A stretch of 64,000 nt of DNA from Gracilariopsis chorda. Taxonomy: Eukaryota > Rhodophyta > Florideophyceae > Gracilariales > Gracilariaceae. The translations under genes and the position numbers were made by a program. How positions within the stretch are numbered: the stretch's first letter is position 1; every line of letters starts with the position of its first letter. The stretch lies in NCBI GenBank assembly GCA_003194525.1, contig NBIV01000087.1:186001-250000 (forward strand), in the 5' to 3' direction. Under the pieces are notes generated by a model. It saw only the letters and a list, made by a program, of their open reading frames with translations. It made no database searches and was not told where the DNA came from. Of this stretch, positions 1-64,000 are shown one piece after another.

Positions 1-1
1 G

Positions 2-283
2 ATGGGCATGCCGGTGGCCAGGGGCGGCGCGTCCTCCAGCGGGCCGTCGCGCAAGGTGGATAGGGGCTCCTCGGCCGGATCGTCGTCGCGTTCGGGCGAT
101 CGGCACGCGGTAAGGACGTCGACGGCAATGGAGATCTCGGCGCTGCTGTCCGGCGAGGGCGGGTCGTCCGGGGCGGGGTCTTCATCAGCGCAGCGCAGGC
201 TGCCGTCCATCACGCAGCTCGACGCGCACATCCAGGCGCGCAAGGAGAAGGACAAGCAGCGTGACAAGCGGCACAGGCGCTGA
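2..283 (+). CDS. C-terminal end of an unidentified protein (cut by window edge)
   Basis: The frame is open from the window edge to a TGA at 281-283, so this is the tail of a gene that begins outside the window. The visible 93 residues are Ser/Gly-rich and low in complexity, and end in a short charged helix-like tail (IQARKEKDKQRDKRHRR). There is no recognisable domain. The tail resembles the basic ends of many nuclear or RNA-related proteins, but that is not enough to assign a function. An AATAAA lies about 50 bases downstream. The first ATG at position 2 need not be the true start. Confidence 0.5.
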   Translation: MGMPVARGGASSSGPSRKVDRGSSAGSSSRSGDRHAVRTSTAMEISALLSGEGGSSGAGSSSAQRRLPSITQLDAHIQARKEKDKQRDKRHRR

Positions 284-331
284 ACGAGTGGCGGAACACG
301 CGCCCGTTTGTAAACTACACGTAGCGAAGAC

Positions 332-337
332 AATAAA
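332..337 (+). terminator. Candidate polyadenylation signal AATAAA
   Basis: AATAAA occurs 49 bases after the stop of the first gene, in the 326-base gap before the V-ATPase subunit C start. The rest of this gap (284-609) is GC-rich and then pyrimidine-rich, and probably holds the subunit C promoter and 5' leader; no clear TATA box was seen. Confidence 0.35.
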
Positions 338-609
338 ATAAGGGCAAAGGCACCCCCACGTGTTCCAGCGCACACGCGTGTCCACGCGCGACACGGGGCG
401 ACGGCTGTAAGCGCGACGTGCCGGTGGCAGCAGAGGTGGCGAGGTGGATGTGTGTTTTCGGTTGGCGGTTGCTGCGGGCGCGGCGCATTGCATCACATCG
501 CATTGCGCGCGCGCTCCGTTCGCGCCTTGTAACCGACGCCCGTCGTTTTCTTCCCCCTTCCATCCCCCCGCCACCCGAGTCGCGCCCTTCCTTCCCCCCC
601 CATTCCGCA

Positions 610-1749
610 ATGAGCTCCCGCCTGTGGGTCGTATCGGCCCCCAACAAACCAGACCGCTCCTCTTTCTCCCACATCCAGGACACCCTCCAAAAGCGCGACG
701 CCCTCTGCAACGCGTACTCCTTACAACTGCCCGACTTTCGGGTCGGCACCCTCGACTCTCTCATCGCCGTCGCCGATGCAATCGCCCGCGATGACAAGAC
801 CCTCGAGGCTACAGTTGAGCGTATTCTTCGTCAGTATCGCGAATTGGTTCGTATGCCCTCCGCCATCCCCCTCGTCGAAGACGTTGACATTCTCGAATAC
901 GTCACCGACTTCATATGGGACGAGGCCAAATTCGCCTCCTCCGACTCCCTCTCCGAGATTCGTACGGCTATCATGGAGCAGGTTCTCAGTCTTGAGGAAG
1001 ACATGAAGATCAGGCTCAATGACTACACCAACACCCGTCAGGCCATCACCGCCATCGAGCGTCGCTCGCAAGGAAACCTTATGACCCGCTCATTGGCCAC
1101 TGTCGTGGAAGCCGAGCACGTCGTCGAAACAGAGCATCTCACCACCGTCTACGTTCTCTTCCCTTCGTACAACGAGCCCGAATTCTTGACCTGCTACGAG
1201 ACCCTGGCCGACTTTGTCGTTCCCCGCTCCGCAAAGAAGATCCAATCCGACAATGAGTACATCCTCTACGGCGTTGCCGTCTTCAAGAACAGCGTCGATG
1301 ACTTCAAGTCCGCCGCAAGGGAGCGCAGATACACCGTTCGAGATTTCAAGTTCGATCCCAACGCCAAAATCAACTCCGCCGCAGAGGAACAAAGCCTCAA
1401 GGAGGATGCGGGGGAACAGCTTTCAACCTTTTCAAAATGGGCTGAGACCGCTTTTGCCGAGACATTTATCGCCATGGTCCATCTCAAGGCGCTACGTTCT
1501 TTCGCTGAGAGCGTCCTGCGTTACGGGCTTCCGGTCAACTTTGATGTTGCATTGCTTGCTCCCAAGGGCAAGTCTGAAAGTCGTCTGCGCCAGTCCTTAA
1601 ATGAAATGTTTGCACATTTGGGTGGCTCGTGGGCCGCTGTGTCTGAAGCTGATGAAGTAACTAACATTCCTGGCATCGTGGCCGATAGGGACTTCTATCC
1701 ATACGTCTATTTTGAACTGCCTATTCCGACTGGCAAGAGCTCCTCTTGA
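610..1749 (+). CDS. V-type H+-ATPase subunit C
   Basis: The 379-aa product starts MSSRLWVVSAPN and matches the V-ATPase C subunit along its whole length, with the usual family length (about 380-390 aa). Recognisable blocks are LWVVSAPNKP at the N-terminus, the helical central foot region with LTTVYVLFPSYNEPEFL, and a C-terminal end with LRYGLPVNFDVALL and PYVYFELPI. Subunit C bridges V1 and Vo at the cytosolic face of vacuolar and endomembrane compartments and controls reversible V1-Vo assembly. The ATG at 610 is chosen because family similarity begins there; the frame is open further upstream to a GTG at 418, but that extension is not conserved-looking. A DMXL/Rav1-type assembly factor, whose yeast relative contacts subunit C, is encoded at 27,923. 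The gene is convergent with the next one. Confidence 0.95.
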   Translation: MSSRLWVVSAPNKPDRSSFSHIQDTLQKRDALCNAYSLQLPDFRVGTLDSLIAVADAIARDDKTLEATVERILRQYRELVRMPSAIPLVEDVDILEYVTDFIWDEAKFASSDSLSEIRTAIMEQVLSLEEDMKIRLNDYTNTRQAITAIERRSQGNLMTRSLATVVEAEHVVETEHLTTVYVLFPSYNEPEFLTCYETLADFVVPRSAKKIQSDNEYILYGVAVFKNSVDDFKSAARERRYTVRDFKFDPNAKINSAAEEQSLKEDAGEQLSTFSKWAETAFAETFIAMVHLKALRSFAESVLRYGLPVNFDVALLAPKGKSESRLRQSLNEMFAHLGGSWAAVSEADEVTNIPGIVADRDFYPYVYFELPIPTGKSSS

Positions 1750-2091
1750 TTATGCTAACCTACATATCACTTACATATTAAAACCCGGAGATACATGCAT
1801 CACATATAAGTAGATTTTGATTCTAAACCACTCGTGTGACTTGCTTCGTTTTGGGTTCGCTTTATGACGCCATCACGACAAATACCACTACCTTCGTATG
1901 TATCACGAAAATCAACGATAAACGACTCTCCACGAACTACATTGAAACCCTGTTGGTTTGAATACTCATCTGGAAGCCTTGAGCTCTCCTCGAAACATTC
2001 ACAAGTCACTTTTGTCTTGGAGCCTCTAGATTCGCTATGAGCTTATGCCTCGACAACGAGCAAGAGGCCTTCCCCTTGCTTCCTGTGATTG
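1750..2091. other. Convergent intergenic gap, 3' ends of two genes
   Basis: This 342-base stretch separates the stop of V-ATPase subunit C (+) from the stop of the nucleotidyltransferase-kinase gene (-). It is more AT-rich than the flanking coding DNA, as expected for two 3' UTRs. No RNA gene or repeat was seen. Confidence 0.5.
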
Positions 2092-4050
2092 CTACGATGT
2101 TTGCCACGGGCGACTGCTGAGTACCTTCACCTTCCTGAAGACCAACCCGTTATTCGTGAAGACACTCCTGGCCGAGTTAATCTCTTCTGGTGATAGTTTT
2201 CTGAGAGGGTTTGGAATGCAAACGGCACATCCCCCACTGCCCGTCATCTTTGCAGAGAACCCGGCCTCTCTTGCGACGCGTGTCAGGTTCATGTTAACGT
2301 CTCCAATCGCGTCGGCCCCAACAAGTTCCACTCGTAGTTCAAAATTGCGATCAAAACAACGCGGCAGGCCCTGCCAGTCGCCTGATTTGAGCATCTTTGT
2401 TCCCTCATCAGCAAGGTCAATGAGCTCCCTAACTGCCCTTGTGATAGTCTCATCTCCCCTCGCGTAGCGGGCTCGAAGATTTCCATGAACTTTACCGGAG
2501 CTTTCTCCAGCTCTCTTGTCGTGGTAGCAAAGCCACATATCGGGAAGCAACGTTTCATCTAGTCTTTCGTACGTTCCCAGTCCACCGCCAGTGAAATCCA
2601 TGAGAACGCAGCCTTGCATCAGCGCCATCACGGGGTCTTGCCTCCCCCCAGCGATACCCAAAATCTCCACCTCTGCCTTTCGCATAGCGTCTGCCCACAC
2701 CTTTATATCAGGGCAGATTTGTTCTAGGGTAGTATTGTGAAATCTTGCCAGTGCTCGCAAGGTGGCAAGAATAAGTGCCGACGAGCCGGACAGCCCTAGC
2801 TTCATAGGTATGTTAGTAGAGTAAGTTAGATTGCAGTTGTGCAACGAAGCAATGCTCGTGATATGTTCTCCCTTTAACTTGTACTTGTGGTAGATATTAG
2901 CAAACGTGATAGACGCGGCGCCAATGAGGGGTCGGGCAGAGAAGTAAATGCCCTTCTCTTCGAAACGATGAAGCAAGTGTGATAGATTATCGAAATGGAC
3001 GAAAAACTCGTTGTGTTCGTTCGGCGTTATGGTAAATTTGTCACTCGGGTTGGCAACAACTTCCGCGTACCCTTCGGACGAAATAGATGCCGATATCACT
3101 TTTCCTTGAAAGCCGTCAGAGGGGTTACCCAAGATGCCCACTCGCGGATAAGCGCGACCAATGGCCGGTTCTGAAGCGCATCGGGGCGGAAGAGGCACAG
3201 CGCTGGATGAGTGAGTGGGGAGGGTTAGAGTCCACAAAGCTGTCTTATAGTGCTCTAGATTTCCGACGTCGAGGCGATGGCGGACAGTATAAATACAGAC
3301 GGCGTGCTGGGCGATAAGCCAGGAGAGCCAAAATCCCGGCGCGTCTCGTTTTGATAACGGTTGATCGCTATGTTGTTGGAGGAATTGTTGCGCACTGCCA
3401 AAGCGATCTTTCTTTAGCATGTACACGGGGGCGCTGGCCAGATCGGATGTGAGAGAAGCTGTATGCTGAGGTTTCTCTATGAGTTGCGTGGCGATAGTAG
3501 TACCGTCGTGCATGATTCGTGTGCTGAACATACCGCGCTTTCTGCTGTCTGAAATGTGGTGCAGGCGGTAGGCGAATGCGGCGGCATGATACTGAGAGCG
3601 ACAAAATTGTTGTATGTGAGGGAGGATGGATTGATGGGGAAAGAGACAGTCGCCTGCGATGATGATGGCGTTTCGTGCGGCTGTTGTGTCAAGGTGGTGC
3701 AGGCCGAGTGCGATGGCTTTGATTGCTCCGAGACGGTTGTGATTGCAAGTTGATGCATCGGAGAGAAGGTGCACTTGGGGAGCATTTGCGTGATGCATGA
3801 AAGCGGACAGTTGTGCGGCCCAGGAACGGTAAAGAGGGTAGTGAAGCGCATTGGTAACGACGACCACACTGGAGATGCACGGCAGTACGCTAAGTTGGCG
3901 AATCCAGTGTGAAAGGATGGGGCGGCCAGCGAGCGGCAGAAGCGGCTTTGGAGTGTTTGCTAGCTGGTGGAAGTGCGGCTGCTGTGAGATGTCGGCAGCG
4001 AGACGCGTACCATAGCCCGCGGCAAGTAGCACGATACCGAACGAGTGCAT
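2092..4050 (-). CDS. Bifunctional sugar-1-phosphate nucleotidyltransferase / glucuronokinase-like GHMP kinase
   Basis: The 652-aa product has two domains. Residues about 1-260 form a nucleotidyltransferase fold: LLAAGYGTRL, then a KPLLPLAGRPI block and an AGD metal-binding motif. Residues about 285-650 match plant glucuronokinase: RVGILGNPSDGFQGK at the start, the GHMP ATP-loop LGLSGSSALI, and MTGSGGCAVC near the end. Glucuronokinase phosphorylates D-glucuronate at C1, and a nucleotidyltransferase would then make a nucleotide sugar such as UDP-glucuronate, so the fusion could carry out both salvage steps for cell-wall polysaccharide synthesis. The sugar and nucleotide specificity of the first domain is inferred, not shown. 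The ATG at 4050 sits just before the nucleotide-binding motif; the frame stays open upstream to a TTG at 4158, with low-complexity Pro/His sequence that is unlikely to be translated. Confidence 0.85.
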   Translation of the reverse strand: MHSFGIVLLAAGYGTRLAADISQQPHFHQLANTPKPLLPLAGRPILSHWIRQLSVLPCISSVVVVTNALHYPLYRSWAAQLSAFMHHANAPQVHLLSDASTCNHNRLGAIKAIALGLHHLDTTAARNAIIIAGDCLFPHQSILPHIQQFCRSQYHAAAFAYRLHHISDSRKRGMFSTRIMHDGTTIATQLIEKPQHTASLTSDLASAPVYMLKKDRFGSAQQFLQQHSDQPLSKRDAPGFWLSWLIAQHAVCIYTVRHRLDVGNLEHYKTALWTLTLPTHSSSAVPLPPRCASEPAIGRAYPRVGILGNPSDGFQGKVISASISSEGYAEVVANPSDKFTITPNEHNEFFVHFDNLSHLLHRFEEKGIYFSARPLIGAASITFANIYHKYKLKGEHITSIASLHNCNLTYSTNIPMKLGLSGSSALILATLRALARFHNTTLEQICPDIKVWADAMRKAEVEILGIAGGRQDPVMALMQGCVLMDFTGGGLGTYERLDETLLPDMWLCYHDKRAGESSGKVHGNLRARYARGDETITRAVRELIDLADEGTKMLKSGDWQGLPRCFDRNFELRVELVGADAIGDVNMNLTRVAREAGFSAKMTGSGGCAVCIPNPLRKLSPEEINSARSVFTNNGLVFRKVKVLSSRPWQTS

Positions 4051-4240
4051 GTGCGGGTGGTGGGGGCGAGGGGCAGCGATGAGATGGGGCGATGGGGCGA
4101 TGGGGCGATGGGACGGGTGGTGGCGTGAACGCGTGGGGGTAGGTAGCAATGGTATCAAGTTATTCTTTTTTTGAGGAGGGCTTTTTGGTTTTTATGTCTC
4201 GCAGCGCACGTTGGTAGATACGCTTGTGTATAGCGCAGCA

Positions 4241-4711
4241 CTACAAGTAAAGCGCCATCTGCAACTCGTTGCTCCGGAAGCCGCACTTTTCGTAGAAGGC
4301 GACGTTGCTCGGGGCGCAATCCAGCACGACCTTATAACAGCCGCGCGCGCTTGCAAAAGCAACGAGCTGCGAAATAATGCGGCGTCCAACGCCGGAGCCG
4401 CGCAGAGTGCGGCACACGACGACGTCCTCCACGTGAGCGCAGGGGCGTCCGCCGCGGATGAACTTGGGCTCGATGAAGACGGATCCGGAGGCGCGAACGT
4501 TGCCGCGCGCATCGACGGCGACGAGCGTCTGCTGCTGCGCGTGGCGGCGCTGCTCGGCCACGAGCTCGGCGAAGCGCGCCGCGTGGATGGGCGGCGCGCT
4601 GGTCAACTGCGCGAGCACGTCGAAGAAGCCATTGTGCACATCGTTCTCGTGAATGGGTCGCACCTCAATGGCGGCCACATCCACGTCGTGCTCGCGCGTG
4701 CTGTCGCCCAT
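4241..4711 (-). CDS. GNA1: Glucosamine-6-phosphate N-acetyltransferase (GNAT family)
   Basis: The 156-aa product has the length and motif order of eukaryotic GNA1. Visible blocks are GSVFIEPKFIRGG, HVEDVVV, the acetyl-CoA loop RGSGVGRRII, GCYKVVLDC, and the substrate-site end FYEKCGFR...LQMALYL. The enzyme acetylates glucosamine 6-phosphate on the way to UDP-GlcNAc, in the cytosol. The ATG at 4711 gives a short N-terminal extension typical of the family. It lies upstream of, and on the same strand as, the nucleotidyltransferase-kinase gene (190 bases from its stop to that gene's start), so two nucleotide-sugar enzymes sit side by side. It is divergent from TspO gene 1. Confidence 0.93.
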   Translation of the reverse strand: MGDSTREHDVDVAAIEVRPIHENDVHNGFFDVLAQLTSAPPIHAARFAELVAEQRRHAQQQTLVAVDARGNVRASGSVFIEPKFIRGGRPCAHVEDVVVCRTLRGSGVGRRIISQLVAFASARGCYKVVLDCAPSNVAFYEKCGFRSNELQMALYL

Positions 4712-5102
4712 GGCGTCCGTCTCCGATTCTCCGATATGACACCGTCAAAGCGACACGCTCAGCACGGCGGCGCCGCCCGCCAACAGCAGGAGGAGAAAGA
4801 AAAGCGGGGCCGCATCCGCCTCCGCGCGCGCACCGGCCGCTGTAAGCCACGGCCGCCCAATGCGAATGCAGCGTGCAGATTCGCGGCGCACGGCGTGCGG
4901 CGAGAGTCAAATCTGGCGTCCAGCCGCGCGCAAATAAAAGGCACAGCGCTCGCGACGTCCGACGCGCACCCATTCGTCGCGTCTCCGTGCAAGCGCCCGC
5001 GCGCGCAGAAGTGCCCAAAGCCAAGTATACAGCCGCCGCCCCTTCCCCCTCCCCACCCCAACCACGCTTCCGTCGCTAATCGTGCAGCGTGCGTGCGCGC
5101 TG
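4712..5102. promoter_or_regulatory. Divergent promoter region between GNA1 and TspO gene 1
   Basis: These 391 bases lie between two divergent starts and must hold both promoters. The stretch is GC-rich. An AT-rich motif, AAATAAAAGG at 4932-4941, is the only TATA-like site oriented towards TspO gene 1, about 160 bases before its ATG, so its role is uncertain. Long open frames on the plus strand here are GC-driven and antisense to GNA1. Confidence 0.35.
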
Positions 5103-5666
5103 ATGGAGCAGCCTAACGCGCCGCTGTTGACGGCGCTGCTGTTCGGGCCGTTTCTGCTCGGCGTGCTTCAGATGCTCGCCTTGGAACCGCGCGCAAGAAG
5201 CTGGCACACCACCCTTCGCAAGTGGCCGTACCGCCCGCCCGGCGTGGTTCACCCGGTCATGTGGACGTGGAGCTACCTGTCAATCGGGTACGCGAGCTAC
5301 CTGTTCTACACAAGTGCCAGCAGCCGCCCGTCGCTGCTGCTCAACGCCGCCTTGTACGGCGTGCACATGGCGCTGCTCAACTCGTGGGGGCTGGTGTTCT
5401 ACCACTTGCGCCGCATCGACGTGGCGTGCAAAATCATGCTCATGCTGGACGTGGTGGTGGCGCTGTCGCTGCCGGCGCTGGCTACGGCGCACACGCTGCC
5501 GGCCGTGCTGTGCGTGCCGTATCTGTGCTGGCTGCTCATGCTCACCTACATGAACTGGTACATGATGGTGCACAACGAGCACGCCACGCACATGAGCGCG
5601 TCCAAGCAGCAGCTGCTGGCACAGCACCGCGCGCCGCTTCGCCACTCCAAACCGCACCTCACATAA
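5103..5666 (+). CDS. TspO/MBR family membrane protein (copy 1)
   Basis: The 187-aa product shows the five-helix TspO/translocator-protein pattern: a first helix at about residues 8-27, then LRKWPYRPPGVVHPVMWTWS, equivalent to the conserved W/PP segment before helix 2, the G-x-AS-YL pattern after it, and a final helix ending in YLCWLLMLTYMN. Family members bind tetrapyrroles and sterols and sit in outer mitochondrial, plastid or secretory membranes; which applies here cannot be told. The ATG at 5103 is chosen over an in-frame GTG at 5082. The C-terminal tail after residue about 160 is hydrophilic. A second, diverged copy follows 210 bases downstream on the same strand. Confidence 0.88.
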   Translation: MEQPNAPLLTALLFGPFLLGVLQMLALEPRARSWHTTLRKWPYRPPGVVHPVMWTWSYLSIGYASYLFYTSASSRPSLLLNAALYGVHMALLNSWGLVFYHLRRIDVACKIMLMLDVVVALSLPALATAHTLPAVLCVPYLCWLLMLTYMNWYMMVHNEHATHMSASKQQLLAQHRAPLRHSKPHLT

Positions 5667-5876
5667 ATTGAATCCAAATTAAATCTGCCCTATTGTACCT
5701 ATCGCCGTACCCTTGTACTTCCGCGAGCCCCCACCTCTCCCAAGCCCCGCCCCCCCCATGCGCACCTCCCCATCCCCCCCCCAAACAACCCTAGCCGTCC
5801 TTCTAGCTTCTTCCTCAACCCCCCCGCAACAGCAACAACAACAACAACAACAACGACAACAAAAAGACACACACAC

Positions 5877-6405
5877 ATGTATCCCCCTCCACACCAGCTT
5901 CCGCTATACGCAGTCTTCATCCTCATCCCCCTCCTGGGCGGCGTTCTATCCTTCGTGGCCTCCGACAACTCGCCGTCCTCCCTCGCCTGGCGGCGCTCCC
6001 TGCGCAAGTCCTCGCTCACCCCAAGCGCCCCAGTAACGGCCTGCATCTGGGTACTGCTCTACCTGTGCATGGGCCACGCCTCGTACCTAATCTACACCCT
6101 GTCGCACCCGCCCTCCGTGCTCTCCCCCTGTCTCATCGCCTACATCACCCAACTGCTGCTCAATCACTTCTTCATCATCGTCTTGTTCGGCCTGCAACGA
6201 ATCGACCTCGCCCTGCTCATGATCGTTCCGCTCTGGTTTGCAACCGCGCTTACAACGCTGCTCTTTTACGACATCTCCGTGCACGCCGGCCGCTTGCTCA
6301 CCCCGCTGCTGCTCTGGGTCACCTTCAACGTCTACCTCAACCTCGTGCTCTACACAAATAACCCCATCTACACCGAAATGCACCTCCACACAAAGCCCCA
6401 CCGCC

Positions 6406-6436
<31 letters not shown>

Positions 6437-6476
6437 GCAAGCGCAGCACCCACCTCGGAAGCTCAAGCCCTCATAA
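5877..6476 (+). CDS. TspO/MBR family membrane protein (copy 2, diverged, polyQ tail)
   Basis: The 199-aa product aligns with copy 1 over the five helices: WRRSLRKSSLTPSAPVTACIW corresponds to the LRKWPYRPP segment of copy 1, GHASYLIYTL to GYASYLFY, and LLWVTFNVYLN to the last helix. The conserved Pro-Pro of the family is replaced (LTPSAP), so ligand binding may differ. The C-terminus carries a run of 12 glutamines encoded by mixed CAA/CAG codons. A separate CAA-rich tract lies in the 5' leader at 5829-5860. The two genes look like an old tandem duplication. AATAAA at 6569-6574 is a plausible polyadenylation signal. Confidence 0.85.
6409..6439 (+). repeat. CAA/CAG microsatellite coding polyglutamine
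   Basis: An uninterrupted run of CAA codons ending in CAG lies within the 3' end of TspO copy 2 and encodes its polyglutamine stretch. Such tracts change length readily, so the tail length may vary between strains. Confidence 0.8.
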
Positions 6477-6568
6477 CTCACGCCCCCACCCATCCCCCCG
6501 GCTCAACACATAACTGCTCTTTCCATCTCGCACTAATCTCCGAAAACAACCAAAAAATCTATTCTGTC

Positions 6569-6574
6569 AATAAA
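6569..6574 (+). terminator. Candidate polyadenylation signal AATAAA
   Basis: The hexamer lies 93 bases after the stop of TspO copy 2. The remaining gap up to about 6946 is pyrimidine-rich, with a run of about 13 C near 6703-6715, and leads into the DENND6-type gene. Confidence 0.35.
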
Positions 6575-6946
6575 ACAGCCTTCCATTCACACCGCCACCA
6601 CCATCAGCACCTGTCTCCGCCCACAACTCATCGCACACGCCCCACTCTCTCCCCATCTCAACGCAACCACTCCACCGGGTGGAGTCCACCCGACAAAAAG
6701 CAACCCCCCCCCCCACCCCCTCCCCACAGTCAACCACCACCCCGCCGCCTTGAAGTCCGCCGCCAAGCTACGCCGCCGCGCCATGCGCGCGTTGCGCGTC
6801 GCCCAACCCCGCCATCATCCCCCCCTCCCTCTCCGCCCACCGCGCTCTCCACCCTGCCCCCCAATCTCCCCTTCAATCTCTGGACCCGTCGCAACCGTCC
6901 ACCCCCACCATCTCTGCCCAACACAACCCCAACCCCAACCCCGGAA

Positions 6947-8713
6947 CCATGGTTCACCGCCGTTCTCCTGGTCGCCTTCGACATTGACAAAGGTCAGGTC
7001 GTCGAATCCTGCCTCCCCGAACACGCCCTATCAATCGCCGACCAAGATGCAATCTGTTTCCACGCCATGCCAGATTCCGCCTCCGCCGCCTCCGGCCATG
7101 AAGACGCCCTCTATTCATTTCGCATAACCAGCCACAACCAAAATCAACCCCTTCTGCTCGCGCACACTCTCTTCCGACAAGCACCCGATCCCTCCAACGC
7201 CCGCGGTTTCTTTCAAAAGGCTTTGGTCATAGTCTCGTCCCTCTGTTACGTCACCCTTGCCAATGTGCTCCTCACAAGTCTCGCTTCAACCGCCTTTACG
7301 CACGGTGAGCAAGCCTTGCAACGCGCCGTGCGTGACGTGTCCTCATGGCCAGATCCACGGCTACACCCAACACCCCATACGTTAGAGCTTCCTTTTATTA
7401 ATCATACCATCACGCTTTCCATTCCCTCCTCGTTCTCAACCTCCTTTGCCTCCCCCGATGCCATTCTAATGGCATCGGCAACCATGTCAAGTTCCGATTC
7501 ATTGACCTCTCCAACCGCTGTTCACCACGTCAGCAGCACATCGTCTCACCCTCATGCTCAACATTCGCACAGTCGCGTCGCAATTGATACGCCCCAGTTG
7601 GTCCGAATGTGGCCGCTATGCGTATCATCTGCAACAGCTTCTGCGCAACCGTTCCAAGAAATTCATCTCGCCAGCGCGTTGCAAGGTGTACATGACAAGT
7701 TGTGGGCTATCTGGGAGCTTGTAGCCCTGGGAGAACCGCTACTAGTACTTGGTGCAACACCTTCACAATGCGCCTCAGCCGTCATGTGTATCGTAGGTCT
7801 CATCCATCCGCTCCCGTTTGTCGGCGATTGGCGTCCGTACTATTGCATTCAGGATACCACCTACGCTACTCTGGCCGCTGCAAAGGACGGCTCCATACTG
7901 GCTCGCGGCGCTGTTTACGGCGTTACAAACAGTCATTTAGCGGATTCCCTCCCCTTTGAACACATCGTCGTGCTACCCGGTGCGGAAGCAGCGGGCAAGA
8001 CCTTGCGAGCTGGACTGCGTTCCACTCATAAGTCTTCGTTGCATAAGGCCCGTCAGGTGAGCAGTGCGCTTCAATCAGCGCTTTCGTCATACCTCAAAGG
8101 TACTATCAACGCCGATCAGTTGGCACAACAGGCCCGTGATACAATCTGCGATAGGATAACCAAGCCGTTTTTGCTACCTTTTACCCGGTACCTAGTGCCG
8201 ACGTGGAGCGATGGTAGCGCGCTCAGGGATGAACCTAACGTATCGGATCCGTTCGGTAAACGGTTGACTCTGATTGATTTTGATGCGAGTACGTTTCCTA
8301 CGTCCGATGACCTTGCACTAGTGAGCGGAGGTAACTTTGGAAAGGGAGCAGCGTATTTGAAACGGGTGCGTGCGCTTTATGAACGCTTTTTGAGGGGTGC
8401 GGTGTTTGACGAATGGTGGAGCGAGGCCAGAAAGGTTGCTGAAAAGCAGTGTGCCATTTTGCATCGCGGGCTTATGATTGAGGCATGTGCGCGTGGATCG
8501 CTGTTGCGCAAGATGCGGTTTGAGGGACGGCCGCTTCTCACCGAGTTGATTGATCGCGTTGATAAAGAGCTTGAGATAGGTGATGGAAATGATGACGTTT
8601 TGTATGGCAATCTTGTGGCGTTGACGGACGCATTGAAGCTTTGCTTGACTCAGTCTGTCGGTGACTCGGTTGACTCTGAGTTGGATGATGAATCAACGTT
8701 GTTGTTAGCGTAG
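6947..8713 (+). CDS. DENND6-type DENN-domain Rab guanine-nucleotide exchange factor (start unresolved)
   Basis: The frame carries a tripartite DENN domain of the DENND6/FAM116 type. The upstream part begins with PWFTAVLLVAFDIDKGQVVE and a QKALVIVSSLCYV block. The central part has LWAIWELVALGEPLLVLG, then PLPFVGDWRPYYCIQD and GVTNSHLADSLPFEHIVVL. DENND6 proteins activate Rab14-like GTPases in endosomal traffic. The first in-frame ATG is at 7067, but family similarity begins about 40 codons earlier at 6947. The frame remains open upstream through Pro-rich sequence with no ATG, GTG or TTG seen. A first exon with an intron, a non-AUG start, or an indel in the C-run near 6703-6715 would explain this. 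The coordinates given start at the first supported codon, not at a proven start. Confidence 0.85.
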   Translation, partial: PWFTAVLLVAFDIDKGQVVESCLPEHALSIADQDAICFHAMPDSASAASGHEDALYSFRITSHNQNQPLLLAHTLFRQAPDPSNARGFFQKALVIVSSLCYVTLANVLLTSLASTAFTHGEQALQRAVRDVSSWPDPRLHPTPHTLELPFINHTITLSIPSSFSTSFASPDAILMASATMSSSDSLTSPTAVHHVSSTSSHPHAQHSHSRVAIDTPQLVRMWPLCVSSATASAQPFQEIHLASALQGVHDKLWAIWELVALGEPLLVLGATPSQCASAVMCIVGLIHPLPFVGDWRPYYCIQDTTYATLAAAKDGSILARGAVYGVTNSHLADSLPFEHIVVLPGAEAAGKTLRAGLRSTHKSSLHKARQVSSALQSALSSYLKGTINADQLAQQARDTICDRITKPFLLPFTRYLVPTWSDGSALRDEPNVSDPFGKRLTLIDFDASTFPTSDDLALVSGGNFGKGAAYLKRVRALYERFLRGAVFDEWWSEARKVAEKQCAILHRGLMIEACARGSLLRKMRFEGRPLLTELIDRVDKELEIGDGNDDVLYGNLVALTDALKLCLTQSVGDSVDSELDDESTLLLA

Positions 8714-8773
8714 AGGATGTTGTGTTCATATCTATAAGGCGACATTGTAAAGCCTTCGCTTTTCTTTTTGATC

Positions 8774-9730
8774 TTATGATGAGCCTTGCTCTCCTTCCTT
8801 GCCTAGCGCCGAGACGATTGCTCCCTTCGCGGCCAGCTCCTTGACATATGGTTCTAATCCACGTAATGCATGTTCCAAACGATGACCGGTATCGGTGGTG
8901 TTGAGCAGCTTGCGACGGTCCATGAAGCTAATACTGAGCAGATCGATAACAATGAAACTGAGAATCTCCCTTCGCAGATGCGGACTGAGCTGGAGAATCC
9001 ACGGTTGAAGAAGTTTTCGACTCTGTTCTTCACCGATTTGACCGCAAAAGGCACGCACCCGCTGCAAGGTATCGGCCAAGGCTCGTTGATGTTCATCTTG
9101 CCCTTCCGAAATTTTGATGCTCAGTTGGACGATCTGCGTCATGGTTGAAATGAGCTGTTCTTCTAGACGGGTTATAGCCGCGAGCTGATCTTCCTTTGGG
9201 GGTTCGTCGTAGAAAAGCTGGGCACGGGCGTTATGCATTTTCTCGTCGATATTTAGTATGTGCAATCGGGATATACCGGTGCACAAGAGAGTGGATTTTT
9301 CATCTGCCGGCGAGATGTGAACGTCATCGATGACGCACAGGGTGGCGACTTCTGAAGGGTCTCCCCATGCATTTAAGCACATGTATGCAAATTCGGGAGG
9401 GTCGCTGTCGCACACGGTGCGTAAGAGACGGTGGGCAGTTTCAGCGGGAAGGGAGAGTAGTTGACTTGCTCCGGGAAATATGAGATCTGCGCCGGAGGTC
9501 ATTGGCAGAGCGACGACTGTTAGATTGCGGACGTCTGTGGGTTGCGGTTGCGAGGGCTGTGGTTGAGAGGGATGTGGATGGGGGGATTGGGCGTTGGAAA
9601 GTGGTTGCACATTGGGAGTTCGGGGACGACGATGGGTTGCTTGAAAGCGGTTTCGGGGGCTTAGAAGTGATCTGTGGCTGCGGAGGTGAGACAGAAACGG
9701 GAGCGACGTGGCGCTGAAGGCCAGATCCAT
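8774..9730 (-). CDS. LON substrate-binding (PUA-like) domain protein, probably plastid targeted
   Basis: The 318-aa product has a LON N-terminal-type domain at about residues 65-165: LTVVALPMTSGADLIFPGA corresponds to the family's entry strand and 'FPG' turn, followed by AHRLLRTV and LLCTGISRLHILNI. A helical region fills the rest, with no AAA+ ATPase or Ser-Lys protease part, so this is a stand-alone LON-domain protein like those of plants and cyanobacteria. The first 40 residues are Ser/Arg/Leu-rich with hardly any acidic residues and look like a plastid transit peptide. The ATG at 9730 is used; the frame is open to a TTG at 9787. It converges on the DENND6-type gene with only 60 bases between the stops. 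Confidence 0.75.
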   Translation of the reverse strand: MDLAFSATSLPFLSHLRSHRSLLSPRNRFQATHRRPRTPNVQPLSNAQSPHPHPSQPQPSQPQPTDVRNLTVVALPMTSGADLIFPGASQLLSLPAETAHRLLRTVCDSDPPEFAYMCLNAWGDPSEVATLCVIDDVHISPADEKSTLLCTGISRLHILNIDEKMHNARAQLFYDEPPKEDQLAAITRLEEQLISTMTQIVQLSIKISEGQDEHQRALADTLQRVRAFCGQIGEEQSRKLLQPWILQLSPHLRREILSFIVIDLLSISFMDRRKLLNTTDTGHRLEHALRGLEPYVKELAAKGAIVSALGKEGEQGSS

Positions 9731-10280
9731 TTTTCGGTGCGAGGGCGGTGGTGGAGATGAAGGGGGAAGGACAGTGGGCTTATACAATCGAAGACGGCCT
9801 CTTCCTCGGCAAAGTTATGGTAGCGCAGTACCCTTGTAGATAGGTGAGATCTCGAGCAAGGACGTTGACGAGATTCAGGCGCATGAGGTGGCGCCATGTG
9901 TAAGATGTAACCATTTACGTAGGAAAGGGTAACCCTATAACCCTCTCGGCGGGGAAATTCTGCAAAGATTTTGCCCATCAGAGATCTTGCCATAAGGTGC
10001 AAAACAAGCAGATTTTACACGCCGTATTTTGATTCACCCTCCCGTCATTCTTGTGGGGTATATGTCCGCACCTTAAATCGACAAGCCACGACAATTTTGG
10101 GAGTCAGCTGCAGTTAACTAGCTCTATCTCAGAAACCGTTCACTCCAATAGCTCCAAACGTTTCCAAAGACTAAAGCAGACTTCCCTCTACAGTGGGCAC
10201 TCATCAATAGTGCACCCCAGTGCCAGAAGCTTTAAGTATGCAGTATTGACAAAGTGAACTACTGCAAAACACCGCCATAC
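9731..10280. other. Intergenic border between host genes and the transposon nest
   Basis: This stretch holds the promoter side of the LON-domain gene and then passes into AT-richer, gene-free sequence up to the first transposase remnant. No further gene, RNA or clear repeat was recognised. Confidence 0.4.
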
Positions 10281-11067
10281 TCACAAAGCTTTTGACGAGA
10301 AATGCTCAGAAATGAGTGTCTGCCTTCGCGTCTTCCTCTGCTGAGTATTGTGCGCCTCAAAAAGAGCTCGCTTCGCCTTACGTATAGCATCCGCAGCCAC
10401 CCTCACACCATTAAAATGCGCTAGCGACTCCACTTCTTCAAAAAGCGCTGCTATCCCAATGTGGGAGGAGACATCTTTGCAGTTTGAGAATGCCTCCTCT
10501 TCCAATTCTTGTTGATCCGCAATCGCCGCAATCACTTCCAAATTAATCGTTTCTTGTTCAAGGGTATCCAAACAATCATTGGCAAGAGTCTTTCTTACTT
10601 CAGCGTAGTCCTTGATCTCATCCCATTGTAAGACGTCTGATAGGTTGAAAAACTCTGGATCAGGAAAAGCATCGTCGTAATTTTGCAAACGAATACGCGA
10701 TAAAAGTTCAACAATCTTTACGACGCCAGCTTCATCCACCTGCTTGTCCGTTTCCTTCATCTTACCATGCAACATGATAATATTCGATTGTACAGAGCGC
10801 GGCAATATATCGGATTTTATCCAGCACCGAGCAATCGTTTTTTCAGAAATACTGTCCCACGCTTCTTTCAGAAGTTCGCACACGTCTAGCATATGCAGGT
10901 CATAACCCTAGTCAAAACATTTAGTGCCCGCTTTCATATGCAGCGCTTTAGAACGGAGCTCAATTCGATTTAAAATGGTCAGAGATATACCTTCGAGCAA
11001 TCGTGACTTGTAATTCACCTTCAGCGCTGCTATGACCCCCATGTCTATTGGTGGAAACATAGAAGTA

Positions 11068-11078
11068 CACCCAGTGAC
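11068..11078. repeat. Left terminal inverted repeat of the Tc1/mariner-like element
   Basis: CACCCAGTGAC preceded by TA; perfect inverted match to 13,210-13,220. Confidence 0.85.
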
Positions 11079-11081
11079 TGC

Positions 11082-11206
11082 ATATAATGTGGGCCACATT
11101 AAAACAGTACTCCAATTTGTTGAGATGGAAACAATATTTAATGTAGGCCACATCTATCACGGTTGCCACATTATTTTGGAACGAACGGATATAATGTAGG
11201 CCACAT
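11082..11206. repeat. Left subterminal repeats (ATGTRGGCCACA motif)
   Basis: Three copies of a TAATGTRGGCCACAT motif lie at 11,082-11,100, 11,137-11,154 and 11,189-11,206, plus a TTGCCACATTATTT box at 11,163-11,176. The core GGCC flanked by TGT/ACA is nearly palindromic. Such repeats are often transposase-binding sites; here that is inference. Confidence 0.7.
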
Positions 11207-11269
11207 CAATTCAGTCCTGCACAAATAATTTAAGTTGAGAACAGTTCTCTCTGGCCAAAATGACGGTAT

Positions 11270-12895
11270 TCAAACTGTCTCAACGTGCTCTCCCAGAAAC
11301 TGGCTGCAATGCTTTTTAACAATTTCCTGCAGCTTGGGGAAGAGCTGTCGTTCTTCCCACAAACCATTGACGTTCAAAGCAAGCCCAGTACGTATCATGG
11401 CTTTGCGGGCGTATGGGAGTCCATCAGAATCTCTCTGCGAATTCACATCTTGAACAGCGAGTTTTACCAGTCGCAAAAAGAAGTACTTTCCGGGATTCTC
11501 CAGCTTCCCAGACTTCGACCACTTTCCGCTGTCAATCATTTCCATTTTATGAGCCTCCCAACGGGTATTCCAAGCCTTCTTAATCTTCTGAATCACAAAT
11601 GAATCCGCCGGCTGCACCAAATGAGTTGCGTTCTTCGGAAAGTATCTAACGTCGGTGTTGATTTCCTTTATGGCCTCCTGGAGATCAGGTGTCATGGCGT
11701 GTACGCTACAATTGTCGACATACAACACTCTTTTCCTGTTGTGCGGCAATTTTCGAATCAATCTCTCCTCCTTGAACCACTGTGGCATCACCGTTGCGTC
11801 CATCCAACCTTTTGGACCAGTTCGATACGCTACGCCTGGTACGTCATCAGGAACATTTCGAACCGGATAGCTTCTTGCTTTGTTCTGGAATACCATGAAC
11901 ATCGGTTCAACACGAGCATCACGTCCCCCGCTAATCCTTACAACCATTGTCATTCCCTCTCCACCAGAAACAACATCCGCATACTTGACTTCACTCTCTC
12001 CACAGAAGCCAAGAGTCTTCCGATTATCCATGTTGATAACAAAGTGCGTTTCATCAGCATTTTCTACATTGTCTTCTTCCAACTCTCCACGTCGAAAGGC
12101 TCTGCACAAAACACCCAGATGATAAGCAACTTCCCTGTGAATGAAATCTTCTTTCAGTGGCGACAGGAGATATTTTCCCGTCAATGAGCGACTCACAATT
12201 CGGAAGCGATCGGTAAAGCCTTGTATCCATCGGCGATTAATGTATTCAGAAATTGGTTTGTTGCAACTGTTCTCGATTTGCGAGCGACTGTATGCAGCAT
12301 TTGCAGAATTTAGGACAAGGTTTATGGCAAGAGAATGCATCGTCTTCCAATTGAACTTGACCCCAAGACGGCGGAGGCGGTCGAACTCACTAACCATATC
12401 GCTCTGAAGTGCTTCAACCCATGGGCGGATTTTTCTTCCTCTTCCTTTCCTTGCTTTTAAATTTACTCTCTTCAGACCCTCATACGTATTTCTGGTGATT
12501 GAAGTTGTAAGATACCTGTCTGCATTTCCTTCTTCGCCGACAAATTGGTGTCGGTTTCGCCAAAGCCGGCTTGCCTTCATCAAGTTTGCCTTCTGCAAGC
12601 TACGGAACATATGTGGGAACTGTTTTACAGCCCTCGATGCAATATGGTTTGATCCGGTTGCTTCTCGTTGTTCTATCATCCAGTGAACAATAGCTATGCG
12701 GTCTTTGATGGTCAGCACGTTGTGCAATTGATGTTTGTTGGCCTTGGATGCTTCTGTCAGTGCACTCTCTTGTGGAGCATTTTGTTGAACATCTGTGTGT
12801 TCCCTTGGGGACAAGATTCTGCTGTTATCTGCTGTGCAATGATATGACTGGTGCTGAAATGCTGCTAATACGGGCGACGCCGTGGTTGGAATCAT
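11270..12895 (-). CDS. Transposase of the Tc1/mariner-like element (DDE endonuclease)
   Basis: The 541-aa product (from the ATG at 12,895) has an N-terminal helix-turn-helix-like region (KDRIAIVHWMIEQRE and SLQKANLMKASRLWRNRHQF) and a DDE nuclease core. The three acidic positions are visible as NADETHFVINMD, LYVDNCSVHAMTPDLQ and HLVQPADSFVIQKIKKAW, so the catalytic triad appears intact as D, D, D. The type resembles DDE-superfamily endonucleases common in oomycetes and algae. The frame has no stop and extends upstream to a TTG at 13,054, so the exact start is uncertain. With intact ends and ORF the element may be recent. Confidence 0.8.
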   Translation of the reverse strand: MIPTTASPVLAAFQHQSYHCTADNSRILSPREHTDVQQNAPQESALTEASKANKHQLHNVLTIKDRIAIVHWMIEQREATGSNHIASRAVKQFPHMFRSLQKANLMKASRLWRNRHQFVGEEGNADRYLTTSITRNTYEGLKRVNLKARKGRGRKIRPWVEALQSDMVSEFDRLRRLGVKFNWKTMHSLAINLVLNSANAAYSRSQIENSCNKPISEYINRRWIQGFTDRFRIVSRSLTGKYLLSPLKEDFIHREVAYHLGVLCRAFRRGELEEDNVENADETHFVINMDNRKTLGFCGESEVKYADVVSGGEGMTMVVRISGGRDARVEPMFMVFQNKARSYPVRNVPDDVPGVAYRTGPKGWMDATVMPQWFKEERLIRKLPHNRKRVLYVDNCSVHAMTPDLQEAIKEINTDVRYFPKNATHLVQPADSFVIQKIKKAWNTRWEAHKMEMIDSGKWSKSGKLENPGKYFFLRLVKLAVQDVNSQRDSDGLPYARKAMIRTGLALNVNGLWEERQLFPKLQEIVKKHCSQFLGEHVETV

Positions 12896-13103
12896 TGGTC
12901 TTGTGCGAACAACGTCTGCTTGTTGCCCAAATTGTGTGTGGACTGCAGAATTCAAACCATGCGGTCTGATAGACGTTACGGTGAAGGTGCCTGCGCGGGA
13001 ATTGTGATGAAAACTGGGTACTGTTTCGGTCGTTAGTGCGCATTTTCGCGCCAATACTCAGGGCCTGTTTTAACAACATTAAATCCTGTGCAATCCTTAT
13101 TAT

Positions 13104-13190
13104 TGTGGCCCACATTATATAGAACAGAAGCGCTTTGGGTGCAACAAGATTTAATGTGGGCCACACTAAAAGACGTTGCCACACTAATTT
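13104..13190. repeat. Right subterminal repeats (ATGTRGGCCACA motif)
   Basis: An inverted copy of the left 17-bp box lies at 13,104-13,120, and a directly oriented copy at 13,150-13,166 is followed by TTGCCACACTAATTT at 13,176-13,190. The latter pair mirrors the spacing and orientation of 11,137-11,176, so the two ends share direct as well as inverted motifs. Confidence 0.7.
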
Positions 13191-13209
13191 CCCACCCACT
13201 TCATTTACG

Positions 13210-13220
13210 GTCACTGGGTG
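13210..13220. repeat. Right terminal inverted repeat of the Tc1/mariner-like element
   Basis: GTCACTGGGTG followed by TA; perfect inverted match to 11,068-11,078. Confidence 0.85.
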
Positions 13221-13493
13221 TACAGTTCGGAGGCAACGTCAAAATTGTAACCCGGTCCAACGAATCAATTAAATCAGCAGAGTGTGGACCGCAGTTGTAC
13301 ATCAAGAGAATGACTTTCTCCGAAGTTGAATTTCTCAGGAAATGTAAGAATACAATATAAAACCATTTCCTAAATGTCTTTGCGTCCGACCAGGCGTTTG
13401 CTTGGGGGAAGTAGGACATACCTGGTGAGCCTTTTTGGAAGCATCTCGGGTAAGCAGCCTTTCCACTCACAGAAATTGCGATTTTGAGAGTTC

Positions 13494-13951
13494 TGAAGTG
13501 CAACGCCCTCAGAGAGAGATTCTTGGGACTTGGTTGATTTCGCGAATGTTTCGGTAATGTAGTCATTGCATGAACTACGACCACTAATAGTGGATTTGAC
13601 ACGTGGGACATGGAAGAGTTACTTGGCGGTTGGCCACAGTAGTGGGCATGAACCACCAAAGTGGAGTAATTTAGTTAATTCTATTTACTATTTTTACACC
13701 ACCAGTAAACCTTCCCCAACAAGGGACCCCAACCTGCAGAATTGGCTCTAGACCTCACCGCCTTCGCGTGTTCTCTACTCCTCTTTGGAGGGAAGCACCG
13801 TCGCTTACGGGAAGTCTAACCCCCTTGCCTATCTAAAGGACCCGAGTATTCGGATTGTTATTCCAGCTGTCTTGTGGTTCGCCTTGTTTAAGGTTTATTT
13901 ACCGGCACTGCCGTAAGTCTTCGTCACGACACTCGTGACTCAGCTCCCCCT
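13494..13951 (+). repeat. Old, truncated LTR of the chromovirus family
   Basis: The stretch starts TGAAGTGCAACGCCCTCAG like the other LTR copies, then follows the LTR for about 458 bases before stopping abruptly where the intact 5' LTR begins at 13,952. It is more diverged than the other copies and lacks a 45-base segment with a 10-bp hairpin that they share. It cuts into the DDE_1 transposase remnant on its left side. Confidence 0.8.
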
Positions 13952-14776
13952 TGAAGTGCAACGCCCTCAGGGATGGATTCTTGGTACATGAATGCTTTCC
14001 CGATATTATCGGTTGTGTAGTGTGTATATGAACTACGCCCCACTATGGTGGATATGGACACGTGGGACACGGTTTTGGGTCAATTGGAGGTTGGCCACAG
14101 TAGTGGATGTTGCCACGAAATGTGGAGTATTTTAGTTGATATTATTTATTATTTTCACACCCATTTCTGGGAAGCTAGTACTTAGTGCGACGGCGCACTG
14201 CCGTCGCACCAGTAAACCCTCCCCAACAAGGGATCCCAACCTGGGGAATTGGCTCTAGTTATTACCGCTTGCGCGCGTGCTCTACTCCGCCTTGGAGGGA
14301 AACGCCGTTACCCACGGGACATCTAACCCCCTTGCACATCTACTGATACCCATCAATGGGAGTCATATTATTCCAATTGAATTGGTGTTTCGCCCTGTAT
14401 AGGGATATTGTTACCGGCATCGCTGCTCGCCCCCGTCGCTCTCGCGACTCACTCCGTCCTCTCTTCCTCCTCTACGCCCTTCCTTTTCCCCCGTTCTAGG
14501 GTTGCATCTCCCGCTATCCGCGGCCCTCGTGTGCGCATCCGCTCGCACACCTCCACTTACGTGGAAACCTACCTCTGGCAAGGATGCTTTCCCGCTCTCG
14601 CGGATACCGATTCTTGTCCTAAACCCTCTTGCGCTAGTCGCGAAGGGTGGCCTCGGTCCTACAAACCGGCTCCGCCGTGCCACCCCTAGAGGGGCTCTAG
14701 CAAACTGGGTTCACCTCATGAGAGGAAGATCCCGAACGTCTTTCGGTGTTTTTCCCCTTTGGGGCATTCCACCACA
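13952..14776 (+). repeat. 5' LTR of the chromovirus
   Basis: Starts TGAAGTGCAACG and ends CACCACA (TG...CA). It contains a perfect hairpin with 10-bp arms GTGCGACGGC/GCCGTCGCAC at 14,185-14,209, an AT-rich stretch at about 14,140-14,157 that could serve as TATA, and smaller stem-loops at 14,349-14,360, 14,373-14,385 and 14,435-14,448. Three bases after the LTR, TGGTCTCCCGACC at 14,780 has the TGG start expected of a tRNA primer-binding site; the tRNA was not identified. Confidence 0.88.
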
Positions 14777-14880
14777 AAGTGGTCTCCCGACCTAGAATCG
14801 GTTTTTGTTTTCCCTCTTACGAGGTTTGTTTTCATTCACCGGAAGTTCCGTGATCGTTCCTGTCGTAACGGTATTTTCTC

Positions 14881-16875
14881 ATGTCGAGAAATCCCTCCGA
14901 CGCGGAGCCAGTGGTTACGCGTAGTCGCTCCCGTGACAACGTGGACACTTCCGAAGTTCGGTTAGTACCCCGTATCCCTATACGGACAAGTTCCAGCCGT
15001 ACTGGCGCCGCTTCATTGCGGAATGATACCCCCGACCGGGAACCCCGGAACCTCCTTTTGCCCTCGTTATCACACCCGCAGGGGAATGCAGCATCGACTC
15101 CGGCTGTTGCCGCAGTGCCCCAGGCACCCCGCCCCGCTCCCGCTGTCGCGGCTTCAAGCCCCCGTGGAACGGGCGATAACAACCCCCAGGGGACTTCCCT
15201 GGAATCCCAGGTCCGCGCTCTGTGGACCGCCCATGACACCCTTGTAGGGGAACTAAAATCCCTCCAAGAGGTGGTCTTGGCAACCCCTGTAAAGGAGGTC
15301 GCCGAGGAACTCCGCATTTTACGGTCTGACGTCAACTCCGTGTTGGAGAGTTTGGGACAAACCGCCACCTTCATCGAAGGAGTTGAAGCCCGATTTGATC
15401 GGATTGGTGCCCGCCTGGAGACGCTGGAGCAGTTCGTCCTCATGGACTAACCATTCCCGGATGATCCGGTAAACGAGGCATCGCACAACGACCAGCTTGC
15501 TGGGAAGAAGAAACGCCGTCATCGACGGAAACACCACCGAAAATGTTCGGACTCCGATTCTTCGACATCGTCGGACTCATCCCGAAACCATTCGGTTAGC
15601 TCGAGCTCCTCGGACTCCGACTCGGAGGACGAGAAGCGAGGCTACTCCTCCCGCTCGAAGCGGTCATCGGCCACTGAAGGGGTGGTCCGAACCCGCCAGA
15701 AGGGGAGAAGACACCCCGGTCTTCGGGAATTGAAACCGACAAACCCGGATTACCGGAAGCTTTTATCATACCGGTACTACTGGCTCGAAGACTCGTCACT
15801 TGGACGTACGCCCCGTGGTACGGGAAAGGTGCGAGAATGCATTAAGCGAATGCAGCTCTCGCTCCGCAACCAGTATTTTACTAGAGAGGACCCAGTCCTA
15901 GTACTGGATTTCCTATCCCGCTTTGTAGCGGAAGCTGATATCCTCGGTATGAATGAGGGACAAGCCTATTTGGCTTTACCGTATTTCTTACGGGGAATGG
16001 CGGAGGACCAATACAACTCTGTCAGAGGATCTTTTCGTGCCTCCGAGGGAGGATTTACTTGCTGGCCGGAGGCTGTGCAGTATCTACTGCGCTCCTACGC
16101 CACAAACACCGCTATTCAGCAGGCTATCCTCGCTTTGCGAGATACACGCCAGCGTGCTGGAGAGACCGAGACCGATTACTCGGTGCGCCTTAACAAGGCT
16201 TTCCACAGATGTGGTAACGTATACCCCGCTGGGGAGTGCAGTACCATGTTCATTGATGGTCTTGACCCGGCAATCCGGAGTTTAGTTACCCGTTATCGGG
16301 ATGACAAGCGGAGGATCACCTACCTCGGGCTGGTCCAACACGCCCGAGCGGAAGGGGATGCATTTCATGCAAGAACTCCGAACAATCGGTCTAAATCCGC
16401 CAAGGCGTTGTTGCTGGAAAGCGAAGCTTCCTCACTCCCGCTCACCGCGGATGGGAACCCTGGACAGGGATTTGATACCGTGCATTTGGTGCAGGAGGAT
16501 GGTGTGTCGATACCCACCAGTGATTTACCGTCAACGACGGAGATGACCCGTGATTCGGGAACGGAAGACCCCGTTTATTACGGTGGTAACAGTCGGGTTC
16601 AACCCCAACGACTGCCGTTTTCAAACGGTCAATCCCGTTATCAACGGCCTGGGTGGACTGACACCCGACCTGCGGTTCGCTTCTCCGATACTCGGAATAA
16701 TAATCCGCGTGTCGCGGTATTGGCTCTCATTTGCCACCTGTGCTATGCCCATGGCCATACCTTACCTCAGTGTATTTGTTCACTGAAGGATATGGCCGAG
16801 GTGGTGGCAAATTATGAGGCCCTCACTCCAGAGGAGAAACGTTCCGTCCCGACGGCTTCCTACCTCCCGTGCTAA
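14881..16875 (+). pseudogene. gag of the chromovirus (one in-frame stop)
   Basis: One frame runs from the ATG at 14,881 to TAA at 16,873-16,875, broken only by TAA at 15,448-15,450. The first 189 codons are Ser/Pro-rich and end in a predicted coiled coil (VKEVAEELRILRSDVNSVLE). Right after the stop the frame reads a Lys/Arg/His-rich basic cluster and a Ser/Asp run, then the retrotransposon Gag core (YFLRGMAEDQYNSVRG, then AFHRCGNVYPAGEC). It closes with a CCHC zinc knuckle, CHLCYAHGHTLPQC. Continuity on both sides of the TAA shows a single ancestral gag. Whether the stop is a mutation or a recoding site is open; mutation is more likely because pol carries stops too. Confidence 0.85.
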
Positions 16876-17211
16876 AACGGACTTTTCCCATGCCCTACCA
16901 CAGACCCCGCGTGCGCGGCAAGCTTCATACACCCCGATTCGGGAGATCACGCAACCATCCGTTTCAACTCCCGCTTATGCGGATAGAAACCCCCGTCAAC
17001 GGGACGAAGCACTCGTTGTCGAGGAAGCCAACCCACCGCCGAAGGCGGAAAACTAACTGAGGGAGTCTCCCCTTTGGGAGAGGCGTCCTCAAGAACGAGG
17101 CTGTTGGCGCCCGAGGCGTCCTCGCCTCGCTCCCCGTTGAAAGTCCTCTCGAGGAAAGACACCGCTGACGCGGACTCTGCGCATCTCGGTGTGTTGCGTC
17201 GCCCGTGAATA

Positions 17212-20200
17212 CGGAGTAAAAATCCCCGGATTCCCGGTAGAGTCTTGGTCTTGGCTAAACGCAATTATAAGGTCTATGCCGACCTTGGCCTTGATCCCCA
17301 GTTTATGGTGAGGTTTCTCACCGTCCTGGATACAGGTGCAGGCCCCAACTTTGTTGTGGAATCATTGTTACCCCCGCTTGTGCGGTCTCGTATCCGCTCT
17401 GAGGCGGTCCCCGACATTTCGGATGCGAACAACTATCCGTTACAAACGGTGGGCACAGTGGGCCTCGTCGTGAGACTTGGTACCTCTGTGGTGAAGTTGG
17501 ACTTCATCGTTTGCCGTTCACTGGCAGCACCAGTCCTACTGGGATGTGATTACTGCGACAGATTTGTCGACGCAATCAGGCCCCGCCTCAGGCGTGTAGA
17601 ACTTGACGACGGATCGTCGGTTCCGATTATTCGCCGCCCGCTAAAGCGGTCCTCTCGGAAACAAGTTCCGCTCCCTGCTGCGCAGGAACCACCGCCCGCG
17701 TCCCGCGAGTCCACCAAGCTCCGCGTCGCTGCCTCGGTTTCTATACCGGCTGAGTCCCAAGTCTGGGTGGAGGTAAATTTCTGTCAACACGGTCTTCGGG
17801 TTATACAACCCCTCGCCTCGTTGTACGAGAAATCCCAGCTGGCGCTGGCTAATGGAATTGTCTCCATTTCCCCGGATGTTCCTTTCCGGATATTGGTTGC
17901 CAACCTTGGCAAACACCCCCAGTATCTCGTAAAACACCAAGTAATTGGGAGTGTAACCCCCCATCCTATGGGAATGCTGCCAACGAAGATGACAGCCGCC
18001 GATGTACTCGGAGTTACCACCTCTTCTGAGGAGTTCGCCCCGCCGTCCGAAGACGTCAAGTCTAAGGAGGGGGAGGAAACCGCTACTTCAGCGTCGAACA
18101 TACCGAGTAACTCGGAATTGCGAACCACACCTGTTCCACAGGACAATGCTCCATCGAGCAACGACCGGATTGATCTGGAAAAAGCACTTGAAGCGCTGGA
18201 CTTTAGCCACGTGCCAGAGTCGCACCGCGACAAACTCCGTACCATGTTACGGGAATTCACCACGATTTGGGATGGCTCGCTTGGCGAGATTAACGCAACG
18301 GAACACCGGATCGATTTAATCCCCGGTGCGCGACCGGTTGCACAACCCCCTCACAGGACAGGTCCGAAAGCTCGGGAAGCGGAGCAGTCCGAAGTGGACA
18401 AGATGCTCCGCGCAGGTGTGATTGAGCCCGCTCAATCACCCTGGGCATCCCCAGTTGTACTGGCTTTAAAGGCCGACGGAACCTGGAGGTTCTATGTCGA
18501 CTACCGCCGGCTCAATGCCGTGACAGTTAGGGACACGTACCCTATCCCTCGTATGGACGAGTGCATTGACTCCCTTGGAGACGCCACCGTGTTCACAGCC
18601 CTTGATGCCCATTGGGGATATTGGCAAGTACCTGTTAGACAGGAGGATCGCGACAAAACCGCATTCACCTGCCACGCAGGAACGTACCGCTTCAAGCGGA
18701 TGCCATTTGGGTTAACCAACGCCCCCGCCACCTTTCAGCGTGCAGTAGATATTCTACTCAACCGCTTTAAGTGGCGGAGTCGTCTGGTCTACCTTGCTGA
18801 TATTATCATCTTCTCCAACTCGTTGGACGACCATCTCACTCACGTCCGAGACGTGCTGACCGTACTCCGCGATGCGGGAACTACCCTCAAGTTGAGGAAA
18901 TGCGAGTTTTTCACGGATACTGTGAAGTATCTGGGTCACATTATCCGTCCTGGACGGTTAGCGATCGAGAAAGCTCGAGTCAAATCCCCCGTCGAGGCGA
19001 AAGAGCCCCGTACTCAAACGGAACTGCGCTCCTTTCTGGGGCTGGTCAACGTCTATCGACGGTTTATCCCGAACTTTTCGCATACTGCAGCGCCCCTGAA
19101 CGCGTTGTTGCGAAAGGGGAACCCCCCAAAACTGGGAACATTTACGCCCGAGCAATCCGAAGCCTTCAACTCTTTAAAGGAGGCTGTCACATCAGCACCA
19201 ATGCTACATCTCCCAAAACTTGGGTTGCCATACTCCGTAGATACGGACTCGAGCGACTACCAAGTCGGGTGTGCTCTTTTTCAAACCACCCTCGAGGGGG
19301 AACGACATCTAATTGGTTATTGGTCGCGCTCGCTCAATGTTCATGAGCGGAACTACTCCGTATCGGAGAAAGAGTGCCTCGCCGTCGTATGGGCGATAAC
19401 CACTCTGCGCCCCTACCTTATGGGAATTCACTTCACCGTGTACACGGATCATTCCTCATTGAGGTGGTTGATGAATATCTCCGACCCGTCGGGACGCCTC
19501 ATGCGCTGGAGACTCCACCTCGCGGAATATGACTTTCAAGTCATTTATAAAAAGGGCGCGCAGAACACCCAAGCCGACGCTCTGTCGCAGTTACCCAAAA
19601 GTGGGGAAGCACTCCCAACGGAGGATGATGAAGTCCCATGTTTCATGGCCATAGACCCGGATGATCCGGAATGTGCCGTCGAGGCTGGGCCAGAAAACTG
19701 GGACGAGGATGCTGACTTTGACGAACTACTCGCATCGCGAGATAAATCTGAGAACCCGTTACCGGGAAACTTTGTACCGGTATCACCGGAAGAAATGATC
19801 CGAGAACAATTCGGCGACCCATTCTGTACGAGAATTCGTGCCCGTATCAACGGTGGTGAAGATCTCCCTTTCGGGGTAAACGACAAAGGCTACCTCGTAA
19901 GAAAGGTCGAAGCCCGCCCACAGATTGTGGTACCACATTCCCTGCAATCGCGGGTGTTACATCTATCACACTACGCCCCCATCAGAGGTCACCCAGGTGG
20001 GAGGAAACTCTACCTAACCCTGCGAAGGGATTTCTATTGGCCCTCCATGGCGATGGATTGCTACGCAACTGTGCGGTTCTGTAGCGAATGCGCGAAGAAT
20101 CGCGTCAAGCTCCGCAAAAATGCGAAGAAGATGAAACTATTCCCCGCAAGGGCGCCGCTCAAGTTTATCGCGATCGATATTCTCGGACCACTACTCACCA

Positions 20201-22518
20201 CGAAACGTGGAAACAAGTTTCTACTTGTCATTACCGACCGCTTTTCTAAGCTGGTACGGACTGTCCCTCTTCGGAGGATAACCGCTCTCACGGTGGCCCA
20301 GGCTCTGGTGACGCACTAGATTTTTGTCTACGGTCCCCCTGTGGAGGTGCTCTCCGATAACGGGAAACAGTTCGTGAGCAAGTTCTTCCAGGATGTTTGT
20401 CGGATCCTGGATGTCAAGAACTTGTTCACGACTACCTACCACCCCCAGTGTAATGGGCAAGTTGAACGGTTTAACCGGACATTACTCGCGGCGTTACGTT
20501 CCTACGTCGCTGAACACCCAACGAATTAGGATCTCTACGCTGATGCGGTAACCTACGCGTACAATACGCAGGTACACCGGACTACCGGAGTTTCACCATT
20601 CGAGTTGGTTCTATCTAGAACACCCCCGCCTGTGGCGCTGGAACCCCAAGCTACCTTGGACAATTTCCCATCCGTGGGTATCTACCGGCAGCAATGGAAG
20701 CAATGGCTTTCCAAGCTGGTCCCCGCTGCGCGGAAGTCTATGGCACGGGCCCAAGCCGCTTACAAGCGGGATTTTGACGCTCGCTTGCGAGGAAAGACCC
20801 CCCCGATTCGGGCAAATAACTACGTCTTCATCAGGAAGGAGTACTACAACCCGGAACGGGAGAAGCGTCACAAACTCTCGCCTGTGGCGGATGGACCCTT
20901 CAAGGTCATCTCTGTTAATGCCGACACTGTCGTTGTAGAGATAGGTGGAGCACACGAGCGGATCTCCCGCGATCGTGTCGTACTCGCCCCCCCTCCCTCC
21001 TCAAAGGTAATCCTGGATTCAGAACATCACGTTTCTACGGACTCTGCAACACCGGAATCCTCCGGGAGTACTAGGCCTACGGTACTACCACACCCCAGCC
21101 GGGGACTCTCAGACCTACCGACCCTGTCGGACTCACCGGCTCCGCCGGGTAATTCGGGCCTCTCAGCGCCCGCCCCCCTGGCGCGAATTTACACCCGCCA
21201 GGCGGGGAATGTTATCCCTTATCCCGCCGCTCCGTCTAAGAAGGGGGAGGAGAACACTCGTTTTCGAGGAACGATATCGCCGTCGCAACGGGAAGTTGAA
21301 ATGCAGCTACCGCACACCCCTGTCAGGGAAGGATCCCCGTTACGGGAGTACGGCGACGATCGCCCTCAATCCCCTGAGCAGGGCGATGCCTCGAAGCCGC
21401 CGTTGGCGGAAGCCCCCGCGGAAGCGGTTCAATCAGGCCAATCAGACCCGCGCCTTGCGGAGAAGAGGCGCCCAGATACACCAGCGCCGCTGGTATATCC
21501 CCACACCCAACCTGGGGAAAAAGGCAGCCAAGCCGCAGCCGAAACTTCAGGCCCTGGCCTGCAAGCGCCGGAAACGCCTCCCGTCGTCGACGGAATTGAA
21601 GCCCCCGTTCCGAGGAATAATGTGCGCCACCTCCCGCAACGCTGCGGGGAAGAACCGGGGAACTCGGAAAAAGCGCACGCCATCGCACGCTCGAAACCGG
21701 TCATACCGGACGCTGCTCCTCCGCGTGGAGACAGTGCACCGCATTTAGCGGCCAAGCCCCTGAAAAGGGTGTCATCGGCACCTGCCCGGCACCCCCCAAA
21801 GGGGAATTTTGACCAAAATACCGGTGTACCGGAGTTAGCCCCAGGCAACCCGTCAGTACCCGGGGACACCACGGCATCGCCGGAACGTATGGTGCAGAGC
21901 GCTCGTGCGCCTGGCAGGGAAGCGGTTTGCCACCCAATCACCGTGTCGCACGGGACCCCCCCGGGGATTGTGGAAATGCCGATCCCGCAGGAGCGGTCAT
22001 CTTCCCGCAAACTCGCGGTTCGTGAGCTCAACCGCGAAGGCGGAGCCCAAGTCCCCCGCCGACTGGCGGTTCGCCCGCATTACCGCGAAAGCGGAAATGA
22101 ACCTGCCCTAATGGAGAATGACTTGCCGGTGAAAACCGTGGCACCACACACCCTCTTGAGGGATATCTTCCCGCATGAGCAGCAGCCGCTATCACAGCGC
22201 ACGGCAACGCCGGAGTTATCGCCGAACACCCTGCTAAGGGACAATATACCGCACAGCGGGCAGCCCCCGCAAGGAAGTACAACCACCACCCGGCACGGCC
22301 GGCAGGGCTACGAACGAGAGTTCGTAGTAGACCGACTTGTCGGACACACCTGGGACCAGGATGGTATTCTACAATACCGCGTCCGCTGGTACGGGTACGA
22401 CCCCAGTGGGGATACGTGGGAGCCAATTGAACACCTCCCACGGTCGCAGGTCCTGCGATACCACCGTCATACGGGAACTGCAGCCCCAGCCACGCTGGTT
22501 AATGCCCAAGTTGGGTAA
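17212..22518 (+). pseudogene. pol of the chromovirus: protease, RT, RNase H, integrase, chromodomain (two stops)
   Basis: The frame is open from about 17,212, with TAG at 20,317-20,319 and 20,527-20,529, and ends with TAA at 22,516-22,518. Order: aspartic protease (VLDTGAGPNFVVE, LLGCDY); RT with VDYRRLNAV and FKRMPFGLTNAPATFQ; RNase H with SVDTDSSDY and YTDHSSLRWL; integrase zinc finger and catalytic core; a long Pro-rich spacer; chromodomain at 22,305-22,450 (REFVVDRLVG, then YRVRWYGYDPSGDTWEP). Both stops fall where related elements have Trp, consistent with TGG to TAG changes. The RT catalytic box reads YLADI instead of YxDD, which should abolish polymerisation. Between gag's stop (16,875) and 17,212 no clear coding frame is seen, so how pol was expressed is unknown. 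Confidence 0.9.
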
Positions 22519-22709
22519 CGTTGCCGCGCGAGCGGAGAGCGATAGGAAAGGATAACAAGGCAAGGTCCGTCGAAGACGGGGAACTTAACCGAGAAGAACC
22601 GTTCTAAACGGGAAAGTTTATTCAAGGGAGCAGCTAGCTCCCCACAATACTACACTACACTAACTGACATAGCCAGGGAAAGAAGAACCAAGAAACTGAA
22701 CTAGAGGTT

Positions 22710-24497
22710 TCACTCACCCTCATGGTCCCGGGCGTAACCACCAGCGAGGCGGTAGGCCAACGCGTCCGCCATGGTGGTGACATCCCCCGATATCTCGGCA
22801 GTGCTAAGACCCACCCCCCGGAGAAAACGTGCGATGATTTCGTTTTCATTCGCCGTCACCCCGCTGGGGATAGAAGGTCCGGCACTTGCCGCCGAAGGGT
22901 CAGCAGCCGGCTCGGCCGGAGATGCCCCCTCTGGGAAAGCTTCCGCGCTAGCGCCGGTTTCCTCTACGTCCATCTCCCCGGGTTCTTCCGGTTCGTTATC
23001 GACCATTGGGTCATCCCCGCCGTATGCGCGGTAGTAGTCGTCGGAATCGACGTACCCCACCGGGTGGTCTTCCAGCACATGCCGGGGCGTATCGCGAAGC
23101 TCGCGCGCCTCCTCGGAGGAAATTTCCCGGAACTCCCAGGGGTCGAAGTAGATATAATCCCCCGCAAGGGCGGTGTTTCTACCGAGTCCCGGACCACCGG
23201 TGCTACCGCTGCCGCCATCGAGACGACCGCTTTGCTCCAGCGGGACCTCACTCCAGCTAACGCTGTCGATGTACCCAAGTAATTGGAGGACCTCTTCATT
23301 GTTGGCCTGGCCCCCAAGGGGGATGCGAAGATCCAGGTTTCGGATCGCTGCCCACACACGCGGTTGAAGGAACCAGAGACGATACTGGTCGTACGCCTCG
23401 TTGAGGATATAAGCCGCACTGCAGGCCGCCCACTCCGTAACCACTACGGACCACAACCCCGACCGGGGATCCTGCATGAGCAGCGAACCGAGGTACGTAA
23501 GTACCGGCGGGAGTTCTATGTAGCACCCCCGGCAGGCTTCATGGAAGCGCCACCACTCGGGGAGTGCTACATACCGACCTAGTCGGTGAGGCGGCGCAAT
23601 CCGCTCTATCTCCAAGTTCTGATACGGGATAAAATACCCGAATCGGGATCGCCAACGCCGCTCGTAGCGGATGAATCGTTGGAGAAAGTTGGACCGGTAT
23701 TGCCGGGGAAGGTACCTGAACTCCGCCCGAATAATCGGTCGCTCCCAGCAAAGGGCCTCTTGCCGCGCTGCGGGGAAATTCCTCCAAGTGAGGGTCTCGA
23801 GGCGGAACAGGTTCTCGCCGTACCCAATCTCCCCTCGAGTGCGGAAGTAGCTAACGTCGAAGCCAAACTCCGGTGGGACCGGTACATCGAATGGAGCCCG
23901 GCTCTGCCGTTGGTACGCCATGCGCGTCAACGCGGTCTGCGCTGCAGCGACGGTCTCGCCCGAGTTTTTTCGGAGGTGGTGACGCGGAATCGCAATCCGG
24001 TGACGCCAATCCCACGATGTGGTGACTGCTCTGGGCAGATCCCCCGGAAGGGTGTCTGAGCCATCCGCATAAGCGGTGACCAATCCCTCATTGAGGACAG
24101 CGACCGGGTGGAACCACGAGGCAAAGCGCAGGCGCGACGCGTGATTCCGATTCATCGGGTTGAGCCCCACCAGGGTGTTGTAGGTTGGCCAATTGAACGC
24201 CGGAGTGGTTCCGGAGGACACCACCGAAGGTGGTAGTGCGAAGGGATGGTCGGCTGCAGCAGCCATATTCCCCGGTTGTACCGGATGTCGATCGCCCTGA
24301 GGCACGGGAACTGACCGGAAACCGGTGGTGTATCGCCCGAGAAGCCTCGGAGGCTGGCTGTGGTTGTTGATGTTGTTGTCGTCGTTCATTTCTCCCTTGT
24401 CGAGGATGGCTGTTGTTGTCGTTTGTGCGCTTGGTGACTCTGATGCAGAGGGATTTACCGGAGAACCGGAGACAGAGCACGCGCTTTTATCACCCAT
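22710..24497 (-). CDS. Antisense 595-aa ORF of unknown function inside the chromovirus
   Basis: An uninterrupted ORF runs opposite to gag-pol between the chromodomain stop and the polypurine tract, from ATG at 24,497 to TGA at 22,710. Its layout looks protein-like rather than accidental: a Ser/Thr/Asn-rich N-terminus (about 1-70), a central Trp/Tyr/Arg/Phe-rich folded-looking region (about 95-420, e.g. LPEWWRFHEACRGCYIELPP and LWFLQPRVWAAIRNLDLRIP), and an acidic, Pro/Glu-rich tail (about 440-560). No known domain is recognised. Some plant gypsy elements are known to carry extra ORFs at this position, including antisense ones. It is intact although gag and pol of the same copy are broken. Confidence 0.7.
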   Translation of the reverse strand: MGDKSACSVSGSPVNPSASESPSAQTTTTAILDKGEMNDDNNINNHSQPPRLLGRYTTGFRSVPVPQGDRHPVQPGNMAAAADHPFALPPSVVSSGTTPAFNWPTYNTLVGLNPMNRNHASRLRFASWFHPVAVLNEGLVTAYADGSDTLPGDLPRAVTTSWDWRHRIAIPRHHLRKNSGETVAAAQTALTRMAYQRQSRAPFDVPVPPEFGFDVSYFRTRGEIGYGENLFRLETLTWRNFPAARQEALCWERPIIRAEFRYLPRQYRSNFLQRFIRYERRWRSRFGYFIPYQNLEIERIAPPHRLGRYVALPEWWRFHEACRGCYIELPPVLTYLGSLLMQDPRSGLWSVVVTEWAACSAAYILNEAYDQYRLWFLQPRVWAAIRNLDLRIPLGGQANNEEVLQLLGYIDSVSWSEVPLEQSGRLDGGSGSTGGPGLGRNTALAGDYIYFDPWEFREISSEEARELRDTPRHVLEDHPVGYVDSDDYYRAYGGDDPMVDNEPEEPGEMDVEETGASAEAFPEGASPAEPAADPSAASAGPSIPSGVTANENEIIARFLRGVGLSTAEISGDVTTMADALAYRLAGGYARDHEGE

Positions 24498-24541
24498 TTT
24501 CGTCTGGGAATCCTCCGCGTCCGTGGTCGTTTTCCCGTCTT

Positions 24542-24551
24542 AGGGGGGGGA
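24542..24551 (+). other. Polypurine tract
   Basis: AGGGGGGGGA ends two bases before the TG start of the 3' LTR, the expected place for the plus-strand primer. Confidence 0.75.
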
Positions 24552-24553
24552 TA

Positions 24554-25378
24554 TGAAGTGCAACGCCCTCAGGGAGGGATTCTAGGTACTTGATCGTTTT
24601 CCCGATATTATCGGTTGTGTAGTGTGTATATGAACTACGCCCCACTATGGTGGGTATGGACACGTGGGACACGGTTTTGGGTCAATTGGCGGTTGGCCAC
24701 AGTAGTGGATGTTGCCTCGAAATGTGGAGTATTTTAGCTAATATTATTTATTATTTTCACACCCATTTCTGGGAAGCTAGTACTTAGTGCGACGGCGCAC
24801 TGCCGTCGCACCAGTAAACCTTCCCCAACAAGGGACCCCAACCTGAGGAATTGGCTATAGTTGTTGCCGCTTGCGCGCGTACTCTACTCCTCCTTGGAGA
24901 GAAACGCCGTAAACCACGGGACATGTAACCCCCTTGCACATCTAAAGAAGCCCATCCTTGGGAGTACAATTGTTCCAATTGCATTGGTGTTTCGCCCTGT
25001 ATAGGGATATTGTTACCAGCATCGCCGTTCGCCCCCGTCACTCTCGCGACTCACTTCGTCCTCTCTTCCTCCTCTTCGCCCTTCCGTTTCCCCTTTTTAG
25101 GGTAGCACCTCCCGCTATCCGCGGCCCTCGTGTGCGCATCCGCTCACACACCCCCCAATTACGTGGAAACATACCTCTACTGAGGATCACACCCCGCTCA
25201 CGCGGATACCGATTCTTCGCCTTCACCTCCCTGCGCGAGTCGTGACAGGTGTCCCTGGTCTTACAAACCGGCTTCGCCGTAACACCTCTGGGAGGGCTCT
25301 ACCCAACTGGGTTCACTTCGTGAGAGGAAGATCCCGAACGTCTTTCGGTGTTTTTCCCCTTTGGCGCATTGCACCATA
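24554..25378 (+). repeat. 3' LTR of the chromovirus
   Basis: Same 825-base length as the 5' LTR, beginning TGAAGTGCAACG; its last bases read CACCATA rather than CACCACA, so the terminal CA is mutated. The shared hairpin lies at 24,787-24,811. The PIF1-like helicase remnant begins at once after it. Confidence 0.88.
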
Positions 25379-25394
25379 ACAATACCGAGATAGA

Positions 25395-27626
25395 ATGGGA
25401 GAGTCTGAAAGACGCAACACACAAGGACGAGCGGGGACACGGAAGACCTATCTCCTATCTTTGCTGAGATATATTGTTGAGCATGAAGGCTTATTGGTGC
25501 AGATGACAGCCACAACAGGTATTGCTGCTGCCCTATATGAAGGCGGAAGAACTTTGCATAGTTTGCTTGGATTGGGAGGTGATGACAACAAAGATTCGCA
25601 GAGTAGAGAGCGTCGGACACTTTCCAAGTACGGACCACAATCACAGAGAGCAGAACTAGTACGGAAGACTATTTTGCTGGTAATTGATGAAGCTTCAATG
25701 TGCCCGAAAATGCTCTTCGACATTGTGAACACCGTACTGAAGAACTTAAGAAACTCTACGAAAGACTTTGGAGGCATGGTCGTAGTTATGGCAAGCGATT
25801 GTATGCAACTGCTTCCAGTCGTTCCAAGAACAAGAACAGTATCCGAAAGGGATGGAACAATTCGTGTTATTCCAGTGAGTTTCCTACGGGAGCTGCCATG
25901 GTACTCTTGTGTGGTGCAATGCCCCAAAGGGGAAAAACACCGAAAGACGTTCGGGATCTTCCTCTCAAGAGGTGAACCCAGTTGGGTAGAGCCCTCCCAG
26001 AGGTGTCACGGCGAAGCCGGTTTGTAAGACCAGGGACACCTGTCGCGACTCGCGCAGGGAGGTGAAGGCGAAGAATCGGTATCCGCGTGAGCGGGGTGTG
26101 ATCCTCAGTAGAGGTATGTTTCCACGTAAGTGGGGGTGTGTGAGCGGATGCGCACACGAGGGCCGCGGATAGCGGGAGGTGCTACCCTAAAAAGGGGAAA
26201 AAGGAAGGACGAAGTGGGTCGCGAGAGCGACGAGCAGATACGGCAATGCCGGTGGACAGGACTCCCTATACAGGGCGAAACACCAATATGATTGGAACAA
26301 TTAGTACTCCCAATGATGGGTCTCCTTTAGATGTGCAAGGGGGGTGAACTTCCGTACACTACGGTGCTTCCCTCCAAGGAGGAGTTGAGAACACGCGGAG
26401 GCGGTAAAGCTCAGAGCCAATTCCCCAGGTTGGGGTCCCTTGTTGGGGAAGGTTTACTGGTGCGACGGCAGTGCGCCGTCGCACTAAGTACTAGCTTCCC
26501 AGAAATGGGTGTGAAAATAATAAATAATATTAGCTAAAATACTCCACATTTCGTGGCAACATCCACTACTGTGTCCAACCGCCAATTGACCCAAAACCGT
26601 GTCCCACGTGTCCATATCCACCATAGTGGGGCGTAGTTCATATACACACTACACAACCGATAATATCGGGAAAGCGTTCAAGTACCCAGAATCCCTCCCT
26701 GAGGGCGTTGCACTTCATCTTGCGAGCTTTGGGACAGAACAGTCAAGGTTCTTCGCCTTACAGAACAGGTTCGTTACCAAGATGATACAGTTTTTGCAAA
26801 AGGTTTGCTCACTCTTGGTCGTGGGACGTTTCCAGCATCAGCAAGGCTTCCGCTTATGTCTATGTCAGATTTACACGAAGCATACAATTTGCTTTGGAAA
26901 TGGTTTACAACACGGAGGAAAGAAGATGTCAAGCTCAACCGATTGATTGTTGCGCCAAAAAACCAATTAGTGGAGGAACATAACCAGAACGCATTGGAGT
27001 ATTTCCCAGGAAGGATTTTTGACTTGAAATCTGCAACGACGATCGTTCCAAACCGAGGGCCAACCGGTGAAAAATTTCACACAAATAGTATCATTGGACC
27101 TGAACTGACGTATAAGTAAGCTCCAACTGGAGTCCCGCACCACCATTTGAAACTGATATTGGGTGTTCCTGTTATGGTGATTCGAAATTTACTTCATCCG
27201 CACTTGCTGAATGGAAAGCTTTTTATCGTTACCAGCATTTGTCGCAGAGTGATTCGACTTTCGGGCATTGATGAACATGGGGAAAGTCAGCAAAGCTTTT
27301 TACTGCACCGCATTGAGTTTTTTTTCGAGTTTACAGATGTGAAAATCAAACGTCGACAGTTTCCCATCAGATTGGAATTTGCAGCAATTTTGCATAAAGA
27401 GCAAGGACAAATGCTGAAGTAAATGAAAATTTACTTTCAAACCAATTTTTTTGTGCCGGGTCATGTCTATGTTGGACTTTTGCGTGTCCGAACATCTAAT
27501 GATGTGTTACTGCTCCATAGTGAAGACAAGACGCCTCGAAATGCGCAGGATTTCCATCCAATGCCGGTGAGCATCAAAAACCCTGGTTTACAAGAAGCTG
27601 TAGACTTTGTAGAGTGGCATCATTAG
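25395..27626 (+). pseudogene. PIF1-like helicase remnant (probably Helitron-derived), split by a solo LTR
   Basis: The first part (25,395-25,909) has a degraded Walker A (GRAGTRKTY for GxGGTGKT), TATTGIAAALYEGGRTLHSLLGL, a Walker B-like LVIDEASMCPKMLFD and the next motif. After the inserted LTR the frame resumes with ELWDRTVKVLRLTEQVRYQDD, NRLIVAPKN, LKLILGVPVMVIRNL, RRQFPIRLEFAAILHKEQGQ and VYVGLLRVRT, all in PIF1 order. Stops occur at 27,117-27,119 and 27,420-27,422. The sequence fits the helicase half of a Helitron transposase, but the Rep half is not present, so a stand-alone PIF1-like gene cannot be excluded. Removing the LTR and one TCTTG copy restores the frame exactly at the junction. 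Confidence 0.82.
25910..26717 (-). mobile_element. Solo LTR of the chromovirus family, inverted, with TCTTG duplication
   Basis: The 808-base copy reads TGTGGTGCAATG at its left end and CACTTCA at its right, the reverse complement of the LTR termini. The direct repeats TCTTG at 25,905-25,909 and 26,718-26,722 are its target duplication. No internal element sequence is present, so it is a solo LTR left by LTR-LTR recombination. It also fixes the true family LTR ends as TGAAG...CCACA. Confidence 0.92.
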
Positions 27627-27691
27627 TTTGACATAGTTTAGTATATGCGTAAACCAAAATTTGTGCAGATATTTTATGAAAACTTTTGGCC

Positions 27692-27725
27692 GCGGCGCGA
27701 AGCGCCGCCTGCGGCCGAAGGCCGC
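27692..27725 (+). repeat. Two adjacent GAA-loop hairpins
   Basis: A 7-bp stem with a GAA loop (27,692-27,708) is followed by a 6-bp stem with a GAA loop (27,711-27,725), then a T-run. They lie 66 bases after the helicase remnant. A hairpin near the 3' end is typical of Helitrons, but no CTRR terminus directly after it was recognised. Confidence 0.55.
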
Positions 27726-27860
27726 TTTTCCTTGTTTAACATAACGATAAGTAGTGAGAACTTGACAACGTGTGGCTCCGGCTTTTTGTATAATTACCCC
27801 ATTTGTAGAATTACCCCGCCAAGAGGATTAACCCTTTAACTGTGCCTTTGCGCACTTTAC

Positions 27861-27869
27861 TTTATAAAT
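27861..27869 (+). promoter_or_regulatory. TATA-like box upstream of the DMXL gene
   Basis: TTTATAAAT lies about 54 bases before the ATG at 27,923, at a sensible distance for a short 5' leader. The wider gap 27,627-27,922 holds the two hairpins and otherwise AT-rich sequence. Confidence 0.45.
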
Positions 27870-27922
27870 TGGAGCCAATTTGGACAATTTTTGATCGCAA
27901 CAAACGGGGCGCGCGTTGCACA

Positions 27923-30900
27923 ATGACAGCGCTGCGTGCGGCGAAGTCGCCCCAACGCAGCAACGGCCGTTGCAGCAGCAGCGGCGCGTCGCGCACACCT
28001 CCGCGCACCGCACAACTCAACATGCCGCTCACGCAGCGTCCGCCTCCCTATCCGCCGTCGCTCGCCACAGCTGCTCACGACGAGCACGCCGATCTCATTC
28101 GCTTCGCCACAGCACTACGTCCCCCTCCGCACGCCCTTCACACACAGCAGCGCCATCCACCCGCCGTCTCGTCGCACTCCGGCGTGCTTGACGTCCTTCT
28201 CTTCAAGGGCGTCCTGCTTGTCGCCTATGCTGCTGCCGATGAAGTCGTCATCGCTCGGGGTACCGATCTCAATGCATTACGTCGACTGCGTCCACCGGCC
28301 CATCTCACAGAGCCGCACTCCTTTGTTACCGCCGTTGCGTTTCGCCAGCATGATGCCGCTGTTGCTGTAGCCTTTGGCAACTGCATTGTCGTCTTTGAGG
28401 GCTGGTCTTCTGCCGCGCGCGAGTTGCGCTTCGTCTATGATTACAGAAGACCAGAAACGGTCATTCCATCCGAGCAGTTATGCACATCCGACCCCATAGT
28501 GTCTTTGTCGTGGAATAGCGCGGGCGATACTCTTTGTGCCGTTGCAGATTCCATCCTCTTGTGGAAGCTTGATTTTGCATATCTTCCCACGCGCTACACC
28601 CGCTATCTCACAATTCCTTCAGACCAAATCCCAGCGCTACCGCTCGCGTTGGGTTCCATGTCCCCAGATGCCACTTACGTTGCCGTGTCCTGTCTATACG
28701 CCCGCGTGTCCTACATCTTCGCCATCTCAACCAGTCTCCCAAACCCGCCCTGCGCAGAAGTTGTGCACGGACGCTCGGGCATTTCAAACCTAGACTGGAA
28801 GAAGCGCGGCGGCGGCAACCAGGCGCTCATGACCACAGATCGCGACGGAACCATAAGGCTTTGGGTTCGTGCCTCAAGTCGCACAAAGCCCTACACCGAA
28901 ACACCTGCCGTCGCCATCGGTCCCGATTCTTGGATCGAAGAAATTGCACGTAGCCCGCATGTTGAGCGTACCCCACGCGCTGGAGCCGCTTTTCTTTGCT
29001 GGGGTGGCGGTGGAGGCATTGCTGATGACGAGGGCGATGCTATGGCTACTAATGCCGCACTCCCCTTCCTAGTTGAAGGAACCGCACCAAAGCCCAGTCG
29101 ATGCTACCACTGGATCGTGCGCGTCGCTGGTGGTGATGCTAGAGCCTGGCGAGTTCGCGGTCTTGATGATCGGCCTCGCGCTGAGTTTGCTCGATTGGAA
29201 CCGGCCAATGGCGACCCGTTCCACGGTTTGGACCCCGATATTGATATCAATCATCGCCCACCCGATTTCCCATTGCACGATGTCACCGTCGCGGCCGTCA
29301 AGGCTGTTGCCCCTATCCCGCTTACCACTTCCTCCAAGCAGAAGATTGGTTTGGTTAAATCCTATGCCATTTCGAATGGAGAGCGCCGATTGCGGAGCCC
29401 GGAACCTCCTGAACCTCCCAATCTCATCGCTATATTCGTGCTCGCTGTGCGTCAGGGCATTCCTTTTCTGGCTCGTTATGACATTTGCCCCACCTCTGAT
29501 ATGCCCGCCGTATGCCGTGCTCGGGTTGGTGTCGGGCATACATCTCCGGTTGTAGATTTGGTTACCACGGAGCACGCTTCATCGTCTATGCTAGGTAGCA
29601 GTGGTTGGTTGGCTAGTCGTGGTCGTAGTGGTGATGTGCTTGTATGGCGCACGAATGCCTCTTTGGGCGCGTTGGAGTCCTTGACTCCAACTGCAGCGCT
29701 TCCAGGACCGCATACTGCCGTGGCGTTTTCGCCTGTCAGTTTCACCTCGCGAAATGTATGCGAGATGGGCATATTCACGTGCGATGCGGCTTTGGGCTCG
29801 TTGCGTCTGTTTCACTTCATTAACTATGTCAACAAGACTGGTTTCTGTTCTGCGCGAGACGTTCAGTACGCGAAACAAGTGGCGGTGTGTCACTCGAGAG
29901 CCCGTGGCGGTATAGAGCGAGTAACGCAGTTGATGTCTATTCCTTTGACTTTGGGAAACAGTAATGATGGAATCAGTGCGACATGCGCGGTATTGGGTGT
30001 TCGCGAAAACGGGCGGTTGTGCGTGTGGCGTGCGGCTAGATATCATCGGAAAGAATTTAGGCTGGAGCCCTATGTTGTGCGTGTCAGCGGCGGTAGGCAT
30101 GAAACGGTTACATGTATTTGTACGGGAGAGCTAACTAGTACGGGGCGTCATATTCTTGTCACTGGAGGGGCGGACGGCAGTCTGTTTATCTACGTTGCAG
30201 GCGAATCTCAGCTGGCGACGTTGCTTGACTTTTCGGAGGAGGAAAGTGATGACGAAGAAGCCGAAGAGGGGGTCGTTTGGTTACGAGAGCTTGCTCATCT
30301 TTCTCCAGAGAACGGACAGGGACCGGTAAAGGAAATCGAGATGCTGTGCGGAGGCTTGCGGATAATGAGTTTGCATTCATCTGGCGCTGCAAACGTATGG
30401 ACACGGGACTCGGTTGAGGGCGTGACATGGCATTTGGAACTGACCACGCCTAGCGGCGTTGGTAAGGACAAAGAGGACGTTGGATCTACAGCGTCTATAG
30501 GTTTCGATTACGACACTAACTTCTCGATGGTTGTGTTGCGAGAGGATGGCTCTTTCCAACGACATCGTCGTGCGCTGGGATCTCCATGGGAATGTCTGCA
30601 TAAGAACGAAGTTCCTACGGATCGACTAGCCTGCCAACAACACTGTCTGAAGCACATCGGTAAGAGCGTTTACGCTGTATCTTCAGGAAGAGGACTCTGT
30701 GTTCTTGGCGTCTCCAAATTCGATGCTTATTCAACTAACTTTAAGTCTAACGCAGCGGGATACAGTCCCGCGAAAAGTCTGATTGCACAGCTACTAACTG
30801 GTGGTCGAGCGTGGCAGTTCATTGCTTCGTTGGAAGAGCTTCATAAATTCTTACGCGCGGCGCTTCGGCGTAACGCTTCGGAAAGCTCATATGGGGCCGG

Positions 30901-33900
30901 TCGTGGGTTGAGCGCACCTCCACCGCCATTGTCAATACTAACTTCTGATCGCGACGATGCCCCCGCAGAACAGAACAGCTCAATAACTGACGGTGTCAAT
31001 AGCTTCAAACAACATTCGTTCCAGATTCAGAGTTCCCAGAATCTGTTTGCAAAACTCATGGAAAAGTCGGAAGCGCACTTTGCAATCGAGTTTGGAACGG
31101 ACGATGCCACAAATGATGATTTGAAAGACGAAGACGAAACCGGTGCTGCTCGAGATCTTTCGAAGCTTGCAGCACGTCTTAGGGTTGTGTCTCTGGCAGG
31201 TTTGTCTCGTTCAGAACAAGGTGTCTTGTCTGTGATTGCAAAAGCCATAACTTTGATCCGTCCAATTCTTAACTCTTTGGATGTTCTGGGTGCACGATTC
31301 GCTATGTTGGCATCATGTTACAGAGAGCTGTCGAAGACCGCGACTATTCCTTTGTCCATTGTTGCGAATGCGGTCCACTCATCTTCGTCGGATGCGCTGA
31401 TGGACTACTTCTTGCCTCCAACAAAGCCTGGACAGAGTCTTTCCAGAGAGTCCACTAGAATGTGGGAAACGGCAAAAGCTTTGGGAGCTGGGTGGTGGGT
31501 TAGCTCCGGTTCAGACTGCAAGCGGTTAGCAGAACGCATTGCAAGGGCAGATTTTACGGCCAGTAGAAACCCTGATGATGCCGCGTTGTGGTATGTGGCT
31601 TTGGGACGAACAAGGGCTCTATCTGCGTTGTACAGAGCTCAGCAGAACACTCGACTGTCCCAGTTCCTATTGCGCGACTTCAGAAAGGAAGAAAATAGAT
31701 TAGCGGCTAGAAAGAATGCGTTCGTCTTGGTGTCTAAGCATCGCTTGGCACTGGCAATTGCGTTCTTTATACTTGGAGATGACATAACTGGAGCCTTGAA
31801 GCTTGCACGGACAAGAGCTAAGGACGAGCAACTGGCTCTGTTTCTATCTCGAATCTTACGGAATGGAGAATACGTACAGAAAACCCTACAGGAGATTACG
31901 TCACAAGCGGAGAAACACGGAGACGACCATCAAAAGAGTCTAGCACTGTGGTTTGCTGGTCAGTACGAATCCGCGTTGACCGTTGCAAGTCAGGCTAGAT
32001 ATCCTTCGACGAGAGTGTCCAAGAGTTCGGACGTAGATCGCGCATTAGCTGGATCACTACCGGCTGTTGCACATGCTTTGGCTCACGTCCTAGCACTTTG
32101 CACTCGGCCTCCAATAAGAGGCACAAGCAGGTCAAAGTCGATCTTACGGGAATGTAGACGAAAAGCGGTTCGCTCGTTACTGGGCGATGGGAGTGTAGTT
32201 GCCGCGCTCATGGTCAGCTATGACATCTTGAGAGGTGATGGGGAGGTTCCGGGTCAGAGCATGGGGAAGGTGTTCTCCAAACGTAATATTGAAACAACCC
32301 ACGGCATGATGTTGTTAGCTGCTGCCGAAGCTTTGCAAGAGCGTGCTGTTTCTTACGCGGGTGCAGTTCGTTCTGGAGCGACAGAGGCGGCTCTTCAAGA
32401 GATGCTAGAGACGGATGTGACAGATCTGAAAGTAAGCCCCTTGGGTTTGGAAGGCACCGTGAAAGCCGTAGAATGTGCTGTTTTCGAACTGGTGAAGGAA
32501 GACGAGGTTGACTGCGCCATATCAACCACGTACGCGACTCTGGAGGTTCTTGAAGAAGATCTAGACGAAGTTCGGGAGCTGAAATACAGAATAGAAGCTG
32601 CACGTCGCAACTGCCTGCGCGTCGCGGTTTCAAGAGCGCTGTTCCACGTTCAAGGGTCACTTTCTTTGTTGCATCATCCAGAGCTTTCTGGTCAGAAGTT
32701 ATCAGAACTTCTCGGAAAGTACAAGGCAGCACTGAATCAAATTGAGCGATGTGATAGTGCCAGAAGTGATTTGATGCATGAGCTGGTGATGGAGTTTCGT
32801 GGTTCTGTGTTATCCTTGAAGTTTGCGCTAGCCTTCCTCAGAGGCGACTGGCCAACAATATGGTATACACTTCGTGCGTGCGAGGTGTCCTGGCAACCAA
32901 AGCTGCTTTCCCCGCCAGATGACGGATATGAACGTGATGACGACGACATGAACTCTATGACTTCCGGGTGCAGTTCACTGGCTCCGGATACCGTTTCAAT
33001 CGAAGCACTGCGCCATGTTGCAAGCAATCCGGCAATACTAAGCATATCTCCTTCACTTGGTCATATTCGCCGATTTCGCAGAACCCCATCTATTTCTATG
33101 GTCGGTGATGCCACTGGATTCACTGCAGCTATAACCGATGATTCGTTTGGTGCTCCAATGCTCTCAGTCAGTGCGGACGATCCGTTCGCGGTTATCAGAA
33201 TACATCCAGCCCTCAGTTCAACACTGGCGGCAGCATCGGCAGCGTATCTGTCCGCACATCTGGCAGCGCACGCTGCGGACTACGCGAAGAGATCATCAGA
33301 AGCAATTAAGAGCCCACATCGAAGCACGCCATCCTTGCTAAAGAGTGATAGAGAAGGAGGATATGATCAATCATTTCGACTGATCCAGGCATCGGAAACT
33401 CTGGAACAACTGGCGGAAGATGCCATGTGCCAATGGGTTCCTCTCCGAGGCTTTGGGGTGGAAGCGATTGCAAGTACGTCAACTCATCTAGATGAAGCCG
33501 CTGGGGCGTTTGTGGATCTTTGGACTGCCCTTGGTTGCTTACCAGAATATGCCCCGACTCTCTCTGAGGCCGCCACCGTCGCTGCTGCAGAGATGGCTGC
33601 TGCTGCTTCCAAAGCAGTCGTAGAAGCTGCCGAACAGAAGGAAGGCAAGAGAAGACTTCGCAGGAAGCGCGAACGCCATGGTGAGGTAGTGACTAGTGCT
33701 ATGAAAGAGGGCTTGAAGCTTTTCGATACCACTTCTGCGGATTCTCTCTTCGGCGCATACCCAGTTCGCTTTTCGTCATCCGCTCAAGGGCCGTGGTCAG
33801 GAAAGGGCAGGCATGCGTCACTCTATCGGGAAGAAAGAGCTCTTTTCCGCACTTTGTGTGTCAGTGCAACTGATCCCCCGGCCATCATCGTAGCGACACC

Positions 33901-35077
33901 GAAAGGAATTCAAGAAATCGTACCGTCATCGTACACGACAATGCCTGCAGGTTTCAGATCCCACTATAAATCAAGGCGAACTGTCAAGGAAGATGAGAAG
34001 GATGCAAGGTTAGAGGCTTTGCAGAATGATCGAGATCGGGATTCAGAAAGCGCCCCAGATGAAGATGACTCGTTTCTGAGTGCATTTGATGGATTTGGAG
34101 AGGGTCCATACGTACCACTAGACATGTCTGGGCAGGCAGATTATAGTCGTTCGCAGCGGTCGGTGAAGGGTAAGGGAAAGAAGGCAATATGGAGACATCA
34201 AGTTGAGGCGACAACACTGGCATCACATCCTCTGCGACGAAGATTTGCATCGGGAGGGACGGATGGTGTTGTTCGACTGTGGGACTTCGCGGACCCGATC
34301 TCTTTGGCATCGTTCAGAGAGGACAGATTTGGGCGAGTGGCGGATGTATGCTTTTCGGCGTATGGGAACACGCTGCTGGCAGTTTACTCGTCTGGACATG
34401 TGACAATATGGGATGAGTCCGATATCTACAGCTCTCGACCTAGACTCGGCTCTAGAACGAGCCGAGCCAAGGTTATCAGGGCTTTCGATAACCGCGTGGC
34501 TTCAGGTGGGACGTTTCTTGACGAGCGACACACCATTGCAGTGGTTGGAGACGCGACTGCGCCCCCTTCGGTTGGACACTCGTTGCGTATTTTTGACACT
34601 CGTGAGCCGCACTCAAGCTTTCACGCAAGCTGGAGTGCAGCGGTAAACCACCAACATGAAGCTCGTTGTCTGGCGCTGCTGGAAGACCGTATGCGAGTTG
34701 TAACCGGTGGATTAGATGGGTCTCTCTCCGTAGTCGACATACGGACGAAGGCGTGTGTTGCAGAACTGCCTGCGCATGAAAGCGAAGTTACGTGCCTAGC
34801 GCTAGAAATGCCGCGCGGGAGAGCTTTGGTTTCAGGAAGTTCGAATGGGGAAATTAAGCTTTGGGACTCCAGAACTCTGCTTCAGTTAGATGTTATACAA
34901 GACGCACATAAGCCCACGAGACATTACTGGAGCGGGGACGGTTTTGGTGGCCTAGTCGGGTTTTACGGGACGCAAGGTTTGGCGTTGACAGATCGCAGCT
35001 TGATCTCGTGTGGAGGCGATGGTGTTGTTAAGATTTGGGGTCCAGGATGGAGCGACTTTGACCTGAGTGTTTTGTAA
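27923..35077 (+). CDS. DmX-like / Rabconnectin-3 / Rav1-type WD40 protein
   Basis: The 2,384-aa product has the architecture of DMXL proteins. N-terminal WD40 repeats come first (e.g. SDPIVSLSWNSAGDTLCAVADSILLWKLD and NQALMTTDRDGTIRLWVR). The central Rav1p-type helical region includes DAALWYVALGRTRALSALYR and NAFVLVSKHRLALAIAFFIL at about residue 1,220-1,290. C-terminal WD40 repeats start at about residue 2,090 (FASGGTDGVVRLWDF, VSGSSNGEIKLWDS, ISCGGDGVVKIWG). Family members form RAVE-like complexes that reassemble V-ATPase V1 and Vo on endomembranes. The ATG at 27,923 is preferred for its TATA-like box; an alternative in-frame ATG is at 28,022, and an upstream GTG at 27,842 is unlikely. It is a single exon of more than 7 kb, in line with the intron-poor genome. 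Confidence 0.9.
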   Translation: MTALRAAKSPQRSNGRCSSSGASRTPPRTAQLNMPLTQRPPPYPPSLATAAHDEHADLIRFATALRPPPHALHTQQRHPPAVSSHSGVLDVLLFKGVLLVAYAAADEVVIARGTDLNALRRLRPPAHLTEPHSFVTAVAFRQHDAAVAVAFGNCIVVFEGWSSAARELRFVYDYRRPETVIPSEQLCTSDPIVSLSWNSAGDTLCAVADSILLWKLDFAYLPTRYTRYLTIPSDQIPALPLALGSMSPDATYVAVSCLYARVSYIFAISTSLPNPPCAEVVHGRSGISNLDWKKRGGGNQALMTTDRDGTIRLWVRASSRTKPYTETPAVAIGPDSWIEEIARSPHVERTPRAGAAFLCWGGGGGIADDEGDAMATNAALPFLVEGTAPKPSRCYHWIVRVAGGDARAWRVRGLDDRPRAEFARLEPANGDPFHGLDPDIDINHRPPDFPLHDVTVAAVKAVAPIPLTTSSKQKIGLVKSYAISNGERRLRSPEPPEPPNLIAIFVLAVRQGIPFLARYDICPTSDMPAVCRARVGVGHTSPVVDLVTTEHASSSMLGSSGWLASRGRSGDVLVWRTNASLGALESLTPTAALPGPHTAVAFSPVSFTSRNVCEMGIFTCDAALGSLRLFHFINYVNKTGFCSARDVQYAKQVAVCHSRARGGIERVTQLMSIPLTLGNSNDGISATCAVLGVRENGRLCVWRAARYHRKEFRLEPYVVRVSGGRHETVTCICTGELTSTGRHILVTGGADGSLFIYVAGESQLATLLDFSEEESDDEEAEEGVVWLRELAHLSPENGQGPVKEIEMLCGGLRIMSLHSSGAANVWTRDSVEGVTWHLELTTPSGVGKDKEDVGSTASIGFDYDTNFSMVVLREDGSFQRHRRALGSPWECLHKNEVPTDRLACQQHCLKHIGKSVYAVSSGRGLCVLGVSKFDAYSTNFKSNAAGYSPAKSLIAQLLTGGRAWQFIASLEELHKFLRAALRRNASESSYGAGRGLSAPPPPLSILTSDRDDAPAEQNSSITDGVNSFKQHSFQIQSSQNLFAKLMEKSEAHFAIEFGTDDATNDDLKDEDETGAARDLSKLAARLRVVSLAGLSRSEQGVLSVIAKAITLIRPILNSLDVLGARFAMLASCYRELSKTATIPLSIVANAVHSSSSDALMDYFLPPTKPGQSLSRESTRMWETAKALGAGWWVSSGSDCKRLAERIARADFTASRNPDDAALWYVALGRTRALSALYRAQQNTRLSQFLLRDFRKEENRLAARKNAFVLVSKHRLALAIAFFILGDDITGALKLARTRAKDEQLALFLSRILRNGEYVQKTLQEITSQAEKHGDDHQKSLALWFAGQYESALTVASQARYPSTRVSKSSDVDRALAGSLPAVAHALAHVLALCTRPPIRGTSRSKSILRECRRKAVRSLLGDGSVVAALMVSYDILRGDGEVPGQSMGKVFSKRNIETTHGMMLLAAAEALQERAVSYAGAVRSGATEAALQEMLETDVTDLKVSPLGLEGTVKAVECAVFELVKEDEVDCAISTTYATLEVLEEDLDEVRELKYRIEAARRNCLRVAVSRALFHVQGSLSLLHHPELSGQKLSELLGKYKAALNQIERCDSARSDLMHELVMEFRGSVLSLKFALAFLRGDWPTIWYTLRACEVSWQPKLLSPPDDGYERDDDDMNSMTSGCSSLAPDTVSIEALRHVASNPAILSISPSLGHIRRFRRTPSISMVGDATGFTAAITDDSFGAPMLSVSADDPFAVIRIHPALSSTLAAASAAYLSAHLAAHAADYAKRSSEAIKSPHRSTPSLLKSDREGGYDQSFRLIQASETLEQLAEDAMCQWVPLRGFGVEAIASTSTHLDEAAGAFVDLWTALGCLPEYAPTLSEAATVAAAEMAAAASKAVVEAAEQKEGKRRLRRKRERHGEVVTSAMKEGLKLFDTTSADSLFGAYPVRFSSSAQGPWSGKGRHASLYREERALFRTLCVSATDPPAIIVATPKGIQEIVPSSYTTMPAGFRSHYKSRRTVKEDEKDARLEALQNDRDRDSESAPDEDDSFLSAFDGFGEGPYVPLDMSGQADYSRSQRSVKGKGKKAIWRHQVEATTLASHPLRRRFASGGTDGVVRLWDFADPISLASFREDRFGRVADVCFSAYGNTLLAVYSSGHVTIWDESDIYSSRPRLGSRTSRAKVIRAFDNRVASGGTFLDERHTIAVVGDATAPPSVGHSLRIFDTREPHSSFHASWSAAVNHQHEARCLALLEDRMRVVTGGLDGSLSVVDIRTKACVAELPAHESEVTCLALEMPRGRALVSGSSNGEIKLWDSRTLLQLDVIQDAHKPTRHYWSGDGFGGLVGFYGTQGLALTDRSLISCGGDGVVKIWGPGWSDFDLSVL

Positions 35078-35153
35078 AGCTGGTTGAGTGCCTCGTTGCT
35101 CGTTGTACTACCGATTAGAATATATCCAGCGTCTTTGTCTGTTTCTTTCGCCA

Positions 35154-35600
35154 TTAGGGCAATGGTTGAATGAGTGGGCTTGATTCGATTGCATTATCGT
35201 GTTGCTGCTTCTGTTGTTCAGGTTGGCCGGATGGAACGAGCTGACCGAGTGTTTGATCAATGTAGATACTCATGGTAACGGCGCTTTCGTCTGCGGACCC
35301 GTCTGTGACACTATGGGCAGATTTGGGATCGTCTTGACGATGGGTACGAGGTTCGAGAAGAGGGCTCTGCGATGGGTTTAATGGTTCCTCCTGAGGAGTG
35401 AAGGCGTCGTCGGGGGTCGGGGATGAAAGCAAAGAATCGTTTGCTGCGGCGAGTTTCGGGAGAAAGGCATCAAGGCGGGCCAGTAACGGAGATGGTTTGA
35501 CGGCTTCTGTACGGGGGGTACCATCTGGTTCTGTTACTGTTAGCATTTGCCTCAGCGAGTATGGTAGCTCACGCCCTTGCTGCGAAGGTTTTGAATTCAT
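35154..35600 (-). CDS. Small protein, possibly NOPCHAP1/DUF4598-like
   Basis: The 148-aa product is mostly polar and low in complexity. One segment, SPLLARLDAFLPKLAAANDSL (about residues 37-57), resembles the conserved helix of the DUF4598/NOPCHAP1 family, a chaperone for box C/D snoRNP assembly, and a later hydrophobic strand, VTMSIYIDQTLGQL, could match that family's second conserved patch. The assignment rests on a short motif and is tentative. The stop lies 76 bases from the convergent DMXL gene. The ATG at 35,600 is the first in frame. Confidence 0.55.
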   Translation of the reverse strand: MNSKPSQQGRELPYSLRQMLTVTEPDGTPRTEAVKPSPLLARLDAFLPKLAAANDSLLSSPTPDDAFTPQEEPLNPSQSPLLEPRTHRQDDPKSAHSVTDGSADESAVTMSIYIDQTLGQLVPSGQPEQQKQQHDNAIESSPLIQPLP

Positions 35601-36080
35601 TGAGCGTGTTTTTTGTTCTGAGAGTGAGAGTTCGCGGTGAGGTGAGGTTGGGCGGATGCGTAGTGGTGCGGCCTTGTCTTGCCCATAGTAGACTCATGGG
35701 GATTCGCCGCGATGCCTCGTCCGACGTTTGGCACACGATGTGCCATCATGACAACTTGAGATTGTCACCTACTCTTATGCAGGTGTTGTAAGTGCGCAGC
35801 ATGGCACTTACCCTTGCAGGATAAGGTCACAGAGTCAGACATCGCCATGAGCACAGCCGTCGCTAAAGTTCACGTCATTGTCTTCGCTAACGGCGGGCTT
35901 CCATAGTTTGAAAAGCATACCATTATACTCCTTCTATCTCACGCAAGATATTTCTCACGATCACTACGCCCGTCGACGGAAACTTTGCCTTCAAGACCGG
36001 CCTCAATCCAACCACGCACTCCCAACTTCAAGAAAGGAACAGAGGGCAGCGAAGTGATTTCTGGGTAAACCAAAGTTCAC
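35601..36080. promoter_or_regulatory. Divergent intergenic region
   Basis: 480 bases separate two divergent starts. A 19-codon ORF beginning MSTAVAKVHVIVFANGG at 35,847 ends in TAG; it could be chance or a short exon. No TATA box or repeat was recognised. Confidence 0.3.
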
Positions 36081-36401
36081 ATGGGACGCATAGCAATCGT
36101 GGCACACATGGCACTAGTCATGCTATTGCTTGCGCATAGCACTACAACAGCAAGCTCAGCGCAGATACAGTACGATCGACAACTGTTTCGAAAACCATCT
36201 TCACGGGATAGCGTTTTGCAACGAAAAGCAGAGGGAGATGCGGCGGGCGTCAATTCTTCTCTAGGTGAGGGTGAGGAAGAAGACAAACCAGTACCTAAGA
36301 AGAGCTTTCAATGGACGGAGAAACTGTTCGTGGCAGTCACTTGTGTTTTTGTAGCAACTGTGGTCGTTTACTACGCGGTTTGGGGACGGGTTTGTTGTTG
36401 A
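36081..36401 (+). CDS. Small secretory-pathway membrane protein, unknown function
   Basis: The 106-aa ORF starts with a signal-peptide-like segment (MGRIAIVAHMALVMLLLAHS, with a plausible cleavage after TASSA), continues with a polar acidic middle (GEGEEEDKP), and ends in a single transmembrane helix (LFVAVTCVFVATVVVYYAVWG) with two terminal cysteines. This layout suggests a small type I membrane protein of the ER or later compartments. No family was recognised. Confidence 0.5.
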   Translation: MGRIAIVAHMALVMLLLAHSTTTASSAQIQYDRQLFRKPSSRDSVLQRKAEGDAAGVNSSLGEGEEEDKPVPKKSFQWTEKLFVAVTCVFVATVVVYYAVWGRVCC

Positions 36402-39129
36402 ACTGCTGTTTTTGTCGAATGTTCTCTAAGAGCGAATCCTATTTACTGGATTGCTGTTAGATTGGTAACTTGGTGTAGAGCTCCGCGGCTTGTAAAACTT
36501 TTTCCAAGACTTGGTATATCAAAAGGCGACTTGCTTAGGTGACCCCTCGTCTTTGCCAATGCATTAACTATCGTGGCAAAGCACGGGGCTGTCTTCACGC
36601 TTTGCCAGTGCTGACGTCCCACCAATACCATCGCATGAAAAGATTTGTACTCCGCACTAAGATACAACGCTGGTTGACGGAAGTTCCTTGCCAGGTGTTA
36701 TCTTGTCGTCCACGCCAAATGTTGAGCTTCTTCCGCAACAGGAGCACACTCCTCTTCACGTCTGTCAAAGTGACAACCCTACTGACGATCCCTGACCTGC
36801 GTTAGCGGCCTATCAAACTGAGTGATGCGTGGAACAATATCATTCATGTGGGGCACCACATACAACTCGTGCCGAAAGCTTACGCTTTAGAACAAAAACG
36901 CCGCTTGTGCGCAGGGATACTTCTTGGTGTTTTGAAAAGAGAAAAAGGTTCCCTTTTCAGAAGATGCCTCCCCCTTAGCGCCACAGTGAATAACCTATTA
37001 CAATGCCAGCACCCTCTAGTGGTTACAGTTATCAGCCAGCAAAGAAGTATTATAGGTCCATACTATCGGGTTGCCTTCACCACACCGAAAACCCCCGCGT
37101 TGCACAGAACTCAAGGAAGAATTTGTACAACTTTCGTATGGATGAACGGTCGAGGCGCCGCCGTGCGTAATGAACCAAGCAAAAGCCAGCGCCAAGGCTT
37201 TCTGAATACATTATAAAGTACGGAGATCCGTCAACAACGGAGATTGCTGCCGTCAGTATAGAGATAACTTTCAGCGAAGATTGTTAATCATTTATACAGA
37301 AAAAGGCCGAAGACATTTAGTGAAACTGTGGCACTTGCAGATCACGTCCATGCGGAACAGGGACAACCTGCGTCTCCGGTATCAGGAATGCATCTTCGGT
37401 GTTTACCTCATCACAGATTTTCGCCTTTCGACAAAGCTGTGATCCCACGATATCTTTGCCAACGTCTCGTTATTGACTCCTCACATTCCGCCTAAGTTCA
37501 TACGCTCATAAGCACATAACCTTGCACTGGCTTCATAAACTGCCACAGATTCTCAATAGCGGCTTGTTTAAAAGATACCGAGTAGGCTACCTACAATTAA
37601 CAAGAGAACCTGTCGCGTGTTTTCCGGACTCGGAGCTGAGCCCTAGACATATCTGTGCACCACACGACAGGTGGATCAAGCCGCTTGCTGTTCAAAAAAC
37701 AAAAGCGCTGATGTCAGCGCTGATGTCAGCGCTGCTGGTATGAAGCCACGTACTCATTTCCCTCAAGCGCCAAACACCCCATACTGTACAGGTTCAAGTT
37801 TGAACCACAATGCACAGCACTACGTCGGCAGCCGTCATTTTGGGTCATCAAGACTGCTTCAATGGCTTAGCCTGTAACGTTTGTCGTGCACACTACCGTT
37901 GGTAGTTCAGTTTGCGCAAGTATGATACGACGCGACGGGGAGATTTCTACGGAGGATATCTGTACGTACAATCTCTTTTTGCGTAGCGGAAAAACTCTCG
38001 GAGCTGTTAAGGCTCGCGATACCACAACAAGAAGAGAAGAAGAAGGCTCGCGACCTTCATCCGTCTAGTTATCTTGCTGAAGGTGTTTTTCAGACATTCA
38101 ACCATTTTACCGTCCCTGATTCCCATGGCCTAAGGATATAAGGTTGAAGAGGCTCCATGTATGAGACAACCGTTTGCCTGTTCAAAGGCTAGCAATGCTA
38201 ACTATAGCTAGCGGCTAGAGGTCTAACCCACAGAAACTGGTACAAGCGTACCAAGGGTAGTCTAGAGGGGCCAACTCTGATGCAGAGCTTAACATAATGA
38301 AAACGCGTCAACTGTATGCCCATGTCGTATCTAGACATCGCGCTCCAGCTGATGAACTCCTCTTGACTGTCAGCGGCCGATAACGCATTAGGGAACCTTA
38401 CCAACTCTACTAAGGATATGTACGAAGAGTAAAAGGTTTCGCCCAAAAGGTAAACACGCAGTAGCAAGGGCAGGTCGCAGATTGGTCTGTTGGAAGGCGA
38501 AACACGTGACTCGTCCTCCTGCAGCTGGATGCGTCAATCCAATCGTTCGTTCAGTTCATTATTAGAAATATATTCTATTACCAAGGCCGCCACGGGTTAT
38601 GGGTCACCCAGGCTACAGCACGTGAAACTCGTCAAATCCAGCGCAGTCTACAATGGAGCCTTTAGATGAGCTTAAAGCTCCGATCACATTCCACGCTCCC
38701 AAACAAAAAACAGAAAACGCAACTCTGCAACGGTCTCGTGACTGCGGTCTCCATCGCTCTACGAACGGTGTGTTCTTGCGAATAAAACACTATGCACGGC
38801 GATTGCGCTCCACTGGAAGTGCGACACAATTGCAGAATGCTGCCGTTGAGACATGTCCCGTATCGAAAACGCTTGGTAGATACGTCATTTCGCTTTGCCA
38901 ACTGCGCCCCTGTTTGCCATCTCTGCGAGACCCGTTTTCCCGCCTAATTGTGGAAGCTCATACCACGTGCTACATACACGCATCCAAAAACACAAAATCT
39001 CGTCTTCAACCAAACCTCTACTAGACGCTTTACATCACTTGTATATACACCAGCGTCGTTATACATATCACAGAACACACACACATATATATATATATCC
39101 ATCGTACAAAAAGAACAAAAATAAAAAGC
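36402..39129. other. 2.7-kb gene-poor gap
   Basis: No convincing gene was found. Short open frames are below 125 codons and have no recognisable motif. Minor features are a small direct repeat (GATGTCAGCGCT repeated at about 37,708-37,730), a GCTAGC-rich patch near 38,190-38,216, and an ACACAC/ATATAT microsatellite at about 39,070-39,100 just past the SAPS gene stop. It may be decayed mobile DNA or hold non-coding RNAs that cannot be seen by eye. Confidence 0.4.
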
Positions 39130-41517
39130 CTATCCCAACACATCACCAAGGTCACCAAATGCTGAGAACGAAGTCACGGCTTCAAATTCATCATCTCCCC
39201 CTTCGACAAACACATCATCAAAGCGACTTCGCAGCGATGAAACCGGCGCAACATATCCAAATCGATGAGCACTTTGCGATCGAACAAGATGTGCCCTACC
39301 ACCACTGTTGTTTACACCTGATCGCCTACCAAACCCACTGCAAATAGATCCAGTCGAAGAAGACCGAGACAGAACGCCAAAAGCGCGCCCGATACTGCCG
39401 ACAGGCTGCGCCGTTCGTCGCCTTGGTTTCGGTCCGCAAAGGGCCGTTTCCAGCGATACAATAGGTGCCACAGTGCTCTCACAGAACTCTTCAAATCGTC
39501 TTTTCGATTCCGGAGCAACGCCCACATCAAGCTGCGGCCTGCCCTCGCTTTGCTGCATGGCGAAGAAATGCTGCACGCAGCAGGCCATGTGGATCAGTGC
39601 AGAAAGGTAAGGAGCTTCCTGAGCCTTGCGAGGGCAATTCCATGCTTTATCTCCCTGATGCGCTCTCCACACATGTACAATACGATCCATCAAGTTGCAA
39701 CGAATCAACCAGTGATAAACAGAAGCCTTGGTAGTCTTTGGCGACAACAATCCAGATTCCACCCCTCTGCAAACCACGTGTTGTATCAAAGAGTTTCGCG
39801 GATGCAACATCATAATCTTAAACGCAATTTCTCCAAAGCGCTGCTTATCAATGAAGTGCATCAGCTTTTCACTGCACACGCGCATACAAGTTACAAACAA
39901 TTCCAGAATTCCTAGTCGCACACCGGACTGACCGTCATCGCGGTTCACAATGTCGATCAACACGCCAAGCAAGCAACGTAAGATAGGTTCCAGTTCAGCT
40001 TCCAACGCGCTTGTATCCAGCGCAGGCGGTTGTCCAGTGACACTGGCCACCCTTCTTTCTGCATCCTCTTCCACGCACTCAAGCAATTGAATGGTCAGGG
40101 ATAGGGCGTTTTCCAGGATTGTAGTCTTGAATCCGTTTGTCTCGCGGAAGAGTTCAATACCCGAGCTGAGGATGAGCGCAATGGTGCTAGCGGTGTCAGC
40201 ATTTCCGAAAACATGAAGATACTGACAAGCGGGCATGGAGCTGTTAATGCGCACAGCGCGCAAGGTCTTCTTGACGAGGTTAGCATATACTTGAGTTACA
40301 TTAAACGCCAGTTGTTCAGCTTTGGTGACTTGCTCGGCATTCGGAGTGTCCAGATGGTTGACATGGTCACCAACGGTTGCGGAATAAATGGTCTGGGTGC
40401 CGGATACAAAGGCATTTGCCAAACAGTGGTAGATCTTTGCCGATGCGAGCAAGCTAACGGCGTTGGTCATAGGCAGGTCAAAGGAGGCATTGCAGTGGTC
40501 CATCAACAGTACGTCATCGACGCAACGGTCCGGAATTAGCGCGGCGAACAACGGGGGCACGGAGCCGATGTGCAGCATGTCCACAAGAGCCGGCAAAAAA
40601 GAAGGTCGTTCGCGCATTTGTTGCAGCAAGGCCTCCGGGTTGGTTCCCAAGTAGGACACGAGTATCTGGACGACGTTGCCGACAATGATTGGATTATCAC
40701 AAGCGAGTTGCGACGGGGTTGGCTCAGCGGTGGTGGGTGCATGTGGTGCATCAAGCAGAGGCACTTGGCCGTCCAGAAAAGACAGTAAGTGAGACACGAG
40801 AGTGTTTGAGGCGATGAAGGCGTCTCGAATGTTCATGGTACCATTGGCCAGAATAGTTGTGGTGATGTAAGGATAGCGATAGGCCCTTCGAACATCGCGG
40901 ATGACGGGGGAGGACTTTGCAGAGATATCGGCCAGAAGATAGAGTAAAGTAGTGAGAGCGCGTGGCTGAGCCAGGGCATCGCACACGGTATTGCTGGTTC
41001 GCAGCGGGATTTGTTCAACCAGCCCGTCCAGATGGTCGAACAAATAGCGCAGGCGGTTGGCCAAAGCTTGATAGTCAATTTGATGATTGGGCGGTTGGTG
41101 GTGCAGAAAATTGTGTAGTACCGGAAGAAATTGGGCGCGGGTTACGTTTGTGAGAGGCGGGGAAGGGGGTGGAGCGGTGATGCAAGGTTGGTCCTCTGCG
41201 CCAGATGGTGAGGTTTGCGGATGTTGCGGTTGTTGGGAGGGCTGGAGGGGGGGTTTGAGATGCGATGGGGCGTTTTTGGTAGCGGGGTGATCGGAAGGGA
41301 TTGGGGCATGGTTGTTGGAGTGTGAAGGGGTTGGATTGGGCTTGGTGGAGCGGGGCTGCGGGGCTTCATCCGATGCGGTAAGATCGACGGAGGTGGGGGA
41401 AGGGAAGAAAGCGGGAATTGTGGTTGTGGATGAGGGAGGAGTTGGCAGGGGGGAAGGCGCAGCCAAGGGGTGGGCGGAGGCGGGGGGGAGGGGTGGTCTG
41501 GTGGAGGGCTCATCCAT
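39130..41517 (-). CDS. SAPS-domain protein (PP6/Sit4 phosphatase regulatory subunit)
   Basis: The 795-aa product has a Pro/Ser-rich, disordered first 125 residues and then a long alpha-helical SAPS domain. Diagnostic stretches are RRAYRYPYITTTILANG followed by LACDNPIIVGNVVQILVSYL (family: 'YP..A.EIL' and 'VI.NLI'), then LGILELFVTCMRVCSEKLM and FGEIAFKIMMLHPRNSLIQH, matching the family's 'F..YP.NN.LH' segment. SAPS proteins tether the catalytic subunit of PP6 (yeast Sit4) and direct it in cell-cycle and trafficking control. The C-terminal 120 residues are Ser/Arg/Gly-rich. The start at 41,517 is the only sensible ATG. Antisense ORFs over its Pro-rich part are composition shadows. Confidence 0.82.
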   Translation of the reverse strand: MDEPSTRPPLPPASAHPLAAPSPLPTPPSSTTTIPAFFPSPTSVDLTASDEAPQPRSTKPNPTPSHSNNHAPIPSDHPATKNAPSHLKPPLQPSQQPQHPQTSPSGAEDQPCITAPPPSPPLTNVTRAQFLPVLHNFLHHQPPNHQIDYQALANRLRYLFDHLDGLVEQIPLRTSNTVCDALAQPRALTTLLYLLADISAKSSPVIRDVRRAYRYPYITTTILANGTMNIRDAFIASNTLVSHLLSFLDGQVPLLDAPHAPTTAEPTPSQLACDNPIIVGNVVQILVSYLGTNPEALLQQMRERPSFLPALVDMLHIGSVPPLFAALIPDRCVDDVLLMDHCNASFDLPMTNAVSLLASAKIYHCLANAFVSGTQTIYSATVGDHVNHLDTPNAEQVTKAEQLAFNVTQVYANLVKKTLRAVRINSSMPACQYLHVFGNADTASTIALILSSGIELFRETNGFKTTILENALSLTIQLLECVEEDAERRVASVTGQPPALDTSALEAELEPILRCLLGVLIDIVNRDDGQSGVRLGILELFVTCMRVCSEKLMHFIDKQRFGEIAFKIMMLHPRNSLIQHVVCRGVESGLLSPKTTKASVYHWLIRCNLMDRIVHVWRAHQGDKAWNCPRKAQEAPYLSALIHMACCVQHFFAMQQSEGRPQLDVGVAPESKRRFEEFCESTVAPIVSLETALCGPKPRRRTAQPVGSIGRAFGVLSRSSSTGSICSGFGRRSGVNNSGGRAHLVRSQSAHRFGYVAPVSSLRSRFDDVFVEGGDDEFEAVTSFSAFGDLGDVLG

Positions 41518-42090
41518 TGATAGGGGTTGGGGGGAAGAAGGGAGGGGAGTGGGGTTTGGTGTCAGAGGCGGGGCATGGTCGCAACGGGGGAGAAGGTGTG
41601 GGGGGGGAGTGGTGGGGTAGGGGAGAATTGGGGAGAAAAGTGGAAGCAGATGGAGAGGAGTGGGAAGCGGGAAGAGGGGGGAGGGGTCTGAAAGGGGGTG
41701 TGTGTGTGTAGTGTGCGCTTTTTAATGGATGGAAGGAAGTGGGTGAGGGAGTTGGGGGTGGGGGGGGAGGGGGGAGGGCGGACTGTCGAGAAAGGAGGGC
41801 GGGAAGAGGGGAAGGAGTTGGACTTTTTTTTAGGTTGGAGACCGGGGTAATTTAGAGGACGCGGAGCACTCGCTGAGGGCGGGTGTTGAAATTTTTGGTG
41901 GGGGCGGGCGAGGGGCGGCAAGGGCGGGGGCGACATGCGCGCGCATGCGCGGACACGCGGAGCGAGGCGCGCGCCGTTCATTGGATGTGCGAGTGCGAGC
42001 AGCGCGACACGTGCGGCTCGCGCCGCTCGCTGCAGTCGACGGCTGTCAGCCCGGCGCCTTGCTGTAAGAAGGCGCCCGTGCGTGGCGCGC
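41518..42090. other. Intergenic region, SAPS promoter side
   Basis: This G/T-rich plus-strand stretch (C/A-rich on the coding strand) has long purine runs at about 41,740-41,815 and no gene. It separates the SAPS gene start from the stop of the zinc-finger gene on the same strand. Confidence 0.4.
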
Positions 42091-42673
42091 TCATACAAAG
42101 CGCAGCTGTGCGCCACGCAGGCGCAGCCACAGAGTGCCTCGAGCCGAGCGCAGTCTGCGCGGGGGGTGGCGCGCGAGGCGGGCGAGCGAACGCAGGGCGT
42201 GTCGGAGGCGTGCAGACGCCGTTCGGTCAGTTTCTCGCGGCTCGTTTGCGTGGCGCCGCGCTTCGACGCGATGCGGAGGGCGTTGTACTTACCGGTGGCG
42301 GTCGAGGCGCCAGTCGTAGCGCTCCAGCACGCCCACGTGAACGACGTCGCGCACCTTCACGCGCACGCGCTGCCCGCTCAGTCCCGAGTGCGCGTCGTCG
42401 TCGGCTGCGACGTGCTGCGTCGCCGCGGCGCGACGCGCCTTGCCGCCGCGCCCGTGCCGGTCAACGCTGCCAATGCGCCCGCGCCCGCGCCAGCGCCGTA
42501 GCGCGCCGATGCGCTTGCTGCACGCCAGGCTGCAGAACTTTCCCTGTCCGAAACTGACCGTGCGCGTTAGTCAACGTGCGCGTTAGTCAACGTGCTTTGC
42601 TCGCCTTTGCCGCCGCGCCGCCAACTTACCGCCCGTCGTGCTCTCGCTCGCACAGCTCGCAGCGTCGGGTCAT
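42091..42673 (-). CDS. Three-exon gene for a small FCS-type zinc-finger protein
   Basis: No single ORF shows this gene; it appears on splicing. Exon 1 is 42,630-42,673 (ATG at 42,673), exon 2 is 42,293-42,553 and exon 3 is 42,091-42,154 (TGA). Both donors read GTAAGT, acceptors read GGTCAG and CGCGCAG, and both introns are phase 2. Joining exons 1 and 2 creates a zinc-finger-like motif across the junction, from CELCEREHDG to FGQGKFCSLACSKR, the CxxC...FCSxxC pattern seen in small eukaryotic DNA/RNA-associated proteins. Intron 1 is 76 bases and contains repeated TTGACTAAC, a good branch-point sequence. The 122-aa product also has basic and Arg-rich stretches. Exon 3 is less certain than exons 1-2, because an alternative acceptor (CTTCTTACAG near 42,061) exists. 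Confidence 0.65.
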
Positions 42674-42715
42674 GGCGCCGACCTTTGATGAACAGCGTGC
42701 AACAACAAGCGACAG

Positions 42716-43585
42716 CCGCCGCCAGCAGCGGCGCCGTCTCCTTTAAGAGCGCCACCGAAGCGAAACAAGCGCCAGCAGCGGCGCCGTCTGTTTCAAGAGC
42801 GCAACCGAAGCGAAACAAGCGCCAGCAGCGGCGCCGTCTGTTTCAAGAGCGCAACCGAAGCGAAACAAGCGCCAGCAGCAGCGCCGTCTGTTTCAAGAGC
42901 GCAACCGAAGCGAAACAAGCGCCAGCAGCAGCGCCGTCTGTTTCAAGAGCGCAACCGAAGCGAAACAAGCGCGAGCAGCAGTGCCGCCTCCTTTAAGAGC
43001 ACCACCGAAGCGAAACAAGCGCCAGCAGCGGCGCCGTCTGTTTTAAGAGCGCAACCGAAGCGAAACAAGCGCCAGCAGCAGCGCCGTCTCCTTCAAGAGC
43101 GCCACCAAAGCGAAACAAGCGCCAGCAGCGGCGGCGCCGTCTCCTTCAAGAGCGCCATCGAAGCGAAACAAGCGCGAGCAGCGGCGCCGTCTCCTTTAAG
43201 AGCGCAACCGAAGCGAAACAAGCGCCAGCAGCAGCGCCGTCTCCTTTAAGAGCGCCACCGAAGCGGAACAAGCGCCAGCAGCAGCGCCGTCTGTTTTAAG
43301 AGAGCAACCGAAGCGAAACAAGCGCCAGCAGCAGCGCCGTCTCCTTTAAGAGCGCAACCGAAGCGAAACAAGCGCCAGCAGCAGCGCCGTCTCCTTCAAG
43401 AGCGCCACCAAAGCGAAACAAGCGCCAGCAGCGGCGGCGCCGTCTCCTTCAAGAGCGCCATCGAAGCGAAACAAACGCGAGCAGCGGCGCCGTCTCCTTT
43501 AAGAGCGCAACCGAAGCGAAACAAGCGCCAGCAGCAGCGCCGTCTCCTTCAAGAGCGCCGCCAAAGCGAAACAAGCGCCCGCAGC
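42716..43585 (+). repeat. 50-bp GC-rich minisatellite, about 17 copies
   Basis: Units of 50 bases (some 53) repeat in tandem, built on GCCAGCAGCGGCGCCGTCT followed by an AAGAGCGC...GAAGCGAAACAA segment. Two main unit types alternate (TCTGTTTCAAGAGCGCAACC and TCTCCTTTAAGAGCGCCACC). Because 50 is not a multiple of three, the three frames follow each other through successive units, and several stretches stay open in all of them, which explains open frames here without implying a gene. The array lies between the 3' end of the TrpD-like gene and the 5' end of the zinc-finger gene, on whose promoter side it therefore sits. Confidence 0.9.
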
Positions 43586-43676
43586 GCGCGCCTTTCGCTT
43601 CGCCACACAACCAGCGCTTTCGCTTCGCCCAACAAACGACGCTTCCGCCTCGGCAGTCGCGAGGCCGCCCGCCGCC

Positions 43677-45218
43677 TCACAAGCGCGCCACAGCGCCGCA
43701 CCCGTGGCGTTGCAGCACCCGCAACGCCTTTTCTACCGCCGAAACCGTCGCCCTGGCGCGCCGATCAAACAAGTCGTCTCCACTTCCACCGACGCGCATA
43801 AACGCGCGTAGCTTTGAAGCATTCCCGCCCGCTGTAACCGCTCCCTTCACGGCCTTGTCGTCGCTCTGCACCCCGTCCTCCTCCGCCCTGTACACAACCT
43901 GTTCGCGTCCGTACCCGCCGTTACGCCCCTTCCACCCGCACAGCAGCAGCGCCTTTTTGCGCGCCCCTACGCCCACACCGATCGTTCCTTCCACTCCTCG
44001 TCCCACGATCACGTACCCGCTGTACCCAATTGCTTCCGCCGCCGCCGCCATTTTCTCCATGTAGCTCTCGTGGAACGCGCTTCCAATGAACACTTCACTG
44101 CCCCCGGGAATCACGTCTGCGAATTTCTCCGCGCTCGCGATTCCGGGCCGTTTCACGATAGCCCGTCTCATCCGCACCCACCGGTGCAGCCCTTCGCTAG
44201 CGTCGCCTTGGTCCACTGCAACCATGTCCGCCCCCTCCTCAAACGCCCTCTCCAGTTCATCTCCGTCCCTCACGAATGCAATCCCCATCTCTCTCGCTAC
44301 CTCCCGAAGGTTGGGACCGTACTTCGGCCCGCTTGATTCCCCAACTCCCAGCACCACTCGTATCCCGTACTTGTCATGCAAGTGTTTGGCTACCAACGGA
44401 GTTAACATATCCCACGTCCTTGTCCCGTCGTACGGCTCCGCCATCAGTGCGTATGTGTGTCTTGTGCGCTCCCGCTTTACGAATGCGTCCTTCACAGATC
44501 GCCATGCCGCTACTGAAAGTCCAGCCAGTTCGCTCGCGCTTTCATGCCGCACGCGCATCACGTGAGCGATAAGCGCCTTCACAGCCCAGTCCCCATTCTT
44601 CGAGAACAGCAGTGCCCCCAATGTTGCCGTTTCCCTCTCGTCCAACTCTTCATCGCACAAAACGCGCATGGCAAACGTTTCCAACTCCCCCTCTGCGTCG
44701 GTGATGCTTGCCAGTACCTCTCCAGCACTGATTCGCAAGTCGTCCAACATCCGCTTACGACCGGCAACCTTCGCACTATTGCCGCACCGTCGCACCAATA
44801 AACTCATCTCATCTGCGGACAGTTCCGCCTTCACGAACAGCGCGCCTAGAAAACTTGCCCGTTGCCATAGCAGTTCTTCGCACGCATTCTCATTGCAGAG
44901 CGCCAGTTCCGCGTCAATGTCCGGTAGAATTGCAGCTGGAACCGGTTTGCTACCATGCTTGCCGACAGCTACTGCTTTGATGCCCTCCTGAAGCGCCGTT
45001 GAGCTGGCGTCGAAAACTTTGTCTTCGGACACTTGTGTTGGCTGTTGTGTGTCAACGCAGGCTGGCGAAAATGTGACGCTTCGTCGATGTGCAACGCGTC
45101 TAGATGCCCTCCAATTGCACTTGAAAACTGGCTTCCCTGATATCCATCGCCCAGCATTAACTTGAATGGGTGCCTGGAATGCCCCTGCCGTTGTCAACTC
45201 TGTCGTTTTCAGCTCCAT
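43677..45218 (-). CDS. Anthranilate phosphoribosyltransferase-like (TrpD-related) protein
   Basis: The 513-aa product resembles the divergent TrpD-like proteins of plants and cyanobacteria (glycosyltransferase family 3). The helical N-terminal half (about residues 120-250) holds LLWQRASFLGALFVKAELSADE and ATLGALLFSKNG. The second half starts with ALMAEPYDGTRTWDMLTP and continues with KYGIRVVLGVGESSGPKYG and SGYVIVGRGVEGTIGVGVGA. The classical PRPP-binding GTGGD loop of true anthranilate phosphoribosyltransferase was not seen, so the activity may differ. The first 60 residues are basic and Ser/Thr-rich and could be a plastid transit peptide. The ATG at 45,218 is chosen over an in-frame GTG at 45,344. 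Confidence 0.72.
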   Translation of the reverse strand: MELKTTELTTAGAFQAPIQVNAGRWISGKPVFKCNWRASRRVAHRRSVTFSPACVDTQQPTQVSEDKVFDASSTALQEGIKAVAVGKHGSKPVPAAILPDIDAELALCNENACEELLWQRASFLGALFVKAELSADEMSLLVRRCGNSAKVAGRKRMLDDLRISAGEVLASITDAEGELETFAMRVLCDEELDERETATLGALLFSKNGDWAVKALIAHVMRVRHESASELAGLSVAAWRSVKDAFVKRERTRHTYALMAEPYDGTRTWDMLTPLVAKHLHDKYGIRVVLGVGESSGPKYGPNLREVAREMGIAFVRDGDELERAFEEGADMVAVDQGDASEGLHRWVRMRRAIVKRPGIASAEKFADVIPGGSEVFIGSAFHESYMEKMAAAAEAIGYSGYVIVGRGVEGTIGVGVGARKKALLLCGWKGRNGGYGREQVVYRAEEDGVQSDDKAVKGAVTAGGNASKLRAFMRVGGSGDDLFDRRARATVSAVEKALRVLQRHGCGAVARL

Positions 45219-45713
45219 TCCCTTCTCTTTGCCTTCGTACCTGAATGTCGAATTAGCCTTCAAGATCTTAGAGAAGCAAGACACCTTCTTTGGGATTGCA
45301 AGTTGCCAAAAGGCCTGTCCCCAACAACTTTTGCAATTCAACACCGGAAAGGACTCGGCGCCAACACGGGAAGAGGTCTACGACGGTATGGGCCTTGCGA
45401 AAGAGAGTTGCTGTGATGCATTTTTGCACAGCGGATTCGATGCTGAGATCAAATGCTTTTGGAAAAGATAATTGCTCGTGTGTCTATGTATTTGAAAGTT
45501 ACGTTTGCAACTACACCGTGCAGTGTTTCCCGTCGACGTCGGTAGCAGCGCAATCCCCCTTCGAAACCGTCTCTCTCTCTCTCTCCGTCTCTCCCCCTCC
45601 AAAACCAATTCATCCGCTTCGTGCTCACGACTCATCCCTTCACCCACCAACACTCACTCTCTGTTTTCGATTCGCTGCTGAGTCATATTACGCACACAAG
45701 GCTATCGTACGAA
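45219..45713. promoter_or_regulatory. Divergent promoter region between TrpD-like gene and eIF3k
   Basis: 495 bases between two divergent starts. A CT-microsatellite (CTCTCTCTCTCT near 45,571-45,584) and a pyrimidine-rich leader precede the eIF3k ATG. No clear TATA box. Confidence 0.35.
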
Positions 45714-46358
45714 ATGGCACAGAACGGGGAGACACTTGAAGATGAGATCAACCGTCTTTTGCAAACTAATCGTTACGACCCCGCAATCCTTCCGCGGTTG
45801 GAGGAGTTCATAGAGTATCAGGCTTCCAACGACTTTTGCGACTCCGATGCAAACCTTGCCACTCTCAAGCTCTACCAGTTCTATCCGGCAAAGTACAATC
45901 CGCCCATCGTAGCAAAGATTCTCATCAAAGCACTAATGTCTTTTCCAGCCTCCGATTTCCTCGCCTGCCTCTATCTCATTCCCGAGCGGCGACAGGTGGA
46001 CGAGCCCATCCCCGTTATAACACAGCTTGCCGATCTTCTTGATCGTGGTGAATTCAAGCAGTTTTGGGATGCATCCGGCGCTTGCCGCGATTTGCTCGAA
46101 GGTATTCCAGGAAGTATCACCGCCGTTCGAGACTTCATGACCGATGTTGTATCAAGAACGTATCATACCATCACTACTTCTGTACTGGGCGAAATTCTAG
46201 ACCTTTCTGCTGAAGATGTCAAGGCTCATGTCACGTCGAGGGGATGGGTGGTGCAAGACGATGTCATCACCATTCCGCTCAACGAAGACAACCAGCCACG
46301 GCCGCCTACCATGGATGAACAGCTCAGCTTCAAACAAGTGGCCTCCAACATGCTCTGA
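45714..46358 (+). CDS. Translation initiation factor eIF3 subunit K
   Basis: The 214-aa product matches eIF3k in length (about 218 aa) and sequence: an N-terminal HAM-type helical region with LLQTNRYDPAILPRLEEFIEYQ, then NLATLKLYQFYPAKYN and KALMSFPASDFLACLYLIPE, and a winged-helix end with VLGEILDLSAEDVKAHVTSRGW. eIF3k is a peripheral subunit of the eIF3 complex on the 40S ribosome. The ATG at 45,714 (MAQNGETLEDEI) begins family similarity; an upstream GTG at 45,621 is in frame but not needed. Confidence 0.93.
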   Translation: MAQNGETLEDEINRLLQTNRYDPAILPRLEEFIEYQASNDFCDSDANLATLKLYQFYPAKYNPPIVAKILIKALMSFPASDFLACLYLIPERRQVDEPIPVITQLADLLDRGEFKQFWDASGACRDLLEGIPGSITAVRDFMTDVVSRTYHTITTSVLGEILDLSAEDVKAHVTSRGWVVQDDVITIPLNEDNQPRPPTMDEQLSFKQVASNML

Positions 46359-46402
46359 GCTTCTTGCGCTTGATCACAAGCTTAAGATGCGCTGTGTTCC
46401 TA

Positions 46403-46609
46403 ATGGTGACAGGCGTGGTTCCGTGGATCTTTGTTTCTTTGTTAATATACATCATTCAGCAGATCGAGTACAACAGAAAGGTATACACTGGAATCGATTT
46501 CAATGAGGGACGGGATCATGTTCTTAATCACTCATGGGGATCTTCCACATTCTTTGGATTACCTTGGAATCAGGTTATTGTCTACTTCATGCAACCAGCC
46601 AGAGATTAG
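46403..46609 (+). CDS. Possible small membrane ORF downstream of eIF3k
   Basis: A 68-codon ORF begins 45 bases after the eIF3k stop. It has one good transmembrane helix (GVVPWIFVSLLIYIIQQIEY) followed by a polar tail. It could be a small real gene, a final exon of something longer, or chance. No family was recognised. Nothing else convincing lies between it and the Hint gene. Confidence 0.3.
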   Translation: MVTGVVPWIFVSLLIYIIQQIEYNRKVYTGIDFNEGRDHVLNHSWGSSTFFGLPWNQVIVYFMQPARD

Positions 46610-47727
46610 AGTTGGTGATCATGTGCCACAAATTGTTCTTTCGCTTCTTCTCTGACAACTCACCCGCTGTAGCCAGTTGTGGAAGAAAACGGCAGTAAAC
46701 AGGCTACATGCTTGTGTTTATTCGGATCTGTTTACTTCGAGGATTTCGTCGAGACAACCACCAAGTGCAATACCAGATTTCTTGGTGCTAACACTCGTTT
46801 GTTCAAGTGCACTGATTTTGTTGACACTTCGTTCATAATGATGACAATCAGGACCCAAGATGCATTCCACGGGCGTCTCTCAAGAACACCGTGTTAGTAA
46901 TAGATCGTACCCTACCCGCTTGGTTCGCAGGCTCAAGTAGAACGAATGCGCAGAATGACATCGTCTTGCACTTGGATATTGTATTGTACGCAACTTAATT
47001 CGCCGTGTGCGGACGTGTTCGGTTCTTTGCGCGCGGACGTGGCACTGAGTTCTGTGTTAATCAACGAGATTGAGGGTAAATCGACGATGGACCTATCATT
47101 CAAGCACTAGTCCAATTTCACGTGTACGCTTTGAAAACATCGCGGCGTGAAGCTTTCTGTCAGTATACGAACTATCTTCGCCGATTGCGCCACACACCGG
47201 CCTCCCAGACCGCATCATAGTGCAAGATTTCCAATGCACTCCAAGACGGACACGGGGAAGAGCGCATCGTGCCAGCGCCTTGACAGTCTCGCCACAGAAT
47301 GCGCATGGAAACCCGCATTGCAAGTCAGTTTCTCGGCTTTGCATAACCCAAGGGTATCTGTAGGTTACACGCACTTTGAATGCTGTTGGGATGTATGCTC
47401 ACAACTTTCGCCCTGTATCGAAGAAAGACATCGTCTCTGTTCTGTCAGCATGAACCGATGCCCGATCCCAAACTTCTATTTCAGGCGCTGCCGGACTTCC
47501 GCAGTCCTTCTCCCCTCGACCTCCTTCTCACCGCCTACCTTCTCTGCCTTTCCAGCTTCTTGCTAGCCAACAAGTTTTGTCCTATCGACGGGAACCTCGT
47601 GGACTATTGCGCGTTCTTCTTTCCTCTCTCACCAATCACTTTTGCTCGCGAATTGAATCTCTTACTCGGTTCTTCTCGATCTGTTTGTATCTACTTTTGT
47701 CACCTTAGTTTGTTTATCACGGGCAAG
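46610..47727. other. Intergenic region before the Hint-domain gene
   Basis: About 1.1 kb without a recognisable gene. The frame of the Hint gene is open back to about 47,380, but that part lacks a signal-peptide-like beginning and is probably 5' UTR and promoter. Confidence 0.35.
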
Positions 47728-49323
47728 ATGACGAACAAAGTCTTTTGTGTTATCCTCTCCATCATCTTAAGTGTTGTTTCTTCTGCGGTTGTTTCGAAAG
47801 ACCGAGGTACTTCAAAGTATCCTCCTCTTCTAGTTGATCCTCCCCGCTCTCTTTATATCCCGACTACCGCCCGTCAACTACATGAGAGCACCCTCCTAGA
47901 CATAAATATGCATGTTGCTTCAGAATCCCTGACTGACAGCCAGTGTGGTGGAAGCACCGTTCTTCACGAAGCAGTTGCCTTCTGCAATACGTCTAGAGTC
48001 GGACTACAAGGTGTGTCCATCTTACCTCATGCCTCTATTGTGCACGATGGAAATCGATGCGGTACAGGTGACCCTCTGGACTACACTCACGTTGTTCCGG
48101 CCGCATTGCTAATCGATGGAAGAACCGCCTCCCTCAGCGGGGTTGGTCCGTTGTACAATAGGTTATCTGCAAACGCAAGGGCGTTCAACGCGTTTGGCGT
48201 TCTCAACGACCTTGCCCCCGTGTACGTCGGCTTTGAGTTTAGCAACTCGCGTGTGTGTGGCGGTAATGTCGTTTACCCGCAAGGCACTATTTATATCTTT
48301 ATCAGGACGCGCCCAGATGCAAGCGACCTGAACTTCGGTTTTGCATACTTGGGAGCTGCAGAATTGGGCATGGTTACTGTGAAGGACGATGAACAACTGT
48401 GCCTCTACAAAGAAACAAGGAAGCTAGCGCCAGGACAGTCTCCTCTATCCACCCCGACACCGTCGCCGACGGGCGTTCCAAGGATGCCTCAGGACACTTT
48501 CATCCTGGAAAATGCGCCAGAACTAGCAAGGAACTGCTTCCCACTTAGGGGCTTCAACACGACGCGCACTGGGCCTCAACCGACCGACCTGCCAGGCCCT
48601 ACTGCGAGCCCATCGGCTTCGCCTACAATCTCAGTTACGCCGTCGGTGACTCCTTCGAATGTTCCGACCCCGTCGCCGAGTCCTTCAATGCAGGTGTCAC
48701 CGTCCCCTAGCCCCTCGCCGAGCAATACGATTGAAGGTGGCGGAGAAGCAACGCCTGAAGCTGATGAGGACGACAGTGTGTGCTTCCCTGAGAGTGCCCA
48801 CGTGGAGCTGGAATGTGGGGAGGTGAAGGCAATTGGGGATATTAGCATTGGAGACAGAGTGCTGGTGAGTGGAAGAGCGTACTCTGAAGTTTACCTGTTC
48901 ACACATCGAGACAGCAATGTGTTGTATAACTTTTATCGGATTAAGGTATCCTCTGGGGCGGTGATCTCTCTAACGAGTACACACTACATTCCGGTTGACG
49001 GGAGATTGAAGACGGCTGAGAGTGTGCATGTGGGAGATGTGCTGACGTTGGGCAACGGGACGTTTGATGTGGTAACTGGGATCGACAGGCAGCACATGCG
49101 AGGGTTGTTCAACCCGCACACTTTGGAGGGCACGATTGTGGTGGATGGAATTGTAGCGTCGACGTTCACGAAAACAGTTATGCCAAGTGTGGGTGAAGCA
49201 CTTTTGGCACCGATTCGAATGATGTTCAAGTGGCGGATGTTTGACGGGCTGCTCGGAGCGATGTTCAAAGAGGGCAACTCAATGTTGGTGAGATATGTGC
49301 CGCGTGGCGGTGCGTTGTGGTAG
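47728..49323 (+). CDS. Secreted protein with C-terminal Hint (hedgehog/intein) domain
   Basis: The 531-aa product starts with a signal peptide (MTNKVFCVILSIILSVVSSA), followed by a Cys-containing N-terminal domain of unknown type (about 40-270), a Ser/Pro/Thr linker (about 280-340), and a Hint module from Cys352 to near the end. Hint evidence: CFPESAHVELECGEVKAIGDISIGDRVL (residues 352-379) with the leading Cys, the block-B LTSTHYIPV with Thr416 and His419 in the T-x-x-H arrangement, a second VGDVLTL turn, and VVDGIVASTF, like the end of hedgehog Hint domains (VVASCY). In hedgehogs this module cuts itself from the N-terminal part through a thioester. Self-processing is plausible here; a lipid or sterol adduct is not shown. 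The ATG at 47,728 is chosen because it begins the signal peptide. Confidence 0.82.
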   Translation: MTNKVFCVILSIILSVVSSAVVSKDRGTSKYPPLLVDPPRSLYIPTTARQLHESTLLDINMHVASESLTDSQCGGSTVLHEAVAFCNTSRVGLQGVSILPHASIVHDGNRCGTGDPLDYTHVVPAALLIDGRTASLSGVGPLYNRLSANARAFNAFGVLNDLAPVYVGFEFSNSRVCGGNVVYPQGTIYIFIRTRPDASDLNFGFAYLGAAELGMVTVKDDEQLCLYKETRKLAPGQSPLSTPTPSPTGVPRMPQDTFILENAPELARNCFPLRGFNTTRTGPQPTDLPGPTASPSASPTISVTPSVTPSNVPTPSPSPSMQVSPSPSPSPSNTIEGGGEATPEADEDDSVCFPESAHVELECGEVKAIGDISIGDRVLVSGRAYSEVYLFTHRDSNVLYNFYRIKVSSGAVISLTSTHYIPVDGRLKTAESVHVGDVLTLGNGTFDVVTGIDRQHMRGLFNPHTLEGTIVVDGIVASTFTKTVMPSVGEALLAPIRMMFKWRMFDGLLGAMFKEGNSMLVRYVPRGGALW

Positions 49324-49448
49324 GAGGAGTGACAGGACTGACGAGGTAGCAGGAGTAGGCGGATACCCCTGCAGTAGTACTGGTACTAATAGATGCTGAC
49401 TTGTACTAAAAACACTGACGTAATTGTTTGTTTCGCATGTTGTGATGA

Positions 49449-50834
49449 TCAAGATACGGGTTTAAGAGACGGGGGGCTTTGATGAAGGTGTGCGTCGTCG
49501 GGAGGTGCTGCGTCGGTTTGGAGCGACGGGGCATTGAGGGATGTGATGGCATTATCCTCGACAAGCTTGACCCAGCGGTAGCCGTGAATGATTGCAGCAA
49601 AAATGGTAAGCGCGAAAATGGCAATGTCAGCACGAATGATGAGCTTCGTGGTGGAATCGACGACGTGTATGGTGTAGGACTTGCCACAGAATGTGATGGG
49701 TTGGGGAGGGCTGAACGGGGCGGCGACAGGGCGGATAACGGACGGAGTGGCCAGGAGGGCGAAGAGGACGAAGATGAAGAGCCAAAACGCGAAAAGCGGG
49801 TACAGAATGTAGGAACGGAGCGTTTGTGCGACTAGGACGGGGGCGGCGAGCATGACGGCTAGACAGGTGTAGGAAATGGCACGATAGTGATCGGGACCAA
49901 TTGGCTTTCCGACGGTGTACACGATGAGAAGATGACTGGCGATTGGTGTGGTTATGCGGGAGAGGGATTGAGTGGTGGAGGAGGTTTGAGGCGCGGACGG
50001 GAGCAACTGATTGAACTGGGTGCAGAAGGAGCGGGTTATGTTTGGTAACACGGCCAGTGGTTGGACGGGTTGCGAGTCGGTTTTCACGTACCAGTTGTAG
50101 AGGAATCGGGTCTCATCGATGCGGGTTGGACGGTTTGCGTAGTCGAAGTCGAGCCATTTTGCGGTGAGCGGGGAGGAGTCGAGCGGCAGCGTGGTGGGGC
50201 GAACAAAAGCGGCTGGAAGGGCGAACAAAAGCCACACGATGGGTTGCACCAACACAATGGGCGCAATGAAGTTGCGCGCGGGCAGTCGCGACGGAATGAG
50301 ACGCAGAATGGCTCCTGAAGCGGACACGGAAGCGATGAAGGCAAGCACGAAGCGCCACGTCCACGCGTGGGTGGGGTTGGGCGTATCGGGGCCGAGCAAG
50401 CGCTCGGAAAGACCGAAGTGGGCGCGCGCAAAGGCGGCGCGCGCGGGGTCGGAGCGGGCGTAGTGGACGAGGGCGCGGCGCACGAGGGAGCGGATCCAGC
50501 GGTTGGAGGGGGGCGGGGCGAGGTGCGAAAGGGGGTGGCGGTACAAGCGAAAGGCGAGCGTGGCGGACGGAAAGAGCGATGCAACGAGCAGGGCGGCGAG
50601 AAGGAAGCGGGACAAGGCGACCCAGAAGAGGGTGCGCTTGGCGCGCGCGGCGGGCGGGGGGGCGTGGGCGGCGTCGCCGTGGAACAGCGTGCGGGCGCGC
50701 GGCTTGAGCACGGCGTCGAGGCAGCAGAAGAGCGTGATGAGGACGACGGCGCCGAGGGTGAAGAAGAGCAGCAGCAGCGAGGGCTGGCGGTCGGGCGCGG
50801 CCACCAACGGAAGCTGCGACGAAGTGGACACCAT
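49449..50834 (-). CDS. Multi-pass membrane protein, unknown function
   Basis: The 461-aa product has about seven hydrophobic helices, e.g. LLLLFFTLGAVVLITLFCCL (about 18-37), FVLAFIASVSASGAILRL, IVLVQPIVWLLFALPAAF, LYPLFAFWLFIFVLFALLAT and IAIFALTIFAAIIHGYRW. A large soluble loop lies between helices 4 and 5 (about 215-310), containing LDFDYANRPTRIDETRFLYNWYV. The C-terminal 40 residues are polar. The spacing hints at a receptor-like or transporter-like protein, but no family signature was recognised. It converges on the Hint gene with a 125-base gap. Confidence 0.65.
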   Translation of the reverse strand: MVSTSSQLPLVAAPDRQPSLLLLFFTLGAVVLITLFCCLDAVLKPRARTLFHGDAAHAPPPAARAKRTLFWVALSRFLLAALLVASLFPSATLAFRLYRHPLSHLAPPPSNRWIRSLVRRALVHYARSDPARAAFARAHFGLSERLLGPDTPNPTHAWTWRFVLAFIASVSASGAILRLIPSRLPARNFIAPIVLVQPIVWLLFALPAAFVRPTTLPLDSSPLTAKWLDFDYANRPTRIDETRFLYNWYVKTDSQPVQPLAVLPNITRSFCTQFNQLLPSAPQTSSTTQSLSRITTPIASHLLIVYTVGKPIGPDHYRAISYTCLAVMLAAPVLVAQTLRSYILYPLFAFWLFIFVLFALLATPSVIRPVAAPFSPPQPITFCGKSYTIHVVDSTTKLIIRADIAIFALTIFAAIIHGYRWVKLVEDNAITSLNAPSLQTDAAPPDDAHLHQSPPSLKPVS

Positions 50835-51365
50835 GCGCGCTGGAGCGGGAGCGGGAGGTGGAGGTGGAGGTGGAGGTGGAGGTGGAGGTGAAGGCGCAAC
50901 ACGACGAGCAACGGCAGAGGATGGAGGCGTTGACGCTACTTTTGCGGGCCGCCGCTGGATAAAGTTATGTCTTACGGTAGCGGGGGGGGGGGGGGAGGGT
51001 CAGCTCAGCGCGAAGGGCTGAGCCACAGTTTATTGTGGTCACTTTCCCATATGAGTTACACTACCGCCGTGACTCGCGCATGGCACTTGTCATCGGTGGC
51101 GCGTGCGAAGCGACGCAGCGCACTCGCTGCGCGCACGTGGCCACGCGTCCAGCGCACGGCGGCGCAGCGCCTCTGGAGAAGCGCTCTGCGATGGGGGCGC
51201 GTCGCACGCGCCGTAGACCACGTACATCACGGGCGGGTCACTGAGGCGCAGCCCAACGTCGAAGATAATTGCGTCGCGCCTACATATGTGCGCCACTGCG
51301 CCGAGCGTCGCCAACCCTCTCCGACGCCGCCCCCCCCCCCCCCCGCCGCCCTCCCGCCCGCCGTC
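50835..51365. promoter_or_regulatory. Divergent promoter region with homopolymer runs
   Basis: 531 bases between two divergent starts. It contains a GGTGGA-type repeat near 50,857-50,889, a run of 14 G at 50,982-50,995 and a run of about 15 C at 51,330-51,344. Open frames here are driven by GC content. Confidence 0.5.
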
Positions 51366-52577
51366 ATGAGCCTGCGCACCGCCTTCGCGCCGCCCGTGCC
51401 GCCGTTCGCGTCGCCCCGCTCCCCCTGGCCCGCCCCGCCCCGCCGTCTGCGCCCGCCCTCCGCCCCGCCGCCCTTCGCCGTGCCGCCCCATCGTCGCCCG
51501 CCCCGCGCCAGAGCATCTCCCCCCCGCCCGCCCCCCCCGACTCCCCCCACCTCACCCCCCCAATCCCCCCCCACGTCGTCCGCCAAGCCCCCCCGCCCCC
51601 CGTGCTCACCCCCCCCGCCCCCGCTGCACCCCCCCCCCCCCACTGAGACACCCCCCCCCCTCGCGCCCACCCTATGGGGCGCCACCCCCGCCGGCCGCGC
51701 AGTGCGCACCTCCCTCGCAGCCGCAGTCGTGCTGGCTGCCATCGCCGCCCCGCTCGTCACCAACACCCCCGCCCCAGACGTGGCAGAGCCCTCTGACACA
51801 ACCCTGTGGGAAGCGCTCTACGCCGCGCTCAACGGGCCCCATTTTGCCGTCGCCTTCGGCATGGGCGTGTCCGCGCTCGTCCAGGCTCTCACCGGCTTTG
51901 GCTTCGCCATCGTCTCTGTTGGCGCCCTCACGCAACTCCCCTGGATCGCGAACAGCTCCGTCTTCAACGCCGTCCAGCCCGTGGCCGCCACGTTGGGCGC
52001 CCTCACCGGCTGGTTATTGCTGCTTCCCAACATCCGTGATATACAGTGGCGACGCATTTCCATTCTGCTTATCGCTTCCACAATTACCACTCCCCTCGGC
52101 GCCGCTCTCCCGGAGCTCGTCGACGTCAACCTTCTCATCCGCGTTCTGGGTGCGCTTATATCCGCATATGTACTGTACTCTCTCACAGGCGTCAAGGTGC
52201 CCAAAGCACTGGGCCGAGACCCTGCCGCATGGGTCCTGGGTATGATGGCGGGCGCACTGGGCGGCGCTTTTGATATCACCGGTCCCCCTCTAGTAATCCA
52301 CGCCGAGGCCGCTGAATGGGACTCTGCAAACGGCGATTTTCGTAGAAACCTTCTCACCGTTGTCAGCGTTAACAGTACCGTCGTTGTGCTGTGGGATTGG
52401 CTATCGGGACGCCTCAACGACTTTTACTATACCCACTTTTTGGTGTACGCCATTCCTACTACCATTATTGGAATCGTTTTGGGCAAGTACTTGGCTGATC
52501 GAATGGACTCCACTATGTTTAAGAACGTCGTTTTGGGTACCTGCATGATTATGGGAGTCAAGTTGATGCTGTCTTGA
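51366..52577 (+). CDS. TauE/SafE-family anion permease, probably plastid envelope
   Basis: The 403-aa product has a 100-residue Pro/Arg/Ser-rich N-terminus with hardly any acidic residues, then a TauE/SafE permease domain of about eight helices. Family-like stretches are FGMGVSALVQALTGFGFAIVSVGAL (about 155-180), FNAVQPVAATLGALTGWLLLLP, RVLGALISAYVLYSLTG, and MMAGALGGAFDITGPPLVIH, the second half of the internal repeat. The C-terminal end is YAIPTTIIGIVLGKYLADRM. Family members move sulfonates, sulfite or other organic anions. The leader suggests a plastid envelope location. The ATG at 51,366 is chosen because upstream in-frame sequence is promoter-like. Confidence 0.82.
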   Translation: MSLRTAFAPPVPPFASPRSPWPAPPRRLRPPSAPPPFAVPPHRRPPRARASPPRPPPPTPPTSPPQSPPTSSAKPPRPPCSPPPPPLHPPPPTETPPPLAPTLWGATPAGRAVRTSLAAAVVLAAIAAPLVTNTPAPDVAEPSDTTLWEALYAALNGPHFAVAFGMGVSALVQALTGFGFAIVSVGALTQLPWIANSSVFNAVQPVAATLGALTGWLLLLPNIRDIQWRRISILLIASTITTPLGAALPELVDVNLLIRVLGALISAYVLYSLTGVKVPKALGRDPAAWVLGMMAGALGGAFDITGPPLVIHAEAAEWDSANGDFRRNLLTVVSVNSTVVVLWDWLSGRLNDFYYTHFLVYAIPTTIIGIVLGKYLADRMDSTMFKNVVLGTCMIMGVKLMLS

Positions 52578-53497
52578 CGTACATTGCTTGTTAGCATATC
52601 TACTTTATTCTTGTTTTCCTCTGTCTTTCTCACTTTGCAATCGCTACCTGCTGCTCCATGTGTCCAATACCAGCTGCTCATCACATCATCTTACTGCTCG
52701 TCGTGGAGATCATCACCATCTCATTCGCCTTATGCGCTGCGTGCTCCATGGCGCGTTCCACTTCAGTCTAGCCCTAGCGCTGTATCTACGTACAGCGCCT
52801 AAACCCTGTAGCATTTCAGCCATTCACATCGTACAGCCCCCTCTCGCACAGCGAGTGCAATAGCAAAAAGCCTCCATCATTTCGAATGCCTGGCTGTGGT
52901 TCGAGGCACGTTGATGCACTTCTTTTTCACCATCCAAGTCCGTGCCAAACCCGAAACGCTGATGAACACACGAGTACTGTGCAAAGCCACATTGCAGCTA
53001 CAATGGCCGAAACGTGTATACGACACCTCAGAATTTTTCCAGTACACACCCTTCCTGATAAGGCTCGTCAATGAACCTTGGCAGCGAAGTTTGGTTCATA
53101 AAACAATACAAAAAAAGGGCCAAAGAGCTGAAGCTCTTTAAGCAAATCAAATTAATTTGAGAAAACCTATTTTAACGAGTGAGGCAACACAATCGATGAC
53201 CGTTCTCCGCTCGCCTACGGACAACCGTAATTGTGGTTGTCTATGTGTGCAGCGTAACAACAGCGTCTTAGATTGAGCTGCGCGCATCTTTCGAAATGCG
53301 CTTGCGTGCTAACTCTCACAAGGGCTCAATTTGGCAGAGAATCTGTGCCTGGAAAAGAGCCCAAAACGAACCCAGACACGCACAAATTTGAACAATTTTT
53401 TAGGGAGTAAAAACGCGCTTGTCGCCAAGGGCTTAATTTCGCACCTTTCTCGCTAACGGAAGTGATGCATAGCAAGCTGCGCCAAAGCGGCTTATAT
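52578..53497. other. Gene-free stretch after the TauE/SafE gene
   Basis: About 0.9 kb with no convincing gene. A short perfect hairpin with arms AAAGAGCT/AGCTCTTT lies near 53,123-53,140. Confidence 0.35.
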
Positions 53498-54640
53498 CTA
53501 GCCGTTCGACTCTGTGCTCGCTTTTAAGGCCTTCCGCGGCCTCTTCGGCCAAAATGCAACATTTATGTCGTCAAAATCTACAACACTACACGCTGAAGCC
53601 AATTTTAGCACTTGCTTTTCTTTCGACTGACCACTGATTTCTCTGTACTGGCAATCATTTCTTTCCAGTTTCAACCTACAAAAATCAGATTGGATTAATG
53701 GCCCACATCTTGGAATTACATGTCCCAACTATTCCCTTCGTAATTCTTAAAAAAGGAGCATAGCCTGGATTGGCACAGAGTTTTACTAAATTTACAGTTA
53801 TGACAGACTACCGACGCCATATAACAAAATTCTCAGAGAAATTCTTTTGCAACAAATTCTGGACTTGACGAAACAACTCACTGATATTTCTAACCTTCCG
53901 CCATACGTTATGCTATTTTTGTCCAATGATATTTTGAAATGCCTGCAGCAGATCAACGTTTTTGATGTATTTTTGTTTCGGAGTTGGAGTTGTAGCAAAA
54001 CTCATGACCTATTCCGTATCTAAGAGTTATAAGCAGCGGTTATAAAATCTTTTTGCAGCAAGAAGCGCATCCAGAGACCTACAGGCAGCGGCAGCCAGAA
54101 TTTATTCACACACCTGTTTTCAGTAAGGTAAACACCGGTACACAGGAACATATCCAATGGATTTCTGACGTTTTCTTTCAAAATTTTGTGTATCTGATCG
54201 TGATAGAGTTCAATGAACTGAACGTTCTTTTCAAGGAGTTTAACCACTTTAATATGTTTAGTTTCAGAGCTTTGGTACATTTCAATTCCGTGCATGAACT
54301 ATGGCCATAATTATACAGAAGAATGTTTTTTTGCTTGCGTAACAAACTTGCGCGAAGATGCATTAAAGTAGTTATCTACACCAGAGACTAATTTTTTGCT
54401 AATGGAGCCTTTTATTGTGCAAGTGATTTGAGTACCCTTGAGAATCCAATCTTCTTCTCCGAGCCATTGATAATCTGCTGGAAGCTTTTCATTTATCTGT
54501 TCTACTACCGGTTACATCCAGATCCTCGCTGACTTTTTCTCTTGTGTGTGATACAACCAATCGGGTGTCAAGTCCCAGTGGGCTAGTCCGTTTGGAAAAC
54601 CTTTGACGGGAGCGCGACGAAGCTTGACCTGGAAGGTGGA
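53498..54640 (-). pseudogene. Decayed coding remnant, AT-rich, family unknown
   Basis: Several minus-strand fragments read like protein but are broken by stops. One runs from a splice-acceptor-like site (branch-like CTAAC then TTCCACCTTCCAG, near 54,632) through KLRRAPVKGFPNGLAHWD, a TAA, then INEKLPADYQWLGEEDWILK. Another is the 91-codon piece at 54,020-54,295 with KVVKLLEKNVQFIELYHDQI. A third, at 53,498-53,728, ends in FDDINVAFWPKRPRKALK. Base composition is much more AT-rich than the host genes. It may be an old transposon protein or a dead host gene. Confidence 0.35.
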
Positions 54641-57518
54641 AGTTAGGTAAAAAAATGGGTGTGGCAGCACCAAACCACTACGGGCGCAAGATAGCCAGGC
54701 GGGCTTACTGTAAACAATTGGTAGTACTGGTAATACGGCGCACGCGGGTTAGTAAAGCCATAATATTCTTAACTAAACCAAGAGGTTCACTGTAGGAACC
54801 ATTTGGTATCACACCTAGCCAAGAGGTGTTTGCCTTTACAATGCTTGTTGAGGGAGCGCTGCACTCACCTTAAGGGTGAGCGAGGCTCAACCCCAATTGC
54901 AGGTGGCTACGTTTCATACGTTGGGTGCGGTCGTAGTGGCATGGCCCCACACCACAGTAGCGGAGAGTCGCTACCTATCAAAGATAATTAAATAAATCAG
55001 TGAAGTAATTAGTTAGCTATTCTGACCGACGTGGCACACTCACCAATTGTCTGAGCGTGCGTTGCACAGCCCATGTGGTCAGATCCCACTTTATCCCAGA
55101 CCCTCGTCCTACCGACAGGCACGCCCTTGTGGCTCTACCCCGAGGCTTAGCGGGCAGTGTCGGTGAACCAGTTTTGGTGGCAACTTTGGCGCGTGGCACA
55201 GCGTGCGTAGCCATTTGGTAATCGGCATGACGGTCGGCCGTGCACCTTCCTCGCGGTAGATCCAGACCCAAGGGTTCCCACTTGGCCTCAGCAACCCCTC
55301 CCGTACCCGTTGGTCACTTGCCTCTTTGGGATAGCGCGACACTCTGCTTAGGGGTTGATCCTTTTCGTTCCGTTCGGTTGACTTCTCCCCGTGGGAGCGT
55401 CCGCGACAGCGCCAACTTCACCATTCGGTTGGCTGACAACGTGAATTCGAGCTGCCTCTTCACTATATCGGGTCCCTGCATTAGAAAACTCTACCCTCTG
55501 TTGGTATTACCCATTCGGTGTATTGTGGGTGTGACATAGGCGTGCCACACGAATGCCCGTTGGTCTTCTTCCCAATTTGTTAGTCGTGATTCGACACTTC
55601 ATGTGTCCCACACCCGAAGAAGTGGTGAACCTTTTGAAATCAGAAGAGCGAGAGGCATCTCCAGCACACCCACCGATTGGTTCGGGTAAGGCGCCACCGC
55701 AGTCTCATGCTCCTCTCACGCCTACACAGGACATCGATACCAAGGGGGATGGGCCAGATACCCACTCAGTTCACTCAGGGCGGAAGGAACCTCCTTCCAC
55801 CCTTCGGCGTTTTTCTCGTGCCTCAAGGCCGTTCACCCATGGTTCACATCCAGCAGGCGATGGGGCTCCTCCAGTGGTCAGGTAAGCAGGTCCTGATACC
55901 TATTTTTCGGTCGCCAAATTGGTAGAATGTTCCAGCACTGCTGGAACACACGTGTAGAGTGCTCCAGCAGTGTCTGGAGCATTGTAAGCTTCGCTGGCCC
56001 AGCATTACCACTGTATGTGGGTGATGCAGGCGCCAGTTGCTAAATTACTATTGGTTAGTGTGCAGCTCCAGAGGCTTCTGGAAGCCAATGGAGTAACCTA
56101 GACGCACACATGAGTAAGTAGAAAGTAGTAATACGTTTCTGTGTTGTTTTGCATGCTTTTTGACTCTATAAAAGGGCCAGTTGAGTCCCAAACTTCGGTC
56201 TGGACTCATCTCAAGGAGAACCACATCTCAAGTCCTCACCCCCACAACTGTCTCAACTATTACTATCAACCATCAACTCTCAACCGCACTTAGTGAGGCG
56301 CTTGCCGCTTTGTGCATACTTGGGGTGGGGCATTACCGTCGCTGAGACCGGTTGAAGCGCCCTTGGCGTGGACGGGAGACGGGTAGTGTGTACTAAAGGC
56401 GCTTCTGTCGTCTGTGAGCCCCCACCGGAGCTTTGCTCGGATATCGGTGACGGTCGAAAGACCTGGTGGTTTCCGGACGGAGGTGCTTTGACGGGAAGCT
56501 GTCCGCAGGCGACGTGCCGTGCAACCTCTCCTGCAAAGGGCCAGATTGGGTATAGAGTGAAAGCATATCCCGCTGTTAGTAGCTCTCCTTTGGAAGCCCT
56601 GTAAGGATTGTACGCACCTGCTTCTGGTTGGTGCAGAAGTGGATAGGCTGCAGAAATCACTTCACATCCGGAGTGTCTTACCGGAAGCCGGGAGTCTGAC
56701 TCCTAGTGACCCTTGAAATAATTCTTGGGTTGTGCGCCGTTTCAAGAAGTATCAAGAAGTTTGTATTTGGATTGAGCCTTGTGCTCTCCTTTTGTATTTG
56801 TTGTTATCGTTGCAGGTTGAGTCCTTTTGGTCCCTGCATTGGTTGTTCATTTGATCTTTTGATCGTGTTGTTTCATCTTTTTGGGGCTTCGAGCTACGAG
56901 GAATACCTTTTTTAGGCTAATTTGTCATTTATTTTGGCCCCCTGCGTCACCGTCTCGTGATGGTGCCCACACTATTTACCCACTCGAAACGACTTCCATG
57001 GTCGGTCTCCTTCCTTTTCGCCAACTGGATTCCACACAGGCCCAATTGGTTTGAAGTCCGCAATGAACCGTTACCATCGGATGGGTCCCTACGGGGGCAT
57101 TTTCAAACGGGTTACTCACTCCCTTTGGCTTAGCCGACGCAGACCCATCCGGTTTATCTCAATTGTCCTCCACCAATTCCGGTTACACAAGGCTTATCAG
57201 CTGGTCAAGCCGGTCCCTCGACTGGTCTGTCTCCCATGGCAAGTACTACTCGTGGTGGTGGGTCCAATGCCGGTGGGTGGGCTGGTCACGGACGTAGCCA
57301 TGGATGGAATCCGTCAGGGCCTACGTTATCTCTTGGTCAGGAATTGTACGGGGCAGCTATGGTACTTGATCTCCGTCTGGTTCTGTTCCTTAAGGTGCGG
57401 TTTCTTCGTCAACTTTGCACAATGGTGTGGGCGCCAAATGCGTAAGTGTGTTCTGTTGTTAGCTGAGTTGTTGTTGGTTTCTTTTTAGTTTTTCACCTCA
57501 TGGTATTGTTTTAAAGAG
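54641..57518. repeat. LTR-like repeat region with strong hairpins and a TATA box
   Basis: No gene is convincing here. Perfect stem-loops stand out: 54,864-54,880 (6-bp stem), 55,929-55,947 (8 bp, arms GTTCCAGC/GCTGGAAC) and 55,961-55,980 (7 bp). TATAAAAG at 56,167-56,174 is followed by a stretch that leads, about 390 bases on, into GTGAAAGCATATCCCGCTGTTAGTA (56,557 on), which is also found near 63,866. This is consistent with an LTR or a related repeat shared with the end of the window; boundaries were not determined. An ORF at 55,553-55,885 has no recognisable motif. Confidence 0.45.
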
Positions 57519-57538
57519 TTCTCCCCTCCCCTCTCCTT
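57519..57538 (-). other. Candidate polypurine tract of the second gypsy element
   Basis: A 20-base all-pyrimidine run on the plus strand (all purine on the minus strand) lies just beyond the end of the minus-strand pol remnant, where a 3' LTR would begin to its left. Confidence 0.5.
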
Positions 57539-57785
57539 GGCTTCAATGCATGGCACGGGCGATGAGGGATCCAGTTGGTGGGGTTTCATTTCGTTTGCGC
57601 CAATAACTTACGAGAAAGTTATTGGGTATGTGGTGGGGCGGTTCCATGGTTTCATGAAAAGCCATCCACCCATAGCACCGTACACGGTACCGAGTTCCCG
57701 ATATGGTGAGCTCGTGACCGAAGGTGGAGTCAATCACACCTTGGGTTTCTGTTGGTACATTTTCAAGAGGTTGTATTACGTTCCC

Positions 57786-60700
57786 TTATGTTGGAGCTTC
57801 ATTTCTAATCATTGAAGCAGCGGGAGCGACCGTAGGGTCGGCGGTTACCTTCTTTGGTCCAACTGGTTTAGTGCGTCTATCTGGTGACGTACTAGAGGCC
57901 AAGTACCTGGGAGCTTGTTGTTCCAATTGGGTTGATGGACCCGGAGCAAGGGTGCTCTGTGTTCCATCGAGAACCTCCGTAGGTACGTTGGGCTGCAGGG
58001 CTTTCGTAACCCTATCAACCATAACAGTGTTCTCAAAACCGCCTTCCAGGATGGTTACCGTGTGGTCGTCTGCTCGTATAACCTCGTAAGGACCAGTTGA
58101 CTTCGGTAGTAGCTTGGCGTTTATCTACCGCGCTACCATCCCGTCATCTTTCTCGTCCTTCGGGACTGGCTGTGTACCCTTTGGTGGGACATCCACGAAA
58201 GCGTAGTCGCCAACTTCCACTTTGGTAATTCCTTTCACCTTCTGGTCGAAGTAATTCTTGTACCGCTCCCGGGCTGCAGTCATCTTCAATGATGCTATCG
58301 CAAGGGTTTCCTTCAACCTTTGTAGTATATCCCACTTCACCTGAGCGGCAGATTGTGTCCCAGATGCGCGGCGGTTCGCTGGACCAGCTTGGACAATAAT
58401 ACCCGAAGGGTGTCGTGACAAAACCAAACCAAAGATAGTGGTTCCCATTGGGCGATGTACTTGTAGGTTGTAAGCGTACGTCAAGGGCTGTACGAACTCA
58501 GCCCAATCCGAATGATTTTCAGCTACATAATGAGGCAATCGTTTCACAACGGTTTTGTTAAACCTTTCCACTTGTTCGCTGGTCTGGTGGTGGTTCGCAT
58601 TCGTGAAATAGTGCTTCAAACTTAACATGGTACACACTGATTGGAAGAACTTTCAAGCCATGTTAGAACCATTATCGTTGAGGAGGTACAGTGGAGGACC
58701 ATACGGATATACCCAATGGTTTGGAAATGCTTCCGCTAGAACCGGTGAGGTTGTGCTCTTGAGAGGAACTGCCCTTGTGGGCTTCGTAAACCGATTGGTG
58801 ATTACCATGACGTACGTATACCCCTTTGAGGTTTCCGAAAATGGTCCCAATTGGTCAATAGCAATGACCTGCAAGGGGCTGGACGCGTGGAATAGTTTCA
58901 TAAATTTACGATATTTTCGAAGACTACCACGGGTCGTAACGCACGACGTGCATCTAACCACATAGTTATAGACCTCGTGAGCCAACAGGGGCCAATTCAA
59001 GTCTCTCCTTAGGATGTAGTTTATTCTTGTACCTCTCGAATGACCTGCCAACGGTGGCCGGTGAGCCAGAGGCAGAACCCTTTGGCGAAGCGACTCCGTA
59101 ACGACCTTTTGAAGCATGCCATTTGAGGTAGATCGCCTGACTAAATAGTCTTCATGGTCCACATCGAATTGCGTATCCTTCCGCCCAACAAGGTGTAGCA
59201 ATGACTTGCAATACCTATTGGTTGCTTGCTCTCGCAAGAATTCCTCTTTAATAATAGGGGTATATTCCTCCTCCTTCACTGCAGAACCTCCACTCGGTGC
59301 ATCGTGTGCTACGATAACCAGACCGAATTTTTGCTCTTCATCCAAGAAGTTAACTACTTCATTTGTCTTTCTCTGTCCATCTTCAACCGATTGGATAGTG
59401 AAGCACGGGATATCGTCCTCCACTGATTCCTTTTCCAATCCATTGGTACTCAAGCGTGACATGGCATTGGCCACGGTATACTTTCTCCGTGGGCGGTATT
59501 GTACCTCATACTCAAACTTTGAGAGACCCAACCTCCATCTGGGTAGGCGTCTGCCAATATCCACCATAAGCCATCTTGATCTGTCCGCAGGCTTAGTTTC
59601 GCTCCATATAGGTGCGAACGGAGCATCAGCATGCTCGAAACCACCAGTAGGCAATCTTTCTCCGTCACGGTGTAGTTCTGCTCCGTTCTGGTGAGCGCCC
59701 TATTCCAGTAACCGATTGGTGCCTTGCTCCCATCTGCTTGGTCCTGCATAAATCAGAATCTTACCCGAGCGGAAGAAGCGTCCGTATCAAGGGTGTAGTG
59801 ATAACCATACTTGGGTAAAGCCAATTTTGATGGCGAGATCAGGGCAGCTTTCAGTTTCTAAAAGGCTCGGTTTTGTCCTCTTCAAGGTATCCGAACCGAT
59901 CTGGTTGTCCCTTTTGCATTTTCCTATTAAATGGAGCTGCAATCTTACCAAACGTCTTGATAAACCGACGGTACACATGGCACAAACCAATGAAGGAGGG
60001 GATATCCGTTTGGGTCTGTGGGAGCCCACCTCCTTGAACCGCTGCGGAAATCCTCTCGCCTACCGGTAGGCCTCCTGGGCTCATCATATAGCCCAGATAC
60101 TCCACCATTTGGTGAAAAAACAACATTTGCATAACTCGAGCGTCCCTCCTGCATCCTTCAGGAGCTGGAGCACCGTTTGGACGCCCCCAAAAGTGCTCTT
60201 CAACCCATCGAGAATAGATGACTACTTCATCTATATAAAACAGCGTGGTCTGCCATCTTTCCTTCGATAGTACTGTGTCCAGAGCTCTCTGAAACATAGC
60301 GGGCGCATTTCATAAACCAAACGGCATTCGAAAGAAACGGAAGAGACCAGCATGGCAGGTGAAGGTATTCTTGCCCCTACGCTCCTCAGGTATCTCCACT
60401 TGCCAGTAACCGCAATTAGCATCCAGTGTCGTCAAGGCTTTCGCATCCCCGAGGGAATCGATACATTCGTCCATTCTGGATATCGGATACGAATCCCTGA
60501 CCGAAACGGCATTTAGTATGCGATAGTCTATTAAAAACCTCATTCTGGTGTCTCCCTTATTCTGAACCAATACCACTATGCTGGCCCACTCCGCATATGC
60601 GCGCTGAATAACCCCTCCCTTCAACATTCTTTCCTCCCCTTTGATTTCAACTTGTCGAGCATTCGGACCTGCCTTGTATGGTTCTTGGTGTATCGGCTTC

Positions 60701-61634
60701 ACTCCACGAACCAAGTCGATACGGTGTTGCGTGGCCTTAATCAACTCTAGATGGTCTGACCACATGCCATTGAACGGATTAAATAGGTCCAGAATGCCGT
60801 CCTCACAAGATTTTCCTTCGAACCCTATGGTTACTTCCTCTTTTCAGTTGGTATTTACGTCCTGTGTCGATGTTGCTTTGGCATTTGGCGGCATGGTTGA
60901 GTTCTTGTTTTCCGCAGTTGATTTCCCTCCTCCTTAAGATGGAATTCTCCGGGTGACCTTTATGTTGTCAGGGTAAATATGCTACCCGGAGCAGTAGATT
61001 CGATTCCAACAACGGTGTTTTGGGATAATTTGACCATATGGTTGCTGAAGTTGCTTAAGCATACCTGAAAGGTTTGAGTTGGTATATTTTCCAATATTTC
61101 GTTTGCCATCATCTTCATCTGGCGTTCCAATACCTTAGGGTGGGTTTCTAGTGTTATAAAACCCGGTCGGTCGCATACCACTTTGGCTGCCACTTGGTGC
61201 ATGGGCGGAACTCGAATGGACTTCGTCAATCGAACCTTATTGGATACTGTCACTGACGTAATTTCCTGTCTCTCTTCTGATGCAGTTCTCGATTTTTGAC
61301 TACCTAAAATGGCGATTCATGGACCCTTCCGGAACAAAACCGTTCTGGTACCAGGCGAAACTGCCCGGACATAGTTTTTTACGAATTTAGTTCCAAGAAA
61401 ACAATCTGTCGCCAATTGGTTGATCATGACAAACTGTACCCAGACCTTACGGTTTCCTAAGGCTACCGTTAGGTATACACTTCCACGGACCGCTAATGGT
61501 CGTTTATTTGCATCCACCAAAGGGTTTGTGATGGTACTCGGTCGTAACCTTTCCAATACCTTTGGGGTTAGGAAATTCGCATTAACCAGGTTCTGTCCAG
61601 CTCTCTCATCTCCGATGGCGGTGCACGGAACCAA
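57786..61634 (-). pseudogene. pol remnant of a second Ty3/gypsy element
   Basis: Minus-strand pieces in gypsy order: protease-like (61,317-61,634; ALGNRKVWVQFVMI, CFLGTKFVKNY), RT fingers and palm (60,310-60,765; FLIDYRILNAVSVRDSYPIS), RT with catalytic box YIDEV instead of YIDDV (59,851-60,297), RNase H (59,450-59,749), integrase zinc finger and core (58,653-59,450 and 58,125-58,637), and a GPYEVIRADDHT module at about 58,060-58,100. Stops and frameshifts separate nearly every piece. It is related to, but clearly different from, the chromovirus at 13,952, and no chromodomain was seen after the integrase. Confidence 0.85.
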
Positions 61635-61890
61635 ATGGTTAACATAAAACCAAGAATAGGTACCGATCGGTCTTCTACTGCTTCCTCTTCAGTGACCACA
61701 GGGTGGCCATCCATATAAGAACCAGCTGGTGCTGGTTGGCGTTCTGAATGGGACTGGTTGGGATTGGGCTGCGGACCAACCATTAGGCGTTTTCCGCATG
61801 CGGTGGTACGGTGGCGGCTTCCTCTGCCGTCTCCGCACCGGTGCCCAGATTAACCTGTTGAGTTCCAGGATGTTGCTTGTCCCGAACCTG

Positions 61891-62870
61891 TCAGTTTCCG
61901 TCTGCTTGGCCAAATACCACCTGATGGGTTTTCTGACGCACCTTTAGGAGCACTGCGCTACCCTGAGAGGTGAAATTAGGGCAGGTCATAGCCAAGTGGT
62001 GATGTGACAGGAAAAACCGACAAAGGAGATTCCCAGTGGTTGTATCCCTCAATGCCATCCAGCTCCCGCGTATTGGCGTCCTGTCCATCTGTTGGAAACG
62101 CGCCTTACGGTACAAACAGCACCGACTCTCGGGTAGGGTCCTACCTATTGGTTGTATGGCGAGTACCAGTTGATCAGGGACGAACACCTGCGTGCCTGGC
62201 GTCGACACCTTCGAGGCTGATGTTACCATTGGGGACATCCAGGCAGATGAGGGGGAGATCGATGCGGTTGCAGGCCCGGTGTGTATCAATTGGACCGTAG
62301 ATCCAACTGGTGTGACATCTTGCGCCATGTTCTTTGAAGGTGACGAATAATCCACCTCTAGGATCCTCTGTTTCGTTTTATCCTTGCCAGGCTTGACAAC
62401 CGTACTTGGCTGTCTTCGACAGGCTCATTGAGTGTCTCCAAGGGCTTGCACATATCACGCGAGCACTTTATAAGCCACCTTTCAGTTTGTCACAAGGTAA
62501 TTCCTCACCTGCGACCTAATGGCTTTGTCGATGTTATCAGCTAACAACGACTTCAACTGCGTGGGGCTGAATGCATTGCCACACCAGGAGGCCATCGCAA
62601 CAACGGCTTCGCGAAATCCAATTTGGTTTGTTTCAACCTCTGATGGTAACCTAGAACTTCAGTATAAGCTGCTTGAATAATTTCATTTGTCACGTAGGTT
62701 TCGAAAAGGTAGTTGACGACCTGTGGATAACTTCAAAGCATCTCGGTTTGGTCTTCATTAACCGACATGGTATTTCATTGCATCTTACTATGGAGCAAGG
62801 ATGTGGCCTGCATCTTCAAGTAGAACTGAAATAACCACATGTCTGCATCTTCTGAAAAAACGATTCTGGT
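61891..62870 (-). pseudogene. gag remnant of the second gypsy element
   Basis: Read leftward from 62,870, the minus strand gives DADMWLFQFYLKMQATSLL, then, after a stop and in another frame, VVNYLFETYVTNEIIQAAYT, then after a further frameshift AVVAMASWCGNAFSPTQLKS, which corresponds to the AFHRCGNVYPAGEC segment of the other element's gag. A zinc-knuckle relic, CRFFLSHHHLAMTC, has its second Cys changed to Phe. The N-terminal end is missing: at about 62,875 the sequence changes into the TATA-bearing repeat. Confidence 0.7.
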
Positions 62871-62876
62871 CACACA

Positions 62877-63170
62877 CAATCAGTGTGCGCAACCCTTATT
62901 GTGGTATTTTTGATTATGATCAGTAGTATTGGGTGTTCCCACTTAGTGATGTAGTGTTTCCTTGTAGTGTTAGTGCGAACTAAAGGTGCTATATAAGACT
63001 CTGAAGTCGCAGTACCAATTAAACGCGCCCCCAATACTGGCAACCTTCACTCTTTCTTTTCTTTCTTTCTTTGTACAACGGATCTGCCGTAGTTCAATAC
63101 TGTTTACTACCATCAGATTGTTTTTTCATCCTATCGGTCATGGGCTCGGACCTGGTCACTTAGCATAAGG
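62877..63170 (+). repeat. TATA-bearing direct repeat, copy A
   Basis: About 290 bases similar to 63,487-63,780. Shared landmarks are CAGTGTGYGCAACC, AGTATTGGGTGT, TATATAAG at 62,990-62,997, GAAGTCGCAGTACCAA, GGCAACCTTCACTCTTT and a later ATGGGC block. The shared TATA box and downstream block suggest a conserved promoter and transcription start. Confidence 0.75.
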
Positions 63171-63486
63171 TGAATGGGCATGGTACTTTGGAATATGTGT
63201 GGCTACATCTGGTTTACAGGTACATGCAGGTGTTGCATAGGTGCAGTTGTGCAAGTACGCGCGTGCCATGCACGCTACACACATAGGGTATGTACATGGA
63301 TGCCGTGGCATGTGAATTATTGCTTTTCCATAGTCATGATGATGCAAGTAAGTATTTTACACAGTGCTTTCACACGCTGGCACATTGTTGGCATGTCTGG
63401 TTCAGTTGTTGCGCATTGTTGGCTGCTCGGTTCACTAGTTCTGCGTTGTTGTACTGTGTTGTTATGTTTTTATGCATGATTGTCCT
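63171..63486. other. Spacer between the TATA-bearing repeats
   Basis: G/T-rich spacer with many GCATG/GTACATG steps and no recognisable gene. Confidence 0.35.
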
Positions 63487-63780
63487 TCACTCCAGTCAGT
63501 GTGTGCAACCATTACTGTGTTATGTTTGATTGTGATTGGTAGTATTGGGTGTCCCCACTAAGTGGTGTACGGTTTTCTTGTAATGGTAGTACAAAATAGA
63601 GGTGCTATATAAGACTCCGAAGTCGCAGTACCAAGTAAACTCACCCCCAAGCCTGGCAACCTTCACTCTTTATTTTCTTTCTTTCATTCCTTTTCATTTC
63701 CGTCAAAGCCCAACATCGTCTATCAACATCATTTCATATCAACAGGTTATGGGCCCAGAGCGTCGATACTTGCAGACGTC
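63487..63780 (+). repeat. TATA-bearing direct repeat, copy B
   Basis: Second copy, about 610 bases from copy A, with TATATAAG at 63,606-63,613. The two copies differ at many positions, so the duplication is not recent. About 260 bases further on, GTGAAAGCATATC (63,866 on) matches a block at 56,557. Confidence 0.75.
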
Positions 63781-64000
63781 GTTCCGTTTCAACATCTTTT
63801 ATTTTTGCGTGCGCGCGTAAGATCGAGCTGATATCCCGCAAGAGACCAGCAGGGGTTAGCTGGTGAAAGCATATCGCGCTTGTTAGTAACCTCCCTGGGA
63901 CGTTTTGTACGGATTGAGCACCCTACTCGTGAAGTGCGCGGAGTAGGGCAGGTCGAAGAAAATCGCACCTCGCACCTGGAGAGAGCCACCACGGTCCAGG
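63781..64000. other. Window end, repeat sequence shared with 56.5 kb
   Basis: The block starting GTGAAAGCATATCGCGCTTGTTAGTA at 63,866 is a diverged copy of 56,557-56,620. It probably belongs to a repeat that continues past the window edge. Confidence 0.5.

Follow-up and report, generated by a model that had tools for sequence, protein, structure and literature searches.

A Ty3/gypsy chromovirus copy in a 64,000-nucleotide stretch of Gracilariopsis chorda DNA (the window) is filled, at about one per 60 bases, with very small hairpins (a 4–5 bp stem and a 3–5 nt loop, mostly 11–14 nt in all), and this hairpin tiling is a trait of one chromovirus clade. Most of the stem excess is accounted for by a module of the form 5'-CC-N2-n4-N2-GG-3' or 5'-CC-N3-n3-N3-GG-3'. 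An initial annotation had pointed to the density of perfect stem-loops in this element; that density is confirmed as real and is stronger than was stated there. What the annotation had missed is that the stems have a CC/GG base and a constant length, that they are asymmetric between the strands and that a clade of elements shares them.

Table 1. Coordinates (window numbering) of the chromovirus copy, its parts, related LTRs and example modules
Feature	Coordinates	Strand	Remarks
Ty3/gypsy chromovirus copy with hairpin array	13952..25378	+	169 strict modules, 14.8/kb; 197 by looser definition
5' LTR	13952..14776	+	16 CC..GG modules
3' LTR	24554..25378	+	14 modules
gag ORF	15682..16875	+	C-x2-C-x4-H-x4-C motif
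pol ORF	17245..20319	+	RT, RNase H, integrase zinc-binding domain
ORF with chromodomain at C-terminal end (IN-chromo)	20605..22518	+	Pfam Chromo
Antisense ORF	22710..24497	-	595 aa, hairpins throughout
Solo LTR, inverted, same family	25912..26717	-	17 strict modules, flank asymmetry reversed
Related LTR piece	13494..13951	+	∼69% identity, 6 strict modules
Example module CCGCT-tca-AGCGG	18687..18699	+	aligned place in family B is CCGTT-tca-AACGG
Example module CCAGT-tgt-ACTGG	18451..18463	+	stem retained in families B and C
LTR module CCAAT-tga-ATTGG	14373..14385	+	other loop in 3' LTR and solo LTR

RT, RNase H, integrase, a C-terminal chromodomain and flanking LTRs identify the element as a Ty3/gypsy chromovirus. 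Its Pfam matches are RVT_1, RT_RNaseH, Integrase_H2C2 and Chromo; the integrase core gave no Pfam match in the two ORFs scanned of this copy, because the frame is broken between 20319 and 20605. The two LTRs are ∼89% identical, a G-rich tract lies immediately 5' of the 3' LTR, and no matching target duplication was found at the element ends. The pol motif is YLAD here and YLDD in 28 of 28 other copies compared. In an alignment of 15 sequences the gag CCHC motif has its first three residues nearly invariant and its last invariant. The antisense ORF product has no Pfam match and is also present in family B (52% identity); as sole determinant of the hairpins it was rejected, since a distant match (23–28%) occurs in a family free of hairpins too. 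Predicted structures were left unused (mean pLDDT 53 for Gag, too weak, and 30 for the antisense ORF). The element has many copies in the 91.3 Mb genome, and records of Agarophyton, Gracilariopsis and Gracilaria contain matches to its proteins; no relatives turned up in the viral contigs searched, and Rfam gave nothing at gathering score over 13400–27000.

Each of the 16 stems located by the initial annotation proved to be a perfect inverted repeat, its arms 5 bp or longer; several pair further inward, their loops then being 1–2 nt. Stems with arms of at least 5 and loops of 3–8 number 20–39 per 2 kb across 14–26 kb and 4–15 in the remaining 2-kb bins, four exceptions apart (1–2 kb, 19; 26–28 kb, 23; 42–44 kb, 26; 52–54 kb, 21). 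The 26–28 kb bin contains the inverted LTR. Inverted repeats are over-represented at spacers of 1–6, with a maximum at spacer 3 (7.5/kb versus ∼1 expected); direct, mirror and complement repeats have no comparable peak.

Stem density exceeded that of codon-preserving shuffles in each of the four element ORFs checked: gag (30 stems versus 6.6, z 9.5), pol (64 versus 16.0, z 12.2), IN-chromo (36 versus 11.5, z 6.8) and the antisense ORF (29 versus 10.1, z 6.4). Stricter shuffles, swapping codons only between like neighbours, gave z of 6.3–10.2 for the element ORFs. The initial annotation had seen no such density in host genes or the second gypsy element; the stem excess is indeed absent from eight other ORFs of the window (z −1.5 to 1.1, codon-preserving shuffles) and from its second gypsy element (1 strict module versus 1.2 expected), and 192 of the window's 212 strict modules lie within the element and two related LTRs. 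The stems arise largely through synonymous choice, as had been presumed: alongside the codon-shuffle excess, conserved pol codons rarely deviate in arms (1/33 inside arms, 2/9 in loops, 0/11 mixed, 27/300 outside).

The preference for one stem base is steep. With a CC base, stems of arm 4 and loop 4 occur at 4.90/kb in the element versus 0.03 in 27842–64000, and those of arm 5 and loop 3 at 3.50/kb versus 0.03; GG-, A- or T-based stems stay below 1/kb in all classes, and arms of more than 6 bp do not exceed background. Loop composition in family A is near random, no common recognition motif was found in the apical loops of its modules, and the stem base is the shared part. G.U pairs in stems have no preference over A.C; clamp-mismatch counts, confounded by C.A flanks, were left unused. 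On the sense strand an A lies directly 3' of the module in 99/197 cases and a T directly 5' in 30/197 (p 8e-10). The sign of this A-after-GG asymmetry is unchanged across the region of the antisense ORF and in either LTR of the element, and it is reversed in the inverted LTR and in minus-strand loci. Flanking bases pair in 13/197, C.G pairs being partly absorbed by module choice. The modules also keep apart: with the window element, B and C+A2 pooled, gaps of 0–2 nt were observed once versus 14.0 at random, gaps of 3–5 nt 10 times versus 16.1 and gaps of 6–8 nt 35 times versus 15.2.

Across loci L001–L030 the density is 13.0–17.3 strict modules/kb. Ten loci are hairpin-positive (z 4.0–12.1, codon shuffles); they represent nine families within a single chromovirus clade, namely A, A2, B, C, D, D2, E (two loci), F and G. 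Six loci of other gypsy families in the same genome have no excess (z 0.3–1.2, codon shuffles), and a FastTree phylogeny separates these from the hairpin loci. The stem base varies, being CC..GG in family A and other sequences in some families, such as the G..G/C..C type of family D. In families A, A2, B and C the modules point one way along the element. In the 4+4 class of family D (n = 56) there is an A after 17 and before 9, and a T before 24 and after 23; families F and G, with small counts, have no clear A-after-GG asymmetry. Family E loops start with A in 38/69.

Arms are conserved and loops vary freely. Arm bases were all unchanged for 20/41 modules of A in C (0.149 of control windows), 20/28 of C in A (0.134) and 10/38 of A in B (0.076), an arm constancy 3–8 times that of same-shape windows in the three families. 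For A against C, 18/38 modules have a module at the same aligned place, versus 0.14 in a shift control. Some base-pair changes are compensatory. Covariation relative to slid pairings is modest: pairs changed on both sides are Watson–Crick in 20/38, versus 60/192 for slid controls, in comparisons that are not independent. Loop changes compared with four-fold sites outside were 14/17 versus 107/235 for A against C, 6/8 versus 35/92 for A against A2, and 10/19 versus 179/310 for A against B, where loops are not faster. Modules with alignment gaps were dropped from the arm-constancy, aligned-place, compensatory-pair, covariation and LTR5–LTR3 comparisons, and the compensatory-pair and G.U comparison also dropped modules in stretches below 0.55 identity. 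LTR5 versus LTR3 was rejected as evidence for hairpin maintenance: modules were defined in one copy, so that neutral decay suffices, and the stem divergence there fits it. After insertion, mutations strike the hairpins evenly, with singletons per site in inserted copies of 0.112 (clamp), 0.122 (inner), 0.111 (loop) and 0.099 (outside); these rates leave out variants in exactly two copies (clamp 2, inner 5, loop 3, outside 55). L017, whose match is one codon shorter, was dropped from the singleton count and from the pol and antisense-ORF copy comparison.

Folding was tested in 240-nt windows of the coding parts, and the effect is modest: sense-strand energies lie below codon shuffles with mean z of −2.4 (gag), −1.7 (pol), −1.0 (IN-chromo) and −0.8 (antisense ORF), against −0.1 to 0.4 for three control ORFs. 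Individually the hairpins have little stability, averaging −4.1 kcal/mol. Within a context of ∼160 nt they pair with a probability of 0.39 on the sense and 0.37 on the antisense strand, compared with 0.27 and 0.34 for a set of 35 chance hairpins from elsewhere; 0.41 of the modules exceed 0.5.

The reading we favour, at slightly under an even chance, is that the dispersed hairpins are selected as docking sites for a protein. The clade's genomic RNA would then be covered by many weak, redundant sites whose candidate binder coats or selects sense RNA; Gag, with its conserved CCHC motif, would be the likeliest candidate, and the family-specific stem base could serve as a self-recognition code by which an element packages or condenses its own RNA. 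A fuller version, in which a clade-wide code of nearly 200 mini-hairpins per RNA, with a stem base that differs from family to family, lets each family's capsid protein recognise and coat its own RNA among many co-resident relatives, is a tentative proposal and less likely than not. Several points count against docking: to maintain nearly 200 weak sites in each element would ask much of selection, the hairpins have low pair probability and weak energy, covariation over slid pairings is modest, loops outpace outside four-fold sites for A against C and A against A2, the A-after-GG asymmetry is not clade-wide (D, F, G), and an RNA role would tolerate G.U, which is not preferred.

The main rival is the local-palindrome mutational process already raised in the initial annotation, whereby the clade's RT or another step of its cycle would template one arm of a quasi-palindrome on the other, so that useless hairpins accumulate and repair themselves. 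It would explain why loops change faster than the remaining silent sites for A against C and A against A2, two of the three comparisons made, and it fits the absent G.U bias, the restriction to one clade though several gypsy clades share the nucleus, and the like effect on coding, antisense and LTR sequence; the family-specific sequence preference could be that of an enzyme. It is weakened by arms longer than 6 bp staying at background, by flank pairing that is rare rather than random and by the minimum distance between modules, and we consider it unlikely, though far from negligible. A signal read in double- or single-stranded DNA (a cruciform, a cDNA hairpin, or a site for a chromatin or integration factor) is improbable. 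In its favour, a palindrome is usable on both strands, wobble is not preferred, LTRs carry stems too and D, F and G lack a common A-after-GG orientation. Against it, a double-stranded site would not need to point one way along the element, yet in family A this asymmetry tracks the sense strand through coding sequence, antisense ORF and LTRs alike, and arbitrary inner pairs require a strand to fold back; a role may still lie in minus-strand cDNA.

Generic RNA folding, for genome-scale structure, silencing evasion or stability, seems very improbable despite the lowered energies in the four element ORFs. Mainly one stem base is enriched in family A and GG..CC is not equally so, pairing of flanks would add stability and is rare, and only the 0.41 of hairpins noted above exceed probability 0.5 in context. 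Genome-scale ordered RNA structure in persistent RNA viruses likewise involves excess folding along the genome, but not a short module of set form whose base is defined by sequence. Of the selection on RNA structure proposed in the initial annotation, selected nucleic-acid structure is kept as the better explanation; generic folding and silencing evasion are unsupported, because one defined stem base and length carries most of the excess, flank pairing is rare and G.U has no advantage over A.C. An artefact of composition, codon usage or search has next to no probability: element GC (0.53–0.60) is slightly above much of the window, but neither codon-preserving shuffles nor gypsy controls from the same genome nor windows matched in shape reproduce the excess, and composition or codon bias as cause is ruled out by the first two.

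Among known systems, MS2 and other ssRNA viruses have dispersed stem-loop packaging signals held to bind coat protein collectively (PMC6281560), parechovirus and STNV being further examples. The element resembles them in having multiple dispersed stem-loops beyond chance along its genomic RNA. In MS2 the recognition motif sits in the apical loop plus a bulge (PMC6281560); the element differs in that the stem base and shape are common and the loops free, coat binding here being putative, and in having nearly 200 hairpins per element, in an LTR retroelement including its LTRs. Ty3, of the same superfamily, has an NC with one CCHC finger; RNA packaging depends on the NC domain of Gag, Gag-binding sites on Ty1 and Ty3 RNA are 'not precisely defined', and hairpin tiling is unmentioned for Ty3 in the sections concerned (PMC4974528). 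Nematomorph mitochondria likewise have inverted repeats within protein-coding sequence with the protein kept, but theirs are long ones, reaching 284 bp, in a mitochondrial genome (PMC6649704), whereas those of the element are short, stereotyped and in a retroelement. Among the open-licence papers listed, judged by title and abstract opening (subscription journals lying mostly outside this scope), no description of a retroelement hairpin code was found.

The finding bears on the way in which an LTR retrotransposon picks out and condenses its own RNA, for which it offers a candidate code readable from sequence alone, with controls built into one genome: families that differ in stem base as well as families without excess. 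It would be surprising under both the Gag-code and the mutational readings. If the cause is mutational, a reverse-transcription process would write stereotyped hairpins into genes; if the binder is Gag, these elements would make it possible to test dispersed recognition of RNA in a retroelement.

Perfect stems were found at all 16 of the coordinates for which the initial annotation had listed them across this Ty3/gypsy chromovirus. Stem density exceeds that of codon-preserving shuffles (z 9.5 for gag, 12.2 for pol, 6.8 for IN-chromo and 6.4 for the antisense ORF), against z values of −1.5 to 1.1 for eight other ORFs in the window. The second gypsy element, in which the initial annotation had not noticed such a density, shows no hairpin excess. 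Spacer profiles place the excess of inverted repeats at spacers 1–6.

When stems are classed by their outermost bases, arm length and loop length, 5′-CC..GG-3′ stems make up the bulk of the excess. Those with arm 4 and loop 4 occur at 4.90/kb in the element versus 0.03/kb in window positions 27842–64000, and those with arm 5 and loop 3 at 3.50/kb versus 0.03/kb; an outer C other than CC accounts for about a fifth of stems in these two classes. The 5+2 and 6+1 classes are interpretable as these hairpins in which a single further pair has formed by chance. With seven arm-loop classes counted, 2425 bases of the element fall within 197 modules, and 36 kb of remaining sequence has 26 modules. Under a strict definition (four classes, flanks unpaired) the window holds 212 modules. 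The element has 169 of them, the inverted LTR 17 and the upstream LTR 6; another 20 lie elsewhere, but none in the 533 bases separating the 3′ LTR from the inverted LTR.

Features of the window and their coordinates
Feature	Position	Strand	Remarks
ORF with DDE_1 endonuclease domain	11270–13054	−	Adjoins retroelement cluster
Piece of related LTR	13494–13951		
Ty3/gypsy chromovirus (family A), LTRs	13952–14776 and 24554–25378	+	11.4 kb
LTR palindrome	14185–14209 and 24787–24811		10-bp arms, 5-nt loop, longer than modules; identical in three LTRs, missing from related upstream LTR
RT catalytic YxDD	18796–18798		YLAD here; YLDD in the 28 other copies compared
Antisense ORF	22710–24497	−	595 aa; conserved among related elements
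Inverted LTR, same family as element	25912–26717		
ORF with C-terminal Hint module (Pfam PF01079)	47380–49323	+	
Second gypsy element	57597–60921	−	Fragmented matches to first, 36–41% identity

Besides its antisense ORF, the element encodes gag, pol (with RT, RNase H and an integrase zinc domain) and a separate ORF with a terminal chromodomain; its named protein relatives come from Agarophyton, Gracilariopsis and Gracilaria, which makes a red-algal host probable. The antisense ORF has at least 74 genome copies at 93–100% identity, of which 57 of the 74 listed lack internal stops. It has relatives in Gracilariopsis chorda and Gracilaria domingensis; family B has a copy with 52% identity, and there is also a distant match in one hairpin-free family. 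The two LTRs diverge by ∼11%, more so in their second half, and in that half the 3′ LTR is similar to the inverted solo LTR. A target duplication was not seen, and recombination or conversion may have produced this copy.

A search of the 91.3-Mb genome scored at least 45 pol copies, with 30 loci in family A. Strict modules number 13.0–17.3/kb at family A loci, 16.3 in A2 (L047), 11.5 in C (L045) and 6.5–7.3 in B (L041–L044), 0.5–1.0 in relatives of the second gypsy element (L031–L040) and 0–0.9 at loci L046, L048, L049 and L050. Four more distant families, D to G, share the hairpin shape at 53–68% amino acid identity to the element protein P0001 over aligned stretches, and their stem bases vary. 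CC modules reach 8.7/kb in G, 4.2 in F and 3.3 and 2.9 in E, and are nearly missing from D (0 and 0.8). Family D prefers G at both ends of the 4-bp arm (30/56 and 27/56), E has a closing G (36/69) followed by a loop with A first (38/69), and in F the C has moved to positions 2 and 3. A base-blind count (arms 4–5 bp, loop 3–5, flanks unpaired) gave z of 4.0–12.1 at ten hairpin-clade loci and 0.3–1.2 at six loci of other gypsy families, two groups that are also separate in a FastTree tree of pol; these 16 loci are representatives picked from hit lists rather than a census.

Modules of the family A element are followed directly by A in 99 of 197 cases and preceded by T in 30. The antisense-ORF region (14/31 and 5/31) and both LTRs (16/30 and 5/30) lean in this direction too, and the sign is flipped in the inverted LTR (A after 3/19, T before 12/19). 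This asymmetry recurs at A, A2, B and C loci. It is not clade-wide: in the 4+4 class D departs from it (A after 17/56, T before 24/56; T after 23/56, A before 9/56), and no asymmetry is clear in the small counts of F and G. Family E has A after 32/69 and T before 12/69. Flanking bases pair at 13 of 197 modules. Gaps of 0–2 nt between modules are rarer than at random (1 versus 8.7 in the window element, 0 versus 2.4 in B, 0 versus 2.9 in C and A2 together) and gaps of 6–8 nt commoner (16 versus 9.4, 9 versus 2.7 and 10 versus 3.1); L003 and L052, further family A copies, are not independent of the window element in this test.

Modules share an aligned place much more often than shifted controls do, in 18/38 cases between A and C (0.14 in shifted controls), 9/47 between A and B (0.19) and 9/14 between A and A2 (0.24). 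Arms without any change number 20/41 for A in C, 20/28 for C in A, 10/38 for A in B, 10/16 for B in A, 9/15 for B in C and 9/24 for C in B, against unchanged fractions of 0.07–0.15 in control windows of the same shape and phase; loop differences are greater than or about equal to those in the middles of control windows. Third positions of codons encoding the same residue differ in arms, loops and outside at 26/90, 21/37 and 189/451 (A versus C), 6/29, 8/13 and 72/187 (A versus A2) and 23/56, 12/21 and 246/473 (C versus B), with little contrast for A versus B (51/108, 18/42 and 314/585). Compensatory changes, such as CCGCT/AGCGG to CCGTT/AACGG, are in modest excess over slid pairings. Among 29 family A copies singletons are even (clamp, the stem base, 0.112; inner arm 0.122; loop 0.111; outside 0.099), and variants in at least three copies are, in small numbers, rarer in arms (4/434) than outside (49/2369) or in loops (5/171). 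On this evidence the hairpins appear to be maintained in active elements and neutrally lost afterwards.

Several traits point to recognition of the hairpins by a molecule reading one strand: their stereotyped shape, their preferred base, the unpaired edges, the spacing and, for family A with its closest relatives, the single orientation. A docked protein would need unpaired edges and minimum distances of this kind, and a copying error is not obviously a maker of them. A mutational drive carried by reverse transcription could instead write the hairpins, and it is kept alive because two of three comparisons show faster evolution in loops than at silent sites outside. The nearest idea is that of dispersed packaging signals of RNA viruses, as outlined in PMC6281560, and the hairpins may by analogy work in that manner. 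MS2 packaging signals have a loop motif, however, and none was seen when looked for in family A, so we do not file its hairpins under that heading. Searches of an open-licence library listed no description of such a retroelement, judged by titles and abstract starts.

For one-strand recognition, the first candidate reader would be Gag, since aligning the element's Gag (P0003) and 14 of the 55 hits to it shows a conserved CCHC motif, and packaging of Ty3 is reported to require the NC domain (PMC4974528). Stem bases differ from one family to the next, which suggests that they could act as a self-recognition code of each family. Against this reading stand, besides the fast-evolving loops, the weakness of the hairpins, which form in their sequence context with a probability of about 0.4 whichever strand is taken, and the lack of any preference for G.U pairs in stems.
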